From Gillisia sp. Hel1_33_143 (lineage in GTDB: Bacteria; Bacteroidota; Bacteroidia; Flavobacteriales; Flavobacteriaceae), in NCBI RefSeq assembly GCF_900104765.1, contig NZ_LT629737.1, positions 1,860,001-1,924,000 on the forward strand: a stretch of 64,000 bases of DNA, in the 5' to 3' direction. The position numbers and the translations under genes were made by a program. Under the pieces are notes generated by a model. The model was not told the DNA's origin, did no database searches, and saw nothing but the letters and a program-made list of their open reading frames with translations. Each line of letters starts with the position of its first letter. Position 1 is the stretch's first letter. Shown here piece after piece: positions 1-64,000 of this stretch.

Positions 1-1370
1 ATTAGGAAATTTGGGTTCTGAATAAGAATGGTACATAAATAAAGACGCTTTCGCTCACCACCACTTAATTTTTCTACAAAATCATATTGCTTTTTTCTGT
101 CGAATAAAAAGCGTTCCAGCAATTGTTGCGCAGAGATCTGACGTCCTTTTTGAAGCGGAATAAAATCTCCAAATTCTCTAATAACGTCTATAACCTTTTG
201 CCCGGGCTTGCTTTCAATTCCACCCTGCGTATAATATCCAAATTTAATGGTATCTCCAATGATCACTTTTCCGGAATCTGGTTTGATGTTTCCGGTAAGC
301 ATATTCAAAAAAGTAGATTTTCCGGTTCCATTTTTTCCAATGATACCAATACGTTCTCCTTTTTGAAAATTATATTCAAATTTATCTAGCAGTTGTTTGC
401 CTTCATAGCTTTTTGAGATCTTATGAATTTCAACGATCTTGCTTCCCAATCGCTCCATATTGATCTCCAGTTGCACCTGATGATCTTTTCTTCTTTTAGA
501 TGCTCTTTCTTTAATATCATGAAAATCATCTATTCTAGATTTAGACTTTGTGGTACGGGCCTTTGGCTGACGGCGCATCCAGTCTAATTCTTTTTTGAAG
601 AGTTGTTTTGCCTTATCTGTATTGGTTTGATCTAGCTCTATTCTAGCATCTTTTTTATCTAGATAGTAAGAATAGTTTCCTTTATAAGTATAGAGAACAC
701 CATCTTCTAACTCTACTATTTCGTTACATACACGTTCTAAAAAATACCTATCGTGCGTAACCATAAATATGGTAAAGTTCTCTTTTTTGAAATATTCTTC
801 CAGCCATTCGATCATATCAAGATCTAAATGGTTGGTAGGTTCATCCATTATTATAAAGTCGGGCTTATGCAAAAGCATATTGGCAAGAGCCAAACGTTTT
901 TTCTGTCCTCCAGAAAGATCACCTACTTTTTTATTTAGTTCCTCCAGTTTTAGTTTGAAAAGGATCTGCTTATACTGAGATTCAAAATCCCAGGCTTGAA
1001 GCATATCCATTTCTTCAAAAGCTTTTTGATAAGCTTCAGCATCATCTGGGTTTTCGAGTGCCTTTTCATATCTGGCAATCACTCTTAATGTTTCATTATC
1101 TGCAGCAAAGATGGTCTCTTCTACAGTTAGATTTGGGTCTAGATCTGGTTCTTGAGCTAAGAATGCTGAAGTGATATCTTTTCTGTAAACTACTCTACCA
1201 TCATCTGGAGTATCGGTACCGGCTAGAATATGTAGCAATGTAGTTTTTCCTGATCCGTTCTTGGCCACGAATCCTACTTTTTGCCCCTCATTTATTCCGA
1301 AGGAAATGTTTGAGAACAACTTATGCTCCCCAAAAGATTTAGCTATATTTTCAACCGATAGATAATTCAC
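1..1370 (-). CDS. ABC-F family ATP-binding protein (3' end outside window)
   Basis: Soluble duplicated-ATPase protein of the ABC-F class, whose members act on ribosomes (translation factors or antibiotic protection) rather than as transporters. About 456 residues are visible and the C-terminus runs off the window. First ATPase: Walker A KNGSGKTT near residues 37-44, signature LSGGQKKRLALA near 148, Walker B MDEPTNHLD near 173. A charged linker follows (arginine/lysine-rich, around residues 225-270). Second ATPase: Walker A GKNGTGKST near 345, signature LSGGERKR near 431. There are no membrane segments. The start is GTG at 1370, the first plausible start before the conserved VNYLSVENIAKSF; a good flavobacterial promoter lies just upstream. 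The Uup/EttA-like subgroup cannot be fixed without the C-terminus. Confidence 0.9.
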   Translation of the reverse strand, partial: MNYLSVENIAKSFGEHKLFSNISFGINEGQKVGFVAKNGSGKTTLLHILAGTDTPDDGRVVYRKDITSAFLAQEPDLDPNLTVEETIFAADNETLRVIARYEKALENPDDAEAYQKAFEEMDMLQAWDFESQYKQILFKLKLEELNKKVGDLSGGQKKRLALANMLLHKPDFIIMDEPTNHLDLDMIEWLEEYFKKENFTIFMVTHDRYFLERVCNEIVELEDGVLYTYKGNYSYYLDKKDARIELDQTNTDKAKQLFKKELDWMRRQPKARTTKSKSRIDDFHDIKERASKRRKDHQVQLEINMERLGSKIVEIHKISKSYEGKQLLDKFEYNFQKGERIGIIGKNGTGKSTFLNMLTGNIKPDSGKVIIGDTIKFGYYTQGGIESKPGQKVIDVIREFGDFIPLQKGRQISAQQLLERFLFDRKKQYDFVEKLSGGERKRLYLCTILIQNPNFL

Positions 1371-1384
1371 AGATAATTTTTTTG

Positions 1385-1414
1385 CAAAAATACTCAGAAT
1401 TTACCGGGTTCAAA
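1385..1414 (-). promoter_or_regulatory. Promoter for the ABC-F gene
   Basis: On the minus strand TTTG (1414-1411) and TATTTTTG (1392-1385) are separated by 18 bases, matching the Flavobacterium consensus TTTG...TAnnTTTG. The GTG start at 1370 is only about 15 bases downstream of the -7 box, so the leader would be very short. This supports the GTG start. Confidence 0.55.
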
Positions 1415-1423
1415 GTAGATTAG

Positions 1424-1454
1424 TTTTATTATTAGCTTACATCTGTTATATTTG
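1424..1454 (+). promoter_or_regulatory. Probable promoter of the polysaccharide locus
   Basis: TATATTTG at 1447-1454 matches the flavobacterial -7 element exactly, and TTTT at 1424-1427 (one mismatch to TTTG) lies 19 bases upstream. The first gene starts at 1595, so the transcript would carry a leader of roughly 130 bases. I could not assign a riboswitch or hairpin in that leader. Confidence 0.45.
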
Positions 1455-1594
1455 TTTGGGTTAGCATGTGCGAAGATCGAAAAACACTATCTTGCCACCA
1501 TATTTGTTGAGATTTGGGGTCTATTAGTGATATATTCTCTGAAATTCAAAAAGTATAATACCCCCATAAAACCGAACTTATTTATATCCCCTCT

Positions 1595-2383
1595 ATGAGA
1601 TATATATTAATAATTTGCTTTTTAGTTATAGGACTTGGTTTTACCTCCTGTGTTCCTACTAAGAAAATAACTTATTTGCAGCCTAATGAGAAGGTAGTAA
1701 ATAGTATTATTGAAATACATAAATTAAATAAACCCTATAGAGTACAGATTAACGATCTGTTGAGTATTAGAGTAAAGGCATTAGATCAGGAACTGGTGGG
1801 GATGTTTAATCCAATAGATGAAAATAATCTGAGCGCTACGGGTGAGGAGCGATTGTATTATGATGGTTTTTCTGTAGATCAGCATGGAAATATAAGAGTG
1901 CCAACTTTAGGAGAGATCAACGTTCTTGGCTTTACCGTAGAGGAGATACGAAACAAAATAGAAGCAGAGCTTTTAGATAAATATTTTAAAAGTGAAGCCA
2001 ATATTTTTGTAACTGTAAAATTAGCAGGAATTAGATATACTACGTTGGGTGAGATTGGATCTGGAAGCCAGGTTATCTATAAAGAGCAAGTAAATATTAT
2101 GGAAGCCGTAGCTCAGGCAGGTGGTATTACTGAATATGGTGACATGACAGATGTAAGAATCATAAGGCAGACTCCTGCTGGTGAGGAAATTCATAGTATA
2201 GACCTTACCAGAATTAAAGCTACTCAAAGTCCATATTATTACATTCAGCCTAACGATCTTATTCTAGTAAATCCATTACCTCAAAAAGCTTTAGGGGTAG
2301 GTACCACAGGCTTAGGGAATTTAAGAGATATTATAAGTGTGATCACCTTGTTAACCTCTGTAATATTAATTGTTACCAGATAA
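1595..2383 (+). CDS. Polysaccharide export outer-membrane lipoprotein (Wza/OPX-like)
   Basis: Outer-membrane polysaccharide export protein working with the Wzc-like kinase that follows 3 bases later. The N-terminus is a lipoprotein signal: a hydrophobic stretch followed by the lipobox LGFTSC, with Cys19 as the lipidated residue. The polysaccharide export domain spans about residues 45-130 (YRVQINDLLSIRV, DGFSVDQHGNIRVPTLGEI). A SLBB-type domain follows at about 145-225 (GEIGSGSQVIYKEQVNIMEA, AGGI). A hydrophobic C-terminal segment lies at 243-262 (ISVITLLTSVILIV). At 262 residues it is shorter than E. coli Wza (379), the usual size for the short Bacteroidota OPX proteins. It is the first gene of the locus. 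Confidence 0.92.
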   Translation: MRYILIICFLVIGLGFTSCVPTKKITYLQPNEKVVNSIIEIHKLNKPYRVQINDLLSIRVKALDQELVGMFNPIDENNLSATGEERLYYDGFSVDQHGNIRVPTLGEINVLGFTVEEIRNKIEAELLDKYFKSEANIFVTVKLAGIRYTTLGEIGSGSQVIYKEQVNIMEAVAQAGGITEYGDMTDVRIIRQTPAGEEIHSIDLTRIKATQSPYYYIQPNDLILVNPLPQKALGVGTTGLGNLRDIISVITLLTSVILIVTR

Positions 2384-2386
2384 TTT

Positions 2387-4855
2387 ATGGCGCACGAAGA
2401 AGATCATATCTCAGATGTAGGTTCCACCTTCGATTTTAAAGGCTTTGTACTTAAAATTATAAGTTATTGGCAATTGTTGGTGATCTCTATTGCTATAAGT
2501 TTAGGAGTAGCCTATTATAACAACGTTCGGAAATTACCGGTATATCAACTCGGTAACTCGATCTCTATTAAAGATGATCAAAATCCATTTTTCACCTCTA
2601 ATACCAGTTTAACCTTTAACTGGGGAGGAACATCAGATAAAGTGAACACCGCAGTTACCATTTTAAAATCTCGTTCTCATAATGAAGAGGTTGTAGAGCG
2701 CCTTCAGTATTATATGGATTATTTGGTAGATGGCGAATACCAGCGAATTGACGCCTATGGTACTACACCATTTAAGGTAAAGGTAGATACTTCAAAAGCT
2801 CAGGCTTTAGGCTTAGTAATTAAATTAAAAATGGTAGATGCTACTAGTTTTAACTTAAGTGCTACGCTTCCTGCCTCAGTAACCGGGCAGAATTACGCCA
2901 CTAAAGAAAAGGAGAGTATAGATCTTCAGGCTCAAGAATTCAGTAAAAATTATGGTTTTGGAGAATCTATAGACCTTCCATTTTTTAGCGGAACTCTACA
3001 AAGAACTGAGCAACCTTTGCAAGCAGGAAAGGAGTTTTATATTCGCTTCTTAAATTTTGATTCTGCGGTAGGGAAATATAGATCTGTTTCTGTTAACCCA
3101 GACGGACAAGGCGCATCGGTTTTAAATTTGAGTCAGGTTGGTGGCAATAAAGCTCGAATTGTAGATTATTTAAATGGTACGGTAGCGGTGCTTAGTGAAA
3201 ATATGCTGGAGCGAAAGAATCTCTTTGCTACTAAAACTATTCGATTTATAGATAGTAGTTTGGCTGTAAAGTCTCGTGAGCTACAAACTGTAGAAGATGA
3301 ATTAAATCTATTTCGGAATCAGAATTCTATTTTAGATATTTCTGCGGAAGGGTCTGATCTTTCAAACAAGCTATCTACACTAGATGTAGAAAAAGAACAA
3401 ATAAGAAGACAATTAGCTTATTACAATACGTTACAAACCTATCTTCAAACAAAAAATGATTATTCAAATGTTCCAGCTCCATCAGTAGCAGGTATTAATG
3501 AAGGTAGCATCTCGAGTGGAGTAGGGAAAATAATTGCACTAGCAGAAGAGCGAAGTAATTATCAATATACTTTAAAAGAGAACTCGCCGGTATTTGATGA
3601 TATAGATAGACAAATCAACTCTATTAAATCTATTTTATTAGAGAACATAAGTTCTTCTAAAGGCTTATTACAAGATCAAATAAATAGCATAAATAGAAAA
3701 ATTTCTGAGGCTGAAACCGAGATAAAGAAATTACCAAAAGATCAGCAAGACCTTTTGAAGATCCAAAGGAAGTATAGTTTGAGTGAAAAGACATACAATC
3801 TTTTCTTAGAAAAAAGGAGTGAAGCTGGTCTGGTAAAAGCGGCAAATGTGAGCGATGTAATGGTAATAGATAATGCCAAAGACATAGGAGGGGGGAAAAT
3901 TGGGCCCAATACCGAGCTTAATTACGTAATGGCCTTATTAATAGGGGGAGTAATCCCTTTGGTTTTTGTTTTCTTGATCGTATTTCTAAATACCAATATT
4001 CATAATGCTCAAGAGGTTAGCAGAATGTCCCCAATTCCCATATTAGGATTAATTGGTAAAAATAAGTCTGATGATAATCTGGTAGTTTTCAACAAACCTA
4101 AATCTGCCATTGCAGAAAGTTTTAGAGGATTGAGAAGTAGTCTGCAATTCATGTATAAAAAGCAAGGAGTTGTAGGGTCTAAAACGGTGTTGATCACTTC
4201 TTCGGTTTCCGGAGAAGGAAAAACCTTTTGCGCAATGAACTTAGCTACCGTTTTTGCTTTGAGTGAACGGAAAACAGTATTAGTAGGTCTCGATTTGCGT
4301 AAACCTAAGATCTTCGATGATTTTGAATTGAAGAATGAGGAAGGGATCGTGAATTATTTAATAGGAGAGGCAACAATAGATCAAATTATACAAGAGAGTA
4401 AAATTCCACATTTAGATGTTATAACAGCAGGGCCTATTCCTCCCAATCCTTCAGAGTTATTAATGGCAGATCAAATGGAAACTCTAATGGAAGATCTGAA
4501 AACTAGATATGATTATATAATTCTTGATACTCCTCCAATTGGAATTGTAGCAGATGCCATGAATCTTGTAAAATATGCAGATGCATCACTCTTTCTAATT
4601 CGTCAGGATTATACTAAGAGAGGCATGTTGGAGTCGATTAATGAGAAATACGAAAAAGGAGAATTAAAGAATATAAGTTTTGTCTTAAACTACTTCCAAC
4701 ACCGTGCTAAATATGGATACGGGTATGGTTACGGATATGGATACGGCTATGGGTATGGGTATTCTTATAATAAATACAATGCCTATGGGGAGTCTCCTAA
4801 GGGTGTTAGGACATTAAGGAAGATTTGGAGAAATGCTATGAAGAATTTTGAATAG
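2387..4855 (+). CDS. Wzc-like polysaccharide co-polymerase with tyrosine autokinase
   Basis: Inner-membrane protein controlling polymerisation and export by cycles of tyrosine phosphorylation. A Wzz-type domain starts with a membrane segment at about 28-46. It continues as a long periplasmic part with coiled-coil character (about 280-480) and a second membrane segment at about 508-530 (VMALLIGGVIPLVFVFLIVF). The cytoplasmic BY-kinase domain has Walker A SSVSGEGKT (about 604-612), Walker A' LVGLDLRKPK (about 632-641) and Walker B YIILDTPP (about 711-718). The tyrosine cluster is unusually regular: eight consecutive Tyr-Gly pairs at residues 776-791 followed by YSYNKYNAYG, giving twelve tyrosines in 26 residues. 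Family knowledge says this tail is the autophosphorylation target. Length 822 is normal for fused PCP-2a kinases. Confidence 0.95.
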   Translation: MAHEEDHISDVGSTFDFKGFVLKIISYWQLLVISIAISLGVAYYNNVRKLPVYQLGNSISIKDDQNPFFTSNTSLTFNWGGTSDKVNTAVTILKSRSHNEEVVERLQYYMDYLVDGEYQRIDAYGTTPFKVKVDTSKAQALGLVIKLKMVDATSFNLSATLPASVTGQNYATKEKESIDLQAQEFSKNYGFGESIDLPFFSGTLQRTEQPLQAGKEFYIRFLNFDSAVGKYRSVSVNPDGQGASVLNLSQVGGNKARIVDYLNGTVAVLSENMLERKNLFATKTIRFIDSSLAVKSRELQTVEDELNLFRNQNSILDISAEGSDLSNKLSTLDVEKEQIRRQLAYYNTLQTYLQTKNDYSNVPAPSVAGINEGSISSGVGKIIALAEERSNYQYTLKENSPVFDDIDRQINSIKSILLENISSSKGLLQDQINSINRKISEAETEIKKLPKDQQDLLKIQRKYSLSEKTYNLFLEKRSEAGLVKAANVSDVMVIDNAKDIGGGKIGPNTELNYVMALLIGGVIPLVFVFLIVFLNTNIHNAQEVSRMSPIPILGLIGKNKSDDNLVVFNKPKSAIAESFRGLRSSLQFMYKKQGVVGSKTVLITSSVSGEGKTFCAMNLATVFALSERKTVLVGLDLRKPKIFDDFELKNEEGIVNYLIGEATIDQIIQESKIPHLDVITAGPIPPNPSELLMADQMETLMEDLKTRYDYIILDTPPIGIVADAMNLVKYADASLFLIRQDYTKRGMLESINEKYEKGELKNISFVLNYFQHRAKYGYGYGYGYGYGYGYGYSYNKYNAYGESPKGVRTLRKIWRNAMKNFE
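4712..4789 (+). repeat. Tyr-Gly dipeptide repeat at the kinase C-terminus
   Basis: Eight direct copies of a six-base unit encoding Tyr-Gly (4712-4759), followed by a degenerate tyrosine-rich end to 4789. Gly codons alternate among GGA, GGG, GGT and GGC, and Tyr codons between TAT and TAC. The nucleotide repeat is therefore not perfect and looks maintained at the protein level. Confidence 0.85.
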
Positions 4856-4861
4856 ATAATA

Positions 4862-5752
4862 TTAATTATTCATTTTTAAAATATCCTTAGCTATAATTTT
4901 ACTAAATTCTGTGGCACCTACATCATTTAAATGGCTGCAATTATAAAAATATTGATCTTGATAGGGGCATACATGCGAGTAATCTAAAAAACTTGGAAGT
5001 TTGCTTTTTAATTTTTTCGAATAATCTAAGTTCTTAGTATTTGGACAAAATGGAGCCATAAAATAGATTATAGATAAGTTGTTCTTTTTAGCGAAAGTAT
5101 TAATTTTATTGATATTGGTGTTTTTACTTATAATATGATCTGGTAAAGTGGAAGATAATTTTTGACTAGTATTACCATATTTTGGGAAGTATCCATTTTT
5201 AAGATCTATTCTGTTTTTTTTACCACTAATTGAATTAAAGAATTCTCTAAAGCCAATTTTGTAATCATATTTCAGGTATCGATAAAATGGGATATATTTT
5301 AGTTGAAAGTATTCAGGATCACTTTCTTTTATAATCTCAGAGATCACTTTATTGTTGAAAAAAGGCATGAATTCACTTTTCAGAATTTCCGAGTTACCAT
5401 CTATATTATACACGTAATCTACTTGTATAAAAATTTGTTTGGAATGTATGTTTCTATCATGCAACAGCTTTAAGATAATTAGATAGTCGTCTGTTTTTGC
5501 GCCTTGAAATCCTAAGTTTATAGCACTATTTCCAGTAATGGATGAAATGATATCTGCGTTTACGGTGTTGTCTACTCTTGAAGATCCAATAAATATATAA
5601 TCTATAGTATCATTTTCACTTTGCATTAAGTAAGAGATTTTATTTCTTGGTGTTCCGTGGTGATAACCATATGTGTAGATAAAATCTAACAAATAAAGAC
5701 TCAAAATAATAATAAACAGGATGGATAATATATACGATAGGAATTTTTTCAT
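4862..5752 (-). CDS. SGNH/AlgJ-like acyl-transfer partner, membrane anchored
   Basis: Predicted single-pass membrane protein of 296 residues with an extracytoplasmic SGNH-like domain, of the type that accompanies MBOAT acyltransferases in polysaccharide acylation. A membrane segment lies at about residues 4-23. Block I reads YIFIGSSRVDN (GSSR at 56-59, the candidate nucleophile region). A block-V-like CSHLNDVGA sits near residues 272-280, with His274 as the candidate catalytic base. The start is ATG at 5752, one base after the stop of the MBOAT gene. A reading from 5800 would overlap that gene and add 16 residues before the signal anchor, so I reject it. It is co-transcribed with the MBOAT gene and antisense to the rest of the locus. 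The exact enzymatic role (transferase or esterase) is inferred. Confidence 0.7.
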   Translation of the reverse strand: MKKFLSYILSILFIIILSLYLLDFIYTYGYHHGTPRNKISYLMQSENDTIDYIFIGSSRVDNTVNADIISSITGNSAINLGFQGAKTDDYLIILKLLHDRNIHSKQIFIQVDYVYNIDGNSEILKSEFMPFFNNKVISEIIKESDPEYFQLKYIPFYRYLKYDYKIGFREFFNSISGKKNRIDLKNGYFPKYGNTSQKLSSTLPDHIISKNTNINKINTFAKKNNLSIIYFMAPFCPNTKNLDYSKKLKSKLPSFLDYSHVCPYQDQYFYNCSHLNDVGATEFSKIIAKDILKMNN

Positions 5753-5753
5753 T

Positions 5754-7181
5754 TTAAAATTGAAAATAAATGAAAGTGGAATGATCTGAAAATACTCCAA
5801 AAAGTAGGATCATCCATATAATTGAAATGGTTTTTAAAAGTTCAAGTTTTCCGCTTAATGGTTGTTCCTTAGATTTATTGGACCATTCAATGACTATAAA
5901 AATTAAGATTAATAGAACCATTTCTACACTATACCTTTCTATATTTAAATATTCTATTTTAAAGGAATGATTGTTTATTATTTTATTTAAATATTTAAAA
6001 CTGTCGGAGATCGTTGATGATCTAAAAAACACCCACGCAATACAGGTAATAAAAAAAGTAAATAAAATTCTAATGAGGTCTCCAAATTTATTTGCAGTAT
6101 GCTCTTTTACTTTAACCATTGAATTTGTTTTTGACTTTTTAAATAAAATAGGAGCAAAAAATATAGCATGAAGACCACCCCATGCTATAAAAGTCCAGTT
6201 TGCGCCATGCCAAAATCCACTCACAAGAAAAATGATAAATATGTTTCTTAATTGCTGAAGCTTACTTCCTCTGGAACCTCCTAATGGAATATATAGGTAA
6301 TCTCTGAACCAGGTAGATAAAGAAATGTGCCATCTCCTCCAGAATTCAATAATGTTTTTTGAAAAATAAGGGTAATTGAAGTTTCTCATTAAATCAAATC
6401 CAAGCAATCTAGCCGTTCCTATGGCAATATTTGAATAGCCTGCAAAATCACAATAGATCTGAAATGCAAAGTAAAATGCGCCAAGCAATAAACTTAAACT
6501 ATTGAGACTTTCATAAGAATTGAAAATTGCGTTAACGAAGGTTGCACAATTATCTGCAATCACCATTTTCTGAAAAAGTCCCCAAATAATTAATTGTATC
6601 CCGCTTTTGGCATTATTAAGATTAAACTTTCTAGAATTAATAAATTGCGGCAATAAATGTTTAGCCCTTTCTATGGGGCCTGCAACCAATTGTGGAAAAA
6701 AGGAGACATAAGTAGCAAATATTATAAAGTTATAGGTGGGCTTTATTTCATTTCTATAAACATCTATAGTATAGCTAAGGGTTTGAAAAGTATAAAAGGA
6801 GATTCCTACCGGGAGTATAATTTGTAAGGTGTTATAATCTGAAGATAGTCCAATAGAGTTACCGAGTTCTATAAAGCTCTCTATAAAAAAGTTTAGATAT
6901 TTGAAATATCCCAATAACAATAAGTTGCAGGCTACACTGGAAAAGAGTAATACCTTTCTCCACTTTTTAATCTCATTTTTGTAAATCGCAATAGCAATAG
7001 AATAATCTACCAATGTACTTCCGGCTATGAGTAAAAGAAACTTATAATCCCACCATCCATAGAAAAAATAACTAGCCACTAATAATAGTATATTTTGATA
7101 GCTTACTTTTTTGAATACAAACCAATAAAGGATAAAAATAACTGGAAGAAAAAGTAAGAATGGAATAGAATTAAAAATCAT
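5754..7181 (-). CDS. MBOAT family O-acyltransferase (AlgI-like)
   Basis: Polytopic membrane protein that moves acyl groups (typically acetyl) across or within the membrane to decorate polysaccharides. At 475 residues with many hydrophobic segments it matches AlgI/PatA-type proteins. The family hallmarks are present: RRWHISLSTWFRDYLYIPLG around residues 290-310, and FWHGANW with the catalytic His at residue 325. The N-terminus reads MIFNSIPFLLFLPVIF and continues with YFFYGWWDYKFL, typical of the family. It heads a two-gene minus-strand unit with the SGNH-like protein. The acyl group and acceptor sugar cannot be told from sequence, but the position inside the locus argues for modification of this glycan. 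Confidence 0.92.
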   Translation of the reverse strand: MIFNSIPFLLFLPVIFILYWFVFKKVSYQNILLLVASYFFYGWWDYKFLLLIAGSTLVDYSIAIAIYKNEIKKWRKVLLFSSVACNLLLLGYFKYLNFFIESFIELGNSIGLSSDYNTLQIILPVGISFYTFQTLSYTIDVYRNEIKPTYNFIIFATYVSFFPQLVAGPIERAKHLLPQFINSRKFNLNNAKSGIQLIIWGLFQKMVIADNCATFVNAIFNSYESLNSLSLLLGAFYFAFQIYCDFAGYSNIAIGTARLLGFDLMRNFNYPYFSKNIIEFWRRWHISLSTWFRDYLYIPLGGSRGSKLQQLRNIFIIFLVSGFWHGANWTFIAWGGLHAIFFAPILFKKSKTNSMVKVKEHTANKFGDLIRILFTFFITCIAWVFFRSSTISDSFKYLNKIINNHSFKIEYLNIERYSVEMVLLILIFIVIEWSNKSKEQPLSGKLELLKTISIIWMILLFGVFSDHSTFIYFQF

Positions 7182-7219
7182 TATGGCTAATAGGTGAATA
7201 TTCTATTTGAAATCATGGG

Positions 7220-7246
7220 TTGATAAAATTTAATGAGATAAATTTG
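7220..7246 (+). promoter_or_regulatory. Promoter for the wzm-led operon
   Basis: TAAATTTG at 7239-7246 matches the -7 consensus, and TTG at 7220-7222 is 16 bases upstream. It lies in the 144-base divergent gap between the MBOAT gene and wzm, about 80 bases before the wzm start, and would give the ABC-exporter section its own transcription start. Confidence 0.45.
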
Positions 7247-7325
7247 CTCAAAGAGAGTACAGCTGCAATTTATTAATATCTTTATTAGTATTAGACAGTT
7301 TAATAGAAATATTAAAATCCCCATC

Positions 7326-8186
7326 TTGAAAGAAATAAATTCGGACTGGCTTTACGAGATCACGCCTAAACATAAATTATTTGACCTTAACTTTAAAGAA
7401 ATTTGGCGTTATAAAGATCTTTTATTTCTTTTTGTAAAGCGCGATATAGTAACGGTTTATAAGCAAACTGTGTTAGGGCCATTATGGTATTTTATTCAAC
7501 CACTTTTCACCTCGATAACTTTTACATTGGTTTTTAATAATATCGCGAATATTCAAACAGGAGTGGTTCCTGCTTTTCTATTTAATTTAACAGGGATAAC
7601 TGCTTGGAATTATTTTAGTCAATGTCTAACAGGTACTTCGAATACCTTTGTAAGTAATAAAGGCTTGTTTGGCAAGGTATATTTTCCAAGATTTATAATG
7701 CCTTTAAGCACCACATTTTCAAACTTACTAAAGCTAGGGATTCAACTCTGTATCTTGATTTTCTTTTATATCTATTTTGTCATTAAAGGAACAGCTATAT
7801 CTCCCAATTTAAATTTATTACTATTTCCTATATATGTTATAATGATTGCATTATTGGGATTGGGAGCCGGAATGATAATTTCCGCATTTACTACTAAATA
7901 TAGAGATTTGTCGGTTTTAGTAGGTTTCGCAGTAAGTTTATTGATGTATATTTCTGCAGTTCCATACCCTTTAAGCGAAGTGCAAAAAGGCCAGCCAAAG
8001 TATGCTTGGATTGTAGAATATAATCCATTAACACAGATCGTTGAAGGTTTTAGATTTATGATACTGGACTATGGTGTTTTTACTTGGTGGGGATTCTTTT
8101 ATGCATTAATAATATCGATAGTACTTTTTCTTATAGGTTTGATCATTTTTAACCGTACTGAAAAAACATTCATAGATACCGTTTAA
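7326..8186 (+). CDS. wzm: ABC-2 type polysaccharide exporter permease (Wzm-like)
   Basis: Membrane subunit of an O-antigen or teichoic-acid type ABC exporter that flips lipid-linked glycan. It has 286 residues with about six hydrophobic segments. The cytoplasmic N-terminal entry YKDLLFLFVKRDIVTVYKQT precedes LGPLWYFIQPL, which is the signature region of Wzm/TagG permeases. The C-terminal region has the typical YNPLTQIVEGFR before the last membrane segments. Its ATPase partner is encoded two genes downstream, with a methyltransferase between them. The substrate is inferred to be the glycan of this locus. Confidence 0.9.
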   Translation: MKEINSDWLYEITPKHKLFDLNFKEIWRYKDLLFLFVKRDIVTVYKQTVLGPLWYFIQPLFTSITFTLVFNNIANIQTGVVPAFLFNLTGITAWNYFSQCLTGTSNTFVSNKGLFGKVYFPRFIMPLSTTFSNLLKLGIQLCILIFFYIYFVIKGTAISPNLNLLLFPIYVIMIALLGLGAGMIISAFTTKYRDLSVLVGFAVSLLMYISAVPYPLSEVQKGQPKYAWIVEYNPLTQIVEGFRFMILDYGVFTWWGFFYALIISIVLFLIGLIIFNRTEKTFIDTV

Positions 8187-8214
8187 AGGATGATATCAAA
8201 TAGAGCTCTAAATT

Positions 8215-9060
8215 ATGGATGATAATCAAAAGAAGAATATCGATTTTTACGATCAGAAATATCAATTTTTAGATTCTGAAGTAAATGGTATTCTTAAAAG
8301 ACTTAATAAACTGGATGTTTTTTTAGCAGATGCCACTGCTACAGATACCAGTTGGGTGGGTTTATATCATGATGATTTTCAGAATAAGATAGTTGGTAAA
8401 AAAGTTTTAGAACTTGGATGTGGAGATTGTGCAAATGCCGCTATCATGGCTGCATTGGGAGCAGAGGTATATGCAAATGATATTTCTTCCAAGAGTGGGG
8501 AGATCATTGCAAAAGTGAATGAGTTATACAAATTTACTCATCCAATAGTATTTATTGAAGGAGATTTCTTGACTGCAGATTTTAAAGAAAAAGACTTTGA
8601 CTTTGTTGTGGGGAAAGCATTTTTACATCATCTTACTCATGATATAGAGCGCAAATTCTTTAATAAAATATGTGAATTATTGGCTCCTACCGGGGAATCT
8701 CGGTTTTTTGAACCTGCGGTAAATAGTAGAATTTTAGATGAGATTAGATGGCATATTCCTGTTCCAGGAAGACCTTCAAAATTTTCAAAAGAAGCTTTTA
8801 AAATCTGGAAAGCTAATGATCCTCACCCAGAGAGAGATAACAGTAGTAAACATTTTAAAAGATTAGGTGCTAAATATTTTCAAGATGTTCAAATTATTAG
8901 CCTTGGAACACTTGAAAGATTTCATAGATTACTTCCTGCTAGTTATAATCAAAGGTCATTTAGGAAGAAGGCATTTGTTTGGGAAAGAAAACTTCCTTCT
9001 TCTTTAAATAGAATATTTGCTAGAAGTCAGGTTATTATTTATAAAAACGCCAAACATTAA
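8215..9060 (+). CDS. Class I SAM-dependent methyltransferase
   Basis: Cytoplasmic methyltransferase of 281 residues. The SAM-binding motif I VLELGCGDCANA lies near residues 64-75, followed by the acidic motif II region (VYANDIS) and DFVVGKAFLHHL near residue 137. It sits between wzm and wzt. In ABC-exported O-antigens a methyl group on the chain end can be the termination mark read by Wzt, so a role in capping or decorating the glycan is likely but inferred. The acceptor is unknown. Confidence 0.8.
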   Translation: MDDNQKKNIDFYDQKYQFLDSEVNGILKRLNKLDVFLADATATDTSWVGLYHDDFQNKIVGKKVLELGCGDCANAAIMAALGAEVYANDISSKSGEIIAKVNELYKFTHPIVFIEGDFLTADFKEKDFDFVVGKAFLHHLTHDIERKFFNKICELLAPTGESRFFEPAVNSRILDEIRWHIPVPGRPSKFSKEAFKIWKANDPHPERDNSSKHFKRLGAKYFQDVQIISLGTLERFHRLLPASYNQRSFRKKAFVWERKLPSSLNRIFARSQVIIYKNAKH

Positions 9061-9089
9061 TTGTAATATTAGTATTAAATCCATCCTGA

Positions 9090-10367
9090 ATGTCTATTAT
9101 ATTAAAAGCTGAAAACATTTCAAAACAATACCGTCTAGGAACTGTTGGTACAGGCACTTTAAGTCACGATCTTAATAGATGGTGGCATAGTATAAGAGGC
9201 AAGGAAGATCCTTATTTAAAAATTGGAGGAGTTAATGATAGAAGTCTTAAAGCATCAGAAGATTATGTTTGGGCGTTAAAAGACATTAATTTTGAAGTGA
9301 ACCAAGGAGAAGTTCTTGGTATTATAGGTAAAAATGGAGCGGGTAAATCTACGCTCTTAAAAATTCTCTCCAGAGTTACTGCGCCTTCAACCGGAATTAT
9401 AAAGACAAAAGGACGCATAGCTTCTTTATTAGAGGTGGGTACTGGTTTTCATCCGGAATTAACCGGAAGAGAGAATATTTATTTAAATGGAGCTATTCTA
9501 GGTATGACCAAGTCTGAAATTACAACTAAACTAGATGAGATTATAGATTTTTCCGGTTGCGAAATGTATATAGATACCCCAGTGAAACGTTATAGTAGTG
9601 GGATGACAGTGAGACTTGGATTTGCCGTTGCAGCGCATTTAGAGCCGGAAATATTAGTAGTAGATGAAGTTTTAGCTGTGGGTGATGCTGAATTTCAGAA
9701 AAAAGCGATTGGAAAGATGAAAGATTTATCAAAAGGGCAGGGTAGAACAGTAATTTTTGTTAGTCATAATATGGATGCTGTAAAAAGTTTATGTTCTCGA
9801 GGAATAGTTTTAGGTAATGGAAATTTAATCTTCACTGGGAGTGCAAGGGATAGTGTTGAATATTATTTGAACAATTTTAAATCCATTTCCAAAAAAGAAT
9901 GCCTATTAGATCATACTCATAGAAGAAATAATACCACCAACGAAGTTGAAATGGTGAAGATTACTAGTCATAATAATCTAGTAACTTTAGAAATTCCTTT
10001 AAATTTTAGTTTATCTGTTATAAAAAATATCCGTTCTGATGTTGAGGTATCTATAACAGGTACAGTTTTAAATATGAATGAACTAGAAATTGGCTCTTTC
10101 TTCACACCCTCTGTAAACATCACACAACATAATTCTGTTATTAATTTTATAATAGAAAATCATAATCTATCTCCCGGAGAATATTATTTAAATTTTTCAG
10201 TTGCTACGGGTAGTTTAGAAAACTCTAACTTTATCATTCTAGATCAAGCCTTTGAAGCCATAGGTTTTGAAATCTTAGATTCTTTTAATAATGGAGTATT
10301 TACAAAGTGGAGCAAAAGTTGGGGTGATATTCATTTTAAATCTGATATAAAGATTGATGAGATATAG
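9090..10367 (+). CDS. wzt: ABC exporter ATPase with C-terminal glycan-recognition-type domain (Wzt-like)
   Basis: ATP-binding subunit paired with Wzm. NBD: Walker A IGKNGAGKSTLL near residues 80-91, signature region YSSGMTVRLGFAVA near 168-181, Walker B ILVVDEVLAVGD near 188-199, all in the Wzt/TagH style. After about residue 280 there is an extra beta-rich domain of some 140 residues (from NEVEMVKITSH to the end). This is the position of the Wzt_C domain that in E. coli O9a binds the modified end of the O-antigen. At 425 residues it fits a Wzt with such a domain rather than the short capsule KpsT. The end overlaps the next gene by 11 bases. Confidence 0.9.
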   Translation: MSIILKAENISKQYRLGTVGTGTLSHDLNRWWHSIRGKEDPYLKIGGVNDRSLKASEDYVWALKDINFEVNQGEVLGIIGKNGAGKSTLLKILSRVTAPSTGIIKTKGRIASLLEVGTGFHPELTGRENIYLNGAILGMTKSEITTKLDEIIDFSGCEMYIDTPVKRYSSGMTVRLGFAVAAHLEPEILVVDEVLAVGDAEFQKKAIGKMKDLSKGQGRTVIFVSHNMDAVKSLCSRGIVLGNGNLIFTGSARDSVEYYLNNFKSISKKECLLDHTHRRNNTTNEVEMVKITSHNNLVTLEIPLNFSLSVIKNIRSDVEVSITGTVLNMNELEIGSFFTPSVNITQHNSVINFIIENHNLSPGEYYLNFSVATGSLENSNFIILDQAFEAIGFEILDSFNNGVFTKWSKSWGDIHFKSDIKIDEI

Positions 10368-11142
10368 AAATTTAAATAATTTGATTGGGTCTATTAGATT
10401 CAAATTAATAAAAACTCCAATTAAAAAGAGAAGGATACTACGTTTAATAAATAACTTGAAACCTGTAAAAACGGAAAAAGAGTTAATGAGATTGGGAGGT
10501 TCAGGAGACGGTGGATATCTTGTTCCAGATGATCTAAAAGGAATTCATGCCTGTTTTTCTCCTGGAGTTGGCAATTTGTCTAATTTCGAATTAGAATGTG
10601 CTAATCTGGGAATGAAAATTTTTATGGCAGATGGTTCGGTTGATAATCCAATTGAAGATGATAGGCGGTTTTTGTTTATAAAAAAATTTATCGGTAATTC
10701 TAGTAATGAGGGTTTTATAACATTAGAAGAGTGGATAAATTCTGTACAGCTAGAAGATACTTCAGATTTAATTTTACAAATGGATATAGAGGGACATGAG
10801 TATGATGTTCTAAATGCGACAACTGCAAAAACTTTAAATAAATTCAGGATTATTGTTATTGAATTTCATAGACTGCATTCTTTGTGGGATGATAAATTTT
10901 ATCAAGAAGCATCAGCCTCATTTAGTAAGTTACTTCAAAATCATTATTGTGTCCATATTCATCCAAACAACTGTTGTGGAATAAAGGATGTTGGAGGATA
11001 TCAAATTCCATCGGTGGCAGAATTTACCTTTATTAGAAAAGATCGAGTTAAAAGTGTGAAGAAAGTTCAATCTTTACCTCATATTCTGGATGAAGATAAT
11101 ACTGGGAATGAAAGCATTTCAATGCCGGACATTTGGTATTAA
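10357..11142 (+). CDS. FkbM family methyltransferase
   Basis: SAM-dependent methyltransferase of the FkbM family, 261 residues from ATG 10357. The ATG lies just after an in-frame TTG at 10354 and overlaps the end of wzt by 11 bases. Recognisable features are LGGSGDGGYLVPDDL near the start, CFSPGVGNLSNFELECA (SAM pocket), and LQMDIEGHEYDVL near residue 145 followed by IIVIEFH. FkbM enzymes O-methylate hydroxyls on sugars and polyketides. Tight coupling to wzt and the methyltransferase between wzm and wzt suggests methylation of the exported glycan. The acceptor is unknown. Confidence 0.88.
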   Translation: MRYRNLNNLIGSIRFKLIKTPIKKRRILRLINNLKPVKTEKELMRLGGSGDGGYLVPDDLKGIHACFSPGVGNLSNFELECANLGMKIFMADGSVDNPIEDDRRFLFIKKFIGNSSNEGFITLEEWINSVQLEDTSDLILQMDIEGHEYDVLNATTAKTLNKFRIIVIEFHRLHSLWDDKFYQEASASFSKLLQNHYCVHIHPNNCCGIKDVGGYQIPSVAEFTFIRKDRVKSVKKVQSLPHILDEDNTGNESISMPDIWY

Positions 11143-11189
11143 ATCATCCTATGGGATTTATTTTGGATTAAAAGAAAATAATATTAGTT

Positions 11190-12302
11190 ATGAAAACAGC
11201 TCTTATAACAGGTGTAACCGGACAAGATGGATCTTATTTAGCGGAATTATTACTTGCTAAAGGATATATGGTCCACGGTATTAAAAGAAGAAGTTCTTCA
11301 TTTAATACAGATAGGATAGACCATTTATATCAGGATTTGCATGATAAGAATGTTAAATTTAAACTACATTATGGTGATCTTAGTGATGCTATGAATATAA
11401 CTAGGATCATCCAGGAAGTTCAACCAGATGAAATATATAATCTGGGAGCAATGTCTCATGTAAAGGTAAGTTTTGATACTCCAGAATATACAGGTGATAT
11501 AGATGGTCTAGGCACGCTGAGAATTTTGGAAGCAGTAAGACTACTAGGACTTTCCAAAAAAACAAAGATATATCAGGCTTCAACATCAGAGTTGTATGGG
11601 AAAGTAAAGCAAATACCACAGGATGAAAATACGCCGTTTTACCCGAGAAGTCCCTATGGAGTTGCAAAACTTTATGCCTACTGGATCACTGTTAATTATA
11701 GAGAAGCCTATGGAATGTTTGCTTGCAATGGTATCCTATTTAATCATGAATCTCCTGTAAGAGGAGAAACATTTGTTACTAGAAAGATCACCAGAGCTAC
11801 GGCTAGAATAGCTATAAGTATGCAAGACACTTTATTTCTGGGTAATTTAGACGCGAAAAGAGATTGGGGCCATGCAAAAGACTATGTAGAAGCTATGTGG
11901 TTAATGCTACAGCAAGACCAACCTGAAGATTTTGTGATAGCAACGGGAGTCACCACTTCCGTAAGAGATTTTGTTAAAATGTCTTTTGCACAGGTTGGAG
12001 TTCATATTGTATTTAAAGGAAAAGGAATAGATGAAGTAGGTATTGTAGAACAAAGCGAGCATCCAGATTTTAAGATAGAGATCGGGAAAACAGTCATAAA
12101 AATTGATCCTAAATATTATAGACCTGCAGAAGTAGACATTTTAGTTGGAGATGCGTCAAAATGTAAGCGAAAATTAAATTGGAAACCTAAGTATAGTTTA
12201 GAAGAACTGGTAAAGGAAATGATGCTTACAGATCTTAAGAATTTTCAAAAAGAGAAATATCTTAAAGAAGGTGGTCATGACGTAATGAATTACCATGAGT
12301 AA
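11190..12302 (+). CDS. gmd: GDP-mannose 4,6-dehydratase
   Basis: First step of GDP-L-fucose synthesis: GDP-D-mannose to GDP-4-keto-6-deoxymannose. It is a 370-residue SDR enzyme with the NADP-binding motif [12 protein letters not shown] at residues 8-19, the Gmd-specific [15 protein letters not shown], and catalytic Tyr156/Lys160 in [27 protein letters not shown] is a near-diagnostic Gmd segment. It is followed by fcl 11 bases later. GDP-mannose-forming genes (manA/B/C) are not in the window. Confidence 0.97.
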
Positions 12303-12313
12303 GTAACTGCATA

Positions 12314-13249
12314 ATGATGAAGAAAAATTCAAAAATATACATAGCTGGTCATTCCGGAATGGTAGGTTCTGCTTTAGTGAGACATTTAATGGAGAAGGGG
12401 TTTACCAACTTAATTTTTAGGACATCTCGCGAGTTAGATCTTACCAATCAGGCTGCTGTCGCAAAGTTCTTTAAGGAAGAATCTCCGGAATATGTTTTTC
12501 TGGCAGCTGCAAAAGTTGGAGGTATAGAAGCCAACAATACCCAAAGGGCCCAATTTCTTTATCAAAACTTGATGATCGAGAGCAATGTAATTCATCAGAG
12601 CTATCTTCATAATGTACAGAAACTTCTTTTTCTAGCCTCCTCCTGTATTTATCCAAAATCTTCCCCACAGCCTATATTGGAATCTTATTTACTTAATGGA
12701 GCTTTAGAATCTACAAATGAACCTTATGCTATCGCTAAAATTGCTGGAGTAAAATTGTGTGAGAATTATAATAGAGAATATGGATGCGATTTTATTTCTG
12801 TGATGCCAACAAATCTCTATGGTCCTAATGATAATTATGATCTTAAGAACTCTCATGTTCTTCCTGCATTACTCCGAAAATTCCATGAAGCTAAAATTCA
12901 AAATTTAAAGAGTGTAGAAATATGGGGAACTGGAACTCCTATGAGAGAATTTTTGCATGTAGATGATCTAGCAGAAGCTTGTATCTACTTGATGGATATT
13001 TATAAAGGTAACATAAGTGTGAATATTGGTACTGGAAAAGATATTTCTATTCATGATCTTGCGTTACTTATAAAGGAGATTCTAGGTTATCAAGGTAAAT
13101 TGGTTTGGAAGAAAGAAAAACCAGATGGAACACCAAGAAAACTACTAGATGTGAGTTTGATACATAGCTTAGGATGGGAACATAAAATTCAACTTAGGCA
13201 AGGAATAGAACAAGTTTATCATGAAAAATTTACCAGTGCTCATGAGTAG
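12314..13249 (+). CDS. fcl: GDP-L-fucose synthase
   Basis: Epimerase-reductase completing GDP-L-fucose from the Gmd product. It has 311 residues, typical of the family. The NADP motif is AGHSGMVGSALVRHL near residues 10-24, SSCIYPK lies near 114-120, and catalytic Tyr138/Lys142 are in YAIAK. NLYGPNDNYD and REFLHVDDLAEA are also characteristic. ATG-ATG at the start leaves either methionine possible. Together with gmd it shows that fucose, or a derivative, is in the glycan. Confidence 0.96.
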   Translation: MMKKNSKIYIAGHSGMVGSALVRHLMEKGFTNLIFRTSRELDLTNQAAVAKFFKEESPEYVFLAAAKVGGIEANNTQRAQFLYQNLMIESNVIHQSYLHNVQKLLFLASSCIYPKSSPQPILESYLLNGALESTNEPYAIAKIAGVKLCENYNREYGCDFISVMPTNLYGPNDNYDLKNSHVLPALLRKFHEAKIQNLKSVEIWGTGTPMREFLHVDDLAEACIYLMDIYKGNISVNIGTGKDISIHDLALLIKEILGYQGKLVWKKEKPDGTPRKLLDVSLIHSLGWEHKIQLRQGIEQVYHEKFTSAHE

Positions 13250-14018
13250 ACCTTTAATCTCTATTATTACAGTTAACTTCAATGATCTGGAAGGATTAAA
13301 GAGAACTTTTAAAAGTGTTTTTAATCAAACCTGGAAGGAATTTGAATATATTGTGATAGATGGAGGTTCTAATGATGGCAGTGCCGAATTAATTTCAAGT
13401 CAAGGATCCAGTATTAATTATTGGATTAGTGAACCTGATTCTGGCATATATAACGCCATGAATAAAGGAATAGGTGCTGCAAATGGTGAATATTTATTAT
13501 TTCTTAATAGTGGCGATGAATTAATTAATTCTGAAATTTTAAGTAATAACTATTTTCAGTTGAAAGGGAAGGATGTTTATTATTATAACAAGAACATATA
13601 TCAAGCTAGTAATAATTATATCCGGGATATGCCAAGTGAATTAACATTTTCATTTTTATACTCTGATTCTCTAGCACATCAATCAACTTTTATAAAAAAA
13701 ACTTTATTTGAAGAAATTGGTCTTTATGATGAAAACCTAAAAATTGTTTCTGATTGGAAATTTTTTATTATCGCCTTCTATAAATTTAATGCTAGTTTTG
13801 AATATGTTAATAATATAATAACTGTATTTTATCTTGGTGGGGCTAGTTCAGATAAAGCATTGATGATGAAAGAAAGGTCGGAGGTTATTACTAGTGATTT
13901 TTCCAGAATTCATGAAGATTTTAAAAATTACAAAGCTCTTGAAAGGAAGCTTAATAAATTGAGATCTTCTCTTAAAATTAAAATCATGATTAATTTAGGA
14001 TTACTAAATAAGTTTTAA
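13242..14018 (+). CDS. Family 2 glycosyltransferase (WcaA-type)
   Basis: Cytoplasmic GT-A glycosyltransferase of 258 residues from ATG 13242, which overlaps the fcl stop by 8 bases. A longer reading from 13221 adds seven residues that lack family character. Motifs: LISIITVNFNDLEGLKRT, VIDGGSNDGS, and SEPDSGIYNAMNKGIGAA, leading to FLNSGDE in place of the common DxD. This pattern is typical of colanic-acid WcaA-like enzymes. It is first of nine consecutive GT-A genes. Donor and acceptor are unknown. Confidence 0.88.
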   Translation: MSRPLISIITVNFNDLEGLKRTFKSVFNQTWKEFEYIVIDGGSNDGSAELISSQGSSINYWISEPDSGIYNAMNKGIGAANGEYLLFLNSGDELINSEILSNNYFQLKGKDVYYYNKNIYQASNNYIRDMPSELTFSFLYSDSLAHQSTFIKKTLFEEIGLYDENLKIVSDWKFFIIAFYKFNASFEYVNNIITVFYLGGASSDKALMMKERSEVITSDFSRIHEDFKNYKALERKLNKLRSSLKIKIMINLGLLNKF

Positions 14019-14048
14019 TAAAACTCAATTTTTTTAAAAATATAAATT

Positions 14049-15005
14049 TTGATTTTTAAAGTATCAGTTATTATTCCGGTATTCAATACTCAATTATATA
14101 TTGAAAAGGCAATCTTATCTGCTTTAGATCAAAAGGAAGTTGCGGAAGTGATCGTGGTGGATGATGGAAGTACAGACGATACCTCTAAAATTCTTGCCAA
14201 ACTTGAGAATGAAAATTCAAAAATTAGAACTTACAAACATTCTAATGGAGAAAATCGTGGTAGGGCATTTAGTAGAAATTTGGGAATTAAAATGGCTACC
14301 AGTTCATTTATAGCATTTTTAGATGCAGACGATTATTATTTAGAAAACAGATTCCAAAATGATGCAAGGTTATTTGCGGAAGATTATGGTATTGATGGGG
14401 TTTATAATGCAATTGGCGTCCACTTTTACAGAAATGCCTCGGAGGAGGAAAAGGAGCGATTAATGCTTACCACCATAAATTATAAAATTAAATCTAATGA
14501 ATTATTTGATAAGATGTCTCCAAAAGGGGATGCTGGACATTTTCATGGTAATGGACTAACTGTGAAGCGTGAAATTTTTAAAAAGGTTGGTTATTTTGAT
14601 AACAGACTGAAAGTTGCAGAAGACACGCATATGTGGATAAAAATGTCTTTAAAGGCTAAATTGATTGCCGGAATCTTAGATAGACCTGTAAGTATTCGTG
14701 GTGTGCATGATTCAAATGTTTTCCATTTATATTCAACCATACTTTATAAAAGGAATATGGCGTTAATGTTCAACTCTTTGTTAAAATGGGCCTATAGCAA
14801 TCAATTAAAAATGTCTGTTTTAGAGTATTTTTATAAAAATTCTTATATCTATTTTAAATATCTCGGTGACGAGGAAAAGTTTAAACATTTTGTATTATTA
14901 AATTGGCTAGAATGCGCATTGAAATATCCAAAACTTCTAAAATTGAAATACTTTATTTATACCAATCCCTTAGTAACCTCTTATAGAAAAAGATTAAAGT
15001 CATAA
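14049..15005 (+). CDS. Family 2 glycosyltransferase
   Basis: GT-A glycosyltransferase of 318 residues: VSVIIPVFNTQLYIEKAI at the N-terminus, IVVDDGSTDDTSKIL, and the metal-binding AFLDADDYY near residue 95. The second half holds a catalytic-base-like VAEDTHMWIKM near residue 193. The start is TTG at 14049; there is no ATG or GTG near the conserved N-terminus. It is part of the tandem GT-A series. Donor and acceptor are unknown. Confidence 0.88.
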   Translation: MIFKVSVIIPVFNTQLYIEKAILSALDQKEVAEVIVVDDGSTDDTSKILAKLENENSKIRTYKHSNGENRGRAFSRNLGIKMATSSFIAFLDADDYYLENRFQNDARLFAEDYGIDGVYNAIGVHFYRNASEEEKERLMLTTINYKIKSNELFDKMSPKGDAGHFHGNGLTVKREIFKKVGYFDNRLKVAEDTHMWIKMSLKAKLIAGILDRPVSIRGVHDSNVFHLYSTILYKRNMALMFNSLLKWAYSNQLKMSVLEYFYKNSYIYFKYLGDEEKFKHFVLLNWLECALKYPKLLKLKYFIYTNPLVTSYRKRLKS

Positions 15006-15007
15006 TA

Positions 15008-15931
15008 TTGCAAGAACCATTAGTTTCTATAATCATTCCTACTTATAACCGAGCACATCTGCTAGGGGAAACTTTAGATTCTATATGCTCTCAAACTTAT
15101 CATAATTGGGAATGTATTGTAGTAGATGATGGTTCTATAGATCACACCAAAGCATTGATAGATAGTTATATAAATAAAGATAAGAGGTTTCATTATTACC
15201 TCAGGCCTTCAAGTTTTCTTAAAGGTGCAAATTCTTGCAGGAACTACGGTTTTGATAAGTGTAATGGAAAATTTCTGAATTGGTTTGATAGTGATGATCT
15301 TATGCTGCCCGATAATCTTCAGCTAAAACTTGAAGCTTTAACGCCAGAACTCGACTTTGTAATTGCGAATAGTCTTAATTTTGATGAAGCCGGGAATAAA
15401 TCCAGACCTTATTTTCTTGATCTCGATCTACTTATTACTCCAGAAAATTTTATAACCGGAAAAATTGGTTGGATAACAGACGATGCTTTGCTTAGAAAAG
15501 AAAGTATAAAAATTAGGTTTAATGAAAATTTGAGATCGGGGCAGGAGTACAACTTTTTTTCTCGCTATCTTTTTTATACTACTAAAGGGAAATACCTTAA
15601 AGAAGATCTTTGTTATAGAAGAATTCATAAGGAATCTATAAATCAATCTACATCTTTACAGCTATTAATAGATAATGAGATCTATTTGTTGCAGGATCTT
15701 GGTTACTTTGCAAGTTCAAAAATTATAAAAAGATCTTTAAAACGAATTATTCGATTTTCTTATGAGTCAAAGAAAAGTTCTTCTTTGAGACAGATTCAAT
15801 TAAAAGTATTAAGAACACTAAGATCATATAAAAAATATAAGTCTATATGGTTTTATTCGAATTGGATTATTTTGAATGCAGTTTCTGGAAAAGGATATAT
15901 TTTTATTAAAAAAGCAATCTCTAAACTATAA
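15008..15931 (+). CDS. Family 2 glycosyltransferase
   Basis: GT-A glycosyltransferase of 307 residues: VSIIIPTYNRAHLLGETLDS, ECIVVDDGSIDHTK, and metal-binding NWFDSDDLMLPDN near residue 95. It starts with TTG at 15008, two bases after the previous stop. It belongs to a paralogous set in this locus that shares the TYNRA, QTYxxWEC and RNYGxD motifs (also the genes at 16996, 17962 and 20779). Donor and acceptor are unknown. Confidence 0.88.
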   Translation: MQEPLVSIIIPTYNRAHLLGETLDSICSQTYHNWECIVVDDGSIDHTKALIDSYINKDKRFHYYLRPSSFLKGANSCRNYGFDKCNGKFLNWFDSDDLMLPDNLQLKLEALTPELDFVIANSLNFDEAGNKSRPYFLDLDLLITPENFITGKIGWITDDALLRKESIKIRFNENLRSGQEYNFFSRYLFYTTKGKYLKEDLCYRRIHKESINQSTSLQLLIDNEIYLLQDLGYFASSKIIKRSLKRIIRFSYESKKSSSLRQIQLKVLRTLRSYKKYKSIWFYSNWIILNAVSGKGYIFIKKAISKL

Positions 15932-15970
15932 ACTTCTTAGCATAAACAGTATTGCTTTTAATATAAGTTG

Positions 15971-16993
15971 ATGAATCAAAATATAAAATCTTCATTGATC
16001 TCGATCATTTTGCCTGTTTATAATGGCGAGAATTATCTAGTTTCAGCAATTGAAAGCATACTCACCCAAACATATCAGAATTTTGAATTGATAATAGTTA
16101 ATGATTGTTCTACAGACAAAAGTTTAGAAATATCAGAGAATTATCAAAAAAAAGATTCCAGAATTAAGATCATCTCCAATTCCACAAATAAAAAGTTACC
16201 TATTAGTTTAAATATAGGTCATAAATCTGCTGTAGGAAAATACATTACCTGGACGAGTCATGATAATCTATTAAAGAAAAATTTTCTAGAAGAATTATCC
16301 ACGGTTATAGAACAAGAGAATGTAGATATTGTCTTTTCAAATTATGATATCATTCGGTCTGATAATTCTATTAAAAGAATTCAGGTTGCAGGTCCGGCAG
16401 AATATTTATTAATAGGAAATTATATTGGTGCTTCATTTCTATACAAAAAAGAGGTTTTTGAAGGTTTGAATGGTTATGACTCTGAACTTTTTTTGATTGA
16501 AGATTACGATTTCTGGATAAGAGCTTTAAACCAATATCGATTTTTTAATTTGGATAAAAACTTATATTCATACAGAATTCATGGAGAAAGTTTAACATCA
16601 AAAATCAATTTGGAGGAAGAGCATGGAAATTCATATACTAGTGCCATCTCTAAAATGTTGGAAGGAGTAGCGAAAGATCTTATGTGGAGCGAGGAGATGT
16701 TAAGCTTTATTAAGATGATCCATCTTAATAAAAGGGAGGTTTTAGAATATTATATAAGAAACAAAAAGATCATTGAATTAGATCTTAAGCAAATGGCAAC
16801 TAAAAATTTAGACTTTAAGATACTAAAATTAGGACTGATAAAGAGCATAAGAATAATCTTGATCCAAAATAAAAGCGAACATAACCTTAAGAACTTAATG
16901 AAGATCTTAAAAAGTGAAAGATCTATATTATTAGAAAGCACTTTCAATAAAATAGAGACCCTGGGTTTAATTAAAAATTCATTATTCCACTGA
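15971..16993 (+). CDS. Family 2 glycosyltransferase
   Basis: GT-A glycosyltransferase of 340 residues from ATG 15971 (an in-frame TTG lies directly before it). Motifs: SLISIILPVYNGENYLVSAI and IIVNDCSTDKSLEI. The metal-site region reads TWTSHDNLLKKN, so the usual DxD is replaced by a SHDN-type variant also seen in some active GT2 enzymes. LIEDYDFWIRAL near residue 177 fits the catalytic-base region. The C-terminal third is charged and lysine-rich. Donor and acceptor are unknown. Confidence 0.87.
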   Translation: MNQNIKSSLISIILPVYNGENYLVSAIESILTQTYQNFELIIVNDCSTDKSLEISENYQKKDSRIKIISNSTNKKLPISLNIGHKSAVGKYITWTSHDNLLKKNFLEELSTVIEQENVDIVFSNYDIIRSDNSIKRIQVAGPAEYLLIGNYIGASFLYKKEVFEGLNGYDSELFLIEDYDFWIRALNQYRFFNLDKNLYSYRIHGESLTSKINLEEEHGNSYTSAISKMLEGVAKDLMWSEEMLSFIKMIHLNKREVLEYYIRNKKIIELDLKQMATKNLDFKILKLGLIKSIRIILIQNKSEHNLKNLMKILKSERSILLESTFNKIETLGLIKNSLFH

Positions 16994-16995
16994 GT

Positions 16996-17949
16996 ATGAA
17001 AAATCCAAAGATCACCATTCTAATTGCAACTTATAATAGAGCAAGTTTGTTGCCCAACACGCTGCAATCTATACTTGCTCAAACCTATAGTCATTGGGAA
17101 TGTTTGATTATTGATGATCATTCTACCGACGGTACTGAAAAAATAGTGCAGGATTATATTAATAAGGATAAACGTTTTAGCTACTACTTGAAATCTGAAA
17201 ATTATAAAGTAGGACTTTCCGGAACTAGAAATTATGGGTTAGATCTTGCAGAGTCTAAAAAGTCAGAATTTATTCAGTTTTTTGATGATGATGATTTAAT
17301 GCATCCTAAAAAGTTGGAACTTCAATTAAAAGGATTACTTGAACATCCTGAAAGCATGTTTTCTATTTGTGGGAGAAGAAATTTTGAAAATGAAGATGAA
17401 ATAAATTGGGAAGATCATCAACAAATTTTTCAGTCTAAATTATATTCCTTTGGCGAAGCATTTTTAATTGGAAAATTAAGATTAGTTGCTCAGGTATTTT
17501 TGTTTAGAGCACAGTATTTAAAAGATCAAAGGTTTGATGAAAATTTACGATATGCAGAAGACTGGGAATTCTTTTCTAAATTGTTCCTAAAAGAAAATCC
17601 AAAGTATGAGGTTTTAGATCAAGTTCTTTTTTTTAGAAGAAAACATTTGAATTCTATGACAGAAGACTTGGATACAACGGGTCTTCGTGCTTCCAATCTA
17701 AACGCAGCAGTTAATAAAGTTTTTTACTTTTTAGTTGACCAGAAATGCCATACGGTTAATAGTTTGACTTACTTTGGAAGAGTCTTTCTTTTATATCATT
17801 ATAGTTCTAATAATTTAGAATTAATAAAACAGATATCAAAGGAAGATAAAATGTTTTCTAAGTTGAGCAAAAGGCTACAAATGGCATTAAAAATTCATTA
17901 TTTAATGAGGAAAATGATTCTTAGAATTCTAATTTATAATGCTAACTAA
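16996..17949 (+). CDS. Family 2 glycosyltransferase (tandem paralog A)
   Basis: GT-A glycosyltransferase of 317 residues. Motifs: ITILIATYNRASLLPNTLQS, LIIDDHSTDGTEKIV, GLSGTRNYGLDLA, and the metal site QFFDDDDLMHPKKLELQ near residues 95-110; YAEDWEFFSKLF follows near 187. It closely resembles the next gene over the whole N-terminal domain, which indicates a tandem duplication. Donor and acceptor are unknown. Confidence 0.9.
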   Translation: MKNPKITILIATYNRASLLPNTLQSILAQTYSHWECLIIDDHSTDGTEKIVQDYINKDKRFSYYLKSENYKVGLSGTRNYGLDLAESKKSEFIQFFDDDDLMHPKKLELQLKGLLEHPESMFSICGRRNFENEDEINWEDHQQIFQSKLYSFGEAFLIGKLRLVAQVFLFRAQYLKDQRFDENLRYAEDWEFFSKLFLKENPKYEVLDQVLFFRRKHLNSMTEDLDTTGLRASNLNAAVNKVFYFLVDQKCHTVNSLTYFGRVFLLYHYSSNNLELIKQISKEDKMFSKLSKRLQMALKIHYLMRKMILRILIYNAN

Positions 17950-17961
17950 GAGGTTTAGATA

Positions 17962-18909
17962 TTGGATAATTATAGGGTAACTATACTACTTGCAACTTTT
18001 AATCGTGCTCATTTAATTGAGGAGACTCTTAATTCTATTAAATCTCAAACCTATCAGAATTGGGAGTGCATAATTGTAAATGATCATTCCACCGATGACA
18101 CTTCCAAAGTAGTAAGTGATTTCATTTCAGAAGATTCCAGATTCAGTTACTTCTTAAAGACCGAAGCCTATAAAAAGGGACTTTCCGGCACCAGAAATTA
18201 CGGGTTAGACCTGGCAAGAATTAAAAACGCTAAATACATTCAGTTTTTTGACGATGATGATATCATGCATCCTCAAAAATTGGAATTACAAATGCAACCA
18301 TTTTATGATGATCTATCTTTAAATCTTACTATATGCCAATATCGTAAATTTATAGATACAGGCACAATAGAGTTCGACTTGAAGAAAGCAGATGATAATT
18401 TGTGCAATGTTAAAACTAAAACCTTATTAGAATCTTTCTTCTTATATCAGATTAATCTTAATTCTCTGGGGCCTATATGGAAATCGAACATAATTTTGAA
18501 GTATAGGTTCAATGAAGAGCTAAAGTATGGAGAAGAACGAGAATTATTTCTTAGAATTTTCCTTGTGGAAAGCATAAATTATATGCCAGTACCTTATGTG
18601 CTTTTTTGGTACAGAAAACACAAGAAAACAATAACAGGTGATCTTTTTGAAAATGAATTTGTGAAAGTTGAATCCAACAGAATTATTGATAAGAATATAT
18701 TTAACCTATTAGTTAGTCAAGATAGAGTCTCGTATCCATTGCTTAAGGCATATACGGTTTGGGGGATAAAATATAATAATCAATTTTTTTTAAAGGGAAT
18801 ATCAGAATTTATTAGAAACAATGAGGATTTAAAATATTCTTTAAAATATTTTAAATTATACTCTCTAGCTAATTTATTTTTACTCTTTCATAAAATAAAA
18901 TCAAATTGA
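17962..18909 (+). CDS. Family 2 glycosyltransferase (tandem paralog B)
   Basis: GT-A glycosyltransferase of 315 residues, a close paralog of the preceding gene: ATFNRAHLIEETLNSI, IIVNDHSTDDTSKVV, the shared GLSGTRNYGLDLA, and metal site QFFDDDDIMHPQKLELQ. YGEERELFLRIF occupies the catalytic-base position. The start is TTG at 17962. The C-terminal halves of the two paralogs differ more, suggesting changed acceptor specificity (inference). Confidence 0.9.
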   Translation: MDNYRVTILLATFNRAHLIEETLNSIKSQTYQNWECIIVNDHSTDDTSKVVSDFISEDSRFSYFLKTEAYKKGLSGTRNYGLDLARIKNAKYIQFFDDDDIMHPQKLELQMQPFYDDLSLNLTICQYRKFIDTGTIEFDLKKADDNLCNVKTKTLLESFFLYQINLNSLGPIWKSNIILKYRFNEELKYGEERELFLRIFLVESINYMPVPYVLFWYRKHKKTITGDLFENEFVKVESNRIIDKNIFNLLVSQDRVSYPLLKAYTVWGIKYNNQFFLKGISEFIRNNEDLKYSLKYFKLYSLANLFLLFHKIKSN

Positions 18910-19826
18910 ATTTAGCCATTGTTATACCTTACTTTAAGATTGATTTTTTTGCTGCTACTTTAAATAGCCTTAGTGAACAATCAAATAAGAATTTCGAAGT
19001 TTATATCGGGAATGACGGGAGTCCGTCTAATCCTGAAGAAATAATCTCCCAATATTCAAATAGTCTGCCTATTCGTTATTTCGATTTTAAAATAAATTTA
19101 GGTGCTTCTTCACTGGTAAGTCATTGGCAGCGTTGTATAGAAAAAGTTAATGATGCGGAATGGATCTTATTGTTAGGCGATGATGATGTCTTGGAACCAA
19201 ACTGCATTTCAGATTTCTACAATAATATAAATACCATCAATGAAAAGAATATTAATGTAGTAAGATTTGGCACAAAAATAATTAATAATAGAGGGGAATC
19301 AATCTCGAAAGTTCATGTTCATGAGAAAGTTGAAAATTCTGTAAATTTTATTATGAATAAAATTTTGGGGCCGGCTCGAAGTTCTTTAAGCGAGCACATC
19401 TTCAGAAAAAAGTTTTTAAAATTTAAACATTTTCCCTTGGCATGGTATAGTGATGATTTAGCATTGCTAGAGGTTTCAAATTTCGGAGATATTTACTCTA
19501 TTAATTCCTCTGTAGTTTCTATAAGAGCAAGTAGCCTTAATATTTCCTCTAATAAGGGACTATCTAGAATTAAAAATATAGCAACTTTCGAATTTTATCA
19601 TTATCTAATAAATAAGTATTATACGCAATTTAATGCCGCTCAGAAATTAATTCTATTTGATAAATATGAAAAGTCTGTACTTAATGATAAGAAAAACTAC
19701 TTATTATTCTTAAAGCTTTCTAAAACCTATATTCAGAAGAATAAATTTAATGTCTATTTTAGGTTTTTTAAATTATACTTATCTAATATTTTAAATGCGT
19801 ACAGGAGTCAATCCAGAGAAGTTTAA
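18906..19826 (+). CDS. Family 2 glycosyltransferase
   Basis: GT-A glycosyltransferase of 306 residues: LAIVIPYFKIDFFAATLNSL, VYIGNDGSPSNPEEI, and LLLGDDDVLEPN near residues 92-103 as the metal-binding region. The start is TTG at 18906, overlapping the preceding stop. The C-terminal part is rich in Lys, Asn and aromatic residues. It is more diverged from the neighbouring GT2 paralogs. Donor and acceptor are unknown. Confidence 0.85.
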   Translation: MNLAIVIPYFKIDFFAATLNSLSEQSNKNFEVYIGNDGSPSNPEEIISQYSNSLPIRYFDFKINLGASSLVSHWQRCIEKVNDAEWILLLGDDDVLEPNCISDFYNNINTINEKNINVVRFGTKIINNRGESISKVHVHEKVENSVNFIMNKILGPARSSLSEHIFRKKFLKFKHFPLAWYSDDLALLEVSNFGDIYSINSSVVSIRASSLNISSNKGLSRIKNIATFEFYHYLINKYYTQFNAAQKLILFDKYEKSVLNDKKNYLLFLKLSKTYIQKNKFNVYFRFFKLYLSNILNAYRSQSREV

Positions 19827-20775
19827 AACAGAAAAGAATGTTCATTACTTTCATAGGGTGATCGTTCCTGTGCATATCCCAGAGAGTTCAAATTTATATT
19901 ATAAAGAAGCTATAGAAGTACTAAAAGTCTGTCTTCAATCCTTATTCAAATCTATAAATAATGAAACTACAGCTATAACTATTATTAACAATGCATCTAA
20001 TACAGAAGTTGAAGAAGTACTATCTGGTTATTATAAAAGTGGATATATAAATAAATATGTAATATATAAAGAGAACAAGGGAAAGGTTCATGCAATTATA
20101 AGTGAAGCTAGAGCATGTTTTGAAGATTATATTTCTATTGCAGATAGCGATGTTTTATTTATGGAAGGTTGGGAAAACGCATGTTTTGAAATCTTCAATT
20201 CTTATCCCAAGGCAGGAGTGGTTTCTCCAGTTCCCTCTCAAAATTTATCACTTTATTACAACCGCTCCTTATTTTATGATCTTTTCTTAATGGGAAAAAT
20301 AAAATATGGAAAGGCGGTAAGTGATTACGATTGCGAACTTTTTCTGAAAGGATTAGGAAATGCAGCCTTGCTGGATAGAAATAATGCTGAATATTCATGG
20401 AAGCAGAAACAATACTATTTAGATAAACCTACAAGAGCTATAGTTGGTGCAAACCATTTTGTTGCTACTTATAGACGAGAAGTTTTAATGTGGAATAAAG
20501 AATTTCCTCAGGAAAAATTTAAAAAGGGATATGAAGAATACTATTTAGATTTTCCTGCAGATAGATTGGGTTGGTATAGACTTTCTACTCCCAAAACTTT
20601 TGCTTACCATGTAGGAAATGAGTTAGATGAAGTAGTTTCTAAATTTTGTGACAATCCTAAATCAAAAATCTCCCAGAAGAGTTTTAAAGCTTTAAGAAGA
20701 CCTGGACCTTCAAATACCTCCTATAAAATAAAAAGGATATTTTTCAAAGTACTTAGAAGTATAAAACAACTCTAA
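19795..20775 (+). CDS. Glycosyltransferase, GT-A type
   Basis: Predicted GT-A glycosyltransferase of 326 residues with a less typical N-terminus: FHRVIVPVHIPES, then TAITIINNASNTEVEEVL in place of the usual VVDDGS strand. YKENKGKVHAIISEA and the metal-site region SIADSDVLFMEGW near residue 120 follow. A later GANHFVATYRREVL fits the acceptor side. The start ATG overlaps the previous gene by 32 bases; a start slightly downstream cannot be excluded. Donor and acceptor are unknown. Confidence 0.78.
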   Translation: MRTGVNPEKFKTEKNVHYFHRVIVPVHIPESSNLYYKEAIEVLKVCLQSLFKSINNETTAITIINNASNTEVEEVLSGYYKSGYINKYVIYKENKGKVHAIISEARACFEDYISIADSDVLFMEGWENACFEIFNSYPKAGVVSPVPSQNLSLYYNRSLFYDLFLMGKIKYGKAVSDYDCELFLKGLGNAALLDRNNAEYSWKQKQYYLDKPTRAIVGANHFVATYRREVLMWNKEFPQEKFKKGYEEYYLDFPADRLGWYRLSTPKTFAYHVGNELDEVVSKFCDNPKSKISQKSFKALRRPGPSNTSYKIKRIFFKVLRSIKQL

Positions 20776-20778
20776 AAA

Positions 20779-21732
20779 ATGAATGATTCTTTTTTAGTAA
20801 GTATTATCATTCCTATTTATAACAGAGAAAGTTTTCTTCAGGAAACTATAGAATCTGTTATAAATCAAACTTATAAAAAGTGGCAGTTAATATTGGTTGA
20901 TGATGGTTCTTCTGATGCATCTTTGTCAATTGCGAATATAGCAGTGCAAAATGATATTAGAATTATAAGCGTAAGTAGACCAAATACTAAATTAGGTGGA
21001 GGTAATTCCGCTAGAAATTACGGATTTCAAAAATCAAATGGTGATTTGATCAATTGGTTTGATAGTGATGATCTTATGCATCCTGAGTTTATAGAAAGAA
21101 AGGTTGAAGAATTTATAGATCATCAAGATTTGAATGTAGTTTTTACAAAAACTATAAGAACAGATTTTACTGAAGTAAATGTTCCCGATGAAAGGTTGAA
21201 ATATAGTTCAACTTTTTTACACGATTATGTAGTAAGAAAAATAAGTTGGTATTTGCCAGATGCAATGTTTAGAAGGTCTTTTTTAGAAGATAAACAATTA
21301 TTTGATGAAGACCTATTAGCAGGACAAGATCGAGATTTTTATATCAGATTATTTGCCAGAGAATTTCCTAAGTTTAAAATTTTAGATTTTTATGCTACCT
21401 ACTATAGAATTCATCAAGATAGTATTTCAGAAAAAATTTATAGAGAAGCAAACATCAAGATGCAAGTTTCTCACTATAATAGTCTCATAAATCAGGTGGA
21501 GGTTTTGAAAGAATATAATTTACTAAGTAAAAACTTAAAGCAACATTATTTACAGGAGTTAAAAAAAAGGTTTCCTGCGGTAATAAAAAGTAAAGCTTCA
21601 TTATCTAAATATTTTAAGGAAGTAAAAAAACTTTCAGATCTTAATAAAACCACTGCAGAGACATGGCTTAAGTTATTTGTTGCGTATTTTAGCTTTCAGA
21701 TATTTGGTAAAGGTGAACGTTTTTTAAAATAA
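20779..21732 (+). CDS. Family 2 glycosyltransferase
   Basis: GT-A glycosyltransferase of 317 residues: LVSIIIPIYNRESFLQETIE, ILVDDGSSDASLSIA, and NWFDSDDLMHPEFIERK near residues 92-108, sharing the WFDSDDLM motif with the gene at 15008. AGQDRDFYIRLFA near 177 marks the catalytic-base region. It is last of the nine-gene GT-A run and is followed by wecB after 5 bases. Donor and acceptor are unknown. Confidence 0.9.
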   Translation: MNDSFLVSIIIPIYNRESFLQETIESVINQTYKKWQLILVDDGSSDASLSIANIAVQNDIRIISVSRPNTKLGGGNSARNYGFQKSNGDLINWFDSDDLMHPEFIERKVEEFIDHQDLNVVFTKTIRTDFTEVNVPDERLKYSSTFLHDYVVRKISWYLPDAMFRRSFLEDKQLFDEDLLAGQDRDFYIRLFAREFPKFKILDFYATYYRIHQDSISEKIYREANIKMQVSHYNSLINQVEVLKEYNLLSKNLKQHYLQELKKRFPAVIKSKASLSKYFKEVKKLSDLNKTTAETWLKLFVAYFSFQIFGKGERFLK

Positions 21733-21737
21733 AATAT

Positions 21738-22835
21738 TTGAAAATTCTTCTTTGTTTTGGTACACGGCCCGAGGCTATTAAAATGGCTCCGATCATTAAA
21801 GAACTCGATCGTCAGCATATTTCTTATAAAGTGTGTGTGACAGCTCAGCACCGAGAAATGTTGGATCAGGTATTGGATTTTTTCGAAATCATTCCGGACT
21901 ATGATCTCAGTTTGATGAAGACAGGCCAAAGTCTAAACTCTCTGAGTGCTTCCATATTAAATTCTATGGACCCTGTTTTAGATGATTATAAACCAGATGT
22001 AGTTTTAGTTCAAGGTGATACTACAACTGCAGCTATGGTAGCCTTGGGTAGCTTTCATAAGAATATTAGAATAGGTCATATTGAGGCAGGTTTAAGAACC
22101 TATAATAAAAGGTCTCCGTTTCCGGAGGAAGCAAATAGACATCTTATAAGTAAATTAGCCGATTTTCATTTTGCGCCAACTTCAGACTCTAAGACAAATT
22201 TGGAGAATGAAATGGTAGATGCAAAAGATATCTTAACTACCGGAAATACGGTAGTAGATGCACTAAAATGGGCAATTAAAAAGATCGATGATCAAGAATC
22301 TGAGGAAATAATAAAGATCAAAGGTCTAATAAATGAGGAAAAGAAATTGATCCTTGTTACTGGACATAGAAGAGAGAATTTTGGGTCTGGTTTAAAAAAT
22401 ATTTGTGAAGCATTAATAGATATATCTCATTTAGAGAATGTTCAAATTATTTATCTTCTTCATCTTAATCCTAATGTATCTGGTCCTGTAATGGAAATTT
22501 TAGGAAAAGTAAAAAATATTAGTCTAATTCCTCCTGTTACTTATCCTACTATGATCTTTTTAATGCAGAAATGTGATCTTATAATTTCAGATTCCGGGGG
22601 TATTCAGGAAGAAGCACCTAGTTTTAATAAGCAGGTATTGGTAACACGTAATCACACAGAACGAATGGAAGGAATTAAAGGCGGATTTTGCTATTTGGTT
22701 GGAACTAATTCTTCTGTAATAGTTCAAAAAGCTAAAGAAGTTCTAACTAACCCTACAAATAATTTAGACAAAGTGAACCCTTATGGAGATGGATCTGCTT
22801 CTCAGAAAATTATCGAATTTCTAAAGATAAAGTAG
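21738..22835 (+). CDS. wecB: UDP-N-acetylglucosamine 2-epimerase, non-hydrolysing
   Basis: Interconverts UDP-GlcNAc and UDP-ManNAc. It has 365 residues with the full motif set: CFGTRPEAIKMAPII at the N-terminus, VQGDTTTAAMVALG, HIEAGLRTYNKRSPFPEE (catalytic acidic residues), NRHLISKLADFHFAPT, TGHRRENFG, and DSGGIQEEAPSF. It is distinct from the hydrolysing NeuC-type enzyme also in this locus. No wecC (UDP-ManNAc dehydrogenase) is present in the window, so the product may be used as ManNAc or processed elsewhere. The start is TTG at 21738. Confidence 0.95.
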   Translation: MKILLCFGTRPEAIKMAPIIKELDRQHISYKVCVTAQHREMLDQVLDFFEIIPDYDLSLMKTGQSLNSLSASILNSMDPVLDDYKPDVVLVQGDTTTAAMVALGSFHKNIRIGHIEAGLRTYNKRSPFPEEANRHLISKLADFHFAPTSDSKTNLENEMVDAKDILTTGNTVVDALKWAIKKIDDQESEEIIKIKGLINEEKKLILVTGHRRENFGSGLKNICEALIDISHLENVQIIYLLHLNPNVSGPVMEILGKVKNISLIPPVTYPTMIFLMQKCDLIISDSGGIQEEAPSFNKQVLVTRNHTERMEGIKGGFCYLVGTNSSVIVQKAKEVLTNPTNNLDKVNPYGDGSASQKIIEFLKIK

Positions 22836-22864
22836 CATTCTAAAACGGCATACCTAGAAAAGAG

Positions 22865-22892
22865 TTTCTTTAGACTTAATATTTTATATTTG
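22865..22892 (+). promoter_or_regulatory. Internal promoter before the sialic-acid section
   Basis: TATATTTG at 22885-22892 matches the flavobacterial -7 box exactly, with TTTC at 22865-22868 as a weak -33 element 16 bases upstream. It lies in the 113-base gap after wecB, among the widest same-strand gaps in the locus, about 57 bases before the TTG start at 22949. It could drive the segment that contains neuABC separately. Confidence 0.45.
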
Positions 22893-22948
22893 TAACTCGC
22901 ACTGCTTGCGGCTCCTCATTTTTTATAGAAATTAAAAAGATTATTTAA

Positions 22949-24214
22949 TTGTCTGCTAAACAAAAGATCTTAGTTGTAGTTGAATCTATTGATGTTGAAG
23001 ACAGCAGCGGTGCTAAGGCTAATTTGGCTCTTATAACTAATCTACAATCTGCAGGATATCAATTAAAAGTACTTCATTATACTAGGAAAGATATACAAGT
23101 ATCGGATGTTGAATGTGTAGCCGTAAAAGAAAATAGGAGAAGTTTATACTTCTATTTAAGTCGCTTAGAAAGGCAAATACGCTACATTTTAAAAATTAAA
23201 TTGAGTAAGCCATTAGAAAATATTTTTGGATTTTCTTTTACCCTTTTTAATGATAGAAATAGCATAGTTTCTGCTCTTAAAGACTTAGATCATTCAGAAT
23301 TTGATCTTGTTCTCACCCTTAGCCAAGGCGGTAGGTTTAGACCGCATCATGCATTACTTAAATTACCACATCTTCATAATAAATGGATGGCATATATTCA
23401 TGATCCTTATCCAATGCACCTATATCCTGAGCCTTACCCATGGAAAGAGCCGGGATATAAGATCAAGGCTGAATTTATGGAGGAAGTTTCTGTGAAAGCT
23501 GCATTTCATGCTTTTCCTAGTAAATTATTAATGGAATGGATGGGGAACTATTTTGAGGGATTTGCAAAAAAAGGTATAGTTATCCCACATCAGATCTTGG
23601 AGGAACAATTTCAATTAGAAATTACTTCAAATTATTTTGATGCTTCTAATTTTAATATTGTTCATTCTGGTAACCTGTTATGGGGCAGAGATCCTAAAGG
23701 ATTGATCAATGGTTATTTAAAATTTATCAATAACATTCCAGAGGCTAAAGATCAAAGTTGCATGATGTTTTTGGGTGGAAAGAATCATTATACAAAGCAG
23801 TTATTGCATTACCATGAAAAGTACGATACCATCTATGTAAGTGGTAACTATGTGCCTTTTGAAGAAACTCAGTACGTGCAAAAGAATAGTGCTGTAAATG
23901 TTATATTAGAAGCAAAGGCGGAAACAAGTCCCTTCTTACCTGGGAAATTTCCTCATTGTGTCTTAGCAAATAAACCTATTTTGCTCCTTGGACCTCGCGT
24001 TAGTGAATCAAGACGATTGTTAGGAGAAGATTATAGGTTTTGGTCTGAAATAGATTCAGAAGAAGTTATTGCTGACTTGCTTGGCGAGCTTTATAGAGAT
24101 TGGAAATTAAAATCGGGTAATCTCAGTTTAAATAGACAAGATTTAAAAAATTACTTATCAGTAGACCATTTGAGATCTGTAGTGAATACAGTTTTCCCAA
24201 AAATAGAAGCATGA
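22949..24214 (+). CDS. GT-B glycosyltransferase (GT4-like)
   Basis: Predicted GT-B glycosyltransferase of 421 residues. The N-terminal Rossmann part begins with ILVVVESIDVEDSSGAKANL, a typical donor/acceptor loop start. WMAYIHDPYPMHLYPEPYPW lies near residue 150. The second domain has FNIVHSGNLLWGRDPKGLIN near 234 and NAVNVILEAKAETSPFLPGK near 313, where other GT4 enzymes carry the donor-binding acidic motif. The start is TTG at 22949. It is first of the section that contains the sialic-acid genes. Donor and acceptor are unknown; this is one candidate for sialic-acid transfer. Confidence 0.78.
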   Translation: MSAKQKILVVVESIDVEDSSGAKANLALITNLQSAGYQLKVLHYTRKDIQVSDVECVAVKENRRSLYFYLSRLERQIRYILKIKLSKPLENIFGFSFTLFNDRNSIVSALKDLDHSEFDLVLTLSQGGRFRPHHALLKLPHLHNKWMAYIHDPYPMHLYPEPYPWKEPGYKIKAEFMEEVSVKAAFHAFPSKLLMEWMGNYFEGFAKKGIVIPHQILEEQFQLEITSNYFDASNFNIVHSGNLLWGRDPKGLINGYLKFINNIPEAKDQSCMMFLGGKNHYTKQLLHYHEKYDTIYVSGNYVPFEETQYVQKNSAVNVILEAKAETSPFLPGKFPHCVLANKPILLLGPRVSESRRLLGEDYRFWSEIDSEEVIADLLGELYRDWKLKSGNLSLNRQDLKNYLSVDHLRSVVNTVFPKIEA

Positions 24215-25356
24215 AGATATTAATGGTTTCTATGTTTTCTAATCATTTTTTTAATTGGACCAAACAATTGGAAGTTCAAGGACATACTATTTACTGGCTC
24301 GATGTATATGATGCCAATATTCAGGTAGATAAAATAAGCTTTGTGCACCACATAATTGGTTGGAGAAATAAAACAAATTATCCGGGCAGATATACGATAA
24401 AGAAAGAATTACCAAAACTCTATGATTTTATTAGTAAGTTCAATCAAAATAAGTTAGCAGATATTTTCGAGAAAAAATTAATTGAAATTCAGCCGGATAT
24501 TGTACAAAGTTTTGAAATGTTTTCTTCCTGTCTGCCAATTCTTGAAGTGATGCAAAAATATCCAAAGACCAAATGGGTTTATAATATTTGGGGAAATGAT
24601 CTCTTCTATTTTAAAGAATTTACTAAGCCAAAAGTACAGATCAAGGAAGTTTTAAAAAGAATAAATTATCTCTTTTCAGATTGTGAAAGAGATCATGAAA
24701 TTGTTATGGAGCTTGGGTTTAATGGAAAGTTTTTAGGAGTCTTTCCAACCGGTGGGGGTTATGATCTTGACAAATATGATAAGTTCTTAAAGGAAGCTTC
24801 TGAAAGAAAAACTATTTTGATAAAAGGTTATGAGCATGAGTTTGGGAGGTGTATTAAAGTTTTAAAGGCAATTGCAACAATGAAACCTGAATTATCAGGT
24901 TATAATATTGTTGTATTTGGAGCAAATGAAAAAGTGGAAGTTTTCTGTAAAGAAAACAATCTAGATGATTGGGATAATTTAATTATTTACAAGCAAAGAG
25001 CACATTCCGAAATTTTGAAGTTGATGGGAGAATCTTTGATCTATTTAGGTAACAGTATATCAGACGGAATGCCGAATACCTTATTGGAAGCTATCATTAT
25101 GGGTGTGTTTCCTATTCAGTCTAATCCTGGGGGAGCCACCTCAGAAATGATCACTCATGGCGTGAATGGATTTTTAATAAACGATGCGGAAGATTCCTCT
25201 GAAATAAAAAGCTTAATTGCTCAAGCTTTGAAAGATCCAATTCTATTAAAATCTGGTGTAGACTATAACTTAGAAAATATAAAGCCTAAATTAGAACGAA
25301 GTTTTATTGCGAATCAGGTAAATCAGAAATATCAATATCTACAACAAGCCTTATAA
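24211..25356 (+). CDS. Family 4 glycosyltransferase
   Basis: GT-B retaining-type glycosyltransferase of 381 residues. MKILMVSMFSNHFFNWTKQL at the N-terminus and IWGNDLFYF near residue 128 fall in the first domain. The second domain has the GT4 hallmark SISDGMPNTLLEAIIMGVFP near residues 284-303 (the ExxxxxxxE-type nucleotide-sugar site), followed by NPGGATSEMI. The start ATG overlaps the previous stop (ATGA). Donor and acceptor are unknown. Confidence 0.9.
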   Translation: MKILMVSMFSNHFFNWTKQLEVQGHTIYWLDVYDANIQVDKISFVHHIIGWRNKTNYPGRYTIKKELPKLYDFISKFNQNKLADIFEKKLIEIQPDIVQSFEMFSSCLPILEVMQKYPKTKWVYNIWGNDLFYFKEFTKPKVQIKEVLKRINYLFSDCERDHEIVMELGFNGKFLGVFPTGGGYDLDKYDKFLKEASERKTILIKGYEHEFGRCIKVLKAIATMKPELSGYNIVVFGANEKVEVFCKENNLDDWDNLIIYKQRAHSEILKLMGESLIYLGNSISDGMPNTLLEAIIMGVFPIQSNPGGATSEMITHGVNGFLINDAEDSSEIKSLIAQALKDPILLKSGVDYNLENIKPKLERSFIANQVNQKYQYLQQAL

Positions 25357-25357
25357 T

Positions 25358-26440
25358 TTGCTGACGATAATTTATTCATATAGAAATCGAGACTTAAATA
25401 GATTAGAGAATTCGTTCAATTCTTTGGCTAGGCAATCTGTAAAAGATTTTGATGTTATCTTGGTAGATTATGGTTCTGAACCAGATTTGGCTAAGAATGC
25501 TAAGGAGTTATGTTCAAAGTATAAATTTATTTCTTACATATATCGATTTGCCCAATATCAACCTTGGAATAAATCTAAAGCATTAAACTCAGTGATCAAA
25601 GACCTGAAAACTGAACAATGTTTTGTTGCAGATGTTGATATGATCTTCAGAAGTGATTTTATTGAAATAGCCTATTCTTTAAAAGATCCAGAGAACATTA
25701 CTTATTTTGAAGTTGGATTTTTAGGTCCGAAGGAAGATCTAAAAGATCTGAATTTTGCTGATATAACCAATTATAGAAAAAGTACTCATGAAGCTACAGG
25801 GCTTAGTTTATTTCCTGTTACTGCTTTAAAACAGATACGCGGCTTCGATGAGTTTTACCATTTCTGGGGAGCAGAAGATACAGACGTTCATAAAAGATTA
25901 ATTGATAAGGGCTATAAAACAGATTTCTATAATTCAGAAACATTGATGTTCCATCAGTGGCATCCTAGTTATAGAAGTTCAGAGTCTAAAAAAATAACTA
26001 AAGATTTTCAGATCTCTGGAATAGTACAATTAAACCACCAGTATTTACAGAATGGTCTGCTTAAAACGTCTACAGAAGTAAATGCGAAAGGATGGGGCGA
26101 AACTTTGCTAAACGAAGAACTGCAAAGCTTAGAAAAGGAATCTGTAAACCTAATTTTGAATACTGAAAAAAGGAAAATAGATAATTTACTATTTGGGATT
26201 CTTCCAAATCTAGGAAACGGAATTTTAAAAGTGAGAATTGAAAGTTTAAAGAAGGATAATCTTAGACAAATGCTTAAGAAAAGTATGGGGAAAAAAGTTC
26301 CTGAATGTTACTCATTAAAAAAAGTAAATGACTTGATTTTGCTGCATCTCATCTCATATTATAGAGATTTACCCTATACCTTTAAAATAGATGATAAATT
26401 GCAAAGTATAGAATTTGCTTTGAAAATAACAAATAGATAA
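25358..26440 (+). CDS. Family 2 glycosyltransferase with galactosyltransferase-like C-terminal motif
   Basis: GT-A glycosyltransferase of 360 residues: LTIIYSYRNRDLNRLENSFN, VILVDYGSEPDLAK, then metal-binding CFVADVDMIFRSDF near residue 87. HFWGAEDTDVHKRLIDKGY near residues 167-185 resembles the C-terminal motif of chondroitin-polymerase and beta-1,4-galactosyltransferase type enzymes. About 130 further residues of unclear function follow. The start is TTG at 25358, one base after the preceding stop. Donor and acceptor are unknown. Confidence 0.85.
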   Translation: MLTIIYSYRNRDLNRLENSFNSLARQSVKDFDVILVDYGSEPDLAKNAKELCSKYKFISYIYRFAQYQPWNKSKALNSVIKDLKTEQCFVADVDMIFRSDFIEIAYSLKDPENITYFEVGFLGPKEDLKDLNFADITNYRKSTHEATGLSLFPVTALKQIRGFDEFYHFWGAEDTDVHKRLIDKGYKTDFYNSETLMFHQWHPSYRSSESKKITKDFQISGIVQLNHQYLQNGLLKTSTEVNAKGWGETLLNEELQSLEKESVNLILNTEKRKIDNLLFGILPNLGNGILKVRIESLKKDNLRQMLKKSMGKKVPECYSLKKVNDLILLHLISYYRDLPYTFKIDDKLQSIEFALKITNR

Positions 26441-26451
26441 AAAGATTAGCT

Positions 26452-27129
26452 CTGAAAAAGCAAAAGAACATAGCCATCATTCCCGCTCGAGGAGGATCTA
26501 AAAGATTACCGGGTAAAAACATCAAGTTATTAGATGGGTTACCCTTAATTGTGCATAGTATTAATTTTGCCAAAGAGAATTTAGGTATTATAGATAAGAT
26601 TGTTGTTTCTACAGATCATGATGAGATAAAAAAGATAGCAAAAACCAATGGAGCAGAAGTTATTGATAGACCTTTAGAATTAGCTCAAGATCTAACATCT
26701 ACCTTAGAAGTTCTTCATCATATAATGGATGAGCTAGATGAGCAGTATGATAACGTAATATTATTACAACCTACCAATCCTTTAAGACCTCAACATTTAT
26801 TAGAAAATGCATATTCAGACTATCTAAAAGGTAATTTTAATAGTTTAATGACTGTGACTCGAAATCATCAAAAATTCGGAAAAATAAAAGATTCTAGGTT
26901 CGTACCCTTCAATTATAAAATGGGGGAAAGAAGTCAGGATCTAGAACCATTATATTTTGAAAATGGATTGCTTTATATTGTCAAAGCTGAAATTATAAAA
27001 AACGGAGAACTGTTGGCTCCTAATAATTGTGCTTATGTGATAGACCATCTCTGGGCGAAAGTTGATATTGATACCTTAGATGATTTTGAGTATGCGGAGT
27101 TTTTGATGAAAAAGGAGAATAGAAAATAA
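26452..27129 (+). CDS. neuA: CMP-N-acetylneuraminate cytidylyltransferase
   Basis: Activates sialic acid with CTP to CMP-sialic acid. The conserved N-terminus [17 protein letters not shown], which binds CTP, lies upstream of the first ATG/GTG/TTG codon (GTG at 26551). It can be included only by starting at CTG 26452, giving [15 protein letters not shown] and 225 residues, the normal NeuA length. An in-frame stop at 26434 bounds the frame. Further motifs: [24 protein letters not shown], and [13 protein letters not shown] near the end. It lies directly before neuB with one base between. Function is very likely; the unusual start is inferred. Confidence 0.9.
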
Positions 27130-27130
27130 T

Positions 27131-28183
27131 ATGATACACATGAAACCATATATTGATATATCTGGAAGAAAGATAGGGGAAGATTATCCCCCTTTAGTAA
27201 TTGCTGAAATTGGTATTAACCATGAAGGTTCTCTCGAGACTGCTAAAGAAATGGTTGATGCTGCACATAGAGCTGGAGCAGAGATTGTTAAACATCAAAC
27301 TCATATTGTAGAAGACGAAATGAGTTCTGCCGCTAAAAAGGTGATCCCAGGAAATGCAGATATTTCTATTTATGAAATAATGAAACGTTGTGCTTTAGAT
27401 GAGGCAGATGAAAGAAGCTTAAAAGAGTATGTTGAAAGCAAGGGTATGATCTTTATTTCTACCCCTTTTTCTAGAGCAGCAGCAAACAGGTTAGAAAATT
27501 TTGATGTTCCGGCTTACAAAATAGGTAGTGGAGAATGTAATAATTATCCCTTGTTAGAACATATTGCCGGTTTTGGAAAACCTGTAATTCTAAGCACAGG
27601 TATGAACAGTATTGAAAGCGTTAAAAAAGCGGTTGCTATATTTGATAAGTACAAAGTTCCGGTTGCTCTACTACATACAACTAACTTATACCCAACCCCA
27701 ATACATTTGGTAAGATTAGGAGCTATGCAGGAACTTCATAATTCTTTTCCAGAAAAAGTTTTCGGATTGTCAGATCACACTTTAAATAATAATGCCTGCT
27801 TAGGTGCTGTGGCTTTAGGTGCTTCTATTTTAGAAAGACACTTTACAGATCATATGAAACGCACTGGGCCTGATATTATTTGCAGTATGGATGAAAAAGC
27901 CTGTGCAGAACTTATAATTTCTAGTGCTGAAATTGCGCAAATGCGTGGAGGTAAAAAGGAAGCGGCATTAGAAGAAAAGGTGACTATAGATTTTGCATTT
28001 GCAACGGTGTGTACTATAAAAAACATTAAAAAGGGAGAGGTGTTCTCAAAGGAAAATATTTGGGTAAAGCGTCCTGGCACTGGAGAAATCTTAGCAGAGA
28101 ACTATGATCAAGTCTTGGGTAAGATTTCCACTTCCGATATAGAAAATGACAATCAATTAAAATGGTCTGATATTGTTAAGTAA
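27131..28183 (+). CDS. neuB: N-acetylneuraminate synthase
   Basis: Condenses ManNAc with phosphoenolpyruvate to Neu5Ac. It has 350 residues, a TIM-barrel NeuB domain plus a C-terminal SAF (antifreeze-like) domain at about 285-350. Segments such as [60 protein letters not shown] and [20 protein letters not shown] agree closely with what I recall of E. coli K1 NeuB. This argues for true Neu5Ac synthase rather than pseudaminic or legionaminic acid synthase. The first ATG is at 27131, with a second at 27140; either is possible. Confidence 0.95.
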
Positions 28184-28196
28184 GACTAATAAAGCA

Positions 28197-29324
28197 ATGA
28201 CTAAAAAAAGAATTCTTTTCTTAACAGGCACCAGAGCAGATTTTGGAAAGATAAAATCGCTTATTCAGATCTTAGATTCGGATGTGGATTTTGAAGTCTT
28301 TGTTTTTGTAACCGGAATGCATCTTCAGCAGGAATATGGGTATACATTACTTGAAATTGAACGCTGTAATTTTTCCAACGTTCATACCTTCGAAAATTTT
28401 ACTCATGAAACTACCATGGATCTAACACTGGCAAAGACTATTGAAGGTTTGTCTGGATATATAAAGGAGATCGATCCAGACATGATCGTGGTACATGGAG
28501 ATCGAGTAGAAACTTTGGCAGGAGCTATTGTAGGGTCGTTGAATAATATTTTAGTGGCGCACATAGAGGGTGGTGAGATCTCTGGTACAGTAGATGAATT
28601 GATAAGACATAGCGTAAGTAAGTTGAGTCATATTCATTTTGTTTCTAATAATGAAGCTTGTAAGAGGTTAATTCAAATGGGTGAATTGGAGAAATCGATC
28701 TTTGAAATTGGATCGCCTGATATCGATCTAATGTTATCCCCGTATCTTCCTGCTTTGGATGTTGTTAAAGAATATTATCAAATTTCATTTAAGCACTATG
28801 CAGTAGCAATGTTTCATCCTGTTACCACAGAAGTATTGCATATAGAGACCTATGTAAAAAACTTTATAGATGCTTTATTGAATGATGATCATAATTATGT
28901 AGTGATCTATCCTAATAATGACTTAGGAAGTAAAACTATTTTGAAAGAATACAAACGCATTTTAGATAATAAAAGATTCAGGCTTATCCCATCTTTAAGA
29001 TTTGAATATTTTCTGAGTCTTCTAAAGGAAACTCAATTTATAATTGGTAATAGCAGTGCCGGGATTAGAGAAGCTCCTTATTACCAAATACCTATAATAA
29101 ACATTGGAACAAGACAACAAAATAGATCTCAATTTGCAGATATTATCCATGTAGATTATGATATAAAAAGTATTAGCAAAGCATTAGATATGGTAGACGA
29201 TCACCAAATTAGCTATCAACAAACATCATATGGTAAGGGAAACAGTTCAGTTGAGTTTTTGACAGCTCTTAAGAATTCTACTTTGTGGGAGATTAATCAT
29301 CAGAAACAGTTTAAAGACCTATAG
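28197..29324 (+). CDS. neuC: UDP-GlcNAc 2-epimerase, hydrolysing
   Basis: Provides ManNAc for NeuB by hydrolysing and epimerising UDP-GlcNAc. It has 375 residues from ATG 28197, 13 bases after the neuB stop. An in-frame TTG at 28173 would overlap neuB and add an unconserved octapeptide. Motifs: ILFLTGTRADFGKIKSLI, FVTGMHLQQEYGYT, VVHGDRVETLAGAIVG, HIEGGEISGTVDELIRHS, GNSSAGIREAPYY. The HIEGG...DELIRHS pattern separates it from WecB. The order neuA-neuB-neuC makes a complete route from UDP-GlcNAc to CMP-Neu5Ac. Confidence 0.94.
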   Translation: MTKKRILFLTGTRADFGKIKSLIQILDSDVDFEVFVFVTGMHLQQEYGYTLLEIERCNFSNVHTFENFTHETTMDLTLAKTIEGLSGYIKEIDPDMIVVHGDRVETLAGAIVGSLNNILVAHIEGGEISGTVDELIRHSVSKLSHIHFVSNNEACKRLIQMGELEKSIFEIGSPDIDLMLSPYLPALDVVKEYYQISFKHYAVAMFHPVTTEVLHIETYVKNFIDALLNDDHNYVVIYPNNDLGSKTILKEYKRILDNKRFRLIPSLRFEYFLSLLKETQFIIGNSSAGIREAPYYQIPIINIGTRQQNRSQFADIIHVDYDIKSISKALDMVDDHQISYQQTSYGKGNSSVEFLTALKNSTLWEINHQKQFKDL

Positions 29325-29391
29325 TTGGATAAATAACTTCTGAATAAATTTTAATACTTTTTAGAATCTTCCCCTTACTCACTATTATTTT

Positions 29392-29399
29392 TATCTTTG
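29392..29399 (+). promoter_or_regulatory. Candidate -7 promoter element
   Basis: TATCTTTG fits TAnnTTTG exactly and lies about 28 bases before the TTG start at 29427, in the 102-base gap after neuC. No clear -33 TTG is visible at the expected distance, so this is a weak call. Confidence 0.3.
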
Positions 29400-29426
29400 G
29401 CTAATACCCATTTATCATTATAAAAT

Positions 29427-30827
29427 TTGAGCTCTAAAAAAATTTTAATTTTACTTCCTGATGGTGTAGGTTTAAGAAACTTTGCCTTTTCTAATTTTGT
29501 AGAGATTGGAGAGCAATTAGGGTGGGAGGTGATCTTTTGGAATCAAACTCCGTTCTATTTGAGTTCTCTTGGATTAAAGGAAATCAAACTTCAAGTTAAA
29601 CCAAGACCATTTACAGATCTTATAAAAAGAGCTAAGATAAATTCAGAACTAAGTCATTTCGAAAATAAATGGAATGATTCGGTATATAGTTCTTATAAAT
29701 TCTCGCCTTCGTCTAGTGGAATTAAAGCAAGACTCAAAAATACAATTGTCTCAATTTTAGAGAGCCGATCAAAGAATGAGAATGGATTAAAGCAATTGAG
29801 AAATAGGTTAAAAAAGTCTGAACGAAGTTCCAAATTTTACGATCATTGCAAAGTGGTCTTAAAAAGAGAAAAGCCGGATATTGTATTTTGTACCAGTCAG
29901 AGACCAGTAACGGCAATAGCACCACTTACTGCAGCGCAAGATTTAAATATTCCAACCGCTTCCTTCATCTTTTCCTGGGATAACCTGTCTAAAGCCACAT
30001 TAGTGGTAGAAGCAGATCACTATTTTGTTTGGAGTAAATATATGATGGACGAATTGGTTAAATATTATCCTTATATAAATACCAAGAATATACATATTAC
30101 AGGCACACCACAGTTTGAAGCTCATTACAATGCCAGCTTACTTATATCTAAAGAAGTTTTTTTTGAACAGCATAATTTAGATCTTCAAAAAAAATATATT
30201 TGTTTTAGCGGAGATGATATTACAACTTCACCCGATGATCCTCAGTACTTGGAAGATCTGGCAAAAGCGGTGCAAACTTTAAATGCTGAAGGACTTCATC
30301 TAGGTATCATATTTAGAAGATGCCCTGTAGATTTTTCGGGAAGATATCAGGCTGTTATAGATACATATCCTGAAATAATAAAAGAGATAAGTCCTCTGTG
30401 GGAGAAACAAGGCGATAGTTGGAATACCATTTTGCCAACCAAAGCAGATGTGGCCTTACAGGTGAATACTGTACAATATAGCAGTGCTTTGATTAATTTA
30501 GGTTCTACTATGGTGTTTGATGCCGTAACTCATAACAAATCTTGCTTTTATATCAATTATGATGTAGAAAATAAAAAAGTTGAAGATTGGAGCACAGAAA
30601 ATATCTATAAATATGTTCATTTTAGATCGATGCCATCTTCCAATTCTGTAATATGGATAAATAGTAAGAATGAGATAGCAAATAAAATTGCAAGCTTACT
30701 AAATAACGATGATGAAGACGTGATTAGAAATGCCAAGACTTGGTTTAACGTGATCAATGAATCTCCAGCAGATAAGGCTTCAGAACGTATCTGGAAATGT
30801 TTAGAGAAGATCAAAACAAATAATTAA
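29427..30827 (+). CDS. Unassigned GT-B-like protein, possible glycosyltransferase
   Basis: A 466-residue cytoplasmic protein directly after neuABC. The N-terminus ILILLPDGVGLRNFAFSNF looks like the first Rossmann strand of a GT-B enzyme. IVFCTSQRPVTAIAP and SFIFSWDNLSKATLV near residues 153-195 sit at the domain hinge. YSSALINLGSTMVFDAVTHN near residues 352-371 resembles the donor-site helix of UDP-sugar epimerase-like and glycerophosphotransferase-like GT-B proteins. The sialyltransferase D/E-D/E-G and His-Pro motifs of families GT38, GT52 and GT80 were not found. The start is TTG at 29427. By position it is a candidate for using CMP-sialic acid, but that is inference. Confidence 0.6.
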   Translation: MSSKKILILLPDGVGLRNFAFSNFVEIGEQLGWEVIFWNQTPFYLSSLGLKEIKLQVKPRPFTDLIKRAKINSELSHFENKWNDSVYSSYKFSPSSSGIKARLKNTIVSILESRSKNENGLKQLRNRLKKSERSSKFYDHCKVVLKREKPDIVFCTSQRPVTAIAPLTAAQDLNIPTASFIFSWDNLSKATLVVEADHYFVWSKYMMDELVKYYPYINTKNIHITGTPQFEAHYNASLLISKEVFFEQHNLDLQKKYICFSGDDITTSPDDPQYLEDLAKAVQTLNAEGLHLGIIFRRCPVDFSGRYQAVIDTYPEIIKEISPLWEKQGDSWNTILPTKADVALQVNTVQYSSALINLGSTMVFDAVTHNKSCFYINYDVENKKVEDWSTENIYKYVHFRSMPSSNSVIWINSKNEIANKIASLLNNDDEDVIRNAKTWFNVINESPADKASERIWKCLEKIKTNN

Positions 30828-30838
30828 TTATTTAGTCT

Positions 30839-31768
30839 ATGGAGAATACTGTTCCAAAATTATCTATTGTTAGCCCTGTTTATCAAAGTGAGGCTACTCT
30901 TGAACTTTTAGTTTCAGAGGTCGAAAAGGTAATGAAGAGTATGCAGGTCTCTTATGAGATAATTCTGGTAGATGACAGAAGTAAAGATAATAGCTGGAGT
31001 ATTCTTCAAAGCATATCGAAAAAAAATATTGAAGTAACTGCTGTAAGATTAAGTAGAAATTTTGGACAGCACCCTGCAATTATGGCTGGTTTATCAATAT
31101 CTAAAGGAGATTGGGTGGTTGTTCTAGATTGTGATCTTCAAGATCAACCTAAAGAAATTGTCAAACTATATGAAAAGGCAATGGAGGGCTATGATGTTGT
31201 TTTGGCTAAAAGAGTTGATAGACAAGATTCTTTTTTTAAAAAAACTTCCTCTTATATTTTTTCTAAATCTTATAAAATATTTACTGATACACATTACGAT
31301 CATGAAATTGCAAATTTCGGAATATATAAAAAGAAGGTAATCTCATCAATATTAGAAATATCAGATTACATAAAATTCTTTCCTTTATTTGTCAAATTTG
31401 TTGGTTTTAATGTTACATCTTTAGAGGTTGATCATGCAAATAGAGAAGAAGGGAAATCTAGTTATAGCTATTCTAAGTTGATTAGTTTGGCATTTAATAC
31501 TATCATTTCATTTTCTAATAAACCATTAAAACTATTTGTGAAGTTTGGGTTGTTGGTTTCTATATTATCATTTTTAGTTGGTGTTTATTATATGATCTTA
31601 GCTTTTACGGGAAAGATAGAAGTGTTAGGATTTAGTTCCATTATTATTTCCATTTGGTTCCTCTCGGGTGTGATTATTACTACCATTGGAGTTTGTGGAA
31701 TATATTTAGGTAAGATATTCGATCAAACAAAAAATCGACCTGTTTATATAATTGATGAGATTGTATGA
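30839..31768 (+). CDS. Polyprenyl-phosphate glycosyltransferase (ArnC/GtrB-like)
   Basis: GT2 enzyme that transfers a sugar from a nucleotide donor to undecaprenyl phosphate. It has 309 residues: LSIVSPVYQSEATLELLVSE, IILVDDRSKDNSW, RLSRNFGQHPAIMAGL, VVLDCDLQDQPKEI with the DxD site near residues 98-100, and DRQDSFFKKTSSY. Two C-terminal membrane segments lie at about 233-258 and 268-293. The C-terminus GVCGIYLGKIFDQTKNRPVY is typical of ArnC/GtrB. Such lipid-linked sugars are donors for GT-C enzymes acting outside the membrane, and a GT-C-like gene follows at 33553. The sugar is unknown. Confidence 0.9.
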   Translation: MENTVPKLSIVSPVYQSEATLELLVSEVEKVMKSMQVSYEIILVDDRSKDNSWSILQSISKKNIEVTAVRLSRNFGQHPAIMAGLSISKGDWVVVLDCDLQDQPKEIVKLYEKAMEGYDVVLAKRVDRQDSFFKKTSSYIFSKSYKIFTDTHYDHEIANFGIYKKKVISSILEISDYIKFFPLFVKFVGFNVTSLEVDHANREEGKSSYSYSKLISLAFNTIISFSNKPLKLFVKFGLLVSILSFLVGVYYMILAFTGKIEVLGFSSIIISIWFLSGVIITTIGVCGIYLGKIFDQTKNRPVYIIDEIV

Positions 31769-32451
31769 AAGTAATTTTAAAAGGTTGGGATTCCAATTTT
31801 TTCAACCTGAAAGTTGGAGAGTATAAAGTTGAAAATAATGTTGGGCAAAACGTCAAAGCAGCTGACTTTGATTTAATTTATTGTTATTCAGAATCTGAAA
31901 TTAATTTATCTCTTTCAAACTTTCTTAATAGCTATTCTGAAATTCAATTAAATTTTAGAAAAAAAATAATTCCTATAAACTATAAACATCCTGAAATATT
32001 TGAACTAAACCAATTATCAGAATTTAATATAAATGAACTTTATGAATTAGCTTATGAAAGCGGTAAGTATAGCCGTTTTAAATTAGACTCAAAATTCTCC
32101 GAAAAACAGTTTCAGGAATTATATGAAAAATGGATTGATAATTCTATAAATTCACAATTTGCAGATATCTTCTTAATTTTTTTCAAGGATGAAAAGATTA
32201 CTGGATTTGTAACTTGTAATGTGGGAAAAGATTCTGCTTCTATAGGTTTATTAGCTGTAAACGAGAATCAACAAGGAAAAGGAATTGGTCGAATTTTAAT
32301 ACATAGCCTAGAATCATATTTACATAAAAATAGTATTGATATACTAAATGTGGTTACTCAATCTGAAAATAATGTAGCTATTGACTCTTATAAAAAAATG
32401 GGATTCGAATTAATAACTCAGAAATATATTAAACATTATTGGAAATTATGA
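31765..32451 (+). CDS. GNAT N-acetyltransferase, WecD-like
   Basis: Acetyl-CoA-dependent acetyltransferase of 228 residues. The N-terminal WDSNFFNLKVGEY and the middle part SRFKLDSKFSEKQFQELYEK recall WecD (dTDP-fucosamine acetyltransferase). The GNAT core is visible as ASIGLLAVNENQQGKGIGR near residues 151-169 (acetyl-CoA pyrophosphate-binding loop QQGKGIG) and SENNVAIDSYKKMGFEL. It overlaps the preceding gene by 4 bases and the WecE-like gene by 4 bases. The likely role is N-acetylation of the amino sugar made by the next gene's product. Confidence 0.82.
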   Translation: MKVILKGWDSNFFNLKVGEYKVENNVGQNVKAADFDLIYCYSESEINLSLSNFLNSYSEIQLNFRKKIIPINYKHPEIFELNQLSEFNINELYELAYESGKYSRFKLDSKFSEKQFQELYEKWIDNSINSQFADIFLIFFKDEKITGFVTCNVGKDSASIGLLAVNENQQGKGIGRILIHSLESYLHKNSIDILNVVTQSENNVAIDSYKKMGFELITQKYIKHYWKL

Positions 32452-33575
32452 TTCCCTTTAACAAACCATATTTTACAGGTAATGAATCTCGCTACATTGA
32501 AGAGGCGGTTAAGTCTGGTAAAATTTCAGGAAACGGTAATTTCACTAAAAAATGTCAACATTTTTTGGAGCAGGAATTTGGTTTTAACAAGTGCCTACTT
32601 ACCACTTCTTGTACAGATGCCTTGGAAATGGCAGCTATCTTACTAGATATTCAGCTGGGAGATGAGGTTATTATGCCTTCTTACACTTTTGTTTCTACTG
32701 CCAATGCATTTGTTTTACGAGGTGCCAAGATAATTTTTGCAGATAGCAAAAACACACACCCGGGATTCGATGAACATTCTCTAGAGAGTTTGATTACTCC
32801 TAGAACAAAAGCAATTGTACCGGTTCATTATGCAGGTGTTGCTTGTAATATGGATTTGATCATGCATCTTGCGAAAAAATATAACCTATTTGTAGTAGAA
32901 GATGCGGCTCAAGCAATTGGAGCATACTATACAGATAGAAACGGAATTCAAAAGGCATTAGGTTCTATTGGACACTTGGCAGCATTTTCTTTTCATGAAA
33001 CCAAGAATATAATCTCCGGAGAAGGTGGGATGTTGGTTGTAAATGATGACAATTTTGTGGAAAGAGCAGAGATTATTTGGGAAAAAGGTACAAATAGGGC
33101 TCAATTTTTTAGAGGTGAGATCAATAAATATGAATGGGTAGATATAGGTTCTTCGTTCTTACCTTCTGAAATTGTTGCTGCTTTTCTTTGGGCACAATTA
33201 GAAAACATAGAAAGTATCCAACAAAAAAGGCTTCGATTATGGAATACATATAACGAAGAGCTGAAAGATTGGGCCACACAAAATGAAATAAAACTTCCCT
33301 TTATTCCTGACTATGCAAGTAATAATGCCCATATGTTTTATTTAGTATGTAACTCTTTAGAACAAAGGACCAGACTCATTGAATTTCTTAGAGAAAATGA
33401 AATTTTAGCGGTATTTCATTATGTTAGTTTGCACTCGAGTGAATTCTATAGAAAGAATAACGAATATTTTCAATTAACCAACTCAGATATTTATACAGAG
33501 CAGCTAGTGAGATTGCCCTTCTTTTTTGAATTAGAAATAAATAAGGTGATAGATGTACTTAAAAAATTTCATTAA
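32448..33575 (+). CDS. wecE: dTDP-4-amino-4,6-dideoxygalactose transaminase-like aminotransferase
   Basis: PLP-dependent DegT/DnrJ/EryC1/StrS aminotransferase of 375 residues from ATG 32448, overlapping the previous stop. It closely follows the E. coli WecE pattern: MIPFNKPYFTGNE, SGKISGNGNFTKKCQ, GDEVIMPSYTFVSTANAFVL, VPVHYAGVACNMD, VVEDAAQAIGAYY, and the PLP-lysine motif FSFHETKNIISGEGG near residues 180-194. KGTNRAQFFRGEINKYEW is also WecE-like. It makes a dTDP-4-amino-4,6-dideoxyhexose, probably acetylated by the adjacent WecD-like enzyme. dTDP-glucose synthesis genes (rmlA, rmlB) are not in the window. Confidence 0.92.
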   Translation: MIPFNKPYFTGNESRYIEEAVKSGKISGNGNFTKKCQHFLEQEFGFNKCLLTTSCTDALEMAAILLDIQLGDEVIMPSYTFVSTANAFVLRGAKIIFADSKNTHPGFDEHSLESLITPRTKAIVPVHYAGVACNMDLIMHLAKKYNLFVVEDAAQAIGAYYTDRNGIQKALGSIGHLAAFSFHETKNIISGEGGMLVVNDDNFVERAEIIWEKGTNRAQFFRGEINKYEWVDIGSSFLPSEIVAAFLWAQLENIESIQQKRLRLWNTYNEELKDWATQNEIKLPFIPDYASNNAHMFYLVCNSLEQRTRLIEFLRENEILAVFHYVSLHSSEFYRKNNEYFQLTNSDIYTEQLVRLPFFFELEINKVIDVLKKFH

Positions 33576-34782
33576 ACATTCAGGAAAGTTTTTTGAGATT
33601 ACCTTTTTGTGTTTAACGGTAATATATTCGTTTTTGAGCGCATACTATTTTTTAACACTTCCGGGAGGTAGTGTAGATGAGATAGTATTCCTAAACGATC
33701 TTGATCTTATTGAAACTAAAGGTTGGTATGCTGCTATTTCTAAAAACATATCTATCCCTTATCTGGGGCTTGTTTACTCTCTATCAATTTTAATAGGAAA
33801 AGTGGTTGCACTTAGGTTGATAAATGTGATCTTATTGCTATTGTTGCTCTTCTATTTCTATTTTAGAAAATTGAGCAAAGTCGGTTTTACATTTTTGATA
33901 TTTTATATCAGTACTGTTGCATATTTTTATAGTGGAACTAACGATACCTTATTCGTGTTCAGTTTAGTTGTTTTTTTGAATGAAATAAGAAGGGCAGCTA
34001 ATAAGGAAAGTTACAGCGTGAATTTGGCATTATTAGCCCTATTTATAGCTGTTTTTACCAGAGAATTGTATCTCGTTTATTTACCGGTAATCCTTATAGG
34101 ATTATTTATTATGGTTAAAGTGGGGATAAATTTGAATAAGAGAAGCTGGATTCCATTAGCACTGTTAGCTATGTTTTTATTCTGTAATTTACCATCGCTA
34201 GTTTCAAACGGGAACTTATCTTACGATAGAAAGTTACCTCCGGAAGAGGTACATGCAACTTGGACTCAGCGTCAATATTTAGCTCAAATTATGGTTAATA
34301 ATGGGCAGCTTCCAAATTATTATCATCCTAGTTGGGAACAAACAGATGAATATTTAAAAATAAATGGAGATAAATCATTACCAGATGGAATTCTTCAAGG
34401 TTTATTTTTTGATGTTTCATTTACCTTAAAAGAATTTGTAAAGGATCTGTTACATGTATTTATTTATAGCTCTAGAGGACTAGGGTTTATATTGTTAATA
34501 TGTTTAGGTTACCTATTTTTAGAGATATTAAAAAACAGAAGTATCAGTTTAAATCTATTTTCTCCCGGTGTAGCTTTAATAATGCTTATTATATTTTCGT
34601 TGATTATAATTTCTTATGTTGAAATGAGGTGGCTTAGTCCTATATTTATTCTGTTAATTGCATATTATAGCGATCTAATAAGGGTAAATAAAATTCACTT
34701 TCTGTTAAAAAATATCAATTTATTTTTCTTTTGTATCCTTGCAGGGTATGGAGTTTTCAAAATATTAAACCGAATTTATTAA
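33553..34782 (+). CDS. Polytopic membrane protein, probable GT-C glycosyltransferase
   Basis: A 409-residue membrane protein with roughly ten hydrophobic segments. The first loop after the first segment contains GGSVDEIVFLND with Asp42-Glu43, the acidic pair expected in the first extracytoplasmic loop of GT-C enzymes. FTRELYLVYLPVIL and a large soluble loop (about residues 215-290, including LPNYYHPSWEQTDEY) follow. It overlaps the WecE gene by 23 bases. GT-C enzymes use polyprenyl-phosphate sugars, which the ArnC/GtrB-like enzyme encoded upstream would supply. I did not recognise a specific family; O-antigen polymerase is an alternative, Wzx flippase less so. Confidence 0.6.
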   Translation: MYLKNFIKHSGKFFEITFLCLTVIYSFLSAYYFLTLPGGSVDEIVFLNDLDLIETKGWYAAISKNISIPYLGLVYSLSILIGKVVALRLINVILLLLLLFYFYFRKLSKVGFTFLIFYISTVAYFYSGTNDTLFVFSLVVFLNEIRRAANKESYSVNLALLALFIAVFTRELYLVYLPVILIGLFIMVKVGINLNKRSWIPLALLAMFLFCNLPSLVSNGNLSYDRKLPPEEVHATWTQRQYLAQIMVNNGQLPNYYHPSWEQTDEYLKINGDKSLPDGILQGLFFDVSFTLKEFVKDLLHVFIYSSRGLGFILLICLGYLFLEILKNRSISLNLFSPGVALIMLIIFSLIIISYVEMRWLSPIFILLIAYYSDLIRVNKIHFLLKNINLFFFCILAGYGVFKILNRIY

Positions 34783-35934
34783 ATGATGCATATTGCCTTC
34801 ATAACTCCAGAATATCCTCATTCATTCACCAATAGTTCCGGAGGTTTGGGCACCAGTATTAAAAATCTCGCACACTCGCTGATACATCAAGGTATGGAAG
34901 TGAGTATTTTTATTTATGCTCAAGATCAAAACAAAACTTTTAAAGAAGACAAGATCAATTTTTATCTTATAAAACAAAAGAGCTATAAATTTGGTGGCTT
35001 TTATTTTTACAGGAAATATCTTCAGCAATACATAAATAAAAAAGTAAAAGAAAAATCTATAGATCTTTTAGAAGCTCCAGACTGGACAGGGATCACTGCT
35101 TTTATGAAGTTCAAATGTCCTTTGGTGATAAGGCTTAATGGCTCTGATGGTTATTTTTGCCATTTAGAAAATAGAGAACAAAAGCCTAAGAATAGATTAT
35201 TTGAAAAAAGAGCCTTGCAAGCTGCAAATGCAATAGTTTCTGTAAGTGCTTTTACAGCAAAAGTAACATCTGACATCTTTAAATTAGAAAAGAAGATAAC
35301 AGTTATTCCCAACAGTCTAGATCCAAATAATTTTATGCCTTCAACTTTAAAGGTTGATAAAAACTTGTTGCTATATTTTGGTACTATAATTCGTAAAAAG
35401 GGAGTTTTAGAATTAGCTAGTATCTTTAATAAAGTAGTACAAGAGAAGCCAAATGCTAAACTTCTCTTATTAGGAAAAGATGTGGTAGATGTTTTTGAAA
35501 ACAAATCGACTTTAGAATTATTTATAACTTCGCTAAGTAAAGAGGCCAAATCTATGGTAGAACATTTACAAGAAGTAAGTTATTCGGAAGTTCAAAACTA
35601 CATAGCATCTGCCAAGGTGATACTGCTTCCAAGTTTTGCAGAAGCATTGCCAATGACTTGGTTAGAAGCTATGTGTATGGAAAAGGCTTTGGTAACCTCT
35701 AATGTGGGATGGGCTCCAGAGGTAATGATAGATGGCGAAACAGGCTTTACAGTAGATCCTAAAGATCATGCCTCTTATGCCAGTAAGATCGTTAAGTTAA
35801 TGAATGAAAATCACTTGAATGAACAAATGGGCAAAGCTGCTCGTAAGCAAGTATTATCTAAATTCTCAACAGATGTAGTTGTCTTGCAAAATATTGAATT
35901 TTACAGGAAAGTTATCTTAAATTTTAAAGTTTAA
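34783..35934 (+). CDS. Family 4 glycosyltransferase
   Basis: GT-B retaining-type glycosyltransferase of 383 residues. The N-terminal domain has IAFITPEYPHSFTNSSGGLG (the GGLG/GGAE-type acceptor loop) and VVSVSAFTAKVTSDIF-like positions near 150. The second domain has NLLLYFGTIIRKKGVLELA near 196-214 and the donor-site motif EALPMTWLEAMCMEKALV near 287-304. GWAPEVMIDGETGFTVDP follows. It is contiguous with the membrane protein gene upstream. Donor and acceptor are unknown. Confidence 0.92.
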   Translation: MMHIAFITPEYPHSFTNSSGGLGTSIKNLAHSLIHQGMEVSIFIYAQDQNKTFKEDKINFYLIKQKSYKFGGFYFYRKYLQQYINKKVKEKSIDLLEAPDWTGITAFMKFKCPLVIRLNGSDGYFCHLENREQKPKNRLFEKRALQAANAIVSVSAFTAKVTSDIFKLEKKITVIPNSLDPNNFMPSTLKVDKNLLLYFGTIIRKKGVLELASIFNKVVQEKPNAKLLLLGKDVVDVFENKSTLELFITSLSKEAKSMVEHLQEVSYSEVQNYIASAKVILLPSFAEALPMTWLEAMCMEKALVTSNVGWAPEVMIDGETGFTVDPKDHASYASKIVKLMNENHLNEQMGKAARKQVLSKFSTDVVVLQNIEFYRKVILNFKV

Positions 35935-35959
35935 CCATTTTTGAATAGTATTCTAATTT

Positions 35960-37501
35960 ATGATATTAATAATCCATCAAAATGCAAGTCAAGTTCTGGA
36001 AGTACTTAAAGATGGAAAATCTTTAGATATTAAATTTAATTCATGTGTTGAAGCCTTTTGGGCACTTTCCGAAAAATTTCAAGATGATATAATTGCCTGG
36101 TGCGATGTCGCTCTTAAACCTCAATTAAACATTGCATCTTGGAACAAGGTATTTCATCATAATCTTATTATGGCTTCCTATGGTGTAAATACTATGTATC
36201 TACCGCAAAGCATAGGATATGTAGATCAATTACCTTTTGCGAATGTTCTGTCTGAATTAACCTATGCTACTTGGAGAATGAGCAGTGATGTTGGCGGGTT
36301 GAAGGGAGAAGTGATCTTAAAATTTAAAGATTTTTTTGATAGTATTCAAAACTTTGAATATTTAATCAACTCTATTGCTAAACTTGGACAACAAAATGGT
36401 CTTTTTTGTTATAGTGCACCAGGTTTAATTAAATCAGGAAAAAGATCAAGTCTGGAATACACCGCTACAAAGAATGAACTTTTTTCTTTTGTATTTCAGT
36501 ACTATAAAAGTTTTAGAGTGGTTATTCTTTTCTGGTGTATTTTTAAATTTGAGAAGGAAGTTCCTTTGTTCTCTTTTTTTACATCTTTCTTCAGATCAAA
36601 ATTTTTTCAGAAGAAAATAGATCTATCAGATATTTCTATTAATTCAAAAAGAATATTTACAAACTCCAATTCAATAGATGTTATAATTCCAACCATTGGG
36701 AGAACGCAACATGTTTTACAAGTTGTTGATGATCTAAAAAATCAAACTTTATTGCCTAAGAGAGTTATCATAATTGAGCAGAATCAGTATCCAAATGTAC
36801 ATTCTGAGTTGACAGAAAAACTTAATGAGGAATATCCATTTGAAATCATTCATAAGTACATCCATCAAACAGGAGCATGTAACGCTCGAAATATTGCATT
36901 AAAGGAAATTAAATCGGAATGGGTTTTCTTTTGTGATGACGATAACAGAATAGAGAATGATCTTTTAAGAAGAGGTCTAGAGGAAATAAGAAAATATGGA
37001 GTGGAGGTTTTAAATACTGCGTATATCCAGACAGGAGAAAGTAGAATTTATGAAGATGTAAAACAATGGGGAACTTTTGGAGCAGGAAATGGAATTGTAT
37101 TAACGAGTGCTATAAAAGATATAAGTTTTTCTATGGTATTTGAGCATAGTTATGGAGAAGATGTAGATTTTGGAATGCAATTAAGAAAGCTTGGGAATGA
37201 GATTATGTTCCATCCTAATTTAGAAATTATTCATTTAAAAGCCACAATGGGAGGATTTAGAACAAAGCCTAAACTACCTTGGTTTTCAGAAGTATATGCT
37301 CCAAAACCTTCTCCTGCATTAATGGCCTTAGCATTAAAATATTATTCAAAACAACAATTATTAGGCTTTAAAACAGTGCTTTTTTTAAAATTCTATGCTT
37401 CTCAAACTATAAAGAATCCTTTTAAATATTATAATAATATGCAGAAGAGATGGGAAGCAAGCAATAAATGGGCCAAGTATTTAATTAAAGAGAATGAATA
37501 G
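35960..37501 (+). CDS. Two-domain protein: unknown N-terminal domain plus family 2 glycosyltransferase
   Basis: A 513-residue protein. Residues 1 to about 230 form a domain I do not recognise (ILIIHQNASQVLEVL, EAFWALSEKFQDDIIAWCDV, TYATWRMSSDVGGLKGE). A GT-A domain starts near residue 236: IDVIIPTIGRTQHVLQVVDD, RVIIIEQNQYPN, TGACNARNIALKE, and the metal site VFFCDDDNRIEND near 323. FEHSYGEDVDFGMQLRKLG near 395 fits the catalytic base region. The next gene overlaps its end by 8 bases. The N-terminal domain might bind acceptor or donor, but this is only a guess. Confidence 0.8.
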   Translation: MILIIHQNASQVLEVLKDGKSLDIKFNSCVEAFWALSEKFQDDIIAWCDVALKPQLNIASWNKVFHHNLIMASYGVNTMYLPQSIGYVDQLPFANVLSELTYATWRMSSDVGGLKGEVILKFKDFFDSIQNFEYLINSIAKLGQQNGLFCYSAPGLIKSGKRSSLEYTATKNELFSFVFQYYKSFRVVILFWCIFKFEKEVPLFSFFTSFFRSKFFQKKIDLSDISINSKRIFTNSNSIDVIIPTIGRTQHVLQVVDDLKNQTLLPKRVIIIEQNQYPNVHSELTEKLNEEYPFEIIHKYIHQTGACNARNIALKEIKSEWVFFCDDDNRIENDLLRRGLEEIRKYGVEVLNTAYIQTGESRIYEDVKQWGTFGAGNGIVLTSAIKDISFSMVFEHSYGEDVDFGMQLRKLGNEIMFHPNLEIIHLKATMGGFRTKPKLPWFSEVYAPKPSPALMALALKYYSKQQLLGFKTVLFLKFYASQTIKNPFKYYNNMQKRWEASNKWAKYLIKENE

Positions 37502-38513
37502 TTTTTCACCGATGGAATTAGATTTTACGCTTATAATTTGTACCTACCAACGTTCAAAAGCGTTAAGTAGGCTACTTGATTCTATCAAAATTCAAACACT
37601 TTATCCAGATCAGATCTTAATAATTGATGGCTCTTTAGATAATGAAACTGAATTCTTATTATCTAAAAATCAGATCACGAATTTAGAATATTATAAAGTT
37701 ACGGAAGATAATAGAGGGCTTACCAAACAGAGAAATTTTGGTGTTGACAAGGTGATTCGTACTACAGAAATTATATGCTTTCTAGATGATGACATTGTTC
37801 TAACTCCAGATTATTTTAAAAATCTAATTTCTACCTATAAAACATATCCTTCAGCAATTGGAGTGGGAGGTTACATAAAAGATGAGGTAAAATGGTTTAC
37901 AGCTAAGCAATCAGCTCATTTTGATGAATATTCTATTGATGGATATACTCGAAAATTAGGTAGCAGGAACTTATTTCGAAAGAAAATGAAGATGTTGAGT
38001 AATGATCCTCCAGGATATATGCCCGAATTTTCTAATGGGTTGTCAATTAGTTTTTTGCCTCCCTCTGGCAAAACCTATCCAGTGGAATTTTTTATGGGGG
38101 GAGTTTCCTCTTACAGAAAAAGTCTTTTCGGTGACATGAGATTTTCAGATTATTTTATTGGATATGGTTTATATGAAGATATGGACTTTTGTTTAAGAGC
38201 ATCTAAAAGAGGAAAATTATTTGTAAATACCAGTGCGCAACTATACCATTTACATGAAGAGGAGGGAAGACCTAATCAGTTTAAATATGGGAAAATGGTA
38301 CTAAGAAACGGTTGGTATGTTTGGCGTGTTAAATATCCTAACCCATCTATAGCTGCTGTGATAAAATGGAATTACATAGCATTTGTTCTTACCCTTATTC
38401 GCTTGGGCAATGTTATAAACACCTCTCAGAAAAAAGCGGCGTTTACAGAAACCTTAGGAAGAGTTGCGGGTTGGTTTAGTTTGATTTATAATAAACCAAA
38501 GATGAGAAATTAA
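37494..38513 (+). CDS. Family 2 glycosyltransferase
   Basis: GT-A glycosyltransferase of 339 residues: LDFTLIICTYQRSKALSRLL, ILIIDGSLDNETEFLL, RGLTKQRNFGVDKV, and metal site IICFLDDDIVLTPDYFKN near residues 93-110. VEFFMGGVSSYRKSLFGDMR and YGLYEDMDFCLRASKRGK form the acceptor side and catalytic-base region near 200-250. ATG 37494 and ATG 37512 are both possible starts; the second lies just before the conserved strand. Donor and acceptor are unknown. Confidence 0.88.
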   Translation: MNSFSPMELDFTLIICTYQRSKALSRLLDSIKIQTLYPDQILIIDGSLDNETEFLLSKNQITNLEYYKVTEDNRGLTKQRNFGVDKVIRTTEIICFLDDDIVLTPDYFKNLISTYKTYPSAIGVGGYIKDEVKWFTAKQSAHFDEYSIDGYTRKLGSRNLFRKKMKMLSNDPPGYMPEFSNGLSISFLPPSGKTYPVEFFMGGVSSYRKSLFGDMRFSDYFIGYGLYEDMDFCLRASKRGKLFVNTSAQLYHLHEEEGRPNQFKYGKMVLRNGWYVWRVKYPNPSIAAVIKWNYIAFVLTLIRLGNVINTSQKKAAFTETLGRVAGWFSLIYNKPKMRN

Positions 38514-38521
38514 TTCATGTA

Positions 38522-39322
38522 CTATTTCTCTACAAAATAGATCAATTCATTCTCTAATATTCCATATTTAAAGCGATCACGTTTTGATAAAGTATTCCAG
38601 TAATCTATAGCAGAAACTTTAAAACCTGCTGTTGCTAATCTATTTACGTAATCTTTTCCATATAATCTTACATGATCATCTTGGCCAAAAGCTTTTTCTC
38701 TTTCTTTTGGGTCTGTTATACTAAAGTCTTCGTACGTTTCTAATAATTGTTTGTCAATTGGGACTAAAAGAACAGCGCTTCCATCTTTTTTCAGTACTCT
38801 AAATAGTTCGCTCATAGCTTTATTATCATCAGGAATATGCTCTAGTACGTGATTACAAAATATAAAGTCAAACTTTTCGTCTATAAATTGAAGGTCAGTT
38901 ACGTCCCCCTTTATTAACGTTGGGCCATTTAAATAGTAGTAATAATCTGGATATAGATCTAGTGGAAAATATTCAATATGATTTGAATATTTAATCTTAT
39001 CATAAATACATTTTTCAGGTGCTACGTGAAGGAGATCGATTGTCTTAGAATTTTCAAAAACTAAACCTTTTTCTTTTAGAAATAGGTAAATCATTCTATG
39101 TCTTTCCAGACTTTTACAAACTGGACATTGAGAATTTTGCCGAATTGTTGCTCCAAAATCATCGAATTGTTTAAAATAATTTTTACAATATGGGCAGTAA
39201 ACTCCTGTGAATTTATATCTATAATTTAGTTTTTTCGAAATGGATTGTAGATTCTTATCAAAGATTTTTCGTATCTCCCGCCTTTTTTTATACGGCAGAA
39301 TTGTATTCAGGAACTTTCTCAC
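38522..39322 (-). CDS. SAM-dependent methyltransferase with N-terminal four-cysteine motif
   Basis: Methyltransferase of 266 residues encoded against the direction of the locus. An N-terminal CPYCKNYFKQF...CPVCKSLERHRM carries two CxxC pairs (about residues 43-46 and 69-72), consistent with a zinc ribbon. The methyltransferase domain follows: TIDLLHVAPEKCIYDKI (motif I region), YFPLDLYPD, FDFIFCNHVLEHIPDDNKAM near residues 152-171, and LFRVLKKDGSAVLLVP. The start is GTG at 39322; I saw no better upstream start. The target is unknown, but its location suggests sugar or glycan methylation. Confidence 0.82.
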   Translation of the reverse strand: MRKFLNTILPYKKRREIRKIFDKNLQSISKKLNYRYKFTGVYCPYCKNYFKQFDDFGATIRQNSQCPVCKSLERHRMIYLFLKEKGLVFENSKTIDLLHVAPEKCIYDKIKYSNHIEYFPLDLYPDYYYYLNGPTLIKGDVTDLQFIDEKFDFIFCNHVLEHIPDDNKAMSELFRVLKKDGSAVLLVPIDKQLLETYEDFSITDPKEREKAFGQDDHVRLYGKDYVNRLATAGFKVSAIDYWNTLSKRDRFKYGILENELIYFVEK

Positions 39323-39344
39323 AAAGCGGTGTTTATTTAAATCA

Positions 39345-39360
39345 TGAAGTTATAACTTCA
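39345..39360. promoter_or_regulatory. Perfect 16-bp palindrome in a divergent intergenic region
   Basis: TGAAGTTATAACTTCA is a perfect inverted repeat (8+8, no spacer) between the divergently transcribed methyltransferase (minus, 39322) and glycosyltransferase (plus, 39540) genes. It sits 22 bases upstream of the methyltransferase start, a position suited to a dimeric repressor. The regulator is unknown. Confidence 0.35.
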
Positions 39361-39539
39361 ATTTACGGAATTCGAAAACTATAATAACAAAATGTATTTG
39401 AGCTCAATATTACATTTAATTATCATCTTTTAAAATCTTATAATACTAAAATTAAAAGTTAATGTAAGTAAATAGAAATGTGCTAATTATAAAAGTGTAA
39501 ATTAATATCTTGCACTTCTCAAATTGCCTTAGAAATAAC

Positions 39540-40655
39540 ATGAAGTTAGCTGTAATTACACATATTCTGCATAAACAAAAGAATGAAGAATATTATTCTT
39601 ACGAGCCCTACATTAGAGAGATGAATTTATGGTTTAAATATGCTTCTGATGTGATCATAGTTGCTCCATTATCTAAAGATTCAATTACAAAAATAGAATC
39701 AAAATATTTAAAAGATACTATTAGCTTTAAGACAATCCCTCAAATTTCTTTCTTAAGTTTTTTAATGACTTTAAAGAGTTTCTTAAACATGCCATTTATT
39801 GTTTTTAGAATTTTAAACGCAATGAATGCCGCAGATCATATTCATTTAAGAAGTCCGGGAAACATTGGGCTTATTGGTTGTATTTTGCAAATATTTTTTC
39901 CGAAGAAACCTAAGACAGTTAAGTATGCAGGGAATTGGGATCCCAATGCAGCACAACCTTGGAGTTATAAATGGCAAAAGAAGATATTAAGTAATGCAAG
40001 ACTTAGTAAGAATATCAAAGTATTGGTTTACGGAGAGTGGGATGGTCAAACTAAAAATATTGTTCCCTTTTTTACAGCGTCATTTAGCAAAACTGAAAAG
40101 ATAAACTCAATTAAGAAAATAACTAGCCCTTATAAATTTGTTTTTGTAGGAACGTTAAACGAAGGTAAAAGACCTTTCTTTACGATCAAGTTAATTGAAA
40201 ATCTTTTAAAGATGAGGATTCCTGTTTCCTTAGAAATGTACGGTAATGGTGTTATGAAACAAGAGTTAGAAGAATATATTACTATTAATAATTTAGATCC
40301 ATTTATTAAGTTAATGGGAAATCAAAATTTAAAAATAGTAAAAAAGGCCTATTGTAATTCACATTTTTTGATCTTGGCTTCAAAATCTGAGGGTTGGCCA
40401 AAGGCAATTGCTGAAGCCATGTATTTTGGATGCATCCCCATTGCTACCAATATTTCTTGTGTGGACTGGATGTTGGATTATGGCAAGAGAGGAATTTTAA
40501 TAGAGCCTGATGTGGAAAGTGCAACAAGAATGATTGAAGATAAATTATCTGATATAGCAAAACTGCAAGAAATGTCGGTAAACGCTATGGAATGGTCTCA
40601 GCAATACACTTTAGAGTATTTTGATGAGGCTATAAAGAGCGTAATTAAAATATAG
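39540..40655 (+). CDS. Family 4 glycosyltransferase
   Basis: GT-B retaining-type glycosyltransferase of 371 residues from ATG 39540. An in-frame TTG at 39510 would add ten residues before the first conserved strand MKLAVITHILHK. HLRSPGNIGLIGCILQ near 100 and KYAGNWDPNAAQPWSYKW near 131 lie in the first domain. FVFVGTLNEGKRPFFTIKLI near 200 opens the second, and ASKSEGWPKAIAEAMYFGCI near 280-300 is the donor-site motif. It starts the last plus-strand group of the locus. Donor and acceptor are unknown. Confidence 0.9.
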   Translation: MKLAVITHILHKQKNEEYYSYEPYIREMNLWFKYASDVIIVAPLSKDSITKIESKYLKDTISFKTIPQISFLSFLMTLKSFLNMPFIVFRILNAMNAADHIHLRSPGNIGLIGCILQIFFPKKPKTVKYAGNWDPNAAQPWSYKWQKKILSNARLSKNIKVLVYGEWDGQTKNIVPFFTASFSKTEKINSIKKITSPYKFVFVGTLNEGKRPFFTIKLIENLLKMRIPVSLEMYGNGVMKQELEEYITINNLDPFIKLMGNQNLKIVKKAYCNSHFLILASKSEGWPKAIAEAMYFGCIPIATNISCVDWMLDYGKRGILIEPDVESATRMIEDKLSDIAKLQEMSVNAMEWSQQYTLEYFDEAIKSVIKI

Positions 40656-40684
40656 ATAATGATCTTTAAAAAGTCTATAAAACC

Positions 40685-41767
40685 ATGAAAGTTCTTCAAC
40701 TAATAGATTCTTTAAGATTAGGTGGAGCAGAGAAAATGTCAGTTTCCTATGCCAATGCTTTGGCAGAAAGAATTGAGGGTTCTTTTTTATGCTGTACCCG
40801 TTTGGATGGTTTTTTAAAAGAAGAATTGCATACTACGGTTAATTATGTTTTTTTGAATAAAAAGAGCATTTTAGATACTAATGCCATCTTCAAATTAAAG
40901 AATTTCATTAAATACCATAATATTGATGTAGTACAAGCGCATGGAAGCTCATATTTCATTGCTAGCTTAGTAAAAATGTTATGGCCAAATTTTAAACTTG
41001 TTTGGCATGTACATAACGGAGCTAGTGAGCAAATGAATTTTTTTGAATTGAATACTCTAAAATTTCTTTCTCGCTTTTTTGATGGTATTATAACCGTTAA
41101 TATATCTTTGAGTAATTGGGCAAAAGAGAATTTGAATTGTAAAAATGTAATCGATTTGCCGAATTTTGTTTTGAATAATTCTTCTTCGAAAGTTGGAGAT
41201 CTAACTTTAAAGGGAGAAGCTGATGCATTTAAAATTATTTGTGTTGCAAATTTAAGACCTGAAAAAGATTACTCTAATCTTATAAAAGCTTTTAAGGAAT
41301 TTGCTAAAAATAAGAATGTTAGTTTGCATATTATAGGAAATGATCTAGACACTTTATATTCTGAAAAAATATTGAAAGAATTAGAAAATTCAGGAACTAA
41401 TAAAAAGATGTTTTACTACGGCTCTAGGAGAAATGTAATTTTTTTACTTAAACAGGCAGATTTAGGGGTGATTTCCTCAAGGTCGGAAGGATTACCAGTA
41501 GCACTTCTGGAGTATGGTTTGGCAGGTCTCTGTGTGGTTTCTACAGATGTAGGGCATTGTAAAGATGTAATTAAAAATAATGGTATAGTTGTAGGAAAAG
41601 AAGATCACATCTATTTGTCCAAAGCATTTAACACTTACTACTCTAATAGAGAATTAGCGAAAACTGATGCTTTGAAATTCCATAATGATATCACTAAAAA
41701 ATATTCGCCAAGTACAGTAGTTTCCAGATTAATTGAGTTTTATAATTCAATACTAATAACTAATTAG
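40685..41767 (+). CDS. Family 4 glycosyltransferase
   Basis: GT-B retaining-type glycosyltransferase of 360 residues: MKVLQLIDSLRLGGAEKMSV with the classic GGAE acceptor loop at residues 13-16, VQAHGSSYFIASLV near 82, KIICVANLRPEKDYSNLIKA near 188, and SSRSEGLPVALLEYGLAGLC near 262-281 as the donor-site motif. STDVGHCKDVIKNNG follows. Donor and acceptor are unknown; it precedes the polymerase gene by 61 bases. Confidence 0.92.
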   Translation: MKVLQLIDSLRLGGAEKMSVSYANALAERIEGSFLCCTRLDGFLKEELHTTVNYVFLNKKSILDTNAIFKLKNFIKYHNIDVVQAHGSSYFIASLVKMLWPNFKLVWHVHNGASEQMNFFELNTLKFLSRFFDGIITVNISLSNWAKENLNCKNVIDLPNFVLNNSSSKVGDLTLKGEADAFKIICVANLRPEKDYSNLIKAFKEFAKNKNVSLHIIGNDLDTLYSEKILKELENSGTNKKMFYYGSRRNVIFLLKQADLGVISSRSEGLPVALLEYGLAGLCVVSTDVGHCKDVIKNNGIVVGKEDHIYLSKAFNTYYSNRELAKTDALKFHNDITKKYSPSTVVSRLIEFYNSILITN

Positions 41768-41828
41768 ATAAGCTATAAAAAGTTTTACAAACATTGGTTA
41801 CCTCCAGATATTAGTTGCTCATATTTTT

Positions 41829-43133
41829 ATGGGATATCTGGTCTATGCTTACAGGCCATCTGCCTCTATCCTTTTACTAGGGACAATGGTTTTCTTCGTG
41901 TTCTATATAGTTCTTAAGGATAATAAAAATAATGAAGCTTTAATGGCTGCAGCATATATTGCTGGGGCAGAAGTATTTTATAGAATGAATGGAGCCATGG
42001 TTTTTTATGAAACCGGGAAATATTCGGTAATAATATTTTTGGTGTTAGGTATGTTCTACAAAGGGACATCTTCTAAAACAGTACCATATTGGCTCTATTT
42101 ATTGATTCTAATTCCTGGGATCATAATGGCCTCCATAACTTTAAATTATGATGTGGTTTTCCGTAAAGCCATAGCATTTAATTTAAGTGGGCCGGTTTGT
42201 TTAGGGGTTAGTGCTTTGTACTGCTATTATAAAAAAATTAGTGCTGATCAATTCAATAATTTGATAATACTATTATTGATGCCTCTAGTAGCTAATATGA
42301 CTTATCTATATTTTTACACACCTAATATTGGCGAGGCTTTAATGAGTGGAACTGGATCTAATTACGCAGCCTCTGGAGGGTATGGACCTAATCAAATCTC
42401 AACAGTGATGGGCTTGGGTGCTTTTTTAGCATGTTCACGACTTTTTGTCGTAAAAAATAAAATGATCAATTTAATAGATTTGATAATTTTTGGGATGATG
42501 TTCTTTAGAGCAATGGTTACCTTTTCTAGAGGAGGAGTATTAACAGGTATCATTTGTATAATTGCCTTCGTTCTTATTTTCTATCAAAAAAAGATAGGAA
42601 TAGATCAAGTAAAACTACTAAGAAAATCAGGTATTTTTTTTGGAGCTTTAATAATTATTTGGATGTATACTACACTAAAAACACAAGGATTAATAACGTA
42701 TAGATATACTAATAGAGACGCTGCCGGAAAATTAGAAGATGACATTACAACAGGTAGAGCAGAACTTATTGAAACCGAATTGCAAGGATTTTATAATCAC
42801 CCTATAATGGGAGTAGGGGTTGGTAAAGCTAAAGAGTATCGGTCTGACGAAGTTGGTTCTGCAACTGCCTCTCACAATGAAATAAGTAGATTATTATCTG
42901 AACATGGATTGTTGGGGTTAGCTGCCATTCTAATTCTTATATTTGTACCCGTAGTATTTTGGTTTAAATTCAAGAACAATTATTATTTTTTAGCTTTCTT
43001 AGCATTTTGGTTTCTAACCATAAATCACTCTGCTATGAGAATAGCTTTGCCCGGTTTTGTGTATGGCCTTGCATTATTATATATCGTAGATGAAAAAAAG
43101 AATCCTGTATATAGGAAACGACTTAACCATTAA
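41829..43133 (+). CDS. O-antigen polymerase/ligase family membrane protein (Wzy/WaaL-like)
   Basis: A 434-residue membrane protein with about ten hydrophobic segments. The Wzy/WaaL C-terminal signature is clear: MVTFSRGGVLTGIICII near residues 229-245, then the large periplasmic loop with YNHPIMGVGVGKAKEY near 320-335 and ASHNEISRLLSEHGLLGLAA near 345-364. It would polymerise lipid-linked repeats, or ligate glycan to an acceptor, on the periplasmic face. The frame stays open upstream to about 41772 without a standard start, so the annotated ATG may trim a few residues of the first membrane segment. It overlaps the next gene by 44 bases. Confidence 0.85.
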   Translation: MGYLVYAYRPSASILLLGTMVFFVFYIVLKDNKNNEALMAAAYIAGAEVFYRMNGAMVFYETGKYSVIIFLVLGMFYKGTSSKTVPYWLYLLILIPGIIMASITLNYDVVFRKAIAFNLSGPVCLGVSALYCYYKKISADQFNNLIILLLMPLVANMTYLYFYTPNIGEALMSGTGSNYAASGGYGPNQISTVMGLGAFLACSRLFVVKNKMINLIDLIIFGMMFFRAMVTFSRGGVLTGIICIIAFVLIFYQKKIGIDQVKLLRKSGIFFGALIIIWMYTTLKTQGLITYRYTNRDAAGKLEDDITTGRAELIETELQGFYNHPIMGVGVGKAKEYRSDEVGSATASHNEISRLLSEHGLLGLAAILILIFVPVVFWFKFKNNYYFLAFLAFWFLTINHSAMRIALPGFVYGLALLYIVDEKKNPVYRKRLNH

Positions 43134-44103
43134 CAGCTTTACAGCTACGTATATATCCTTTTTTAGCAAAGTGTTGAAGAAAGAGGGCTATGCCGTTAGA
43201 ACTGCGTCTAATAAAAATAATAAGGCTTTACGTTTATTAGAAATGTTAGGTCTTATTATGAAATATCATAAGTCTACAGATGTGGTTCTTATAGATACCT
43301 ATGGAGCGTTAAATTTTTATTACGCTTATATGGTAGGAAAAGCGTGCCAGTTTTTCGATCTTGAGTACATACCTATACTGCATGGAGGAAATCTTCCAGA
43401 GAGGATAACACATTCTCCAAAATTTAGCAAAAGTCTATTTGGAAATGCGAAGATGAATGTAGCTCCTTCAAAATTCTTATACGATGTCTTTGTAAATGCG
43501 GGTTTCTCTAATACGCAGATCATTCCAAATTCTGTAGAATTAAAAAAATATCCATTTAAAAATAGATTAGAATTTAACCCTAAATTATTGTGGGTACGGA
43601 GGTTTCAGAATAGATATAACCCAATGATGGCGGTTGAAGTTTTGGAGCAATTAAAGCAACACTTCCCAAAAGCTTCGCTATGTATGGTTGGGCCTGAGAA
43701 AGATGGTGCCTTGGCTAAATGTAAGGCATTCGCAGAAAAGAATAATCTTGACGTGAAATTTACAGGAAAACTTAGAAAAAAAGAGTGGGCAAAATTATCT
43801 GTGAATTATGATATTTTCTTGAACACTACTAATATAGATAACACCCCTATTAGTGTAATAGAAGCTATGGCACTGGGTTTATCCATTGTATCTACAGATG
43901 TTGGTGGAATGCATTTTCTTATTGAAAATAATAAGGATGGTTTATTGGTTCCTTCTCATAATAAGGATAAAATGGTCTCTGCAATTTTGTATCTTCTAAA
44001 CAATCAGAAGAAAGCTAATCTTATGACATTAAATGCTCGGGAAAAAGTAGACAATTTTGATTGGGAGCTTATAAAAAATAAGTGGAATTTATTACTCCAG
44101 TAA
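43090..44103 (+). CDS. Family 4 glycosyltransferase (tandem paralog 1)
   Basis: GT-B glycosyltransferase of 337 residues: RILYIGNDLTINSFTATYIS, then VLIDTYGALNFYYAYM, YIPILHGGNLPERI near residues 93-106, and NVAPSKFLYDVF near 124. The second domain has KLLWVRRFQNRYNPMMAVEV near 161-180, LCMVGPEKDGALAKC, and the donor-site motif IDNTPISVIEAMALGLSIVS near 248-267 followed by TDVGG. It closely resembles the next gene in order and motifs. It starts inside the polymerase gene (44-base overlap). Donor and acceptor are unknown. Confidence 0.92.
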   Translation: MKKRILYIGNDLTINSFTATYISFFSKVLKKEGYAVRTASNKNNKALRLLEMLGLIMKYHKSTDVVLIDTYGALNFYYAYMVGKACQFFDLEYIPILHGGNLPERITHSPKFSKSLFGNAKMNVAPSKFLYDVFVNAGFSNTQIIPNSVELKKYPFKNRLEFNPKLLWVRRFQNRYNPMMAVEVLEQLKQHFPKASLCMVGPEKDGALAKCKAFAEKNNLDVKFTGKLRKKEWAKLSVNYDIFLNTTNIDNTPISVIEAMALGLSIVSTDVGGMHFLIENNKDGLLVPSHNKDKMVSAILYLLNNQKKANLMTLNAREKVDNFDWELIKNKWNLLLQ

Positions 44104-45116
44104 TGAAGCCAAGCATTATTTATATAGGTAATAAGGTTTCAAATTCACAAACTAATCCCACTACCCATAATAAGTTGGTAGAAAACCTGACTGCAGAAGA
44201 ATTCAAAGTTTTTTCAGCTTCTTGTAAAACCAATAAAATAATTAGGCTTTTAGAGATGATATGGGTGTTTCTTAAAAATAGATCCCAGTCTAGTTATGTT
44301 CTTATTGATGTGTATAGTACTCAAAATTTTTGGTACGCAGTGATATTGAGTAAGCTTTCTATTTTTTTTGAAATAAAATATATTCCCATTTTACATGGCG
44401 GAGATCTCATATCTAGATTTAATAGATCAAAAAAGGCAAGTACCTCGCTTCTAGCTAAAGCTTTTGTTATTGTTTCTCCCTCAAAATATCTTAAAGAGGA
44501 GGTGAGCGGTTTAGCATTCAATAATGTAGTATATATTCCAAATTCACTAGATCTTAAGAGTTACAAATTTAAGCTTAGAAAGGAGTTGCGTCCAAAATTG
44601 TTATGGGTAAGAGCTTTTGATGAGATATACAACCCTATGATGGCTATTAAAGCATTTCAATTGATTCTTGAAAGGTTCCCTAATGCTCATCTCTGTATGG
44701 TGGGTCCGGATAAGGATGGTACTTTAGAGATTTGTAAAAAATATGCTCTTTCAAACAATTTGAACATTACTTTTAAAGGAAAGTTGAAAAAGGAAAAATG
44801 GATACAACTCTCAGATGATTTTAGCATCTTTTTAAATACCAGTTTTATTGATAATATTCCCGTGAGTGTTTTAGAGGCGATGGCCCTTGGTCTTCCTGTT
44901 ATTTCAACTAATGTAGGGGGAATCTCATATATTATTGAAGGCGGGAAAAGTGGTGTTTTAGTGAATGCTGGTGATGAGGTTGCTATGAGTAAAGCTATCT
45001 GTTATCTTCTTGAAAATCAAGAGTCGGCACAGAAAATAAGTTTGGATGCCAGGTTAAATTTGGAGAATTATAGCTGGGAATCTGTTAAAAATGAGTGGTT
45101 GAAAATACTAAACTGA
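44103..45116 (+). CDS. Family 4 glycosyltransferase (tandem paralog 2)
   Basis: GT-B glycosyltransferase of 337 residues from ATG 44103, which overlaps the previous TAA by one base. The GTG reading at 44082 adds seven residues inside the upstream gene. It parallels paralog 1: IIYIGNKVSNSQTNPTTH, YIPILHGGDLISRF, IVSPSKYLKEEV, LLWVRAFDEIYNPMMAIKAF, LCMVGPDKDGTLEICKK, and IDNIPVSVLEAMALGLPVIS followed by TNVGG. Recent local duplication with divergence of the acceptor half is the simplest explanation. Confidence 0.92.
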   Translation: MKPSIIYIGNKVSNSQTNPTTHNKLVENLTAEEFKVFSASCKTNKIIRLLEMIWVFLKNRSQSSYVLIDVYSTQNFWYAVILSKLSIFFEIKYIPILHGGDLISRFNRSKKASTSLLAKAFVIVSPSKYLKEEVSGLAFNNVVYIPNSLDLKSYKFKLRKELRPKLLWVRAFDEIYNPMMAIKAFQLILERFPNAHLCMVGPDKDGTLEICKKYALSNNLNITFKGKLKKEKWIQLSDDFSIFLNTSFIDNIPVSVLEAMALGLPVISTNVGGISYIIEGGKSGVLVNAGDEVAMSKAICYLLENQESAQKISLDARLNLENYSWESVKNEWLKILN

Positions 45117-45150
45117 AAATAATTATATTTAAGTCCCCTAACCGAATATA

Positions 45151-46551
45151 ATGTCTAAAAATACCTCTGTACATTTTGAAATATCAGAGCGCAAAGTGCT
45201 GCTCAGAATTATCGATATTTTAGCGGTGCTTCTTACACTTAGCATTGTAGGCGTCATTTTTAATTTTGATTATTTTCAGGTCACTTCCTATAACTGGATC
45301 TGGACTTTTATGCTTGTCTTATATATAACTGTTTTTGGTAGTGTGTTTGAGCTGTATGACCTTCAGAAAGCGAGCAAATTTGAGAAAGTAGGGCAAAATA
45401 TTATTTTCACAGCTTCTGTTACGGTTTTATTCTTTATTCTTACGCCATTCTATACGCCAAGTCTACCAGAAAATAGATTGCAGATCCTGTTCTTTTTTCT
45501 GGCTATTGTAGGTGCGCTTTTACTTTGGAGATTCGCATACATTACTATTATTTCTGCACCTAGGTTTTATAAAAAGGTCTTGTTAATAGGTAATGCTTCA
45601 GAATTAGGTTTAATGGTAAAGGCGCTGCAAAAATCTGACCCTAATTACGCTATCGTTGGCTATATAAATACGTCTAAAGATGAAGTTATTTCTTTAGGAA
45701 ACAAACTTATAGAATTTGTACCCAGACATCTATCTAGTACAATTAGGGAGGAAGGAATTACAGAGATTGTGGTGGCAAGTACCAATAATAATACAAAGGA
45801 TGGAGTAGACTTAACTTTGCTTAAACAGTTGAATAATTTACTAATTCAAGGATTCTCCATAAAAGATTATATTCAGGTTTACGAAGATCTAACCCACCGC
45901 GTCCCTGTTCAATATATCGGGAAAGATTTTTATAAAGTATTTCTATTTAGCCGAAGTAATCAGAATAAGTTCTATTTGTTTTTTTTAAGGGTTTTTGATC
46001 TTATCTTTTCTCTATTAGGATTGATAGTATGCACAATTTTAATTCCATTTATAGCGGTAGGGAATTTGATAGGAAACCAAGGTTCATTGTTTTATTCTCA
46101 GGAACGGGTAGGGCAAAATGCAAAAAGTTTTAAAATTTTAAAATTTAGAACAATGCCAGAAAATTCTGAAAAGAATGGTCCGCAGTGGACAGAAAAGAAC
46201 GATGCTCGTATTAAAGGTTTTGGGAAGTTACTTAGGCGAACAAGATTAGATGAGTTTCCTCAATTCTTTAATATTTTAAAGGGAGAGATGAGTATAATTG
46301 GTCCAAGACCAGAGCGGCCTATATTCGTTAAAGAATTATCAAAAATGATTCCTCTCTATAAAACAAGACATATTGTTAAACCAGGACTTACGGGATGGGC
46401 GCAGGTAAAGGCTAATTACGGTTCTAGTCATGACGATAGCTTAGAAAAACTTCAGTATGATCTGTATTATATAAAGCATAGAGGTTTGTTCTTAGATCTG
46501 GATATTATGCTTAAAACCTTAAGTGCTGTGATATTTTTTAGAGGTCAGTAG
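45151..46551 (+). CDS. Undecaprenyl-phosphate glycosylphosphotransferase (WbaP/WcaJ-like priming enzyme)
   Basis: Starts glycan synthesis by moving a sugar-1-phosphate onto undecaprenyl phosphate. It has 466 residues: four N-terminal membrane segments (about residues 14-38, 47-66, 80-100, 108-132) and a Rossmann-like middle domain (KKVLLIGNASELGLMVKALQ). A membrane hairpin lies near 275-305, followed by the catalytic domain with LFYSQERVGQNAKSFKILKF near 311-330, RLDEFPQFFNILKGEMSIIG near 371-390 with GPRPERP, and KPGLTGWAQVKANYG near 411-425. It is the last gene of the locus. WcaJ- and WbaP-type enzymes use UDP-glucose or UDP-galactose; this donor is unknown. Confidence 0.95.
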   Translation: MSKNTSVHFEISERKVLLRIIDILAVLLTLSIVGVIFNFDYFQVTSYNWIWTFMLVLYITVFGSVFELYDLQKASKFEKVGQNIIFTASVTVLFFILTPFYTPSLPENRLQILFFFLAIVGALLLWRFAYITIISAPRFYKKVLLIGNASELGLMVKALQKSDPNYAIVGYINTSKDEVISLGNKLIEFVPRHLSSTIREEGITEIVVASTNNNTKDGVDLTLLKQLNNLLIQGFSIKDYIQVYEDLTHRVPVQYIGKDFYKVFLFSRSNQNKFYLFFLRVFDLIFSLLGLIVCTILIPFIAVGNLIGNQGSLFYSQERVGQNAKSFKILKFRTMPENSEKNGPQWTEKNDARIKGFGKLLRRTRLDEFPQFFNILKGEMSIIGPRPERPIFVKELSKMIPLYKTRHIVKPGLTGWAQVKANYGSSHDDSLEKLQYDLYYIKHRGLFLDLDIMLKTLSAVIFFRGQ

Positions 46552-46558
46552 GTTTTAG

Positions 46559-48148
46559 TTATTTCCTACTCTTGGTATGTTTTATAAAAGAGAAAGCAAA
46601 GATTATAATTCCAATTAAAATTGATATTCTGGCAATATAATCTCCAAACCTTACATAAAATGTTTTTTCAGAATTTAAAGTGATTTCGCTCTTTATGCTA
46701 CCTCGTTCTTCATAAGGTAAGCTTTTAGTGATCTCTCCTTTAGGAGTTATAAAAGCAGAAATTCCGGTATTAGCACTTCTAACTACAGATCTTCTGGTTT
46801 CTATAGCACGAAGTCTGGCATAACTTAAATGTTGTTTATGGCCTTGCGTATTGCCCCACCACGCATCATTGGTGATTATGCTTAAAAAATTAGCACCATT
46901 TTTAATATAACCGGTTACATATTCTCCATAAACAGATTCATAACAAATTATAGGCGCGGTCTCCATATCATTATTTAATGCAAATGCCTCTCTGTCTTTT
47001 TGAGTGGTTTTCATTGCGACGGTTCCACCAAGATCTATCATTACATCTCCTAAAATTGGCTTAAGTACACTTTGATATGGAAAATTCTCAACACCAACCA
47101 CTAATTTAGATTTGTGATATAGTTGTGTACTATCTTGCCCATTTATTAAAAATGCCGAATTATAATCGTCATACCAATCATTCTCACCTATTTGATTGCT
47201 TTGCTTTCTTACCATTCTAGGGTCATGAAAACGTTCGTAAAATGAGATACCGCTTAAGAAGTTTGTTTTAGGATATTTTCTTAAGATCTCTCTGGAAAAG
47301 TAATCAGCTTCAGAATTTGAAAATTTAGACAATACTGTACCATCAGCAAAAACAGTTTCTGGAGCTACTATTAATGCTGTGTTGTCTGTAACCTTCTCCT
47401 CGCTTAACTCTAAAAGTAATTGTCCAATTCTAGCATCGTTTGTATTGTATTTCTCTGTATAAGGATTAATATTTGGTTGTAGAATTACAACTTCCATTTT
47501 ATCCTTCGCTTCCGCATAAGTATTAAATAAATAGAGCGAGATTCCTATAGGCAAACCAATGATCAATAAGATCTTTAATGCTCCTCTATAAATAACCTCT
47601 TTCTGCTGAAATTGAACATAGGTTAGTATTAATTTGAATCCTGCCATGTTTGCCAGCCAGATCCATAGGGTGCCTCCAAAAGTACCGGTATATTCGTACC
47701 ACTGAATGATCTTTGGGTATTCTGAAAACCCATTACCGAGATTTAACCACGGCCATGAGAATTCCCATCCTAAATGAAGTTTTTCGAAAGCTATCCAAAT
47801 GCATATTAAAAATGCGGTGGAAGCTCTAAAATTCGTTTTTTTAGCTACAATATGATAAATAAGAAATACCACAGCCATCAAAAGGGAATTTACCGTAATG
47901 GCGAAGATTCCTCCAAATGCAGTAGAATTGTATAGCCAATAAGTGGTAAAGATGTTCCAAATCAAAAAACTAACATAAGAAAGGCCTAAGACCTTTAATT
48001 TTATATAGCTTTTTTGGGAGTTTCTAACTTTATATTCAGCATAAAGTAATGGGATAAAGGCAAAGAAAAGTAAAAATGGAAATCCGTAAGTAGGCCAGGC
48101 TAGAGCCAATAGAACCCCGCTGCTAAGAGTTAATAATAAGTTCTTCAT
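46559..48148 (-). CDS. lnt: Apolipoprotein N-acyltransferase
   Basis: Adds the third acyl chain to lipoproteins at the inner membrane. It has 529 residues from ATG 48148; an upstream TTG at 48157 adds only MLF and is less likely. There are about six N-terminal membrane segments (to about residue 205), a periplasmic nitrilase-type domain, and a C-terminal membrane segment. The catalytic triad is visible in VAPETVF (Glu), KSKLVVGVENFPYQ (Lys) and APIICYESVYGEY (Cys). SNTGISA-like RSANTGISAFITPKG also fits. It converges on the primase gene with only 7 bases between them. Confidence 0.95.
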   Translation of the reverse strand: MKNLLLTLSSGVLLALAWPTYGFPFLLFFAFIPLLYAEYKVRNSQKSYIKLKVLGLSYVSFLIWNIFTTYWLYNSTAFGGIFAITVNSLLMAVVFLIYHIVAKKTNFRASTAFLICIWIAFEKLHLGWEFSWPWLNLGNGFSEYPKIIQWYEYTGTFGGTLWIWLANMAGFKLILTYVQFQQKEVIYRGALKILLIIGLPIGISLYLFNTYAEAKDKMEVVILQPNINPYTEKYNTNDARIGQLLLELSEEKVTDNTALIVAPETVFADGTVLSKFSNSEADYFSREILRKYPKTNFLSGISFYERFHDPRMVRKQSNQIGENDWYDDYNSAFLINGQDSTQLYHKSKLVVGVENFPYQSVLKPILGDVMIDLGGTVAMKTTQKDREAFALNNDMETAPIICYESVYGEYVTGYIKNGANFLSIITNDAWWGNTQGHKQHLSYARLRAIETRRSVVRSANTGISAFITPKGEITKSLPYEERGSIKSEITLNSEKTFYVRFGDYIARISILIGIIIFAFSFIKHTKSRK

Positions 48149-48298
48149 AAAGAGCAATTCTCCTCAAAAATAACAATTTGAAGAGGTATAACGTCAGAAG
48201 AAAGTTAAAAACTTATAAATTTTGACATGCACCTTCATTAAATTGCATAGCTTAATCTATCATTCAATTACTTTAGTATTTTTACTGAAAAATATCTT

Positions 48299-49066
48299 AT
48301 GGCTTTAAAACGACATATTCCTAATATAATTACACTTTTAAATATGCTATGCGGAAGTATAGCGGTGATCTTTGCAGTGCAGGGAAACCTTATAATGGCA
48401 GCTATGTTTGTAGGGTTGGGAATATTTTTTGACTTTTTTGATGGTCTTGCTGCTAGAAGTTTAAATGTAAAAAGCGAATTAGGACTGCAGCTAGACTCTT
48501 TGGCAGATATGATCACCAGCGGATTGGTTCCTGGTATCGTTATGTTTAAATTACTGATAAAAGCGCTTCCCGGAGATTGGAGTACCTATACTGGCAGTTG
48601 GGAAAGTCATTCTGCGGCAAACTGGTTTGAATTCCCATTTCCATTATTAGCACTTTTTGGCTTACTGGTAACGGCTGCTTCAGGGTATAGATTGGCTAAG
48701 TTCAATATAGATGATAGACAGCTAGATTCTTTTATAGGACTACCAACCCCGGCAAATGCATTATTAATTTTAAGTTTACCCTTAATTTTGGCTTTCCAGC
48801 CGCATCCTATTGCAGTAGCTATCATTTTAAATGAATGGTTCTTAATTGGATTAACTTTGGTAAGCTGCTATATGCTCAATGCGGAAATCCCTCTTTTCGC
48901 GCTCAAATTTTCTGATTGGTCTTTTGCGCCAAATAAAGTGAGATATTTATTCTTAATTTATTGTGTGATATTACTGGTCTTACTTCAATTTATAGCTATA
49001 CCCATAATAATAGTAAGTTATGTTCTATTATCATTAATTATAAATAGGAATACTACTGCAATGTAA
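48299..49066 (+). CDS. pssA: CDP-diacylglycerol-serine O-phosphatidyltransferase
   Basis: Makes phosphatidylserine, the precursor of phosphatidylethanolamine, from CDP-diacylglycerol and serine. It is a 255-residue integral membrane enzyme. The CDP-alcohol phosphotransferase signature DGxxARxxxxxxxxGxxxDxxxD is exact in DGLAARSLNVKSELGLQLDS followed by LAD, near residues 46-68. IPNIITLLNMLCGSIAV at the start is typical of PssA type II. It reads toward a bidirectional terminator shared with lptB. Confidence 0.93.
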   Translation: MALKRHIPNIITLLNMLCGSIAVIFAVQGNLIMAAMFVGLGIFFDFFDGLAARSLNVKSELGLQLDSLADMITSGLVPGIVMFKLLIKALPGDWSTYTGSWESHSAANWFEFPFPLLALFGLLVTAASGYRLAKFNIDDRQLDSFIGLPTPANALLILSLPLILAFQPHPIAVAIILNEWFLIGLTLVSCYMLNAEIPLFALKFSDWSFAPNKVRYLFLIYCVILLVLLQFIAIPIIIVSYVLLSLIINRNTTAM

Positions 49067-49087
49067 AAGATGAAAGTCATGTAAATA

Positions 49088-49121
49088 AAAACCCGTCTGA
49101 ATTAAATTCCAGACGGGTTTT
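49088..49121. terminator. Bidirectional intrinsic terminator between pssA and lptB
   Basis: A perfect 12-bp stem (AAAACCCGTCTG at 49088-49099 with its complement at 49110-49121) closes a 10-base AT-rich loop. It is flanked by T/A runs on both strands and lies between two convergent genes. Confidence 0.88.
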
Positions 49122-49139
49122 ATATTTATACCAATTGTT

Positions 49140-49880
49140 CTATTGAAACAATTTCTTCTTTCTGAGTTCAAAATTCTGACCTAAGTACACTTTTCTTACC
49201 ATTTCATCTGCAGCCAATTCTTCTGGCTCCCCATGTTTTAGAATACTTCCTTCAAACATCAAATACGTTCTATCTGTAATGGCCAGAGTTTCTTGAACGT
49301 TATGATCTGTAATTAGAATTCCAATATTCTTGTCTTTTAGCTGAGCAACAATTCTCTGAATATCTTCTACCGCCACAGGATCTACTCCGGCAAAAGGTTC
49401 ATCTAGTAAGATAAAACTAGGATCTGTAGCCAATGCACGGGCAATTTCTGTTCTTCTTCTTTCTCCACCACTTAAAAGATCTCCTCTACTTTTTCTAATA
49501 TGATTAAGTCCAAATTCTTCAATTAGGGATTCCATTTTAAGATGACGTTCTTTCTTGGAGAGCTTAGTAAGTTCCAGAACACTCATAATATTGTCTTCAA
49601 TACTCAGTTTTCTAAAAACGGAAGCTTCCTGTGCTAAATAACCAATACCATACTGTGCTCTCTTGTACATGGGGAACTTGGTTATTTCCTGTTTGTCTAA
49701 GAAGATCTTTCCACCGTTAGGTTTAATTAGGCCCACTATCATATAAAAAGAAGTTGTTTTTCCGGCACCATTAGGTCCAAGCAAACCAACGATCTCTCCT
49801 TGATTTACTTCAACATTAATGCCTTTTACAACAGATCTTCCTTTGTATGATTTTACTAAATTTTGGGCAACTAATTTCAT
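49140..49880 (-). CDS. lptB: LPS export ABC transporter ATPase
   Basis: Cytoplasmic ATPase of the LptBFG complex that extracts LPS from the inner membrane. It has 246 residues: Walker [14 protein letters not shown] near residues 36-48, the LptB-type [14 protein letters not shown] (Q-loop) near 83-96, signature [16 protein letters not shown] near 140-155, Walker [14 protein letters not shown] near 160-172, and [10 protein letters not shown] with the switch His. The gene is last of a minus-strand group with the AhpD-like gene, tatC and kdsD; kdsD is also in LPS synthesis. Confidence 0.95.
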
Positions 49881-49928
49881 ATAAGTATTTGTAAGACTAA
49901 GATAAAGACTTTTTTTAAGTCTGCAGCT

Positions 49929-50285
49929 TTATGATATTTTTTCCTTATTCTCTAGAGCATCCCAGAATTCGTAAGCTCTTCTAAGGTGAGGTATAACAAT
50001 AGTTCCGCCAATAAGCGTTGCTATACTTAGTGCTTCCACAACTTCTTCTTTCTTTAGGCCTTCTTTATAAGACGTCTCTAAATGATACTTTACACAATCA
50101 TCACATCTTAAAACAGTAGATGCTACCAAGCCTAAAAGCTCCTTAGTTTTTACATCTAATGCTCCAGGTGCAAATGCATTGGTATCTAAATTAAAGATCC
50201 TTTTAATAATTTTATTATTATCATTAAGGATCTTATCATTCATACGCTCACGGTATGAATTGAACTCATCAACTTGATCTATCAT
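49929..50285 (-). CDS. Carboxymuconolactone decarboxylase/AhpD-like protein
   Basis: Small all-helical protein of 118 residues with the AhpD-type core KELLGLVASTVLRCDDCVKY near residues 47-66, followed by HLETSYKEGLKKEEVVEALS. The CxxC (Cys60 and Cys63) and downstream His67 match the redox-active AhpD motif. It is probably a thiol peroxidase or reductase partner, but the substrate is unknown. It lies between tatC (4 bases) and lptB (48 bases) in what looks like one operon. Confidence 0.88.
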   Translation of the reverse strand: MIDQVDEFNSYRERMNDKILNDNNKIIKRIFNLDTNAFAPGALDVKTKELLGLVASTVLRCDDCVKYHLETSYKEGLKKEEVVEALSIATLIGGTIVIPHLRRAYEFWDALENKEKIS

Positions 50286-50289
50286 AAAC

Positions 50290-51114
50290 TTAATTACTTA
50301 ATTTTTCTTCTTCTTTTTTATAAACTAATTTTGAAATAAAAATACTTACCTCGTAAAGTATCAATACCGGTATTGCTACAATGATCTGGCTCACAATATC
50401 TGGTGGAGTAATAACTGCAGAAATTATTAAAACAATTATCAACGCATATTTTCTATAAGTTCTTAAGAACTGTGGGGTTAGAACGCCAACTTTGGTTAGA
50501 AAGTATATGATTATTGGCAGCTCAAAAATAAGGCCACTAGCAATAACAGAAGCTCTAACAAGACTAATGTAGCTGCTAAGATCAAATTGATTTAAAACCT
50601 GATCACTTACCTGATATTTACCAAGAAAATTGATAGATAGCGGAGTGATCACATAATATCCAAAAAGTACTCCTATAAAAAATAGGAAAGATGATATTAT
50701 AATAAATCCACGAGCATTTTTTCTTTCGCTTTCTTTTAAAGCAGGAGCTGTAAATTTCCATAGTTCATAAAGAACATAAGGAAAAGCGATAATGAAACCA
50801 GCAGTAATGGCTACCCAAATATGTGCAGAGAACTGTCCTCCCATGGTTCTACTCTGTATCCCGAAATTCATTACAGTGTCACAAAATCCACCGTCTATTC
50901 CCACAGAAGTAGAAATTCTACAGAGGATATCGTATGTCCAGAAATCTGGATGACTTGGGCCAAATAAGATATGATCAAAAATGAAACTCTTTAAAAAGAA
51001 TGCTACGGTAGCAGCAATTATAACTGCAAGGGTAGCACGAATTAAATGCCATCTTAAATCTTCTAAATGATCTAAAAACGACATTTCGTCGTTGTGGTTC
51101 TTTACTTTTGCCAT
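50290..51114 (-). CDS. tatC: Sec-independent protein translocase TatC
   Basis: Membrane receptor for twin-arginine signal peptides. It has 274 residues with six membrane segments. The conserved N-terminus EMSFLDHLEDLRWHLIRA (TatC hallmark SFLxHLxxLR) is present, as are FPYVLYELWKFTAPALKESE and the region leading to ISAVITPPDIVSQIIVAIPV. The start ATG overlaps the kdsD stop by one base (TAATG), so the two are probably translationally coupled. tatA/B are not seen nearby. Confidence 0.95.
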   Translation of the reverse strand: MAKVKNHNDEMSFLDHLEDLRWHLIRATLAVIIAATVAFFLKSFIFDHILFGPSHPDFWTYDILCRISTSVGIDGGFCDTVMNFGIQSRTMGGQFSAHIWVAITAGFIIAFPYVLYELWKFTAPALKESERKNARGFIIISSFLFFIGVLFGYYVITPLSINFLGKYQVSDQVLNQFDLSSYISLVRASVIASGLIFELPIIIYFLTKVGVLTPQFLRTYRKYALIIVLIISAVITPPDIVSQIIVAIPVLILYEVSIFISKLVYKKEEEKLSN

Positions 51115-52079
51115 TATATAATACCTTCTCTAATAAGATTATGAATATGAACTACTCCAGCATAATTACCATTTTCTTCGGCAATAAGCTGCGATATTTT
51201 ATTTTCTTCTAATACATCTAAGGCATCAATAGCCATAGCATCATTATTTATAGTTTTAGGCTTACTGCTCATAATATCTGCAGCAGTTAGATGCAAAAAA
51301 GAGTCGTTATTTCTTAACATTCTTCTTATATCACCATCGGTTATAATTCCAATCACCTTGTTATTGTCTATTACAGCAGTAACACCTAACATTTTTTCAG
51401 ATATTTCTACAATCACATCTTTAACATTGGTAGTTGCTAATACCATTGGTTTAAGATTTTGTGATGTTATATCACTAACCCGTAAATATAGCTTTTTACC
51501 CAAAGCTCCACCAGGATGATATTTTGCAAAATCTTTGCTTGAAAATCCTCTTAGATTTAGCAGGCAAACGGCAAGGGCATCACCTAAAACAAGTTGTGCG
51601 GTAGTACTTGTAGTAGGAGCAAGGTTATTAGGACAAGCTTCCTTTTCTACATACGCATTTAATACAAAATCAGATTGCAATCCTAGAAATGAATCTGGAT
51701 TTCCGGTAATTCCAATAAGCTTATTATGAAAATTCTTTATGAGAGGAACCAAAACTTTAATTTCTGGAGTATTTCCACTTTTTGAAATACAGATCACCGT
51801 ATCATCTGGTAAAATTGTGCCCAGATCTCCATGAATAGCATCTGCAGCATGCATAAATATGGACGGAGTACCTGTGGAATTAAGAGTAGCAACAATTTTG
51901 GTAGCAATAAGGGCGCTTTTTCCAATTCCTGTAATAATTACCCTACCTTTTGAGTTATATATGTATTGAACTGCGTCTGCAAAGTCTGAGGTTAAAAGAT
52001 CACCTAGATTTGCTATAGCTTTCGCTTCAATGGATATAGTTTCTTTGGCTACTGAAAGAATTTTATCTTCAACTTTCAA
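51114..52079 (-). CDS. kdsD: D-arabinose 5-phosphate isomerase (KpsF/GutQ family)
   Basis: Converts ribulose 5-phosphate to arabinose 5-phosphate, the first step to Kdo of LPS. The SIS domain (about residues 30-170) has GRVIITGIGKSALIATKIVA and ADAIHGDLGTILPDDTVICI with KSGNTPE; two CBS domains follow from about 200 to the end. I place the start at TTG 52079 (LKVEDKILSVAKET), giving 321 residues, close to E. coli KdsD (328). The open frame continues upstream to 52226, but the extra residues are unlike the family and would overlap recQ. Confidence 0.9.
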   Translation of the reverse strand: MKVEDKILSVAKETISIEAKAIANLGDLLTSDFADAVQYIYNSKGRVIITGIGKSALIATKIVATLNSTGTPSIFMHAADAIHGDLGTILPDDTVICISKSGNTPEIKVLVPLIKNFHNKLIGITGNPDSFLGLQSDFVLNAYVEKEACPNNLAPTTSTTAQLVLGDALAVCLLNLRGFSSKDFAKYHPGGALGKKLYLRVSDITSQNLKPMVLATTNVKDVIVEISEKMLGVTAVIDNNKVIGIITDGDIRRMLRNNDSFLHLTAADIMSSKPKTINNDAMAIDALDVLEENKISQLIAEENGNYAGVVHIHNLIREGII

Positions 52080-52095
52080 ATTTGTAAAATTTTGA

Positions 52096-52125
52096 TTGGC
52101 GATACTAAAGAAATACGTATCTTTA
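52096..52125 (+). promoter_or_regulatory. Probable recQ promoter
   Basis: TTG at 52096-52098 and TATCTTTA at 52118-52125 (one mismatch to TAnnTTTG) are 19 bases apart, about 37 bases before the recQ start. The region lies just upstream of the TTG start chosen for the divergent kdsD. Confidence 0.35.
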
Positions 52126-52161
52126 TTTGTGCAAATGTATGTAAAATTGTAACACAATTGA

Positions 52162-54360
52162 ATGAGTTCTACGGAAATCGATTTACACCAACAACTTAAA
52201 AAGTACTTTGGATTCAGCCAATTCAAAGGTCTTCAGGAACAAGTAATCACAAGTATCGTCAATAGGCAGAATACCTTTGTGATAATGCCTACCGGTGGTG
52301 GTAAATCATTATGTTATCAGCTGCCAGCATTAATTGAAGAGGGAACAGCAATTGTTGTGTCTCCTTTAATTGCTTTAATGAAGAATCAGGTAGATGCCAT
52401 TAGAGGGATCTCCTCAGAGTATGGTGTTGCTCACGTTTTAAATTCTTCACTTAATAAATCTGAAGTCAAAAGAGTAAAGGAGGATATAGTTAATGGGGTT
52501 ACTAAACTCCTCTATGTAGCTCCGGAATCTCTTACTAAAGAAGAGAATGTGGAGTTCTTAAGAACTGTGAAAATATCTTTTCTGGCGGTAGATGAAGCAC
52601 ATTGTATAAGTGAATGGGGCCATGATTTTAGGCCAGAATACCGTAATCTTAGACATATAATAAAGAGAATTGGAGATAATATTCCCATTATAGGACTTAC
52701 TGCTACGGCAACGCCTAAAGTGCAGGAAGATATTCTTAAAAATCTTGGGATTACAGATGCTAATACGTTTAAGGCTAGTTTTAATAGGCCTAATCTGTAT
52801 TATGAAATAAGGCCAAAGACCAAGAATGTAGATTCAGATATCATTCGTTTTATAAAACAAAATTTAGGGAAATCTGGAATTATCTACTGCCTTAGCCGAA
52901 AGAGGGTAGAAGAATTAGCACAAACACTTCAGGTAAATGGAATCTCTGCGGTTCCATATCATGCCGGATTAGATGCAAAAACCAGAATTAAACATCAGGA
53001 TATGTTTATTATGGAAGATGTAGATGTTGTGGTGGCCACCATTGCTTTTGGAATGGGGATAGATAAGCCAGATGTTAGGTTTGTAATACATCATGATATT
53101 CCTAAAAGCTTAGAAAGTTATTACCAAGAAACTGGGAGAGCTGGTAGAGATGGTGGAGAAGGACATTGTCTCGCTTTCTATTCTTATAAAGATATAGAAA
53201 AGCTTGAAAAATTTATGAGCGGTAAGCCTGTAGCAGAGCAAGAGATAGGTCATGCCTTGTTGCAAGAAGTTGTAGCTTATTCAGAAACATCGATGTCCCG
53301 AAGAAAATTTTTACTACATTATTTCGGTGAATCTTTTGATGATAAAACTGGTGATGGTGCTTCTATGGATGATAATGTAAGAAATCCAAAGAAAAAGAAC
53401 GAAGCTCAAGAAGATGTAGCATTGTTGCTAAATACCATTAAGGAAACCAAGCAACTTTATAAGGCTAAAGAAGTGGTGAATACCATGGTTGGAAAAGCGA
53501 ATGCTCTTATTGTTTCTCATAAAACAGATGAGCATCGACTATTTGGTAAGGGAAAAGATAAAGATCCTAAATACTGGATGGCCCTAATAAGACAGGTCTT
53601 GGTTGCCGGCATGCTCAAAAAAGATATAGAAACTTATGGGGTGGTTAAATTAACTCCAAAAGGTAAAGATTATATTAAAAGTCCATCATCTTTCATGATG
53701 ACAGAAGATCATATTTTTGATAGTACTACAGAAGCAGAAATTACTGCCCCTAAATCTAATGCTGCGAGTGTAGATGCGCAATTAGTAAAAATGCTTAAAG
53801 ATCTTCGTAAAAAGGTTGCTAAAAAATTAGGGGTTCCTCCATTTGCAGTTTTTCAAGATCCTTCATTTGAAGATATGGCGCTTAAATATCCAATAGATAT
53901 TGAAGAGCTTAGTAATATTCATGGAGTAGGTGAGGGGAAGGCTAAAAAATTTGGAGAGGATTTCGTAGCGCTTATCAGTGATTATGTAAAGGATAATGAT
54001 ATTGTTAGGCCCGATGATCTTGTTGTTAAAACTACTGGAGCCAATAGCGGACTAAAATTGTACATAATTCAGAATGTGGATAGAAAATTGCCTCTAGATG
54101 ATATAGCATCGGCCAAAGGAATGTCTATGAATGATTTTATTAAGGAAATGGAAGCCATAGTTTATAGTGGTACTAAACTTAATATAGATTATTGGATAGA
54201 TGAAATTCTGGATGACGATCAACAAGAGGAAATTCATGAATATTTTCTAGAAGCAGATTCAGATAAGATCGAAGTTGCTTTAGAGGAATTTGATGGAGAT
54301 TACGATGATGAAGAATTGCGTTTGTATAGGATTAAATTTATTAGTGAAGTAGCTAATTAA
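52162..54360 (+). CDS. recQ: ATP-dependent DNA helicase RecQ lacking the zinc-site cysteines
   Basis: 3'-5' DNA helicase for recombination and replication-fork repair. It has 732 residues. Helicase motifs: FKGLQEQVI (motif 0), IMPTGGGKSLCYQLP (I) near residues 40-54, VDEAHCISEWGHDFRPEYR (II and aromatic loop) near 146-164, GLTATATP (III), and YYQETGRAGRDG (VI). The zinc region reads SRRKFLLHYFGESFDDKTGD followed by GASMDDN; none of the four usual zinc-binding cysteines is there. A winged-helix part, an HRDC domain (about 535-605, FAVFQDPSFEDMA...IHGVGEGKAKKFG) and a C-terminal HTH-like extension complete it. Confidence 0.93.
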   Translation: MSSTEIDLHQQLKKYFGFSQFKGLQEQVITSIVNRQNTFVIMPTGGGKSLCYQLPALIEEGTAIVVSPLIALMKNQVDAIRGISSEYGVAHVLNSSLNKSEVKRVKEDIVNGVTKLLYVAPESLTKEENVEFLRTVKISFLAVDEAHCISEWGHDFRPEYRNLRHIIKRIGDNIPIIGLTATATPKVQEDILKNLGITDANTFKASFNRPNLYYEIRPKTKNVDSDIIRFIKQNLGKSGIIYCLSRKRVEELAQTLQVNGISAVPYHAGLDAKTRIKHQDMFIMEDVDVVVATIAFGMGIDKPDVRFVIHHDIPKSLESYYQETGRAGRDGGEGHCLAFYSYKDIEKLEKFMSGKPVAEQEIGHALLQEVVAYSETSMSRRKFLLHYFGESFDDKTGDGASMDDNVRNPKKKNEAQEDVALLLNTIKETKQLYKAKEVVNTMVGKANALIVSHKTDEHRLFGKGKDKDPKYWMALIRQVLVAGMLKKDIETYGVVKLTPKGKDYIKSPSSFMMTEDHIFDSTTEAEITAPKSNAASVDAQLVKMLKDLRKKVAKKLGVPPFAVFQDPSFEDMALKYPIDIEELSNIHGVGEGKAKKFGEDFVALISDYVKDNDIVRPDDLVVKTTGANSGLKLYIIQNVDRKLPLDDIASAKGMSMNDFIKEMEAIVYSGTKLNIDYWIDEILDDDQQEEIHEYFLEADSDKIEVALEEFDGDYDDEELRLYRIKFISEVAN

Positions 54361-54499
54361 TTCGATTAAGATCATAGAAATTTTATGAAGGTATAGGAGT
54401 GGTTAGATCTATTAATAGAATTGGCTAAATATCTCTATCTGAGACCATTTTTATTCTTAAATTCTAGCTAAGCCTTACTGCTTACTTTTTCAAATCCTT

Positions 54500-54507
54500 A
54501 TCTTTGC
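54500..54507 (+). promoter_or_regulatory. Candidate -7 element for the cyclophilin-FKBP gene
   Basis: TATCTTTG matches TAnnTTTG exactly and lies 26 bases before the ATG at 54533. Only a weak TTA-type -33 can be placed at the proper distance. Confidence 0.35.
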
Positions 54508-54532
54508 AGAATTAATTATAAAAAACTGCGAC

Positions 54533-55465
54533 ATGCAAGACGGATTATACGCAAAATTCAATACTAATAAAGGAGAGATCCTAGTCCAATTAGAATTTGA
54601 GAAAACACCTGGCACAGTTGGTAACTTTGTTGGATTGGCAGAAGGGAAATTAGACAATAAAGCAATTCCTCAAGGCAAGCCTTATTATAATGGTTTGAAA
54701 TTTCATAGAGTTATTCCAGATTTTATGATCCAAGGGGGAGACCCTAAGGGAAATGGAACTGGTGGGCCTGGTTACAACTTTGCAGATGAGATTCACCCAG
54801 ATCTTACACATGACGCTCCAGGTAAATTATCTATGGCTAATGCAGGTCCTGGAACCAATGGTAGTCAGTTCTTTATAACACACACAGCAACACCTTGGTT
54901 AGATGGTAAACATACTGTTTTTGGAAGTGTAATAGAAGGTCAGGACGTAGTAAATGCAATTGCACAAGGAGATAAAATTGAATCTCTAGAAATTTTAAGA
55001 GTTGGTACTGCAGCTGAAGGTTTTAACGGAGTTGAAGAGTTTAGAAGTTTTAACGGAGCTAAAGAAGACAGGGAAGCTGCTGCGAAAATGCAACAAGAAG
55101 AACTTTTAGGAGAACTATCTCAAGGTTTCGCAAAAACTTCTAGCGGATTAAGATATAAGATCGAAGAAAAAGGAGATGGACCTAAAGCAGAAAAAGGTAA
55201 AACTGTTTCTGTGCACTATAAAGGAATGCTTCCTGATGGAAGTGTTTTTGATTCTTCTTATAAAAGAAATGAACCAATAGACTTTCCTTTAGGACAAGGT
55301 CATGTTATTGAAGGGTGGGATGAAGGTATTCAATTACTAAGTGTAGGAGATCAAGCAAGATTTGTTATACCTTCTCATTTAGCATACGGAGAAAGAGGTG
55401 CAGGTGGAGTTATTCCTCCAAATGCAACTTTAATATTCGATGTTGAATTGGTAGCAGTTAAATAA
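54533..55465 (+). CDS. Cyclophilin-FKBP fusion peptidyl-prolyl isomerase
   Basis: A 310-residue cytoplasmic protein (no signal peptide) joining two unrelated prolyl-isomerase families. Residues 1 to about 165 are cyclophilin: [20 protein letters not shown] with the catalytic Arg, [20 protein letters not shown] and VFG. After a charged linker (about 165-205), residues from about 212 are [44 protein letters not shown], and [20 protein letters not shown]. Both active sites look intact. Similar fusions are known in Flavobacterium and a few other lineages as dual-family immunophilins. It is probably a folding helper for proline-rich or newly made proteins. Confidence 0.95.
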
Positions 55466-55485
55466 GTTTCTATAACTTTAAATAC

Positions 55486-55520
55486 AAAACCTCCTTTATT
55501 TTAATAAAGGAGGTTTTTTT
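55486..55520. terminator. Bidirectional intrinsic terminator
   Basis: A long hairpin: CCTCCTTTATT at 55490-55500 pairs with AATAAAGGAGG at 55503-55513, extended by A/T pairs and followed by a T-run to 55520. Facing A-runs serve the opposite strand. It lies between the convergent immunophilin and peroxiredoxin genes. Confidence 0.88.
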
Positions 55521-55524
55521 GTAG

Positions 55525-56172
55525 TTAACTATTTTTAAGTTCAGGCTGTGGCGTGAGTCTTAAATAAGGCTTTATTTCTTTAAAGCCTTTTGGAAACATC
55601 GTCTTGGCATCTTCATTCGAAACCGATGGACTAATAACCACATCTTCACCATTCTTCCAGTTTGCTGGGGTGGCTACTTTATTATAAGCGGTTAACTGTA
55701 ACGAATCTATTACTCTTACCAGTTCATCAAAATTCCTTCCAGTACTAGCAGGATATGTCAACATAAGTTTGATACTTTTATCTGGAGCGATTATAAATAC
55801 AGATCTCACGGTAAGAGTATCATTAGCTTTAGGATGCATCATATCATAAAGATCTGCTACTTTCCTATGTTCATCTGCTATAATTGGGAAGTTTACTGTA
55901 GTGTTTTGAGTTTCATTAATATCTTTTATCCAATCTTTATGAGACGCTACACCATCAACACTTAAGGCAATCATTTTAACATTGCGTTTGTCGAACTCTG
56001 GTTTATATCTAGCAGCAGTACCAAGTTCTGTAGTACATACCGGTGTAAAATCTGCAGGATGAGAGAAAAGAATTCCCCAGCTCTCTCCTAAATAATCATA
56101 AAAGTTGATTTTTCCTTCTGAAGTTTCTGCATCAAAATTTGGTGCTTTATCTCCTAATTTTAGTGTGCTCAT
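55525..56172 (-). CDS. 1-Cys peroxiredoxin (Prx6 type)
   Basis: Thiol peroxidase that reduces hydrogen peroxide and organic peroxides. It has 215 residues with the peroxidatic Cys46 in HPADFTPVCTTELG, and Arg in LTVRSVFIIAPD. The Prx6-type C-terminal domain has TPANWKNGEDVVISPSVSNE near 165-185 and a final FKEIKPYLRLTPQP. There is no other cysteine in the protein, confirming the 1-Cys mechanism, which needs an external thiol for recycling. A thioredoxin-like gene lies next on the same strand. Confidence 0.94.
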   Translation of the reverse strand: MSTLKLGDKAPNFDAETSEGKINFYDYLGESWGILFSHPADFTPVCTTELGTAARYKPEFDKRNVKMIALSVDGVASHKDWIKDINETQNTTVNFPIIADEHRKVADLYDMMHPKANDTLTVRSVFIIAPDKSIKLMLTYPASTGRNFDELVRVIDSLQLTAYNKVATPANWKNGEDVVISPSVSNEDAKTMFPKGFKEIKPYLRLTPQPELKNS

Positions 56173-56275
56173 AGAATTATTATTTTTTGTAAAATATATA
56201 TCCTAAAGTTAAGCATTAATGAATTGGAAGGCTGTTAAGGTCTTATCAAATTTGCAATATAGCAATAGAGAAATG

Positions 56276-56833
56276 TTATTTTTTCCACTTTATGGAACAT
56301 CCAACACTGGGCTTCTGTAGCATAGAAACCTTTCTGTTATTTATAATTGCATCTAAAGCTTCTCGTATGCTTCGTCCATTTAATGAGATCCCATTGCCTG
56401 GTCTTGAGTCATCTAATTGTCCGCGATAGATCAATTCTAGATCCTGATCAAAAAGAAAAAAATCTGGGGTGCAAGCAGCATCATACTCCTTGGCAACTTC
56501 TTGCGTTTCATCAAAGAGATATGGAAAAGAGTAATTATACTTTCTGGCATTTTCTACCATTAATTTAGGATCGTCTTCAGGATAGGCTACAGTATCATTA
56601 CTCATAATGGCAATAAAACTAAAACCGTGAACGCGATAATCATTGGCAACTCTTACAATTTCATCATTAACATGTTTTACAAAAGGGCAATGATTACAAA
56701 TGAACATTATCATGGTTCCATTTTCTCCTCGAAGTTGTTCTAGACTTAAACTATTCTGACTTATTACATCATAAAGCTTAAAATTTGGAGCCTTTGTACC
56801 TAATGGGAGCATGGTAGATGGAGTGAGAGACAT
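56276..56833 (-). CDS. Thioredoxin-like (AhpC/TSA-type) family protein
   Basis: A 185-residue thioredoxin-fold protein of the peroxiredoxin-like group common in Bacteroidota. The active-site region is MIMFICNHCPFVKHVNDEIV with Cys46 and Cys49 (CNHC). The cis-proline loop is ACTPDFFLFD near 120, and a C-terminal PSVGCSIKWK carries a further cysteine, typical of this family. There is no signal peptide, so it is probably a cytoplasmic thiol oxidoreductase. It may be functionally linked to the neighbouring 1-Cys peroxiredoxin, which needs a reductant; this is inference from proximity. Confidence 0.88.
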   Translation of the reverse strand: MSLTPSTMLPLGTKAPNFKLYDVISQNSLSLEQLRGENGTMIMFICNHCPFVKHVNDEIVRVANDYRVHGFSFIAIMSNDTVAYPEDDPKLMVENARKYNYSFPYLFDETQEVAKEYDAACTPDFFLFDQDLELIYRGQLDDSRPGNGISLNGRSIREALDAIINNRKVSMLQKPSVGCSIKWKK

Positions 56834-56898
56834 TCTGAAATATGGTTTAGATTACTAGGATAACTACTAAATTAATATCTTTAGTAAAAATACAGATT

Positions 56899-57357
56899 AT
56901 GAAGCGTTTAAATGAATGGTTTGAAGAATATTCTGTAAGTCATCAAAATCAAACCAATCAATACATTCATTATATATGCGTGCCGGCAATATTCCTTTCT
57001 ATCGCTGGTTTATTTATGTGTATACCTGTCTATTTTTTGGAAGATCTTTTAAAAGGTGATCACCCAGTATTTGAAAATTGGGCATTGGTTGTTTTTATAT
57101 TTGTACTCATCTTTTATTTTAGCCTCTCTGTAAAAATGGGGTTAATGATGGCTGTTTTTGGATTTCTATGTTTGGTAATTAATTATCTTATTTCACTTAT
57201 AGCCCCGTTATGGATTGTTTCACTTACAATTTTTGTTCTTGCATGGATAGGACAGTTCTACGGACATAAAATTGAAGGTAAGAAGCCATCCTTCTTAAAA
57301 GATCTTCAGTTCTTATTAATTGGTCCGGCGTGGGTACTTTATAAATTATTTAAATAG
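56899..57357 (+). CDS. Mpo1-like (DUF962) membrane protein
   Basis: A 152-residue protein with four membrane segments. The family hallmarks are present: an N-terminal soluble stretch with HQNQTNQYIHYICVPAIFLS near residues 15-34, and WIGQFYGHKIEGKKPSFLKD near 115-134 followed by IGPAWVLYKLF. The yeast homologue Mpo1 is an Fe(II)-dependent dioxygenase that oxidises 2-hydroxy fatty acids, and the conserved histidines here (in YIHY and YGHK) are the expected iron ligands. The bacterial function is not established. It is followed after one base by csaA. Confidence 0.87.
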   Translation: MKRLNEWFEEYSVSHQNQTNQYIHYICVPAIFLSIAGLFMCIPVYFLEDLLKGDHPVFENWALVVFIFVLIFYFSLSVKMGLMMAVFGFLCLVINYLISLIAPLWIVSLTIFVLAWIGQFYGHKIEGKKPSFLKDLQFLLIGPAWVLYKLFK

Positions 57358-57358
57358 T

Positions 57359-57694
57359 ATGGAAATAAACTGGAACGATTTTGAAAAAGTGGAGATGCGA
57401 GTAGGAACTATCATTAGTGCAGAAGTATTTCATAAAGCTAAAAAGCCAGCCTATATTCTCAAAATAGATTTTGGCGATGAATTGGGGATGAAGCGATCTT
57501 CGGCACAGATCACCACGAGATATACTATTTCAGATCTTGAAGGAAAACAAATAATAGCAGTGGTTAATTTTCCTAAAAAGCAGATAGCAAATATTATGAG
57601 CGAATGCCTGGTACTAGGAGCTGTAGGTCCAAATAATGATATTGTTCTACTCAATCCAGATCACAAAGTGGAAAATGGATTAAGAGTAGGTTAG
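57359..57694 (+). CDS. csaA: tRNA-binding-domain protein CsaA
   Basis: A 111-residue homodimeric OB-fold protein with chaperone-like and tRNA-binding activity. Typical CsaA segments: FEKVEMRVGTIISAEVFHKA near residues 6-25, AYILKIDFGDELGMKRSSAQ, and VVNFPKKQIANIMSECLVLG near 64-83. The start is ATG 57359; an in-frame reading from 57320 would add 13 residues inside the preceding gene and is rejected. Its stop overlaps the convergent trkA stop by 4 bases. Confidence 0.93.
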   Translation: MEINWNDFEKVEMRVGTIISAEVFHKAKKPAYILKIDFGDELGMKRSSAQITTRYTISDLEGKQIIAVVNFPKKQIANIMSECLVLGAVGPNNDIVLLNPDHKVENGLRVG

Positions 57695-58389
57695 TTATCA
57701 GCTTTGTTTTCTAACAATAGTTTTTTAATATCAGAATTTTTCCCGTATAGCACCATAATATCATCCGGATGTAACACGGTTTCTGAAGATGCTACACCTT
57801 GTACTTCAGATTCCTGTGTAGTAACACCTAGCATATTTTCATTAGGTATCATTCTAATGGTAGTAAGAACTATGATATTATATGCTCTTCTAAGGCCAAT
57901 TTCCTGAAGTGTTTTACCTTCATATCTTTTAGGAACCTTAATCTCTACGATACTAAAATGTCCTGTAAGTTCAAAAGAATCTACCACTCCATGAAGATTT
58001 AATTTCTTGGCCCAACGCTCTGCAGTTTCTTCTTCAGGATGTATAATTTCATCTACTCCCATTGCCTGTAATACCATTTGTTGTAAAGGAGTGACAGCTC
58101 GGCTAATTAATCGTTTCACCTTTAGCTGCTTCATTAGTGCGGTAGTCATAATAAGAGCTCCTTTATCTTCACCAATAGCAACAATAACAATATCTGTATC
58201 TTTTAAAGGTAGGTGTGAGACCGCATTAATATCTGTAGAATCCAAACAAATTGCGTGGGTAATCTTATCTTTAAGAGCTTCCACTTTATCCATCTTAAGA
58301 TCAACTCCTATAACTTCATTTCCCATTTTTGTAAGCTTTTCAGCAAGGGATGAGCCAAAATTTCCGAGTCCAATTACTATATACTTCAT
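57691..58389 (-). CDS. trkA: Potassium uptake regulatory NAD-binding protein (TrkA/KtrA-like)
   Basis: Cytoplasmic RCK subunit gating the TrkH channel encoded just upstream (11 bases). It has 232 residues: the RCK-N Rossmann fold with YIVIGLGNFGSSLAEKL at residues 3-19 and VIGVDLKMDKVEAL, and an RCK-C domain from about residue 140 (VPKRYEGKTLQEIGLRRAYN). A single RCK set makes it KtrA-like in size (E. coli TrkA has two copies). The gene order trkH-trkA on one strand indicates an operon. Confidence 0.93.
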   Translation of the reverse strand: MKYIVIGLGNFGSSLAEKLTKMGNEVIGVDLKMDKVEALKDKITHAICLDSTDINAVSHLPLKDTDIVIVAIGEDKGALIMTTALMKQLKVKRLISRAVTPLQQMVLQAMGVDEIIHPEEETAERWAKKLNLHGVVDSFELTGHFSIVEIKVPKRYEGKTLQEIGLRRAYNIIVLTTIRMIPNENMLGVTTQESEVQGVASSETVLHPDDIMVLYGKNSDIKKLLLENKADN

Positions 58390-58400
58390 GTGGTGATCTA

Positions 58401-60182
58401 TTAGTTTATCAAGATTTCTTCTGTAGGATACTTATAATTTAAGTGTCTTACTCTACGTAACATTGCTATTAATATGGTAAGCATACTTACCCTTCCTATA
58501 AACATGGTTGCTATTAAAACCATTTTACTAGGGTCTGATAGTGCTGAGGTTATTCCCATGCTAAGACCTACCGTACTATAAGCAGAGAAACATTCAAATG
58601 CTATTTTTAATAAGTTTTGATCAGAATCGAAGGAAACGATAAGAGAAATAGCTATTCCTATAACCATAAGCGAAAGAGAAATAATAGCGAATGCTCTTCT
58701 TACAGAAATATCGGCAATCTCTCTTTTATACAATTCTATTCTATCTTTACCTTTTGCTAGGCTAAAAAAGTTAAGTGTTGCAATAGCAAACGTGCTTGTT
58801 TTAATACCACCCCCGGTAGATGCGGGAGACGCTCCAATCCACATTAATAGGAAAATTAACATGAGCGTTCCAAATCTAAGATCTGCATAATCTATACTAT
58901 TAAAACCTGCGGTTCTAGGAGTAGCAGCACCAAAAAAGGCGGTTACTATTTTACCGAATTCAGTATGAGCAGCAAGCGTATTATCATATTCTAAAGCATA
59001 GAAACCTATACTACCACCAATAAGTAACACGAAGGTAGAAAGTAATACTATTCTGGTATTCATATTAATAACCCAAGGTCTGTGTAAGCATCTCTCATTT
59101 TTTCTTAGAGGTAGAACCCTATTAATAATTAAGTGCTTAAAATAGGTGTAGACGTTTAACACTATTGGAAAACCTAATCCTCCTAGAATAAAAAGTAAGG
59201 CTAATATGATGTGCAAGGGATAATTAAATCTAAATCCGGGTTCGTATAAACTATTTGCCAATGTAGAAAATCCCGCATTACAGAAGCTGGAGATGGTATG
59301 AAAAGTAGAGAAGAACAATTTAGATCCAAAACCAGTTACGCTCTTACCAAGGCTAAAGAATATTAGAATCCCACCAATAAATTCTATGGTAAACGTGATG
59401 AGCAATATCTTTTTCATAGCAGAGAATACTTCTCCTATCTTTTCTGAATTTGTCATATCACGCATCATAAGTTGCGTCTCATAACTACTTTGTCCTCTAA
59501 AGAAATAACTAAAATAAGTTGCAAAGGTCATGATACCGATACCTCCCAATTGTATCAACACTAGAATAATGGTTTGTCCGAATTGAGTGAAATAGCTTCC
59601 GGTATCTACAACTATCAATCCTGTAACGCATACTGCACTTGTAGATGTAAAAAGAGCATCTATAAGAGATATTCCAGAATGAGTGGCATTAGGTAGTAAC
59701 AGGAGGAAAGTACCAATTAAGATAATTCCAAGGAAACTAGTAATAAACAGTTGTGCCGGATTAAAATACTGTGTTTTAAAATCTAATCTCAATGAAGAAA
59801 ATTCTCTAATAAAATAGAGAAAGACTGCCAAGTATAGCCATCCTTTTTTATTGAAGAATCCAAGGTCTGCTACCAGTAGATCTGTCCTTATGATTATTAG
59901 GAATACAAACAATGTAAGTATAATAATATCTATTACTTTTACCTTGAAGCCGGGGTGCTTGCCAGAGAAGATATATCTTAAACCAATAGATATGCAGCCA
60001 ACAAAAAGTGCTGAAAGATACATTGTAATTAAACGCTGTGCTGTAGTATCACTTTTTTGAAACCCCAAGTCGTAAAATACAAGAATTACGGAGATAAGAC
60101 TCAACCAGAACGATATGCGCTGAATGATATGCGTAAATCTAGGCGACCATTGAAAAGACTGGATATTCTCTATCATTTTCAT
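58401..60182 (-). CDS. trkH: TrkH/KtrB family potassium uptake channel protein
   Basis: Membrane subunit for potassium uptake. It has 593 residues; about 200 N-terminal residues of extra membrane segments precede the four-repeat pore. Pore loops: TSTSAVCVTGLIVVDTGSYF (first, near residue 175-195), FHTISSFCNAGFSTL (second, near 290), FGAATPRTAGFNSIDYA (third, near 415-430), and CFSAYSTVGLSMGIT (fourth, near 535). These contain the selectivity-filter glycines. The start is ATG 60182, with a second ATG at 60176. Confidence 0.94.
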   Translation of the reverse strand: MKMIENIQSFQWSPRFTHIIQRISFWLSLISVILVFYDLGFQKSDTTAQRLITMYLSALFVGCISIGLRYIFSGKHPGFKVKVIDIIILTLFVFLIIIRTDLLVADLGFFNKKGWLYLAVFLYFIREFSSLRLDFKTQYFNPAQLFITSFLGIILIGTFLLLLPNATHSGISLIDALFTSTSAVCVTGLIVVDTGSYFTQFGQTIILVLIQLGGIGIMTFATYFSYFFRGQSSYETQLMMRDMTNSEKIGEVFSAMKKILLITFTIEFIGGILIFFSLGKSVTGFGSKLFFSTFHTISSFCNAGFSTLANSLYEPGFRFNYPLHIILALLFILGGLGFPIVLNVYTYFKHLIINRVLPLRKNERCLHRPWVINMNTRIVLLSTFVLLIGGSIGFYALEYDNTLAAHTEFGKIVTAFFGAATPRTAGFNSIDYADLRFGTLMLIFLLMWIGASPASTGGGIKTSTFAIATLNFFSLAKGKDRIELYKREIADISVRRAFAIISLSLMVIGIAISLIVSFDSDQNLLKIAFECFSAYSTVGLSMGITSALSDPSKMVLIATMFIGRVSMLTILIAMLRRVRHLNYKYPTEEILIN

Positions 60183-60535
60183 CTTAACCGATTTCCTTTG
60201 AAAGTATTTGATCTTCTAGAACTAAAGAATGATCAAAATTGTTTGTGTGATTTGCTACTAACCTAAGAGTAGTAGATATAAATAGCTGATAAAAAGAATT
60301 TAATAGAGTATTTAAAGAATCAGAAATATTCAATGCATGAATCATTTAGAATTACATGCAAAATTAAGTAAACTAAAAGAAGTAATTAGTTAAGATTTGA
60401 ATTTATTACTGTTTCCTCCTCAATAAGATGTTGTTTGCAATAATATAAGGGATATAGCAATGTTATATATTTATTATTAGAATAAAAAAACCGCCTAGAT
60501 TGCTCTAGACGGTTATAAAATATTATTGAAGTGGT
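60183..60535. other. Intergenic region between trkH and the DUF3276 gene
   Basis: A 353-base gap upstream of trkH and downstream of the DUF3276 gene (both minus strand). It contains the DUF3276 terminator at 60489-60514 and presumably the trkH promoter, for which I found no good consensus match. Only very short open frames occur (12 and 18 codons at 60333 and 60337, plus strand) and these look random. No RNA gene was recognised. Confidence 0.6.
60489..60514 (-). terminator. Intrinsic terminator after the DUF3276 gene
   Basis: An 11-position stem with one mismatch (60489-60499 against 60504-60514, tetraloop between) is followed on the minus strand by a run of seven or more T residues. It is placed 22 bases after the stop of the minus-strand gene at 60536. 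Confidence 0.85.
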
Positions 60536-60916
60536 TTAAATATCTTCAAAACTAATATCTGTAAATTTATCTGGAGAAGTGCTAGAATGAGATTCTACTT
60601 CTTCTTCCTGATATTCTTTTTTGAAATCTTTTTGGTGCTTATCGCTAATTACTTCTTCACCTTTTTCTTCCACTATGTAATCTGTCATTTCATTAAGGAT
60701 CTCTGTGAATCCTTCAAAATCTTCTTTATACAAGTAAATTTTATGTTTTTTGTAATGAAAAGATCCATCAGCATTCGTGAATTTCTTACTTTCTGTAATA
60801 GTAAGGTAATAATCATCTGCCTTGGTAGCTCTCACATCAAAAAAATAAGTGCGTCTTCCTGCTCGTAATACTTTAGAGAAAATCTCATCTTTCTCCATCA
60901 TTCCATTTTCACTCAT
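60536..60916 (-). CDS. DUF3276 / PUR family nucleic-acid-binding protein
   Basis: A 126-residue protein of the PUR-alpha-like family widespread in Bacteroidota and spirochaetes, where crystal structures show single-stranded nucleic acid binding. The conserved core is EIFSKVLRAGRRTYFFDVRA at residues 11-30, then DDYYLTITESKK, FHYKKHKIYLYKEDFEGFTE near 53-72, and an acidic, disordered tail. It has its own terminator. The role in the cell is not established. Confidence 0.92.
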   Translation of the reverse strand: MSENGMMEKDEIFSKVLRAGRRTYFFDVRATKADDYYLTITESKKFTNADGSFHYKKHKIYLYKEDFEGFTEILNEMTDYIVEEKGEEVISDKHQKDFKKEYQEEEVESHSSTSPDKFTDISFEDI

Positions 60917-60988
60917 AAAATAAATCTTTATAGTTTTTTTAAAGTACGCCCAAAAATCTAAAAATTTTTAACATTTCGCAACAAATTT

Positions 60989-62746
60989 TCACATTTCTTT
61001 TTCACTTAGCTGTTTTGCGTAGAGCTCTTTGTAATAACCATCAATCTCTATTAACTTTTGATGAGAACCTTGCTGAACGATTTCTCCATCTTCAAGAATT
61101 ATAATATTGTCTGCATTTTTAGCAGAAGATATTCTATGACTAACAATTATAGTGGTCTTATCTTTAGATATTTTGAAAAGATTATTTAAAATTTCCTCTT
61201 CAGTTTCTGTATCTACAGCAGATAAACAATCATCAAAAAGAAGAATTTGAGGATCATGTATAATTGCCCGTGCAATTGAAACTCGTTGCTTCTGTCCTCC
61301 AGAAAGTGTAATTCCACGTTCGCCGAGTACAGTGTCATAACCATGTGTAAAGCCTTTAATGTTTTTATGCACTGCTGCATTTTTTGCAGCTTCAATTACT
61401 TCTTCATCTGTAGCAGTGGTTTTTCCAAACCTTATGTTATTCTTAATAGAATCACTAAATAAAAATGCGTCTTGGGGCACGTAACCAATAGAATTTCTTA
61501 AACTATATAAGTTTAGATCTCTAATGTTCTTTTTATCAATAGCTATTTCTCCTGTTTGAACATCATAAAGTCTTCCTATTAATTCTAAGATAGTAGATTT
61601 CCCGGAACCTGTTTTACCTATAATTGCTAAAGTCTCACCTCTATTAACGCTAAAAGAAACATTTTTAAGAGCCGTAATATTTGTATCTTCATAAGTGAAG
61701 CTCACATCTTTAAACTGAATATCACCATTGATCTTAGAAACTGTTGGTTCTAAATTCTTTATTTGAGGTTCTTCCTTTAAAAATTCATTGATACGTTTTT
61801 GAGAAGCTTCTGCTTGTTGAACTATAGAGGTAACCCAACCTACAGTGGCAACAGGCCAGGTAAGCATATTCACATATAGCAGAAATTCTACTATCACTCC
61901 AATATTTTCAATTTCTCCATTAATTACTTGCCTTCCTCCAATAAAAATAACCAAGGTGTTACTAAGACCTATTAGCAGTACCATCATAGGGAAGAAAAAG
62001 GCTTGAACCTTTACCAGATCCAGATTCTTTTCTTTACTCCCGTTAGATAATTCAATAAAATTAGAATTTGTTTGCTGTTCTAAGCCGTAAGATTTTATTA
62101 CAGAAATTCCGCTAAAGCTTTCTTGTGTAAATGTGTTTAATTTTGAAAGGTATTGTTGTACGATGGTACTTCTCTTATGAATGGCAACGCTTAATTTATA
62201 GATAGCGAAAGAAAGAATAGGTAAAGGAGCTACCGTATATAAAGTAAGAAGGGGTGCTGTTTTTACCATATACCAGATCACAATAATAAAAAGCGTTAGA
62301 GTGGTAACACTATACATAATTGCCGGTCCCAGATACATTCTTACTTTGGAGACATCATCACTTATTCTATTCATTAGATCTCCCGTACGATTCTGTTTGT
62401 AGAAATTTAATGAGAGTCTTTGGTATTGATTGTAGACTTCATTTTTAAGATCGAATTCCATGTGTCTGGAGATAACGATAAAGATCTGTCTCATTAAAAA
62501 TGTAAAAAACGCAGAAACAAGGGTGGCGCCAATTATTAAAGTGATATTATAAAAAAGTTCACTTCTTAATATGGCTGCATCGGTAATTTCTCCATTTACA
62601 TATTTTTCTATAGTGCTGGTGGAATTACCAATAAATTGAACCGGATACAGTGCAAATATTCTGGCAACAACGGTTATAAGTAGGCCTAAAATTAATTTCC
62701 ACTTGTATTTAAGGAAATATTTATTGAGGTGCTGTAATTCTTTCAT
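60989..62746 (-). CDS. ABC exporter, fused membrane and ATPase domains (MdlA/BmrC-like)
   Basis: Half-transporter of 585 residues: six membrane segments to about residue 310, then an ATPase domain. Walker A is IIGKTGSGKSTIL near 373-385, the Q-loop lies in GYVPQDAFLF near 413, and the signature LSGGQKQRVSIARAI near 475-489. Walker B ILLFDDCLSAVDTETE near 495-510 has Asp in place of the usual catalytic Glu, as in MdlA and BmrC subunits of heterodimeric exporters. IIVSHRISSAKNAD carries the switch His. No partner half-transporter is adjacent in the window. The substrate is unknown; drug or lipid export is typical for the family. Confidence 0.92.
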   Translation of the reverse strand: MKELQHLNKYFLKYKWKLILGLLITVVARIFALYPVQFIGNSTSTIEKYVNGEITDAAILRSELFYNITLIIGATLVSAFFTFLMRQIFIVISRHMEFDLKNEVYNQYQRLSLNFYKQNRTGDLMNRISDDVSKVRMYLGPAIMYSVTTLTLFIIVIWYMVKTAPLLTLYTVAPLPILSFAIYKLSVAIHKRSTIVQQYLSKLNTFTQESFSGISVIKSYGLEQQTNSNFIELSNGSKEKNLDLVKVQAFFFPMMVLLIGLSNTLVIFIGGRQVINGEIENIGVIVEFLLYVNMLTWPVATVGWVTSIVQQAEASQKRINEFLKEEPQIKNLEPTVSKINGDIQFKDVSFTYEDTNITALKNVSFSVNRGETLAIIGKTGSGKSTILELIGRLYDVQTGEIAIDKKNIRDLNLYSLRNSIGYVPQDAFLFSDSIKNNIRFGKTTATDEEVIEAAKNAAVHKNIKGFTHGYDTVLGERGITLSGGQKQRVSIARAIIHDPQILLFDDCLSAVDTETEEEILNNLFKISKDKTTIIVSHRISSAKNADNIIILEDGEIVQQGSHQKLIEIDGYYKELYAKQLSEKEM

Positions 62747-62794
62747 TTAAAAAACTTAATTCAATTCTTGTGAGATTCGCAATTTATGTCGGCA

Positions 62795-62829
62795 TTTTTT
62801 CCCATAACTTAAAATATTAATTATTTTTG
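62795..62829 (+). promoter_or_regulatory. Promoter of the leucine dehydrogenase gene
   Basis: TATTTTTG at 62822-62829 matches TAnnTTTG. A T-run ending at 62800 stands where the -33 element is expected, 21 bases upstream. The ATG is at 62881, so the leader is about 45 bases. Confidence 0.45.
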
Positions 62830-62880
62830 TAGTCTGATTTTCAGAAAAACAAAAAAATTTAAATCTTAAATTTTCAATTT

Positions 62881-63981
62881 ATGCAGGTTGACGTTTTAAA
62901 CGCAAGTGAACTTAAAAAAGCTGCACCGGTATTCGGACAGCTATCCTTTGACAACCACGAGCAAGTGGTTTTTTGCAACGACAAAGATACAGGTTTAAAG
63001 GCAATAATTGGTATTCATAATACGGTTTTAGGTCCTGCTCTTGGAGGTACTAGAATGTGGAATTATAGCACTGAGTGGGAAGCGTTGAACGATGTTCTTA
63101 GACTTTCTAGAGGTATGACGTTTAAAAGCGCTATAACCGGATTGAATCTTGGTGGTGGAAAAGCAGTTCTTATAGGCGATGCTAAAACACAAAAGACACC
63201 AGAACTTATGCGAAAATTTGGAGAATTTGTACATTCTCTAAGTGGTAAATATATAACTGCAGAAGATGTAGGAATGGATACAGAAGATATGGATACAGTA
63301 AGAGAGGTTACTCCTTACGTAACTGGTATCTCAGAATCTAAAGGGGGTGCAGGTAATCCATCTCCAATTACTGCATATGGTGTGTATATGGGAATGAAAG
63401 CTGCTGCTGGATTTAAATATGGAAGTGATAAATTAGAAGGGAAAAAGATATTAGTGCAAGGTATTGGGCACGTTGGAGAAACTTTGGTAGACTATCTTGT
63501 AAAAGAAGGTGCGCAGGTTTTTATTAGCGATATCAACCAGGCTAGATTGCAAGAAGTAAGTGCACAGTACGGAGCCAGTATTTTTGTGGATGATGTATAT
63601 AGTGCAGATGTAGATATTTACGCTCCTTGTGCTTTAGGGGCTACAATTAATGATGATACTATTAATAGAATTAAAGCAACTGTAATTGCAGGAGCTGCTA
63701 ACAATCAATTAGCAGATGAACTTCGTCATGGTAAGATACTTCAGGATAAAGGCATCGTATATGCTCCAGATTTCTTGATCAATGCAGGTGGAATTATAAA
63801 TGTTTATGCTGAATTAGAAGGATACGATAAAAAAGAGATCATTCGTAAAACTGAAAATATCTATAATACAACCATGGAGATCTTAAAGACAGCGTCTTCA
63901 AAAGATATTACCACACATTTGGCTGCATTGAAAATTGCACAACAGCGAATAGATGACAGAAAAAGCCAGAATTTGAACTAA
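62881..63981 (+). CDS. Glu/Leu/Phe/Val dehydrogenase, probable leucine dehydrogenase
   Basis: NAD-dependent oxidative deamination of branched-chain amino acids. It has 366 residues, the size of leucine dehydrogenases rather than glutamate dehydrogenase (about 450). The substrate domain has LGPALGGTRMWNY near residues 51-63 and GLNLGGGKAVLIGD with catalytic Lys94. The NAD domain has ILVQGIGHVGETLVDYLV near 190-207, VFISDINQARL, and VIAGAANNQLADE near 278. PDFLINAGGIINVYAELEGY matches leucine dehydrogenases. It is monocistronic as far as the window shows. Confidence 0.92.
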   Translation: MQVDVLNASELKKAAPVFGQLSFDNHEQVVFCNDKDTGLKAIIGIHNTVLGPALGGTRMWNYSTEWEALNDVLRLSRGMTFKSAITGLNLGGGKAVLIGDAKTQKTPELMRKFGEFVHSLSGKYITAEDVGMDTEDMDTVREVTPYVTGISESKGGAGNPSPITAYGVYMGMKAAAGFKYGSDKLEGKKILVQGIGHVGETLVDYLVKEGAQVFISDINQARLQEVSAQYGASIFVDDVYSADVDIYAPCALGATINDDTINRIKATVIAGAANNQLADELRHGKILQDKGIVYAPDFLINAGGIINVYAELEGYDKKEIIRKTENIYNTTMEILKTASSKDITTHLAALKIAQQRIDDRKSQNLN

Positions 63982-64000
63982 CAAGTTTGAAATAAATACT

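Follow-up and report, generated by a model that had tools for sequence, protein, structure and literature searches.

The window analysed here, a stretch of 64,000 nucleotides from Gillisia sp. Hel1_33_143, holds a polysaccharide locus with many GT2 and GT4 enzymes, and neuA, neuB, neuC and the gene of a glycosyltransferase-like protein that we call GTx lie inside it (Table 1). Nine GT2-type glycosyltransferase genes follow one another in an unbroken run (13221-21732).

Table 1. Genes of the polysaccharide locus and the basis of their assignment (positions in the window; a single number marks a gene by its position only).
Feature	Position	Strand	Basis
Export protein and chain-length kinase	1595, 2387		
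ABC-2 permease and ABC ATPase	7326, 9090		
GDP-mannose dehydratase	11190		
WecB-type epimerase	21738		PF02350
22949 product, GT4-like GT-B enzyme	22949..24214	+	fold comparison of predicted model
24211 product, GT4 glycosyltransferase	24211..25356	+	Pfam scan
25358 product, GT-A glycosyltransferase	25358..26440	+	PF00535, PF02709
neuA, CMP-Neu5Ac synthetase, non-ATG start	26452..27129	+	start probably CTG; solved relatives
neuB, N-acetylneuraminate synthase	27131..28183	+	TIGR03569; comparison with NeuB/SiaC
neuC, hydrolysing UDP-GlcNAc 2-epimerase	28173..29324	+	TIGR03568
GTx, proposed CMP-nonulosonate (here Neu5Ac) transferase	29427..30827	+	GT-B fold, R297-x-C299-P300, S360-T361
WecE-like and WecD-like enzymes	32439, 31765		
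GT4_34783, GT4 glycosyltransferase co-travelling with GTx, main rival	34783..35934	+	PF00534
O-antigen-ligase-type protein	41829		
Initiating sugar-phosphate transferase	45151		

An earlier note on this DNA had read neuA, neuB and neuC as a full set leading from UDP-GlcNAc to CMP-sialic acid, with NeuB as a true Neu5Ac-type synthase, and both readings are borne out by profile searches and by comparison with relatives. NeuB reaches 401.5 bits against TIGR03569 in an NCBIfam profile search (cut-off 399.65) and scores 475 bits with the N. meningitidis NeuB/SiaC vs 145 with SpsE and 139 with a PseI, while NeuC scores 412.3 bits against TIGR03568 (cut-off 235.9). The top solved relatives of NeuA are CMP-Neu5Ac synthetases; its top NCBIfam model, found with a short 192-aa ORF as query, is PseF and stays under its cut-off. 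The Gillisia genome holds one copy of NeuB only. Judged from these sequence comparisons, the pathway product is most likely CMP-Neu5Ac, with a Neu5Ac derivative being possible. The open frame of neuA spans 26437-27129, and its first ATG, GTG or TTG is a GTG at 26551. Since a conserved N-terminal motif (15 residues) is encoded upstream of this codon, translation probably starts at CTG 26452, where the earlier note had also placed it. Only this CTG or an ATA at 26437 would include the motif, as the interval 26437-26551 contains no ATG, GTG or TTG.

Does the locus encode a sialyltransferase of a known type? Four sialyltransferase Pfam models (PF06002, PF07922, PF11477 and PF07388) matched none of 38 window proteins (28, and 10 more at E<=1e-6), in a scan that ran to 46.5 kb and left out ORFs 12314, 43090 and 44082. 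A genome-wide search, confined to GT42, GT52 and GT80, found none of the three in the whole Gillisia genome. The note had recognised no GT42-type protein and had held that a profile match to a known family would overturn its proposal; these searches, including that for PF06002 in the window and that for GT42 in the genome (without positive control), brought no such match to light. GT42 was likewise found in none of 60 relatives, again without a positive control, and GT80 in no control genome; the genome-wide zeros of these two types are weak because neither was found in any control. GT52 was absent from all 14 controls but present in 2 of the 60 relatives. Going by these profiles, the known sialyltransferase types are likely absent from the Gillisia genome. 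Across the class, GT52 occurred in one of 295 genomes. In G025 a GT52 gene lies about 7 kb from a second NeuB and away from the GTx of that genome (L212, G025:C14), and in G006 a weak GT52-like protein with KPHP, below cut-off, lies about 1 kb from the other NeuB (L213, G006:C22). From this placement, different nonulosonate cassettes therefore seem to have transferases of their own.

The earlier note had listed the unassigned, GT-B-like 29427 product among its candidates for a transferase and had suggested a structure prediction with fold comparison. The AlphaFold2 model of this protein, GTx, is confident (mean pLDDT 93.3, pTM 0.91; 53 sequences) and by fold comparison has the two-Rossmann architecture of GT-B, in keeping with that call. 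Its nearest folds are UDP-GlcNAc 2-epimerases (NeuC 5xvs, Z 24.7, rmsd 3.4, 325 aligned), followed by MurG, MGD1 and TarL (Z 20.3 for TarL). No sialyltransferase is among the 50 fold matches listed, which does not exclude the fold. A shared fold is by itself no proof of function. GTx matched none of the four sialyltransferase Pfam models at E<=1, and neither did 21 GTx members at E<=10, a threshold at which few matches above 0.1 get past the HMMER filters. A sequence search of the PDB returned no real relative (best E 0.026).

According to the accessible part of a published description (PMC12887879), sialyltransferases and retaining Kdo transferases have in common a (K/R)xHP motif, whose Lys/Arg and Pro lie at the cytosine and whose His lies at the phosphate, where serines are found as well; loss of this His inactivates KrkA (PMC12887879). 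The earlier note had reported the D/E-D/E-G and His-Pro motifs as missing. The literal letters are indeed absent from GTx: its invariant D12-G13 follows a Pro, Thr, Val or Ala, and no His-Pro is seen because the motif position reads R-x-C-P. The aligned position itself is nevertheless present, as Arg-x-Cys-Pro (297-300). GTx scores 35.7 bits against NF046086, the model of the BFO_1060 family (cut-off 200; hmmscan E 5.3e-9), and a GTx profile matches three BFO_1060-family proteins with a probability of 94.7 and an E of 5.8e-8, so that common ancestry is detectable (the control, the UDP-epimerase WecB, gave E 0.038). In this alignment R297-x-C299-P300 falls on RxHP and S360-T361 on C-T-T, and a paralogue (L171; E 2.6e-24 in the profile comparison) reads RLHP at the motif position. 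Thus, GTx retains the motif in degenerate form. R297, P300, S360 and D12 are identical in all 21 rows of alignment A1 and all 53 rows of alignment A2. Position 299 is Cys in 48 and Ser in 5 rows of A2, and Cys in 13, Ser in 5, Val in 2 and Ala in 1 of A1; with His never found there in either alignment, a complete (K/R)xHP is lacking. Position 361 is Ser or Thr in every row, forming a Ser-Ser/Thr pair with a presumed role at the phosphate. Comparisons with single sequences are weak (NeuS E 0.06, KpsS 0.007, PF04464 0.0047), and because the WecB control (0.038) scores like them, the motif claim rests on the BFO_1060 profile comparison and on L171. KpsC aligns with GTx at the Ser pair only, and two GT52 proteins and NeuE do not align with it at the motif.

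Is GTx linked to nonulosonate genes in other bacteria? In a sample of 219 Flavobacteriaceae genomes from 218 genera, GTx was found in 85, NeuB in 119 and both in 84, after two GTx matches of about 19 bits (G364 and G378, neither with NeuB among the matches listed) had been dropped, which lowered the GTx count from 87 to 85. NeuB was thus present in 84 of 85 genomes with GTx vs 35 of 134 without it (Fisher p 9e-31, genomes treated as independent). It lies on the same contig and at most 24.4 kb from GTx in at least 80 of the 85 genomes; among the NeuB matches listed, the median distance is 2.1 kb, with 39 within 2 kb and 71 within 6 kb. In G361, G372 and G507, neuC and/or neuA lie within 8 kb of GTx and NeuB on another contig; in G468, NeuB and NeuA lie 0.9 Mb from GTx, and the single-contig genome G401 (L214) carries GTx with the conserved downstream genes and no NeuB. 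Among the 60 relatives, GTx occurs in 22 and NeuB in 35, and by our reading of the search listings NeuB shares a contig with GTx in all 22, no more than 27 kb away. In G185 and G325, which belong to another family, about 22 and 12 kb, respectively, separate GTx from NeuB. Among the 80 top-ranking of at least 588 database loci, 77 have a neu gene within 10 kb. By its linkage, GTx is a gene tied to CMP-nonulosonate synthesis. In two genomes (G001, L026; G005, L027) the full gene is accompanied, some 1 kb away, by fragments that share 70-76% identity with the N-terminal ~55 residues of GTx, and in G004 (L058) and G013 (L073) stops or frame changes interrupt GTx and its neighbours, through decay or sequencing error.

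The neu cassettes beside GTx are of more than one kind: Neu5Ac-type, Kdn-like and one undefined. In the kind resembling that of the window, NeuB is about 76-95% identical to the window NeuB, among the matches listed; in a second kind it is about 30-35% identical, and a third kind has a short NeuB. Next to one short NeuB and GTx in L070, NeuA and a Kdn-9-phosphatase-like domain form one fused protein (6739-7890; 142.6 bits, cut-off 180), which suggests, from the sequence of this one representative, a Kdn-like pathway for the short-NeuB cassette. Since GTx stays while the kind of cassette changes, a CMP-nonulosonate is the likely donor common to the GTx loci. The swap by itself does not name the transferase, because the GT4 enzyme GT4_34783 mostly stays too. 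Indeed, trees of 60 loci, with four duplicates omitted and L073 and L202 reassigned by hand from cassette label c to label b, gave 12 changes of cassette type for GTx, 11 for GT4_34783, 13 for o35960 and 16 for GT2_37494, and GTx was not singled out. Donor-specific residues did not emerge either: the best GTx column had a mutual information of 0.51 vs a shuffled 95th percentile of 0.44, with a median sign-test p of 0.125, and none of the columns listed was significant. Several loci contain, between neuA and GTx, a 570-aa asparagine-synthase-like amidotransferase (L064, 7685-9394; L069, 10058-11767), which perhaps modifies the nonulosonate.

Could GT4_34783 transfer the nonulosonate, with GTx adding another sugar, e.g. 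the adjacent residue? This is unlikely, though it is the alternative that we take most seriously: GT4_34783 is found in 78 of the 80 top-ranking GTx loci (of at least 588) and, counted from the search listings, in 75 of the 219 genomes (73 with NeuB), and the tree test came out even between the two (11 vs 12 changes). It is, however, an ordinary GT4 (PF00534, 107 bits), and we know of no GT4 that uses a CMP-sugar. GTx is closer to a neu gene than GT4_34783 in 81 of 94 loci, and lies within 300 bp in 36 vs 2; 12 genomes with GTx have no GT4_34783 copy at E<=1e-40, and one locus (L079) combines GTx with a neu cassette and has no close copy. The chances are also small that GTx transfers a different sugar of a glycan conserved in all these bacteria. 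Since the locus keeps six of its genes as a conserved set, linkage alone cannot name the donor of GTx, and the nearest folds are UDP enzymes; yet the linkage of GTx with neu genes holds where other locus genes differ, and GTx is remotely homologous to the BFO_1060 proteins, whose three best matches adjoin neu genes.

That a sialyltransferase of known type acts from outside the window we consider very unlikely: GT38, GT29, GT97 and GT100 were beyond the genome-wide search, the zeros for GT42 and GT80 are not backed by a positive control, and G025 shows a GT52 beside its second NeuB, but the Gillisia genome has no GT52, its NeuB is single and only 1 of 295 class genomes has a GT52. Least credible of all is a sialyltransferase among the 22949, 24211 and 25358 products, which the earlier note had also named. 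Their genes lie directly upstream of neuA, but among the 80 top-ranking GTx loci (of at least 588) just 14, 12 and 26, respectively, have them within 10 kb. The fold check proposed for the 22949 product does not favour such a role, as its confident model (pLDDT 85.9; 9 rows) is closest to GT4 retaining enzymes; with this GT4-like fold, the GT4 assignment of the 24211 product and a GT-A of GT2/GT7C type for the 25358 product, we regard all three as unlikely. Against GTx itself stand the missing His of (K/R)xHP, the UDP enzymes as nearest folds and the lack of a sialyltransferase Pfam match.

Nonulosonate transferases of Bacteroidota are already established genetically: in the accessible parts of the reports, GtfS (Tanf_01245) and TFUB4_00887 of Tannerella forsythia attach Pse and Leg derivatives, as judged by knock-out and mass spectrometry (PMC6120980, PMC6388019). 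They are described there as GT-B proteins of 442-445 aa beside nonulosonate genes, with D/E-D/E-G and HP (PMC6120980, PMC6388019). Compared with these descriptions, GTx is similar in host phylum, fold and gene neighbourhood, but has neither motif in full. Its remote homologues of the BFO_1060 family, of which the three best matches lie near neu genes, keep (R/K)xHP where GTx has R-x-C-P, and its 35.7 bits fall far below the 200-bit cut-off of that family. With the GT38, GT52 and GT80 sialyltransferases and the GT99 and GT107 Kdo transferases GTx shares the GT-B fold, the Arg/Lys and Pro of the motif and the Ser-Ser/Thr pair; in contrast to them its His is replaced and it has no Pfam membership, and the single-sequence alignments are weak. 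The CDP-glycerol glycerophosphotransferases (PF04464) match 11 of 21 GTx members weakly (best E 1.1e-6) and TarL is a fold neighbour, but the window GTx itself has no match and the donor class is different. A literature search, for which subscription papers were mostly out of reach, found no publication on the GTx family.

How would GTx act? In the proposed pathway, NeuC would convert UDP-GlcNAc to ManNAc, NeuB would make Neu5Ac and NeuA CMP-Neu5Ac, and GTx would then use CMP-Neu5Ac to add Neu5Ac, still on the cytoplasmic side and ahead of export, to a lipid-linked oligosaccharide. For donor, acceptor, stereochemistry and residue roles we infer the following: the C-terminal domain would bind CMP in the manner of (K/R)xHP enzymes, placing R297 and P300 next to the cytosine and S360-T361 next to the phosphate, the position of the His would be taken by Cys (or by Ser, Val or Ala), and the invariant D12 may serve as general base in an inverting mechanism, which is a guess.

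In summary, computation established the genes, their linkage, the fold, the remote homology and the conservation of GTx, and we predict that GTx is probably the nonulosonate transferase of this locus. The role is well supported by gene linkage across 219 genomes, by the GT-B fold and by a distant relationship to a family bearing (K/R)xHP, so that the earlier proposal of the 29427 product as a candidate transferase gains ground, with its activity predicted. The idea of a new sialyltransferase type is plausible if it means a new family whose motif has degenerated, but not if it means one unrelated to known CMP-ulosonate transferases. Whether the CMP-nonulosonate transferases that GTx would represent form a new glycosyltransferase family, found widely in Flavobacteriia, that acts in Neu5Ac and Kdn-like pathways at least and works with Cys or a small residue in place of the His otherwise kept in CMP-ulosonate transferases, we regard as an even call. 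Nonulosonate genes are common in the sampled Flavobacteriaceae (119 of 219 genomes), whereas GT52 was found in 1 of 295 class genomes and GT42 in 0 of 60 relatives (with no positive control), and GTx is a specific, testable candidate for nonulosonate attachment in 85 of the 219. If the prediction is true, GTx would offer a set of new enzymes for making glycans and a natural case for studying CMP-sugar transfer in which the motif His is missing.
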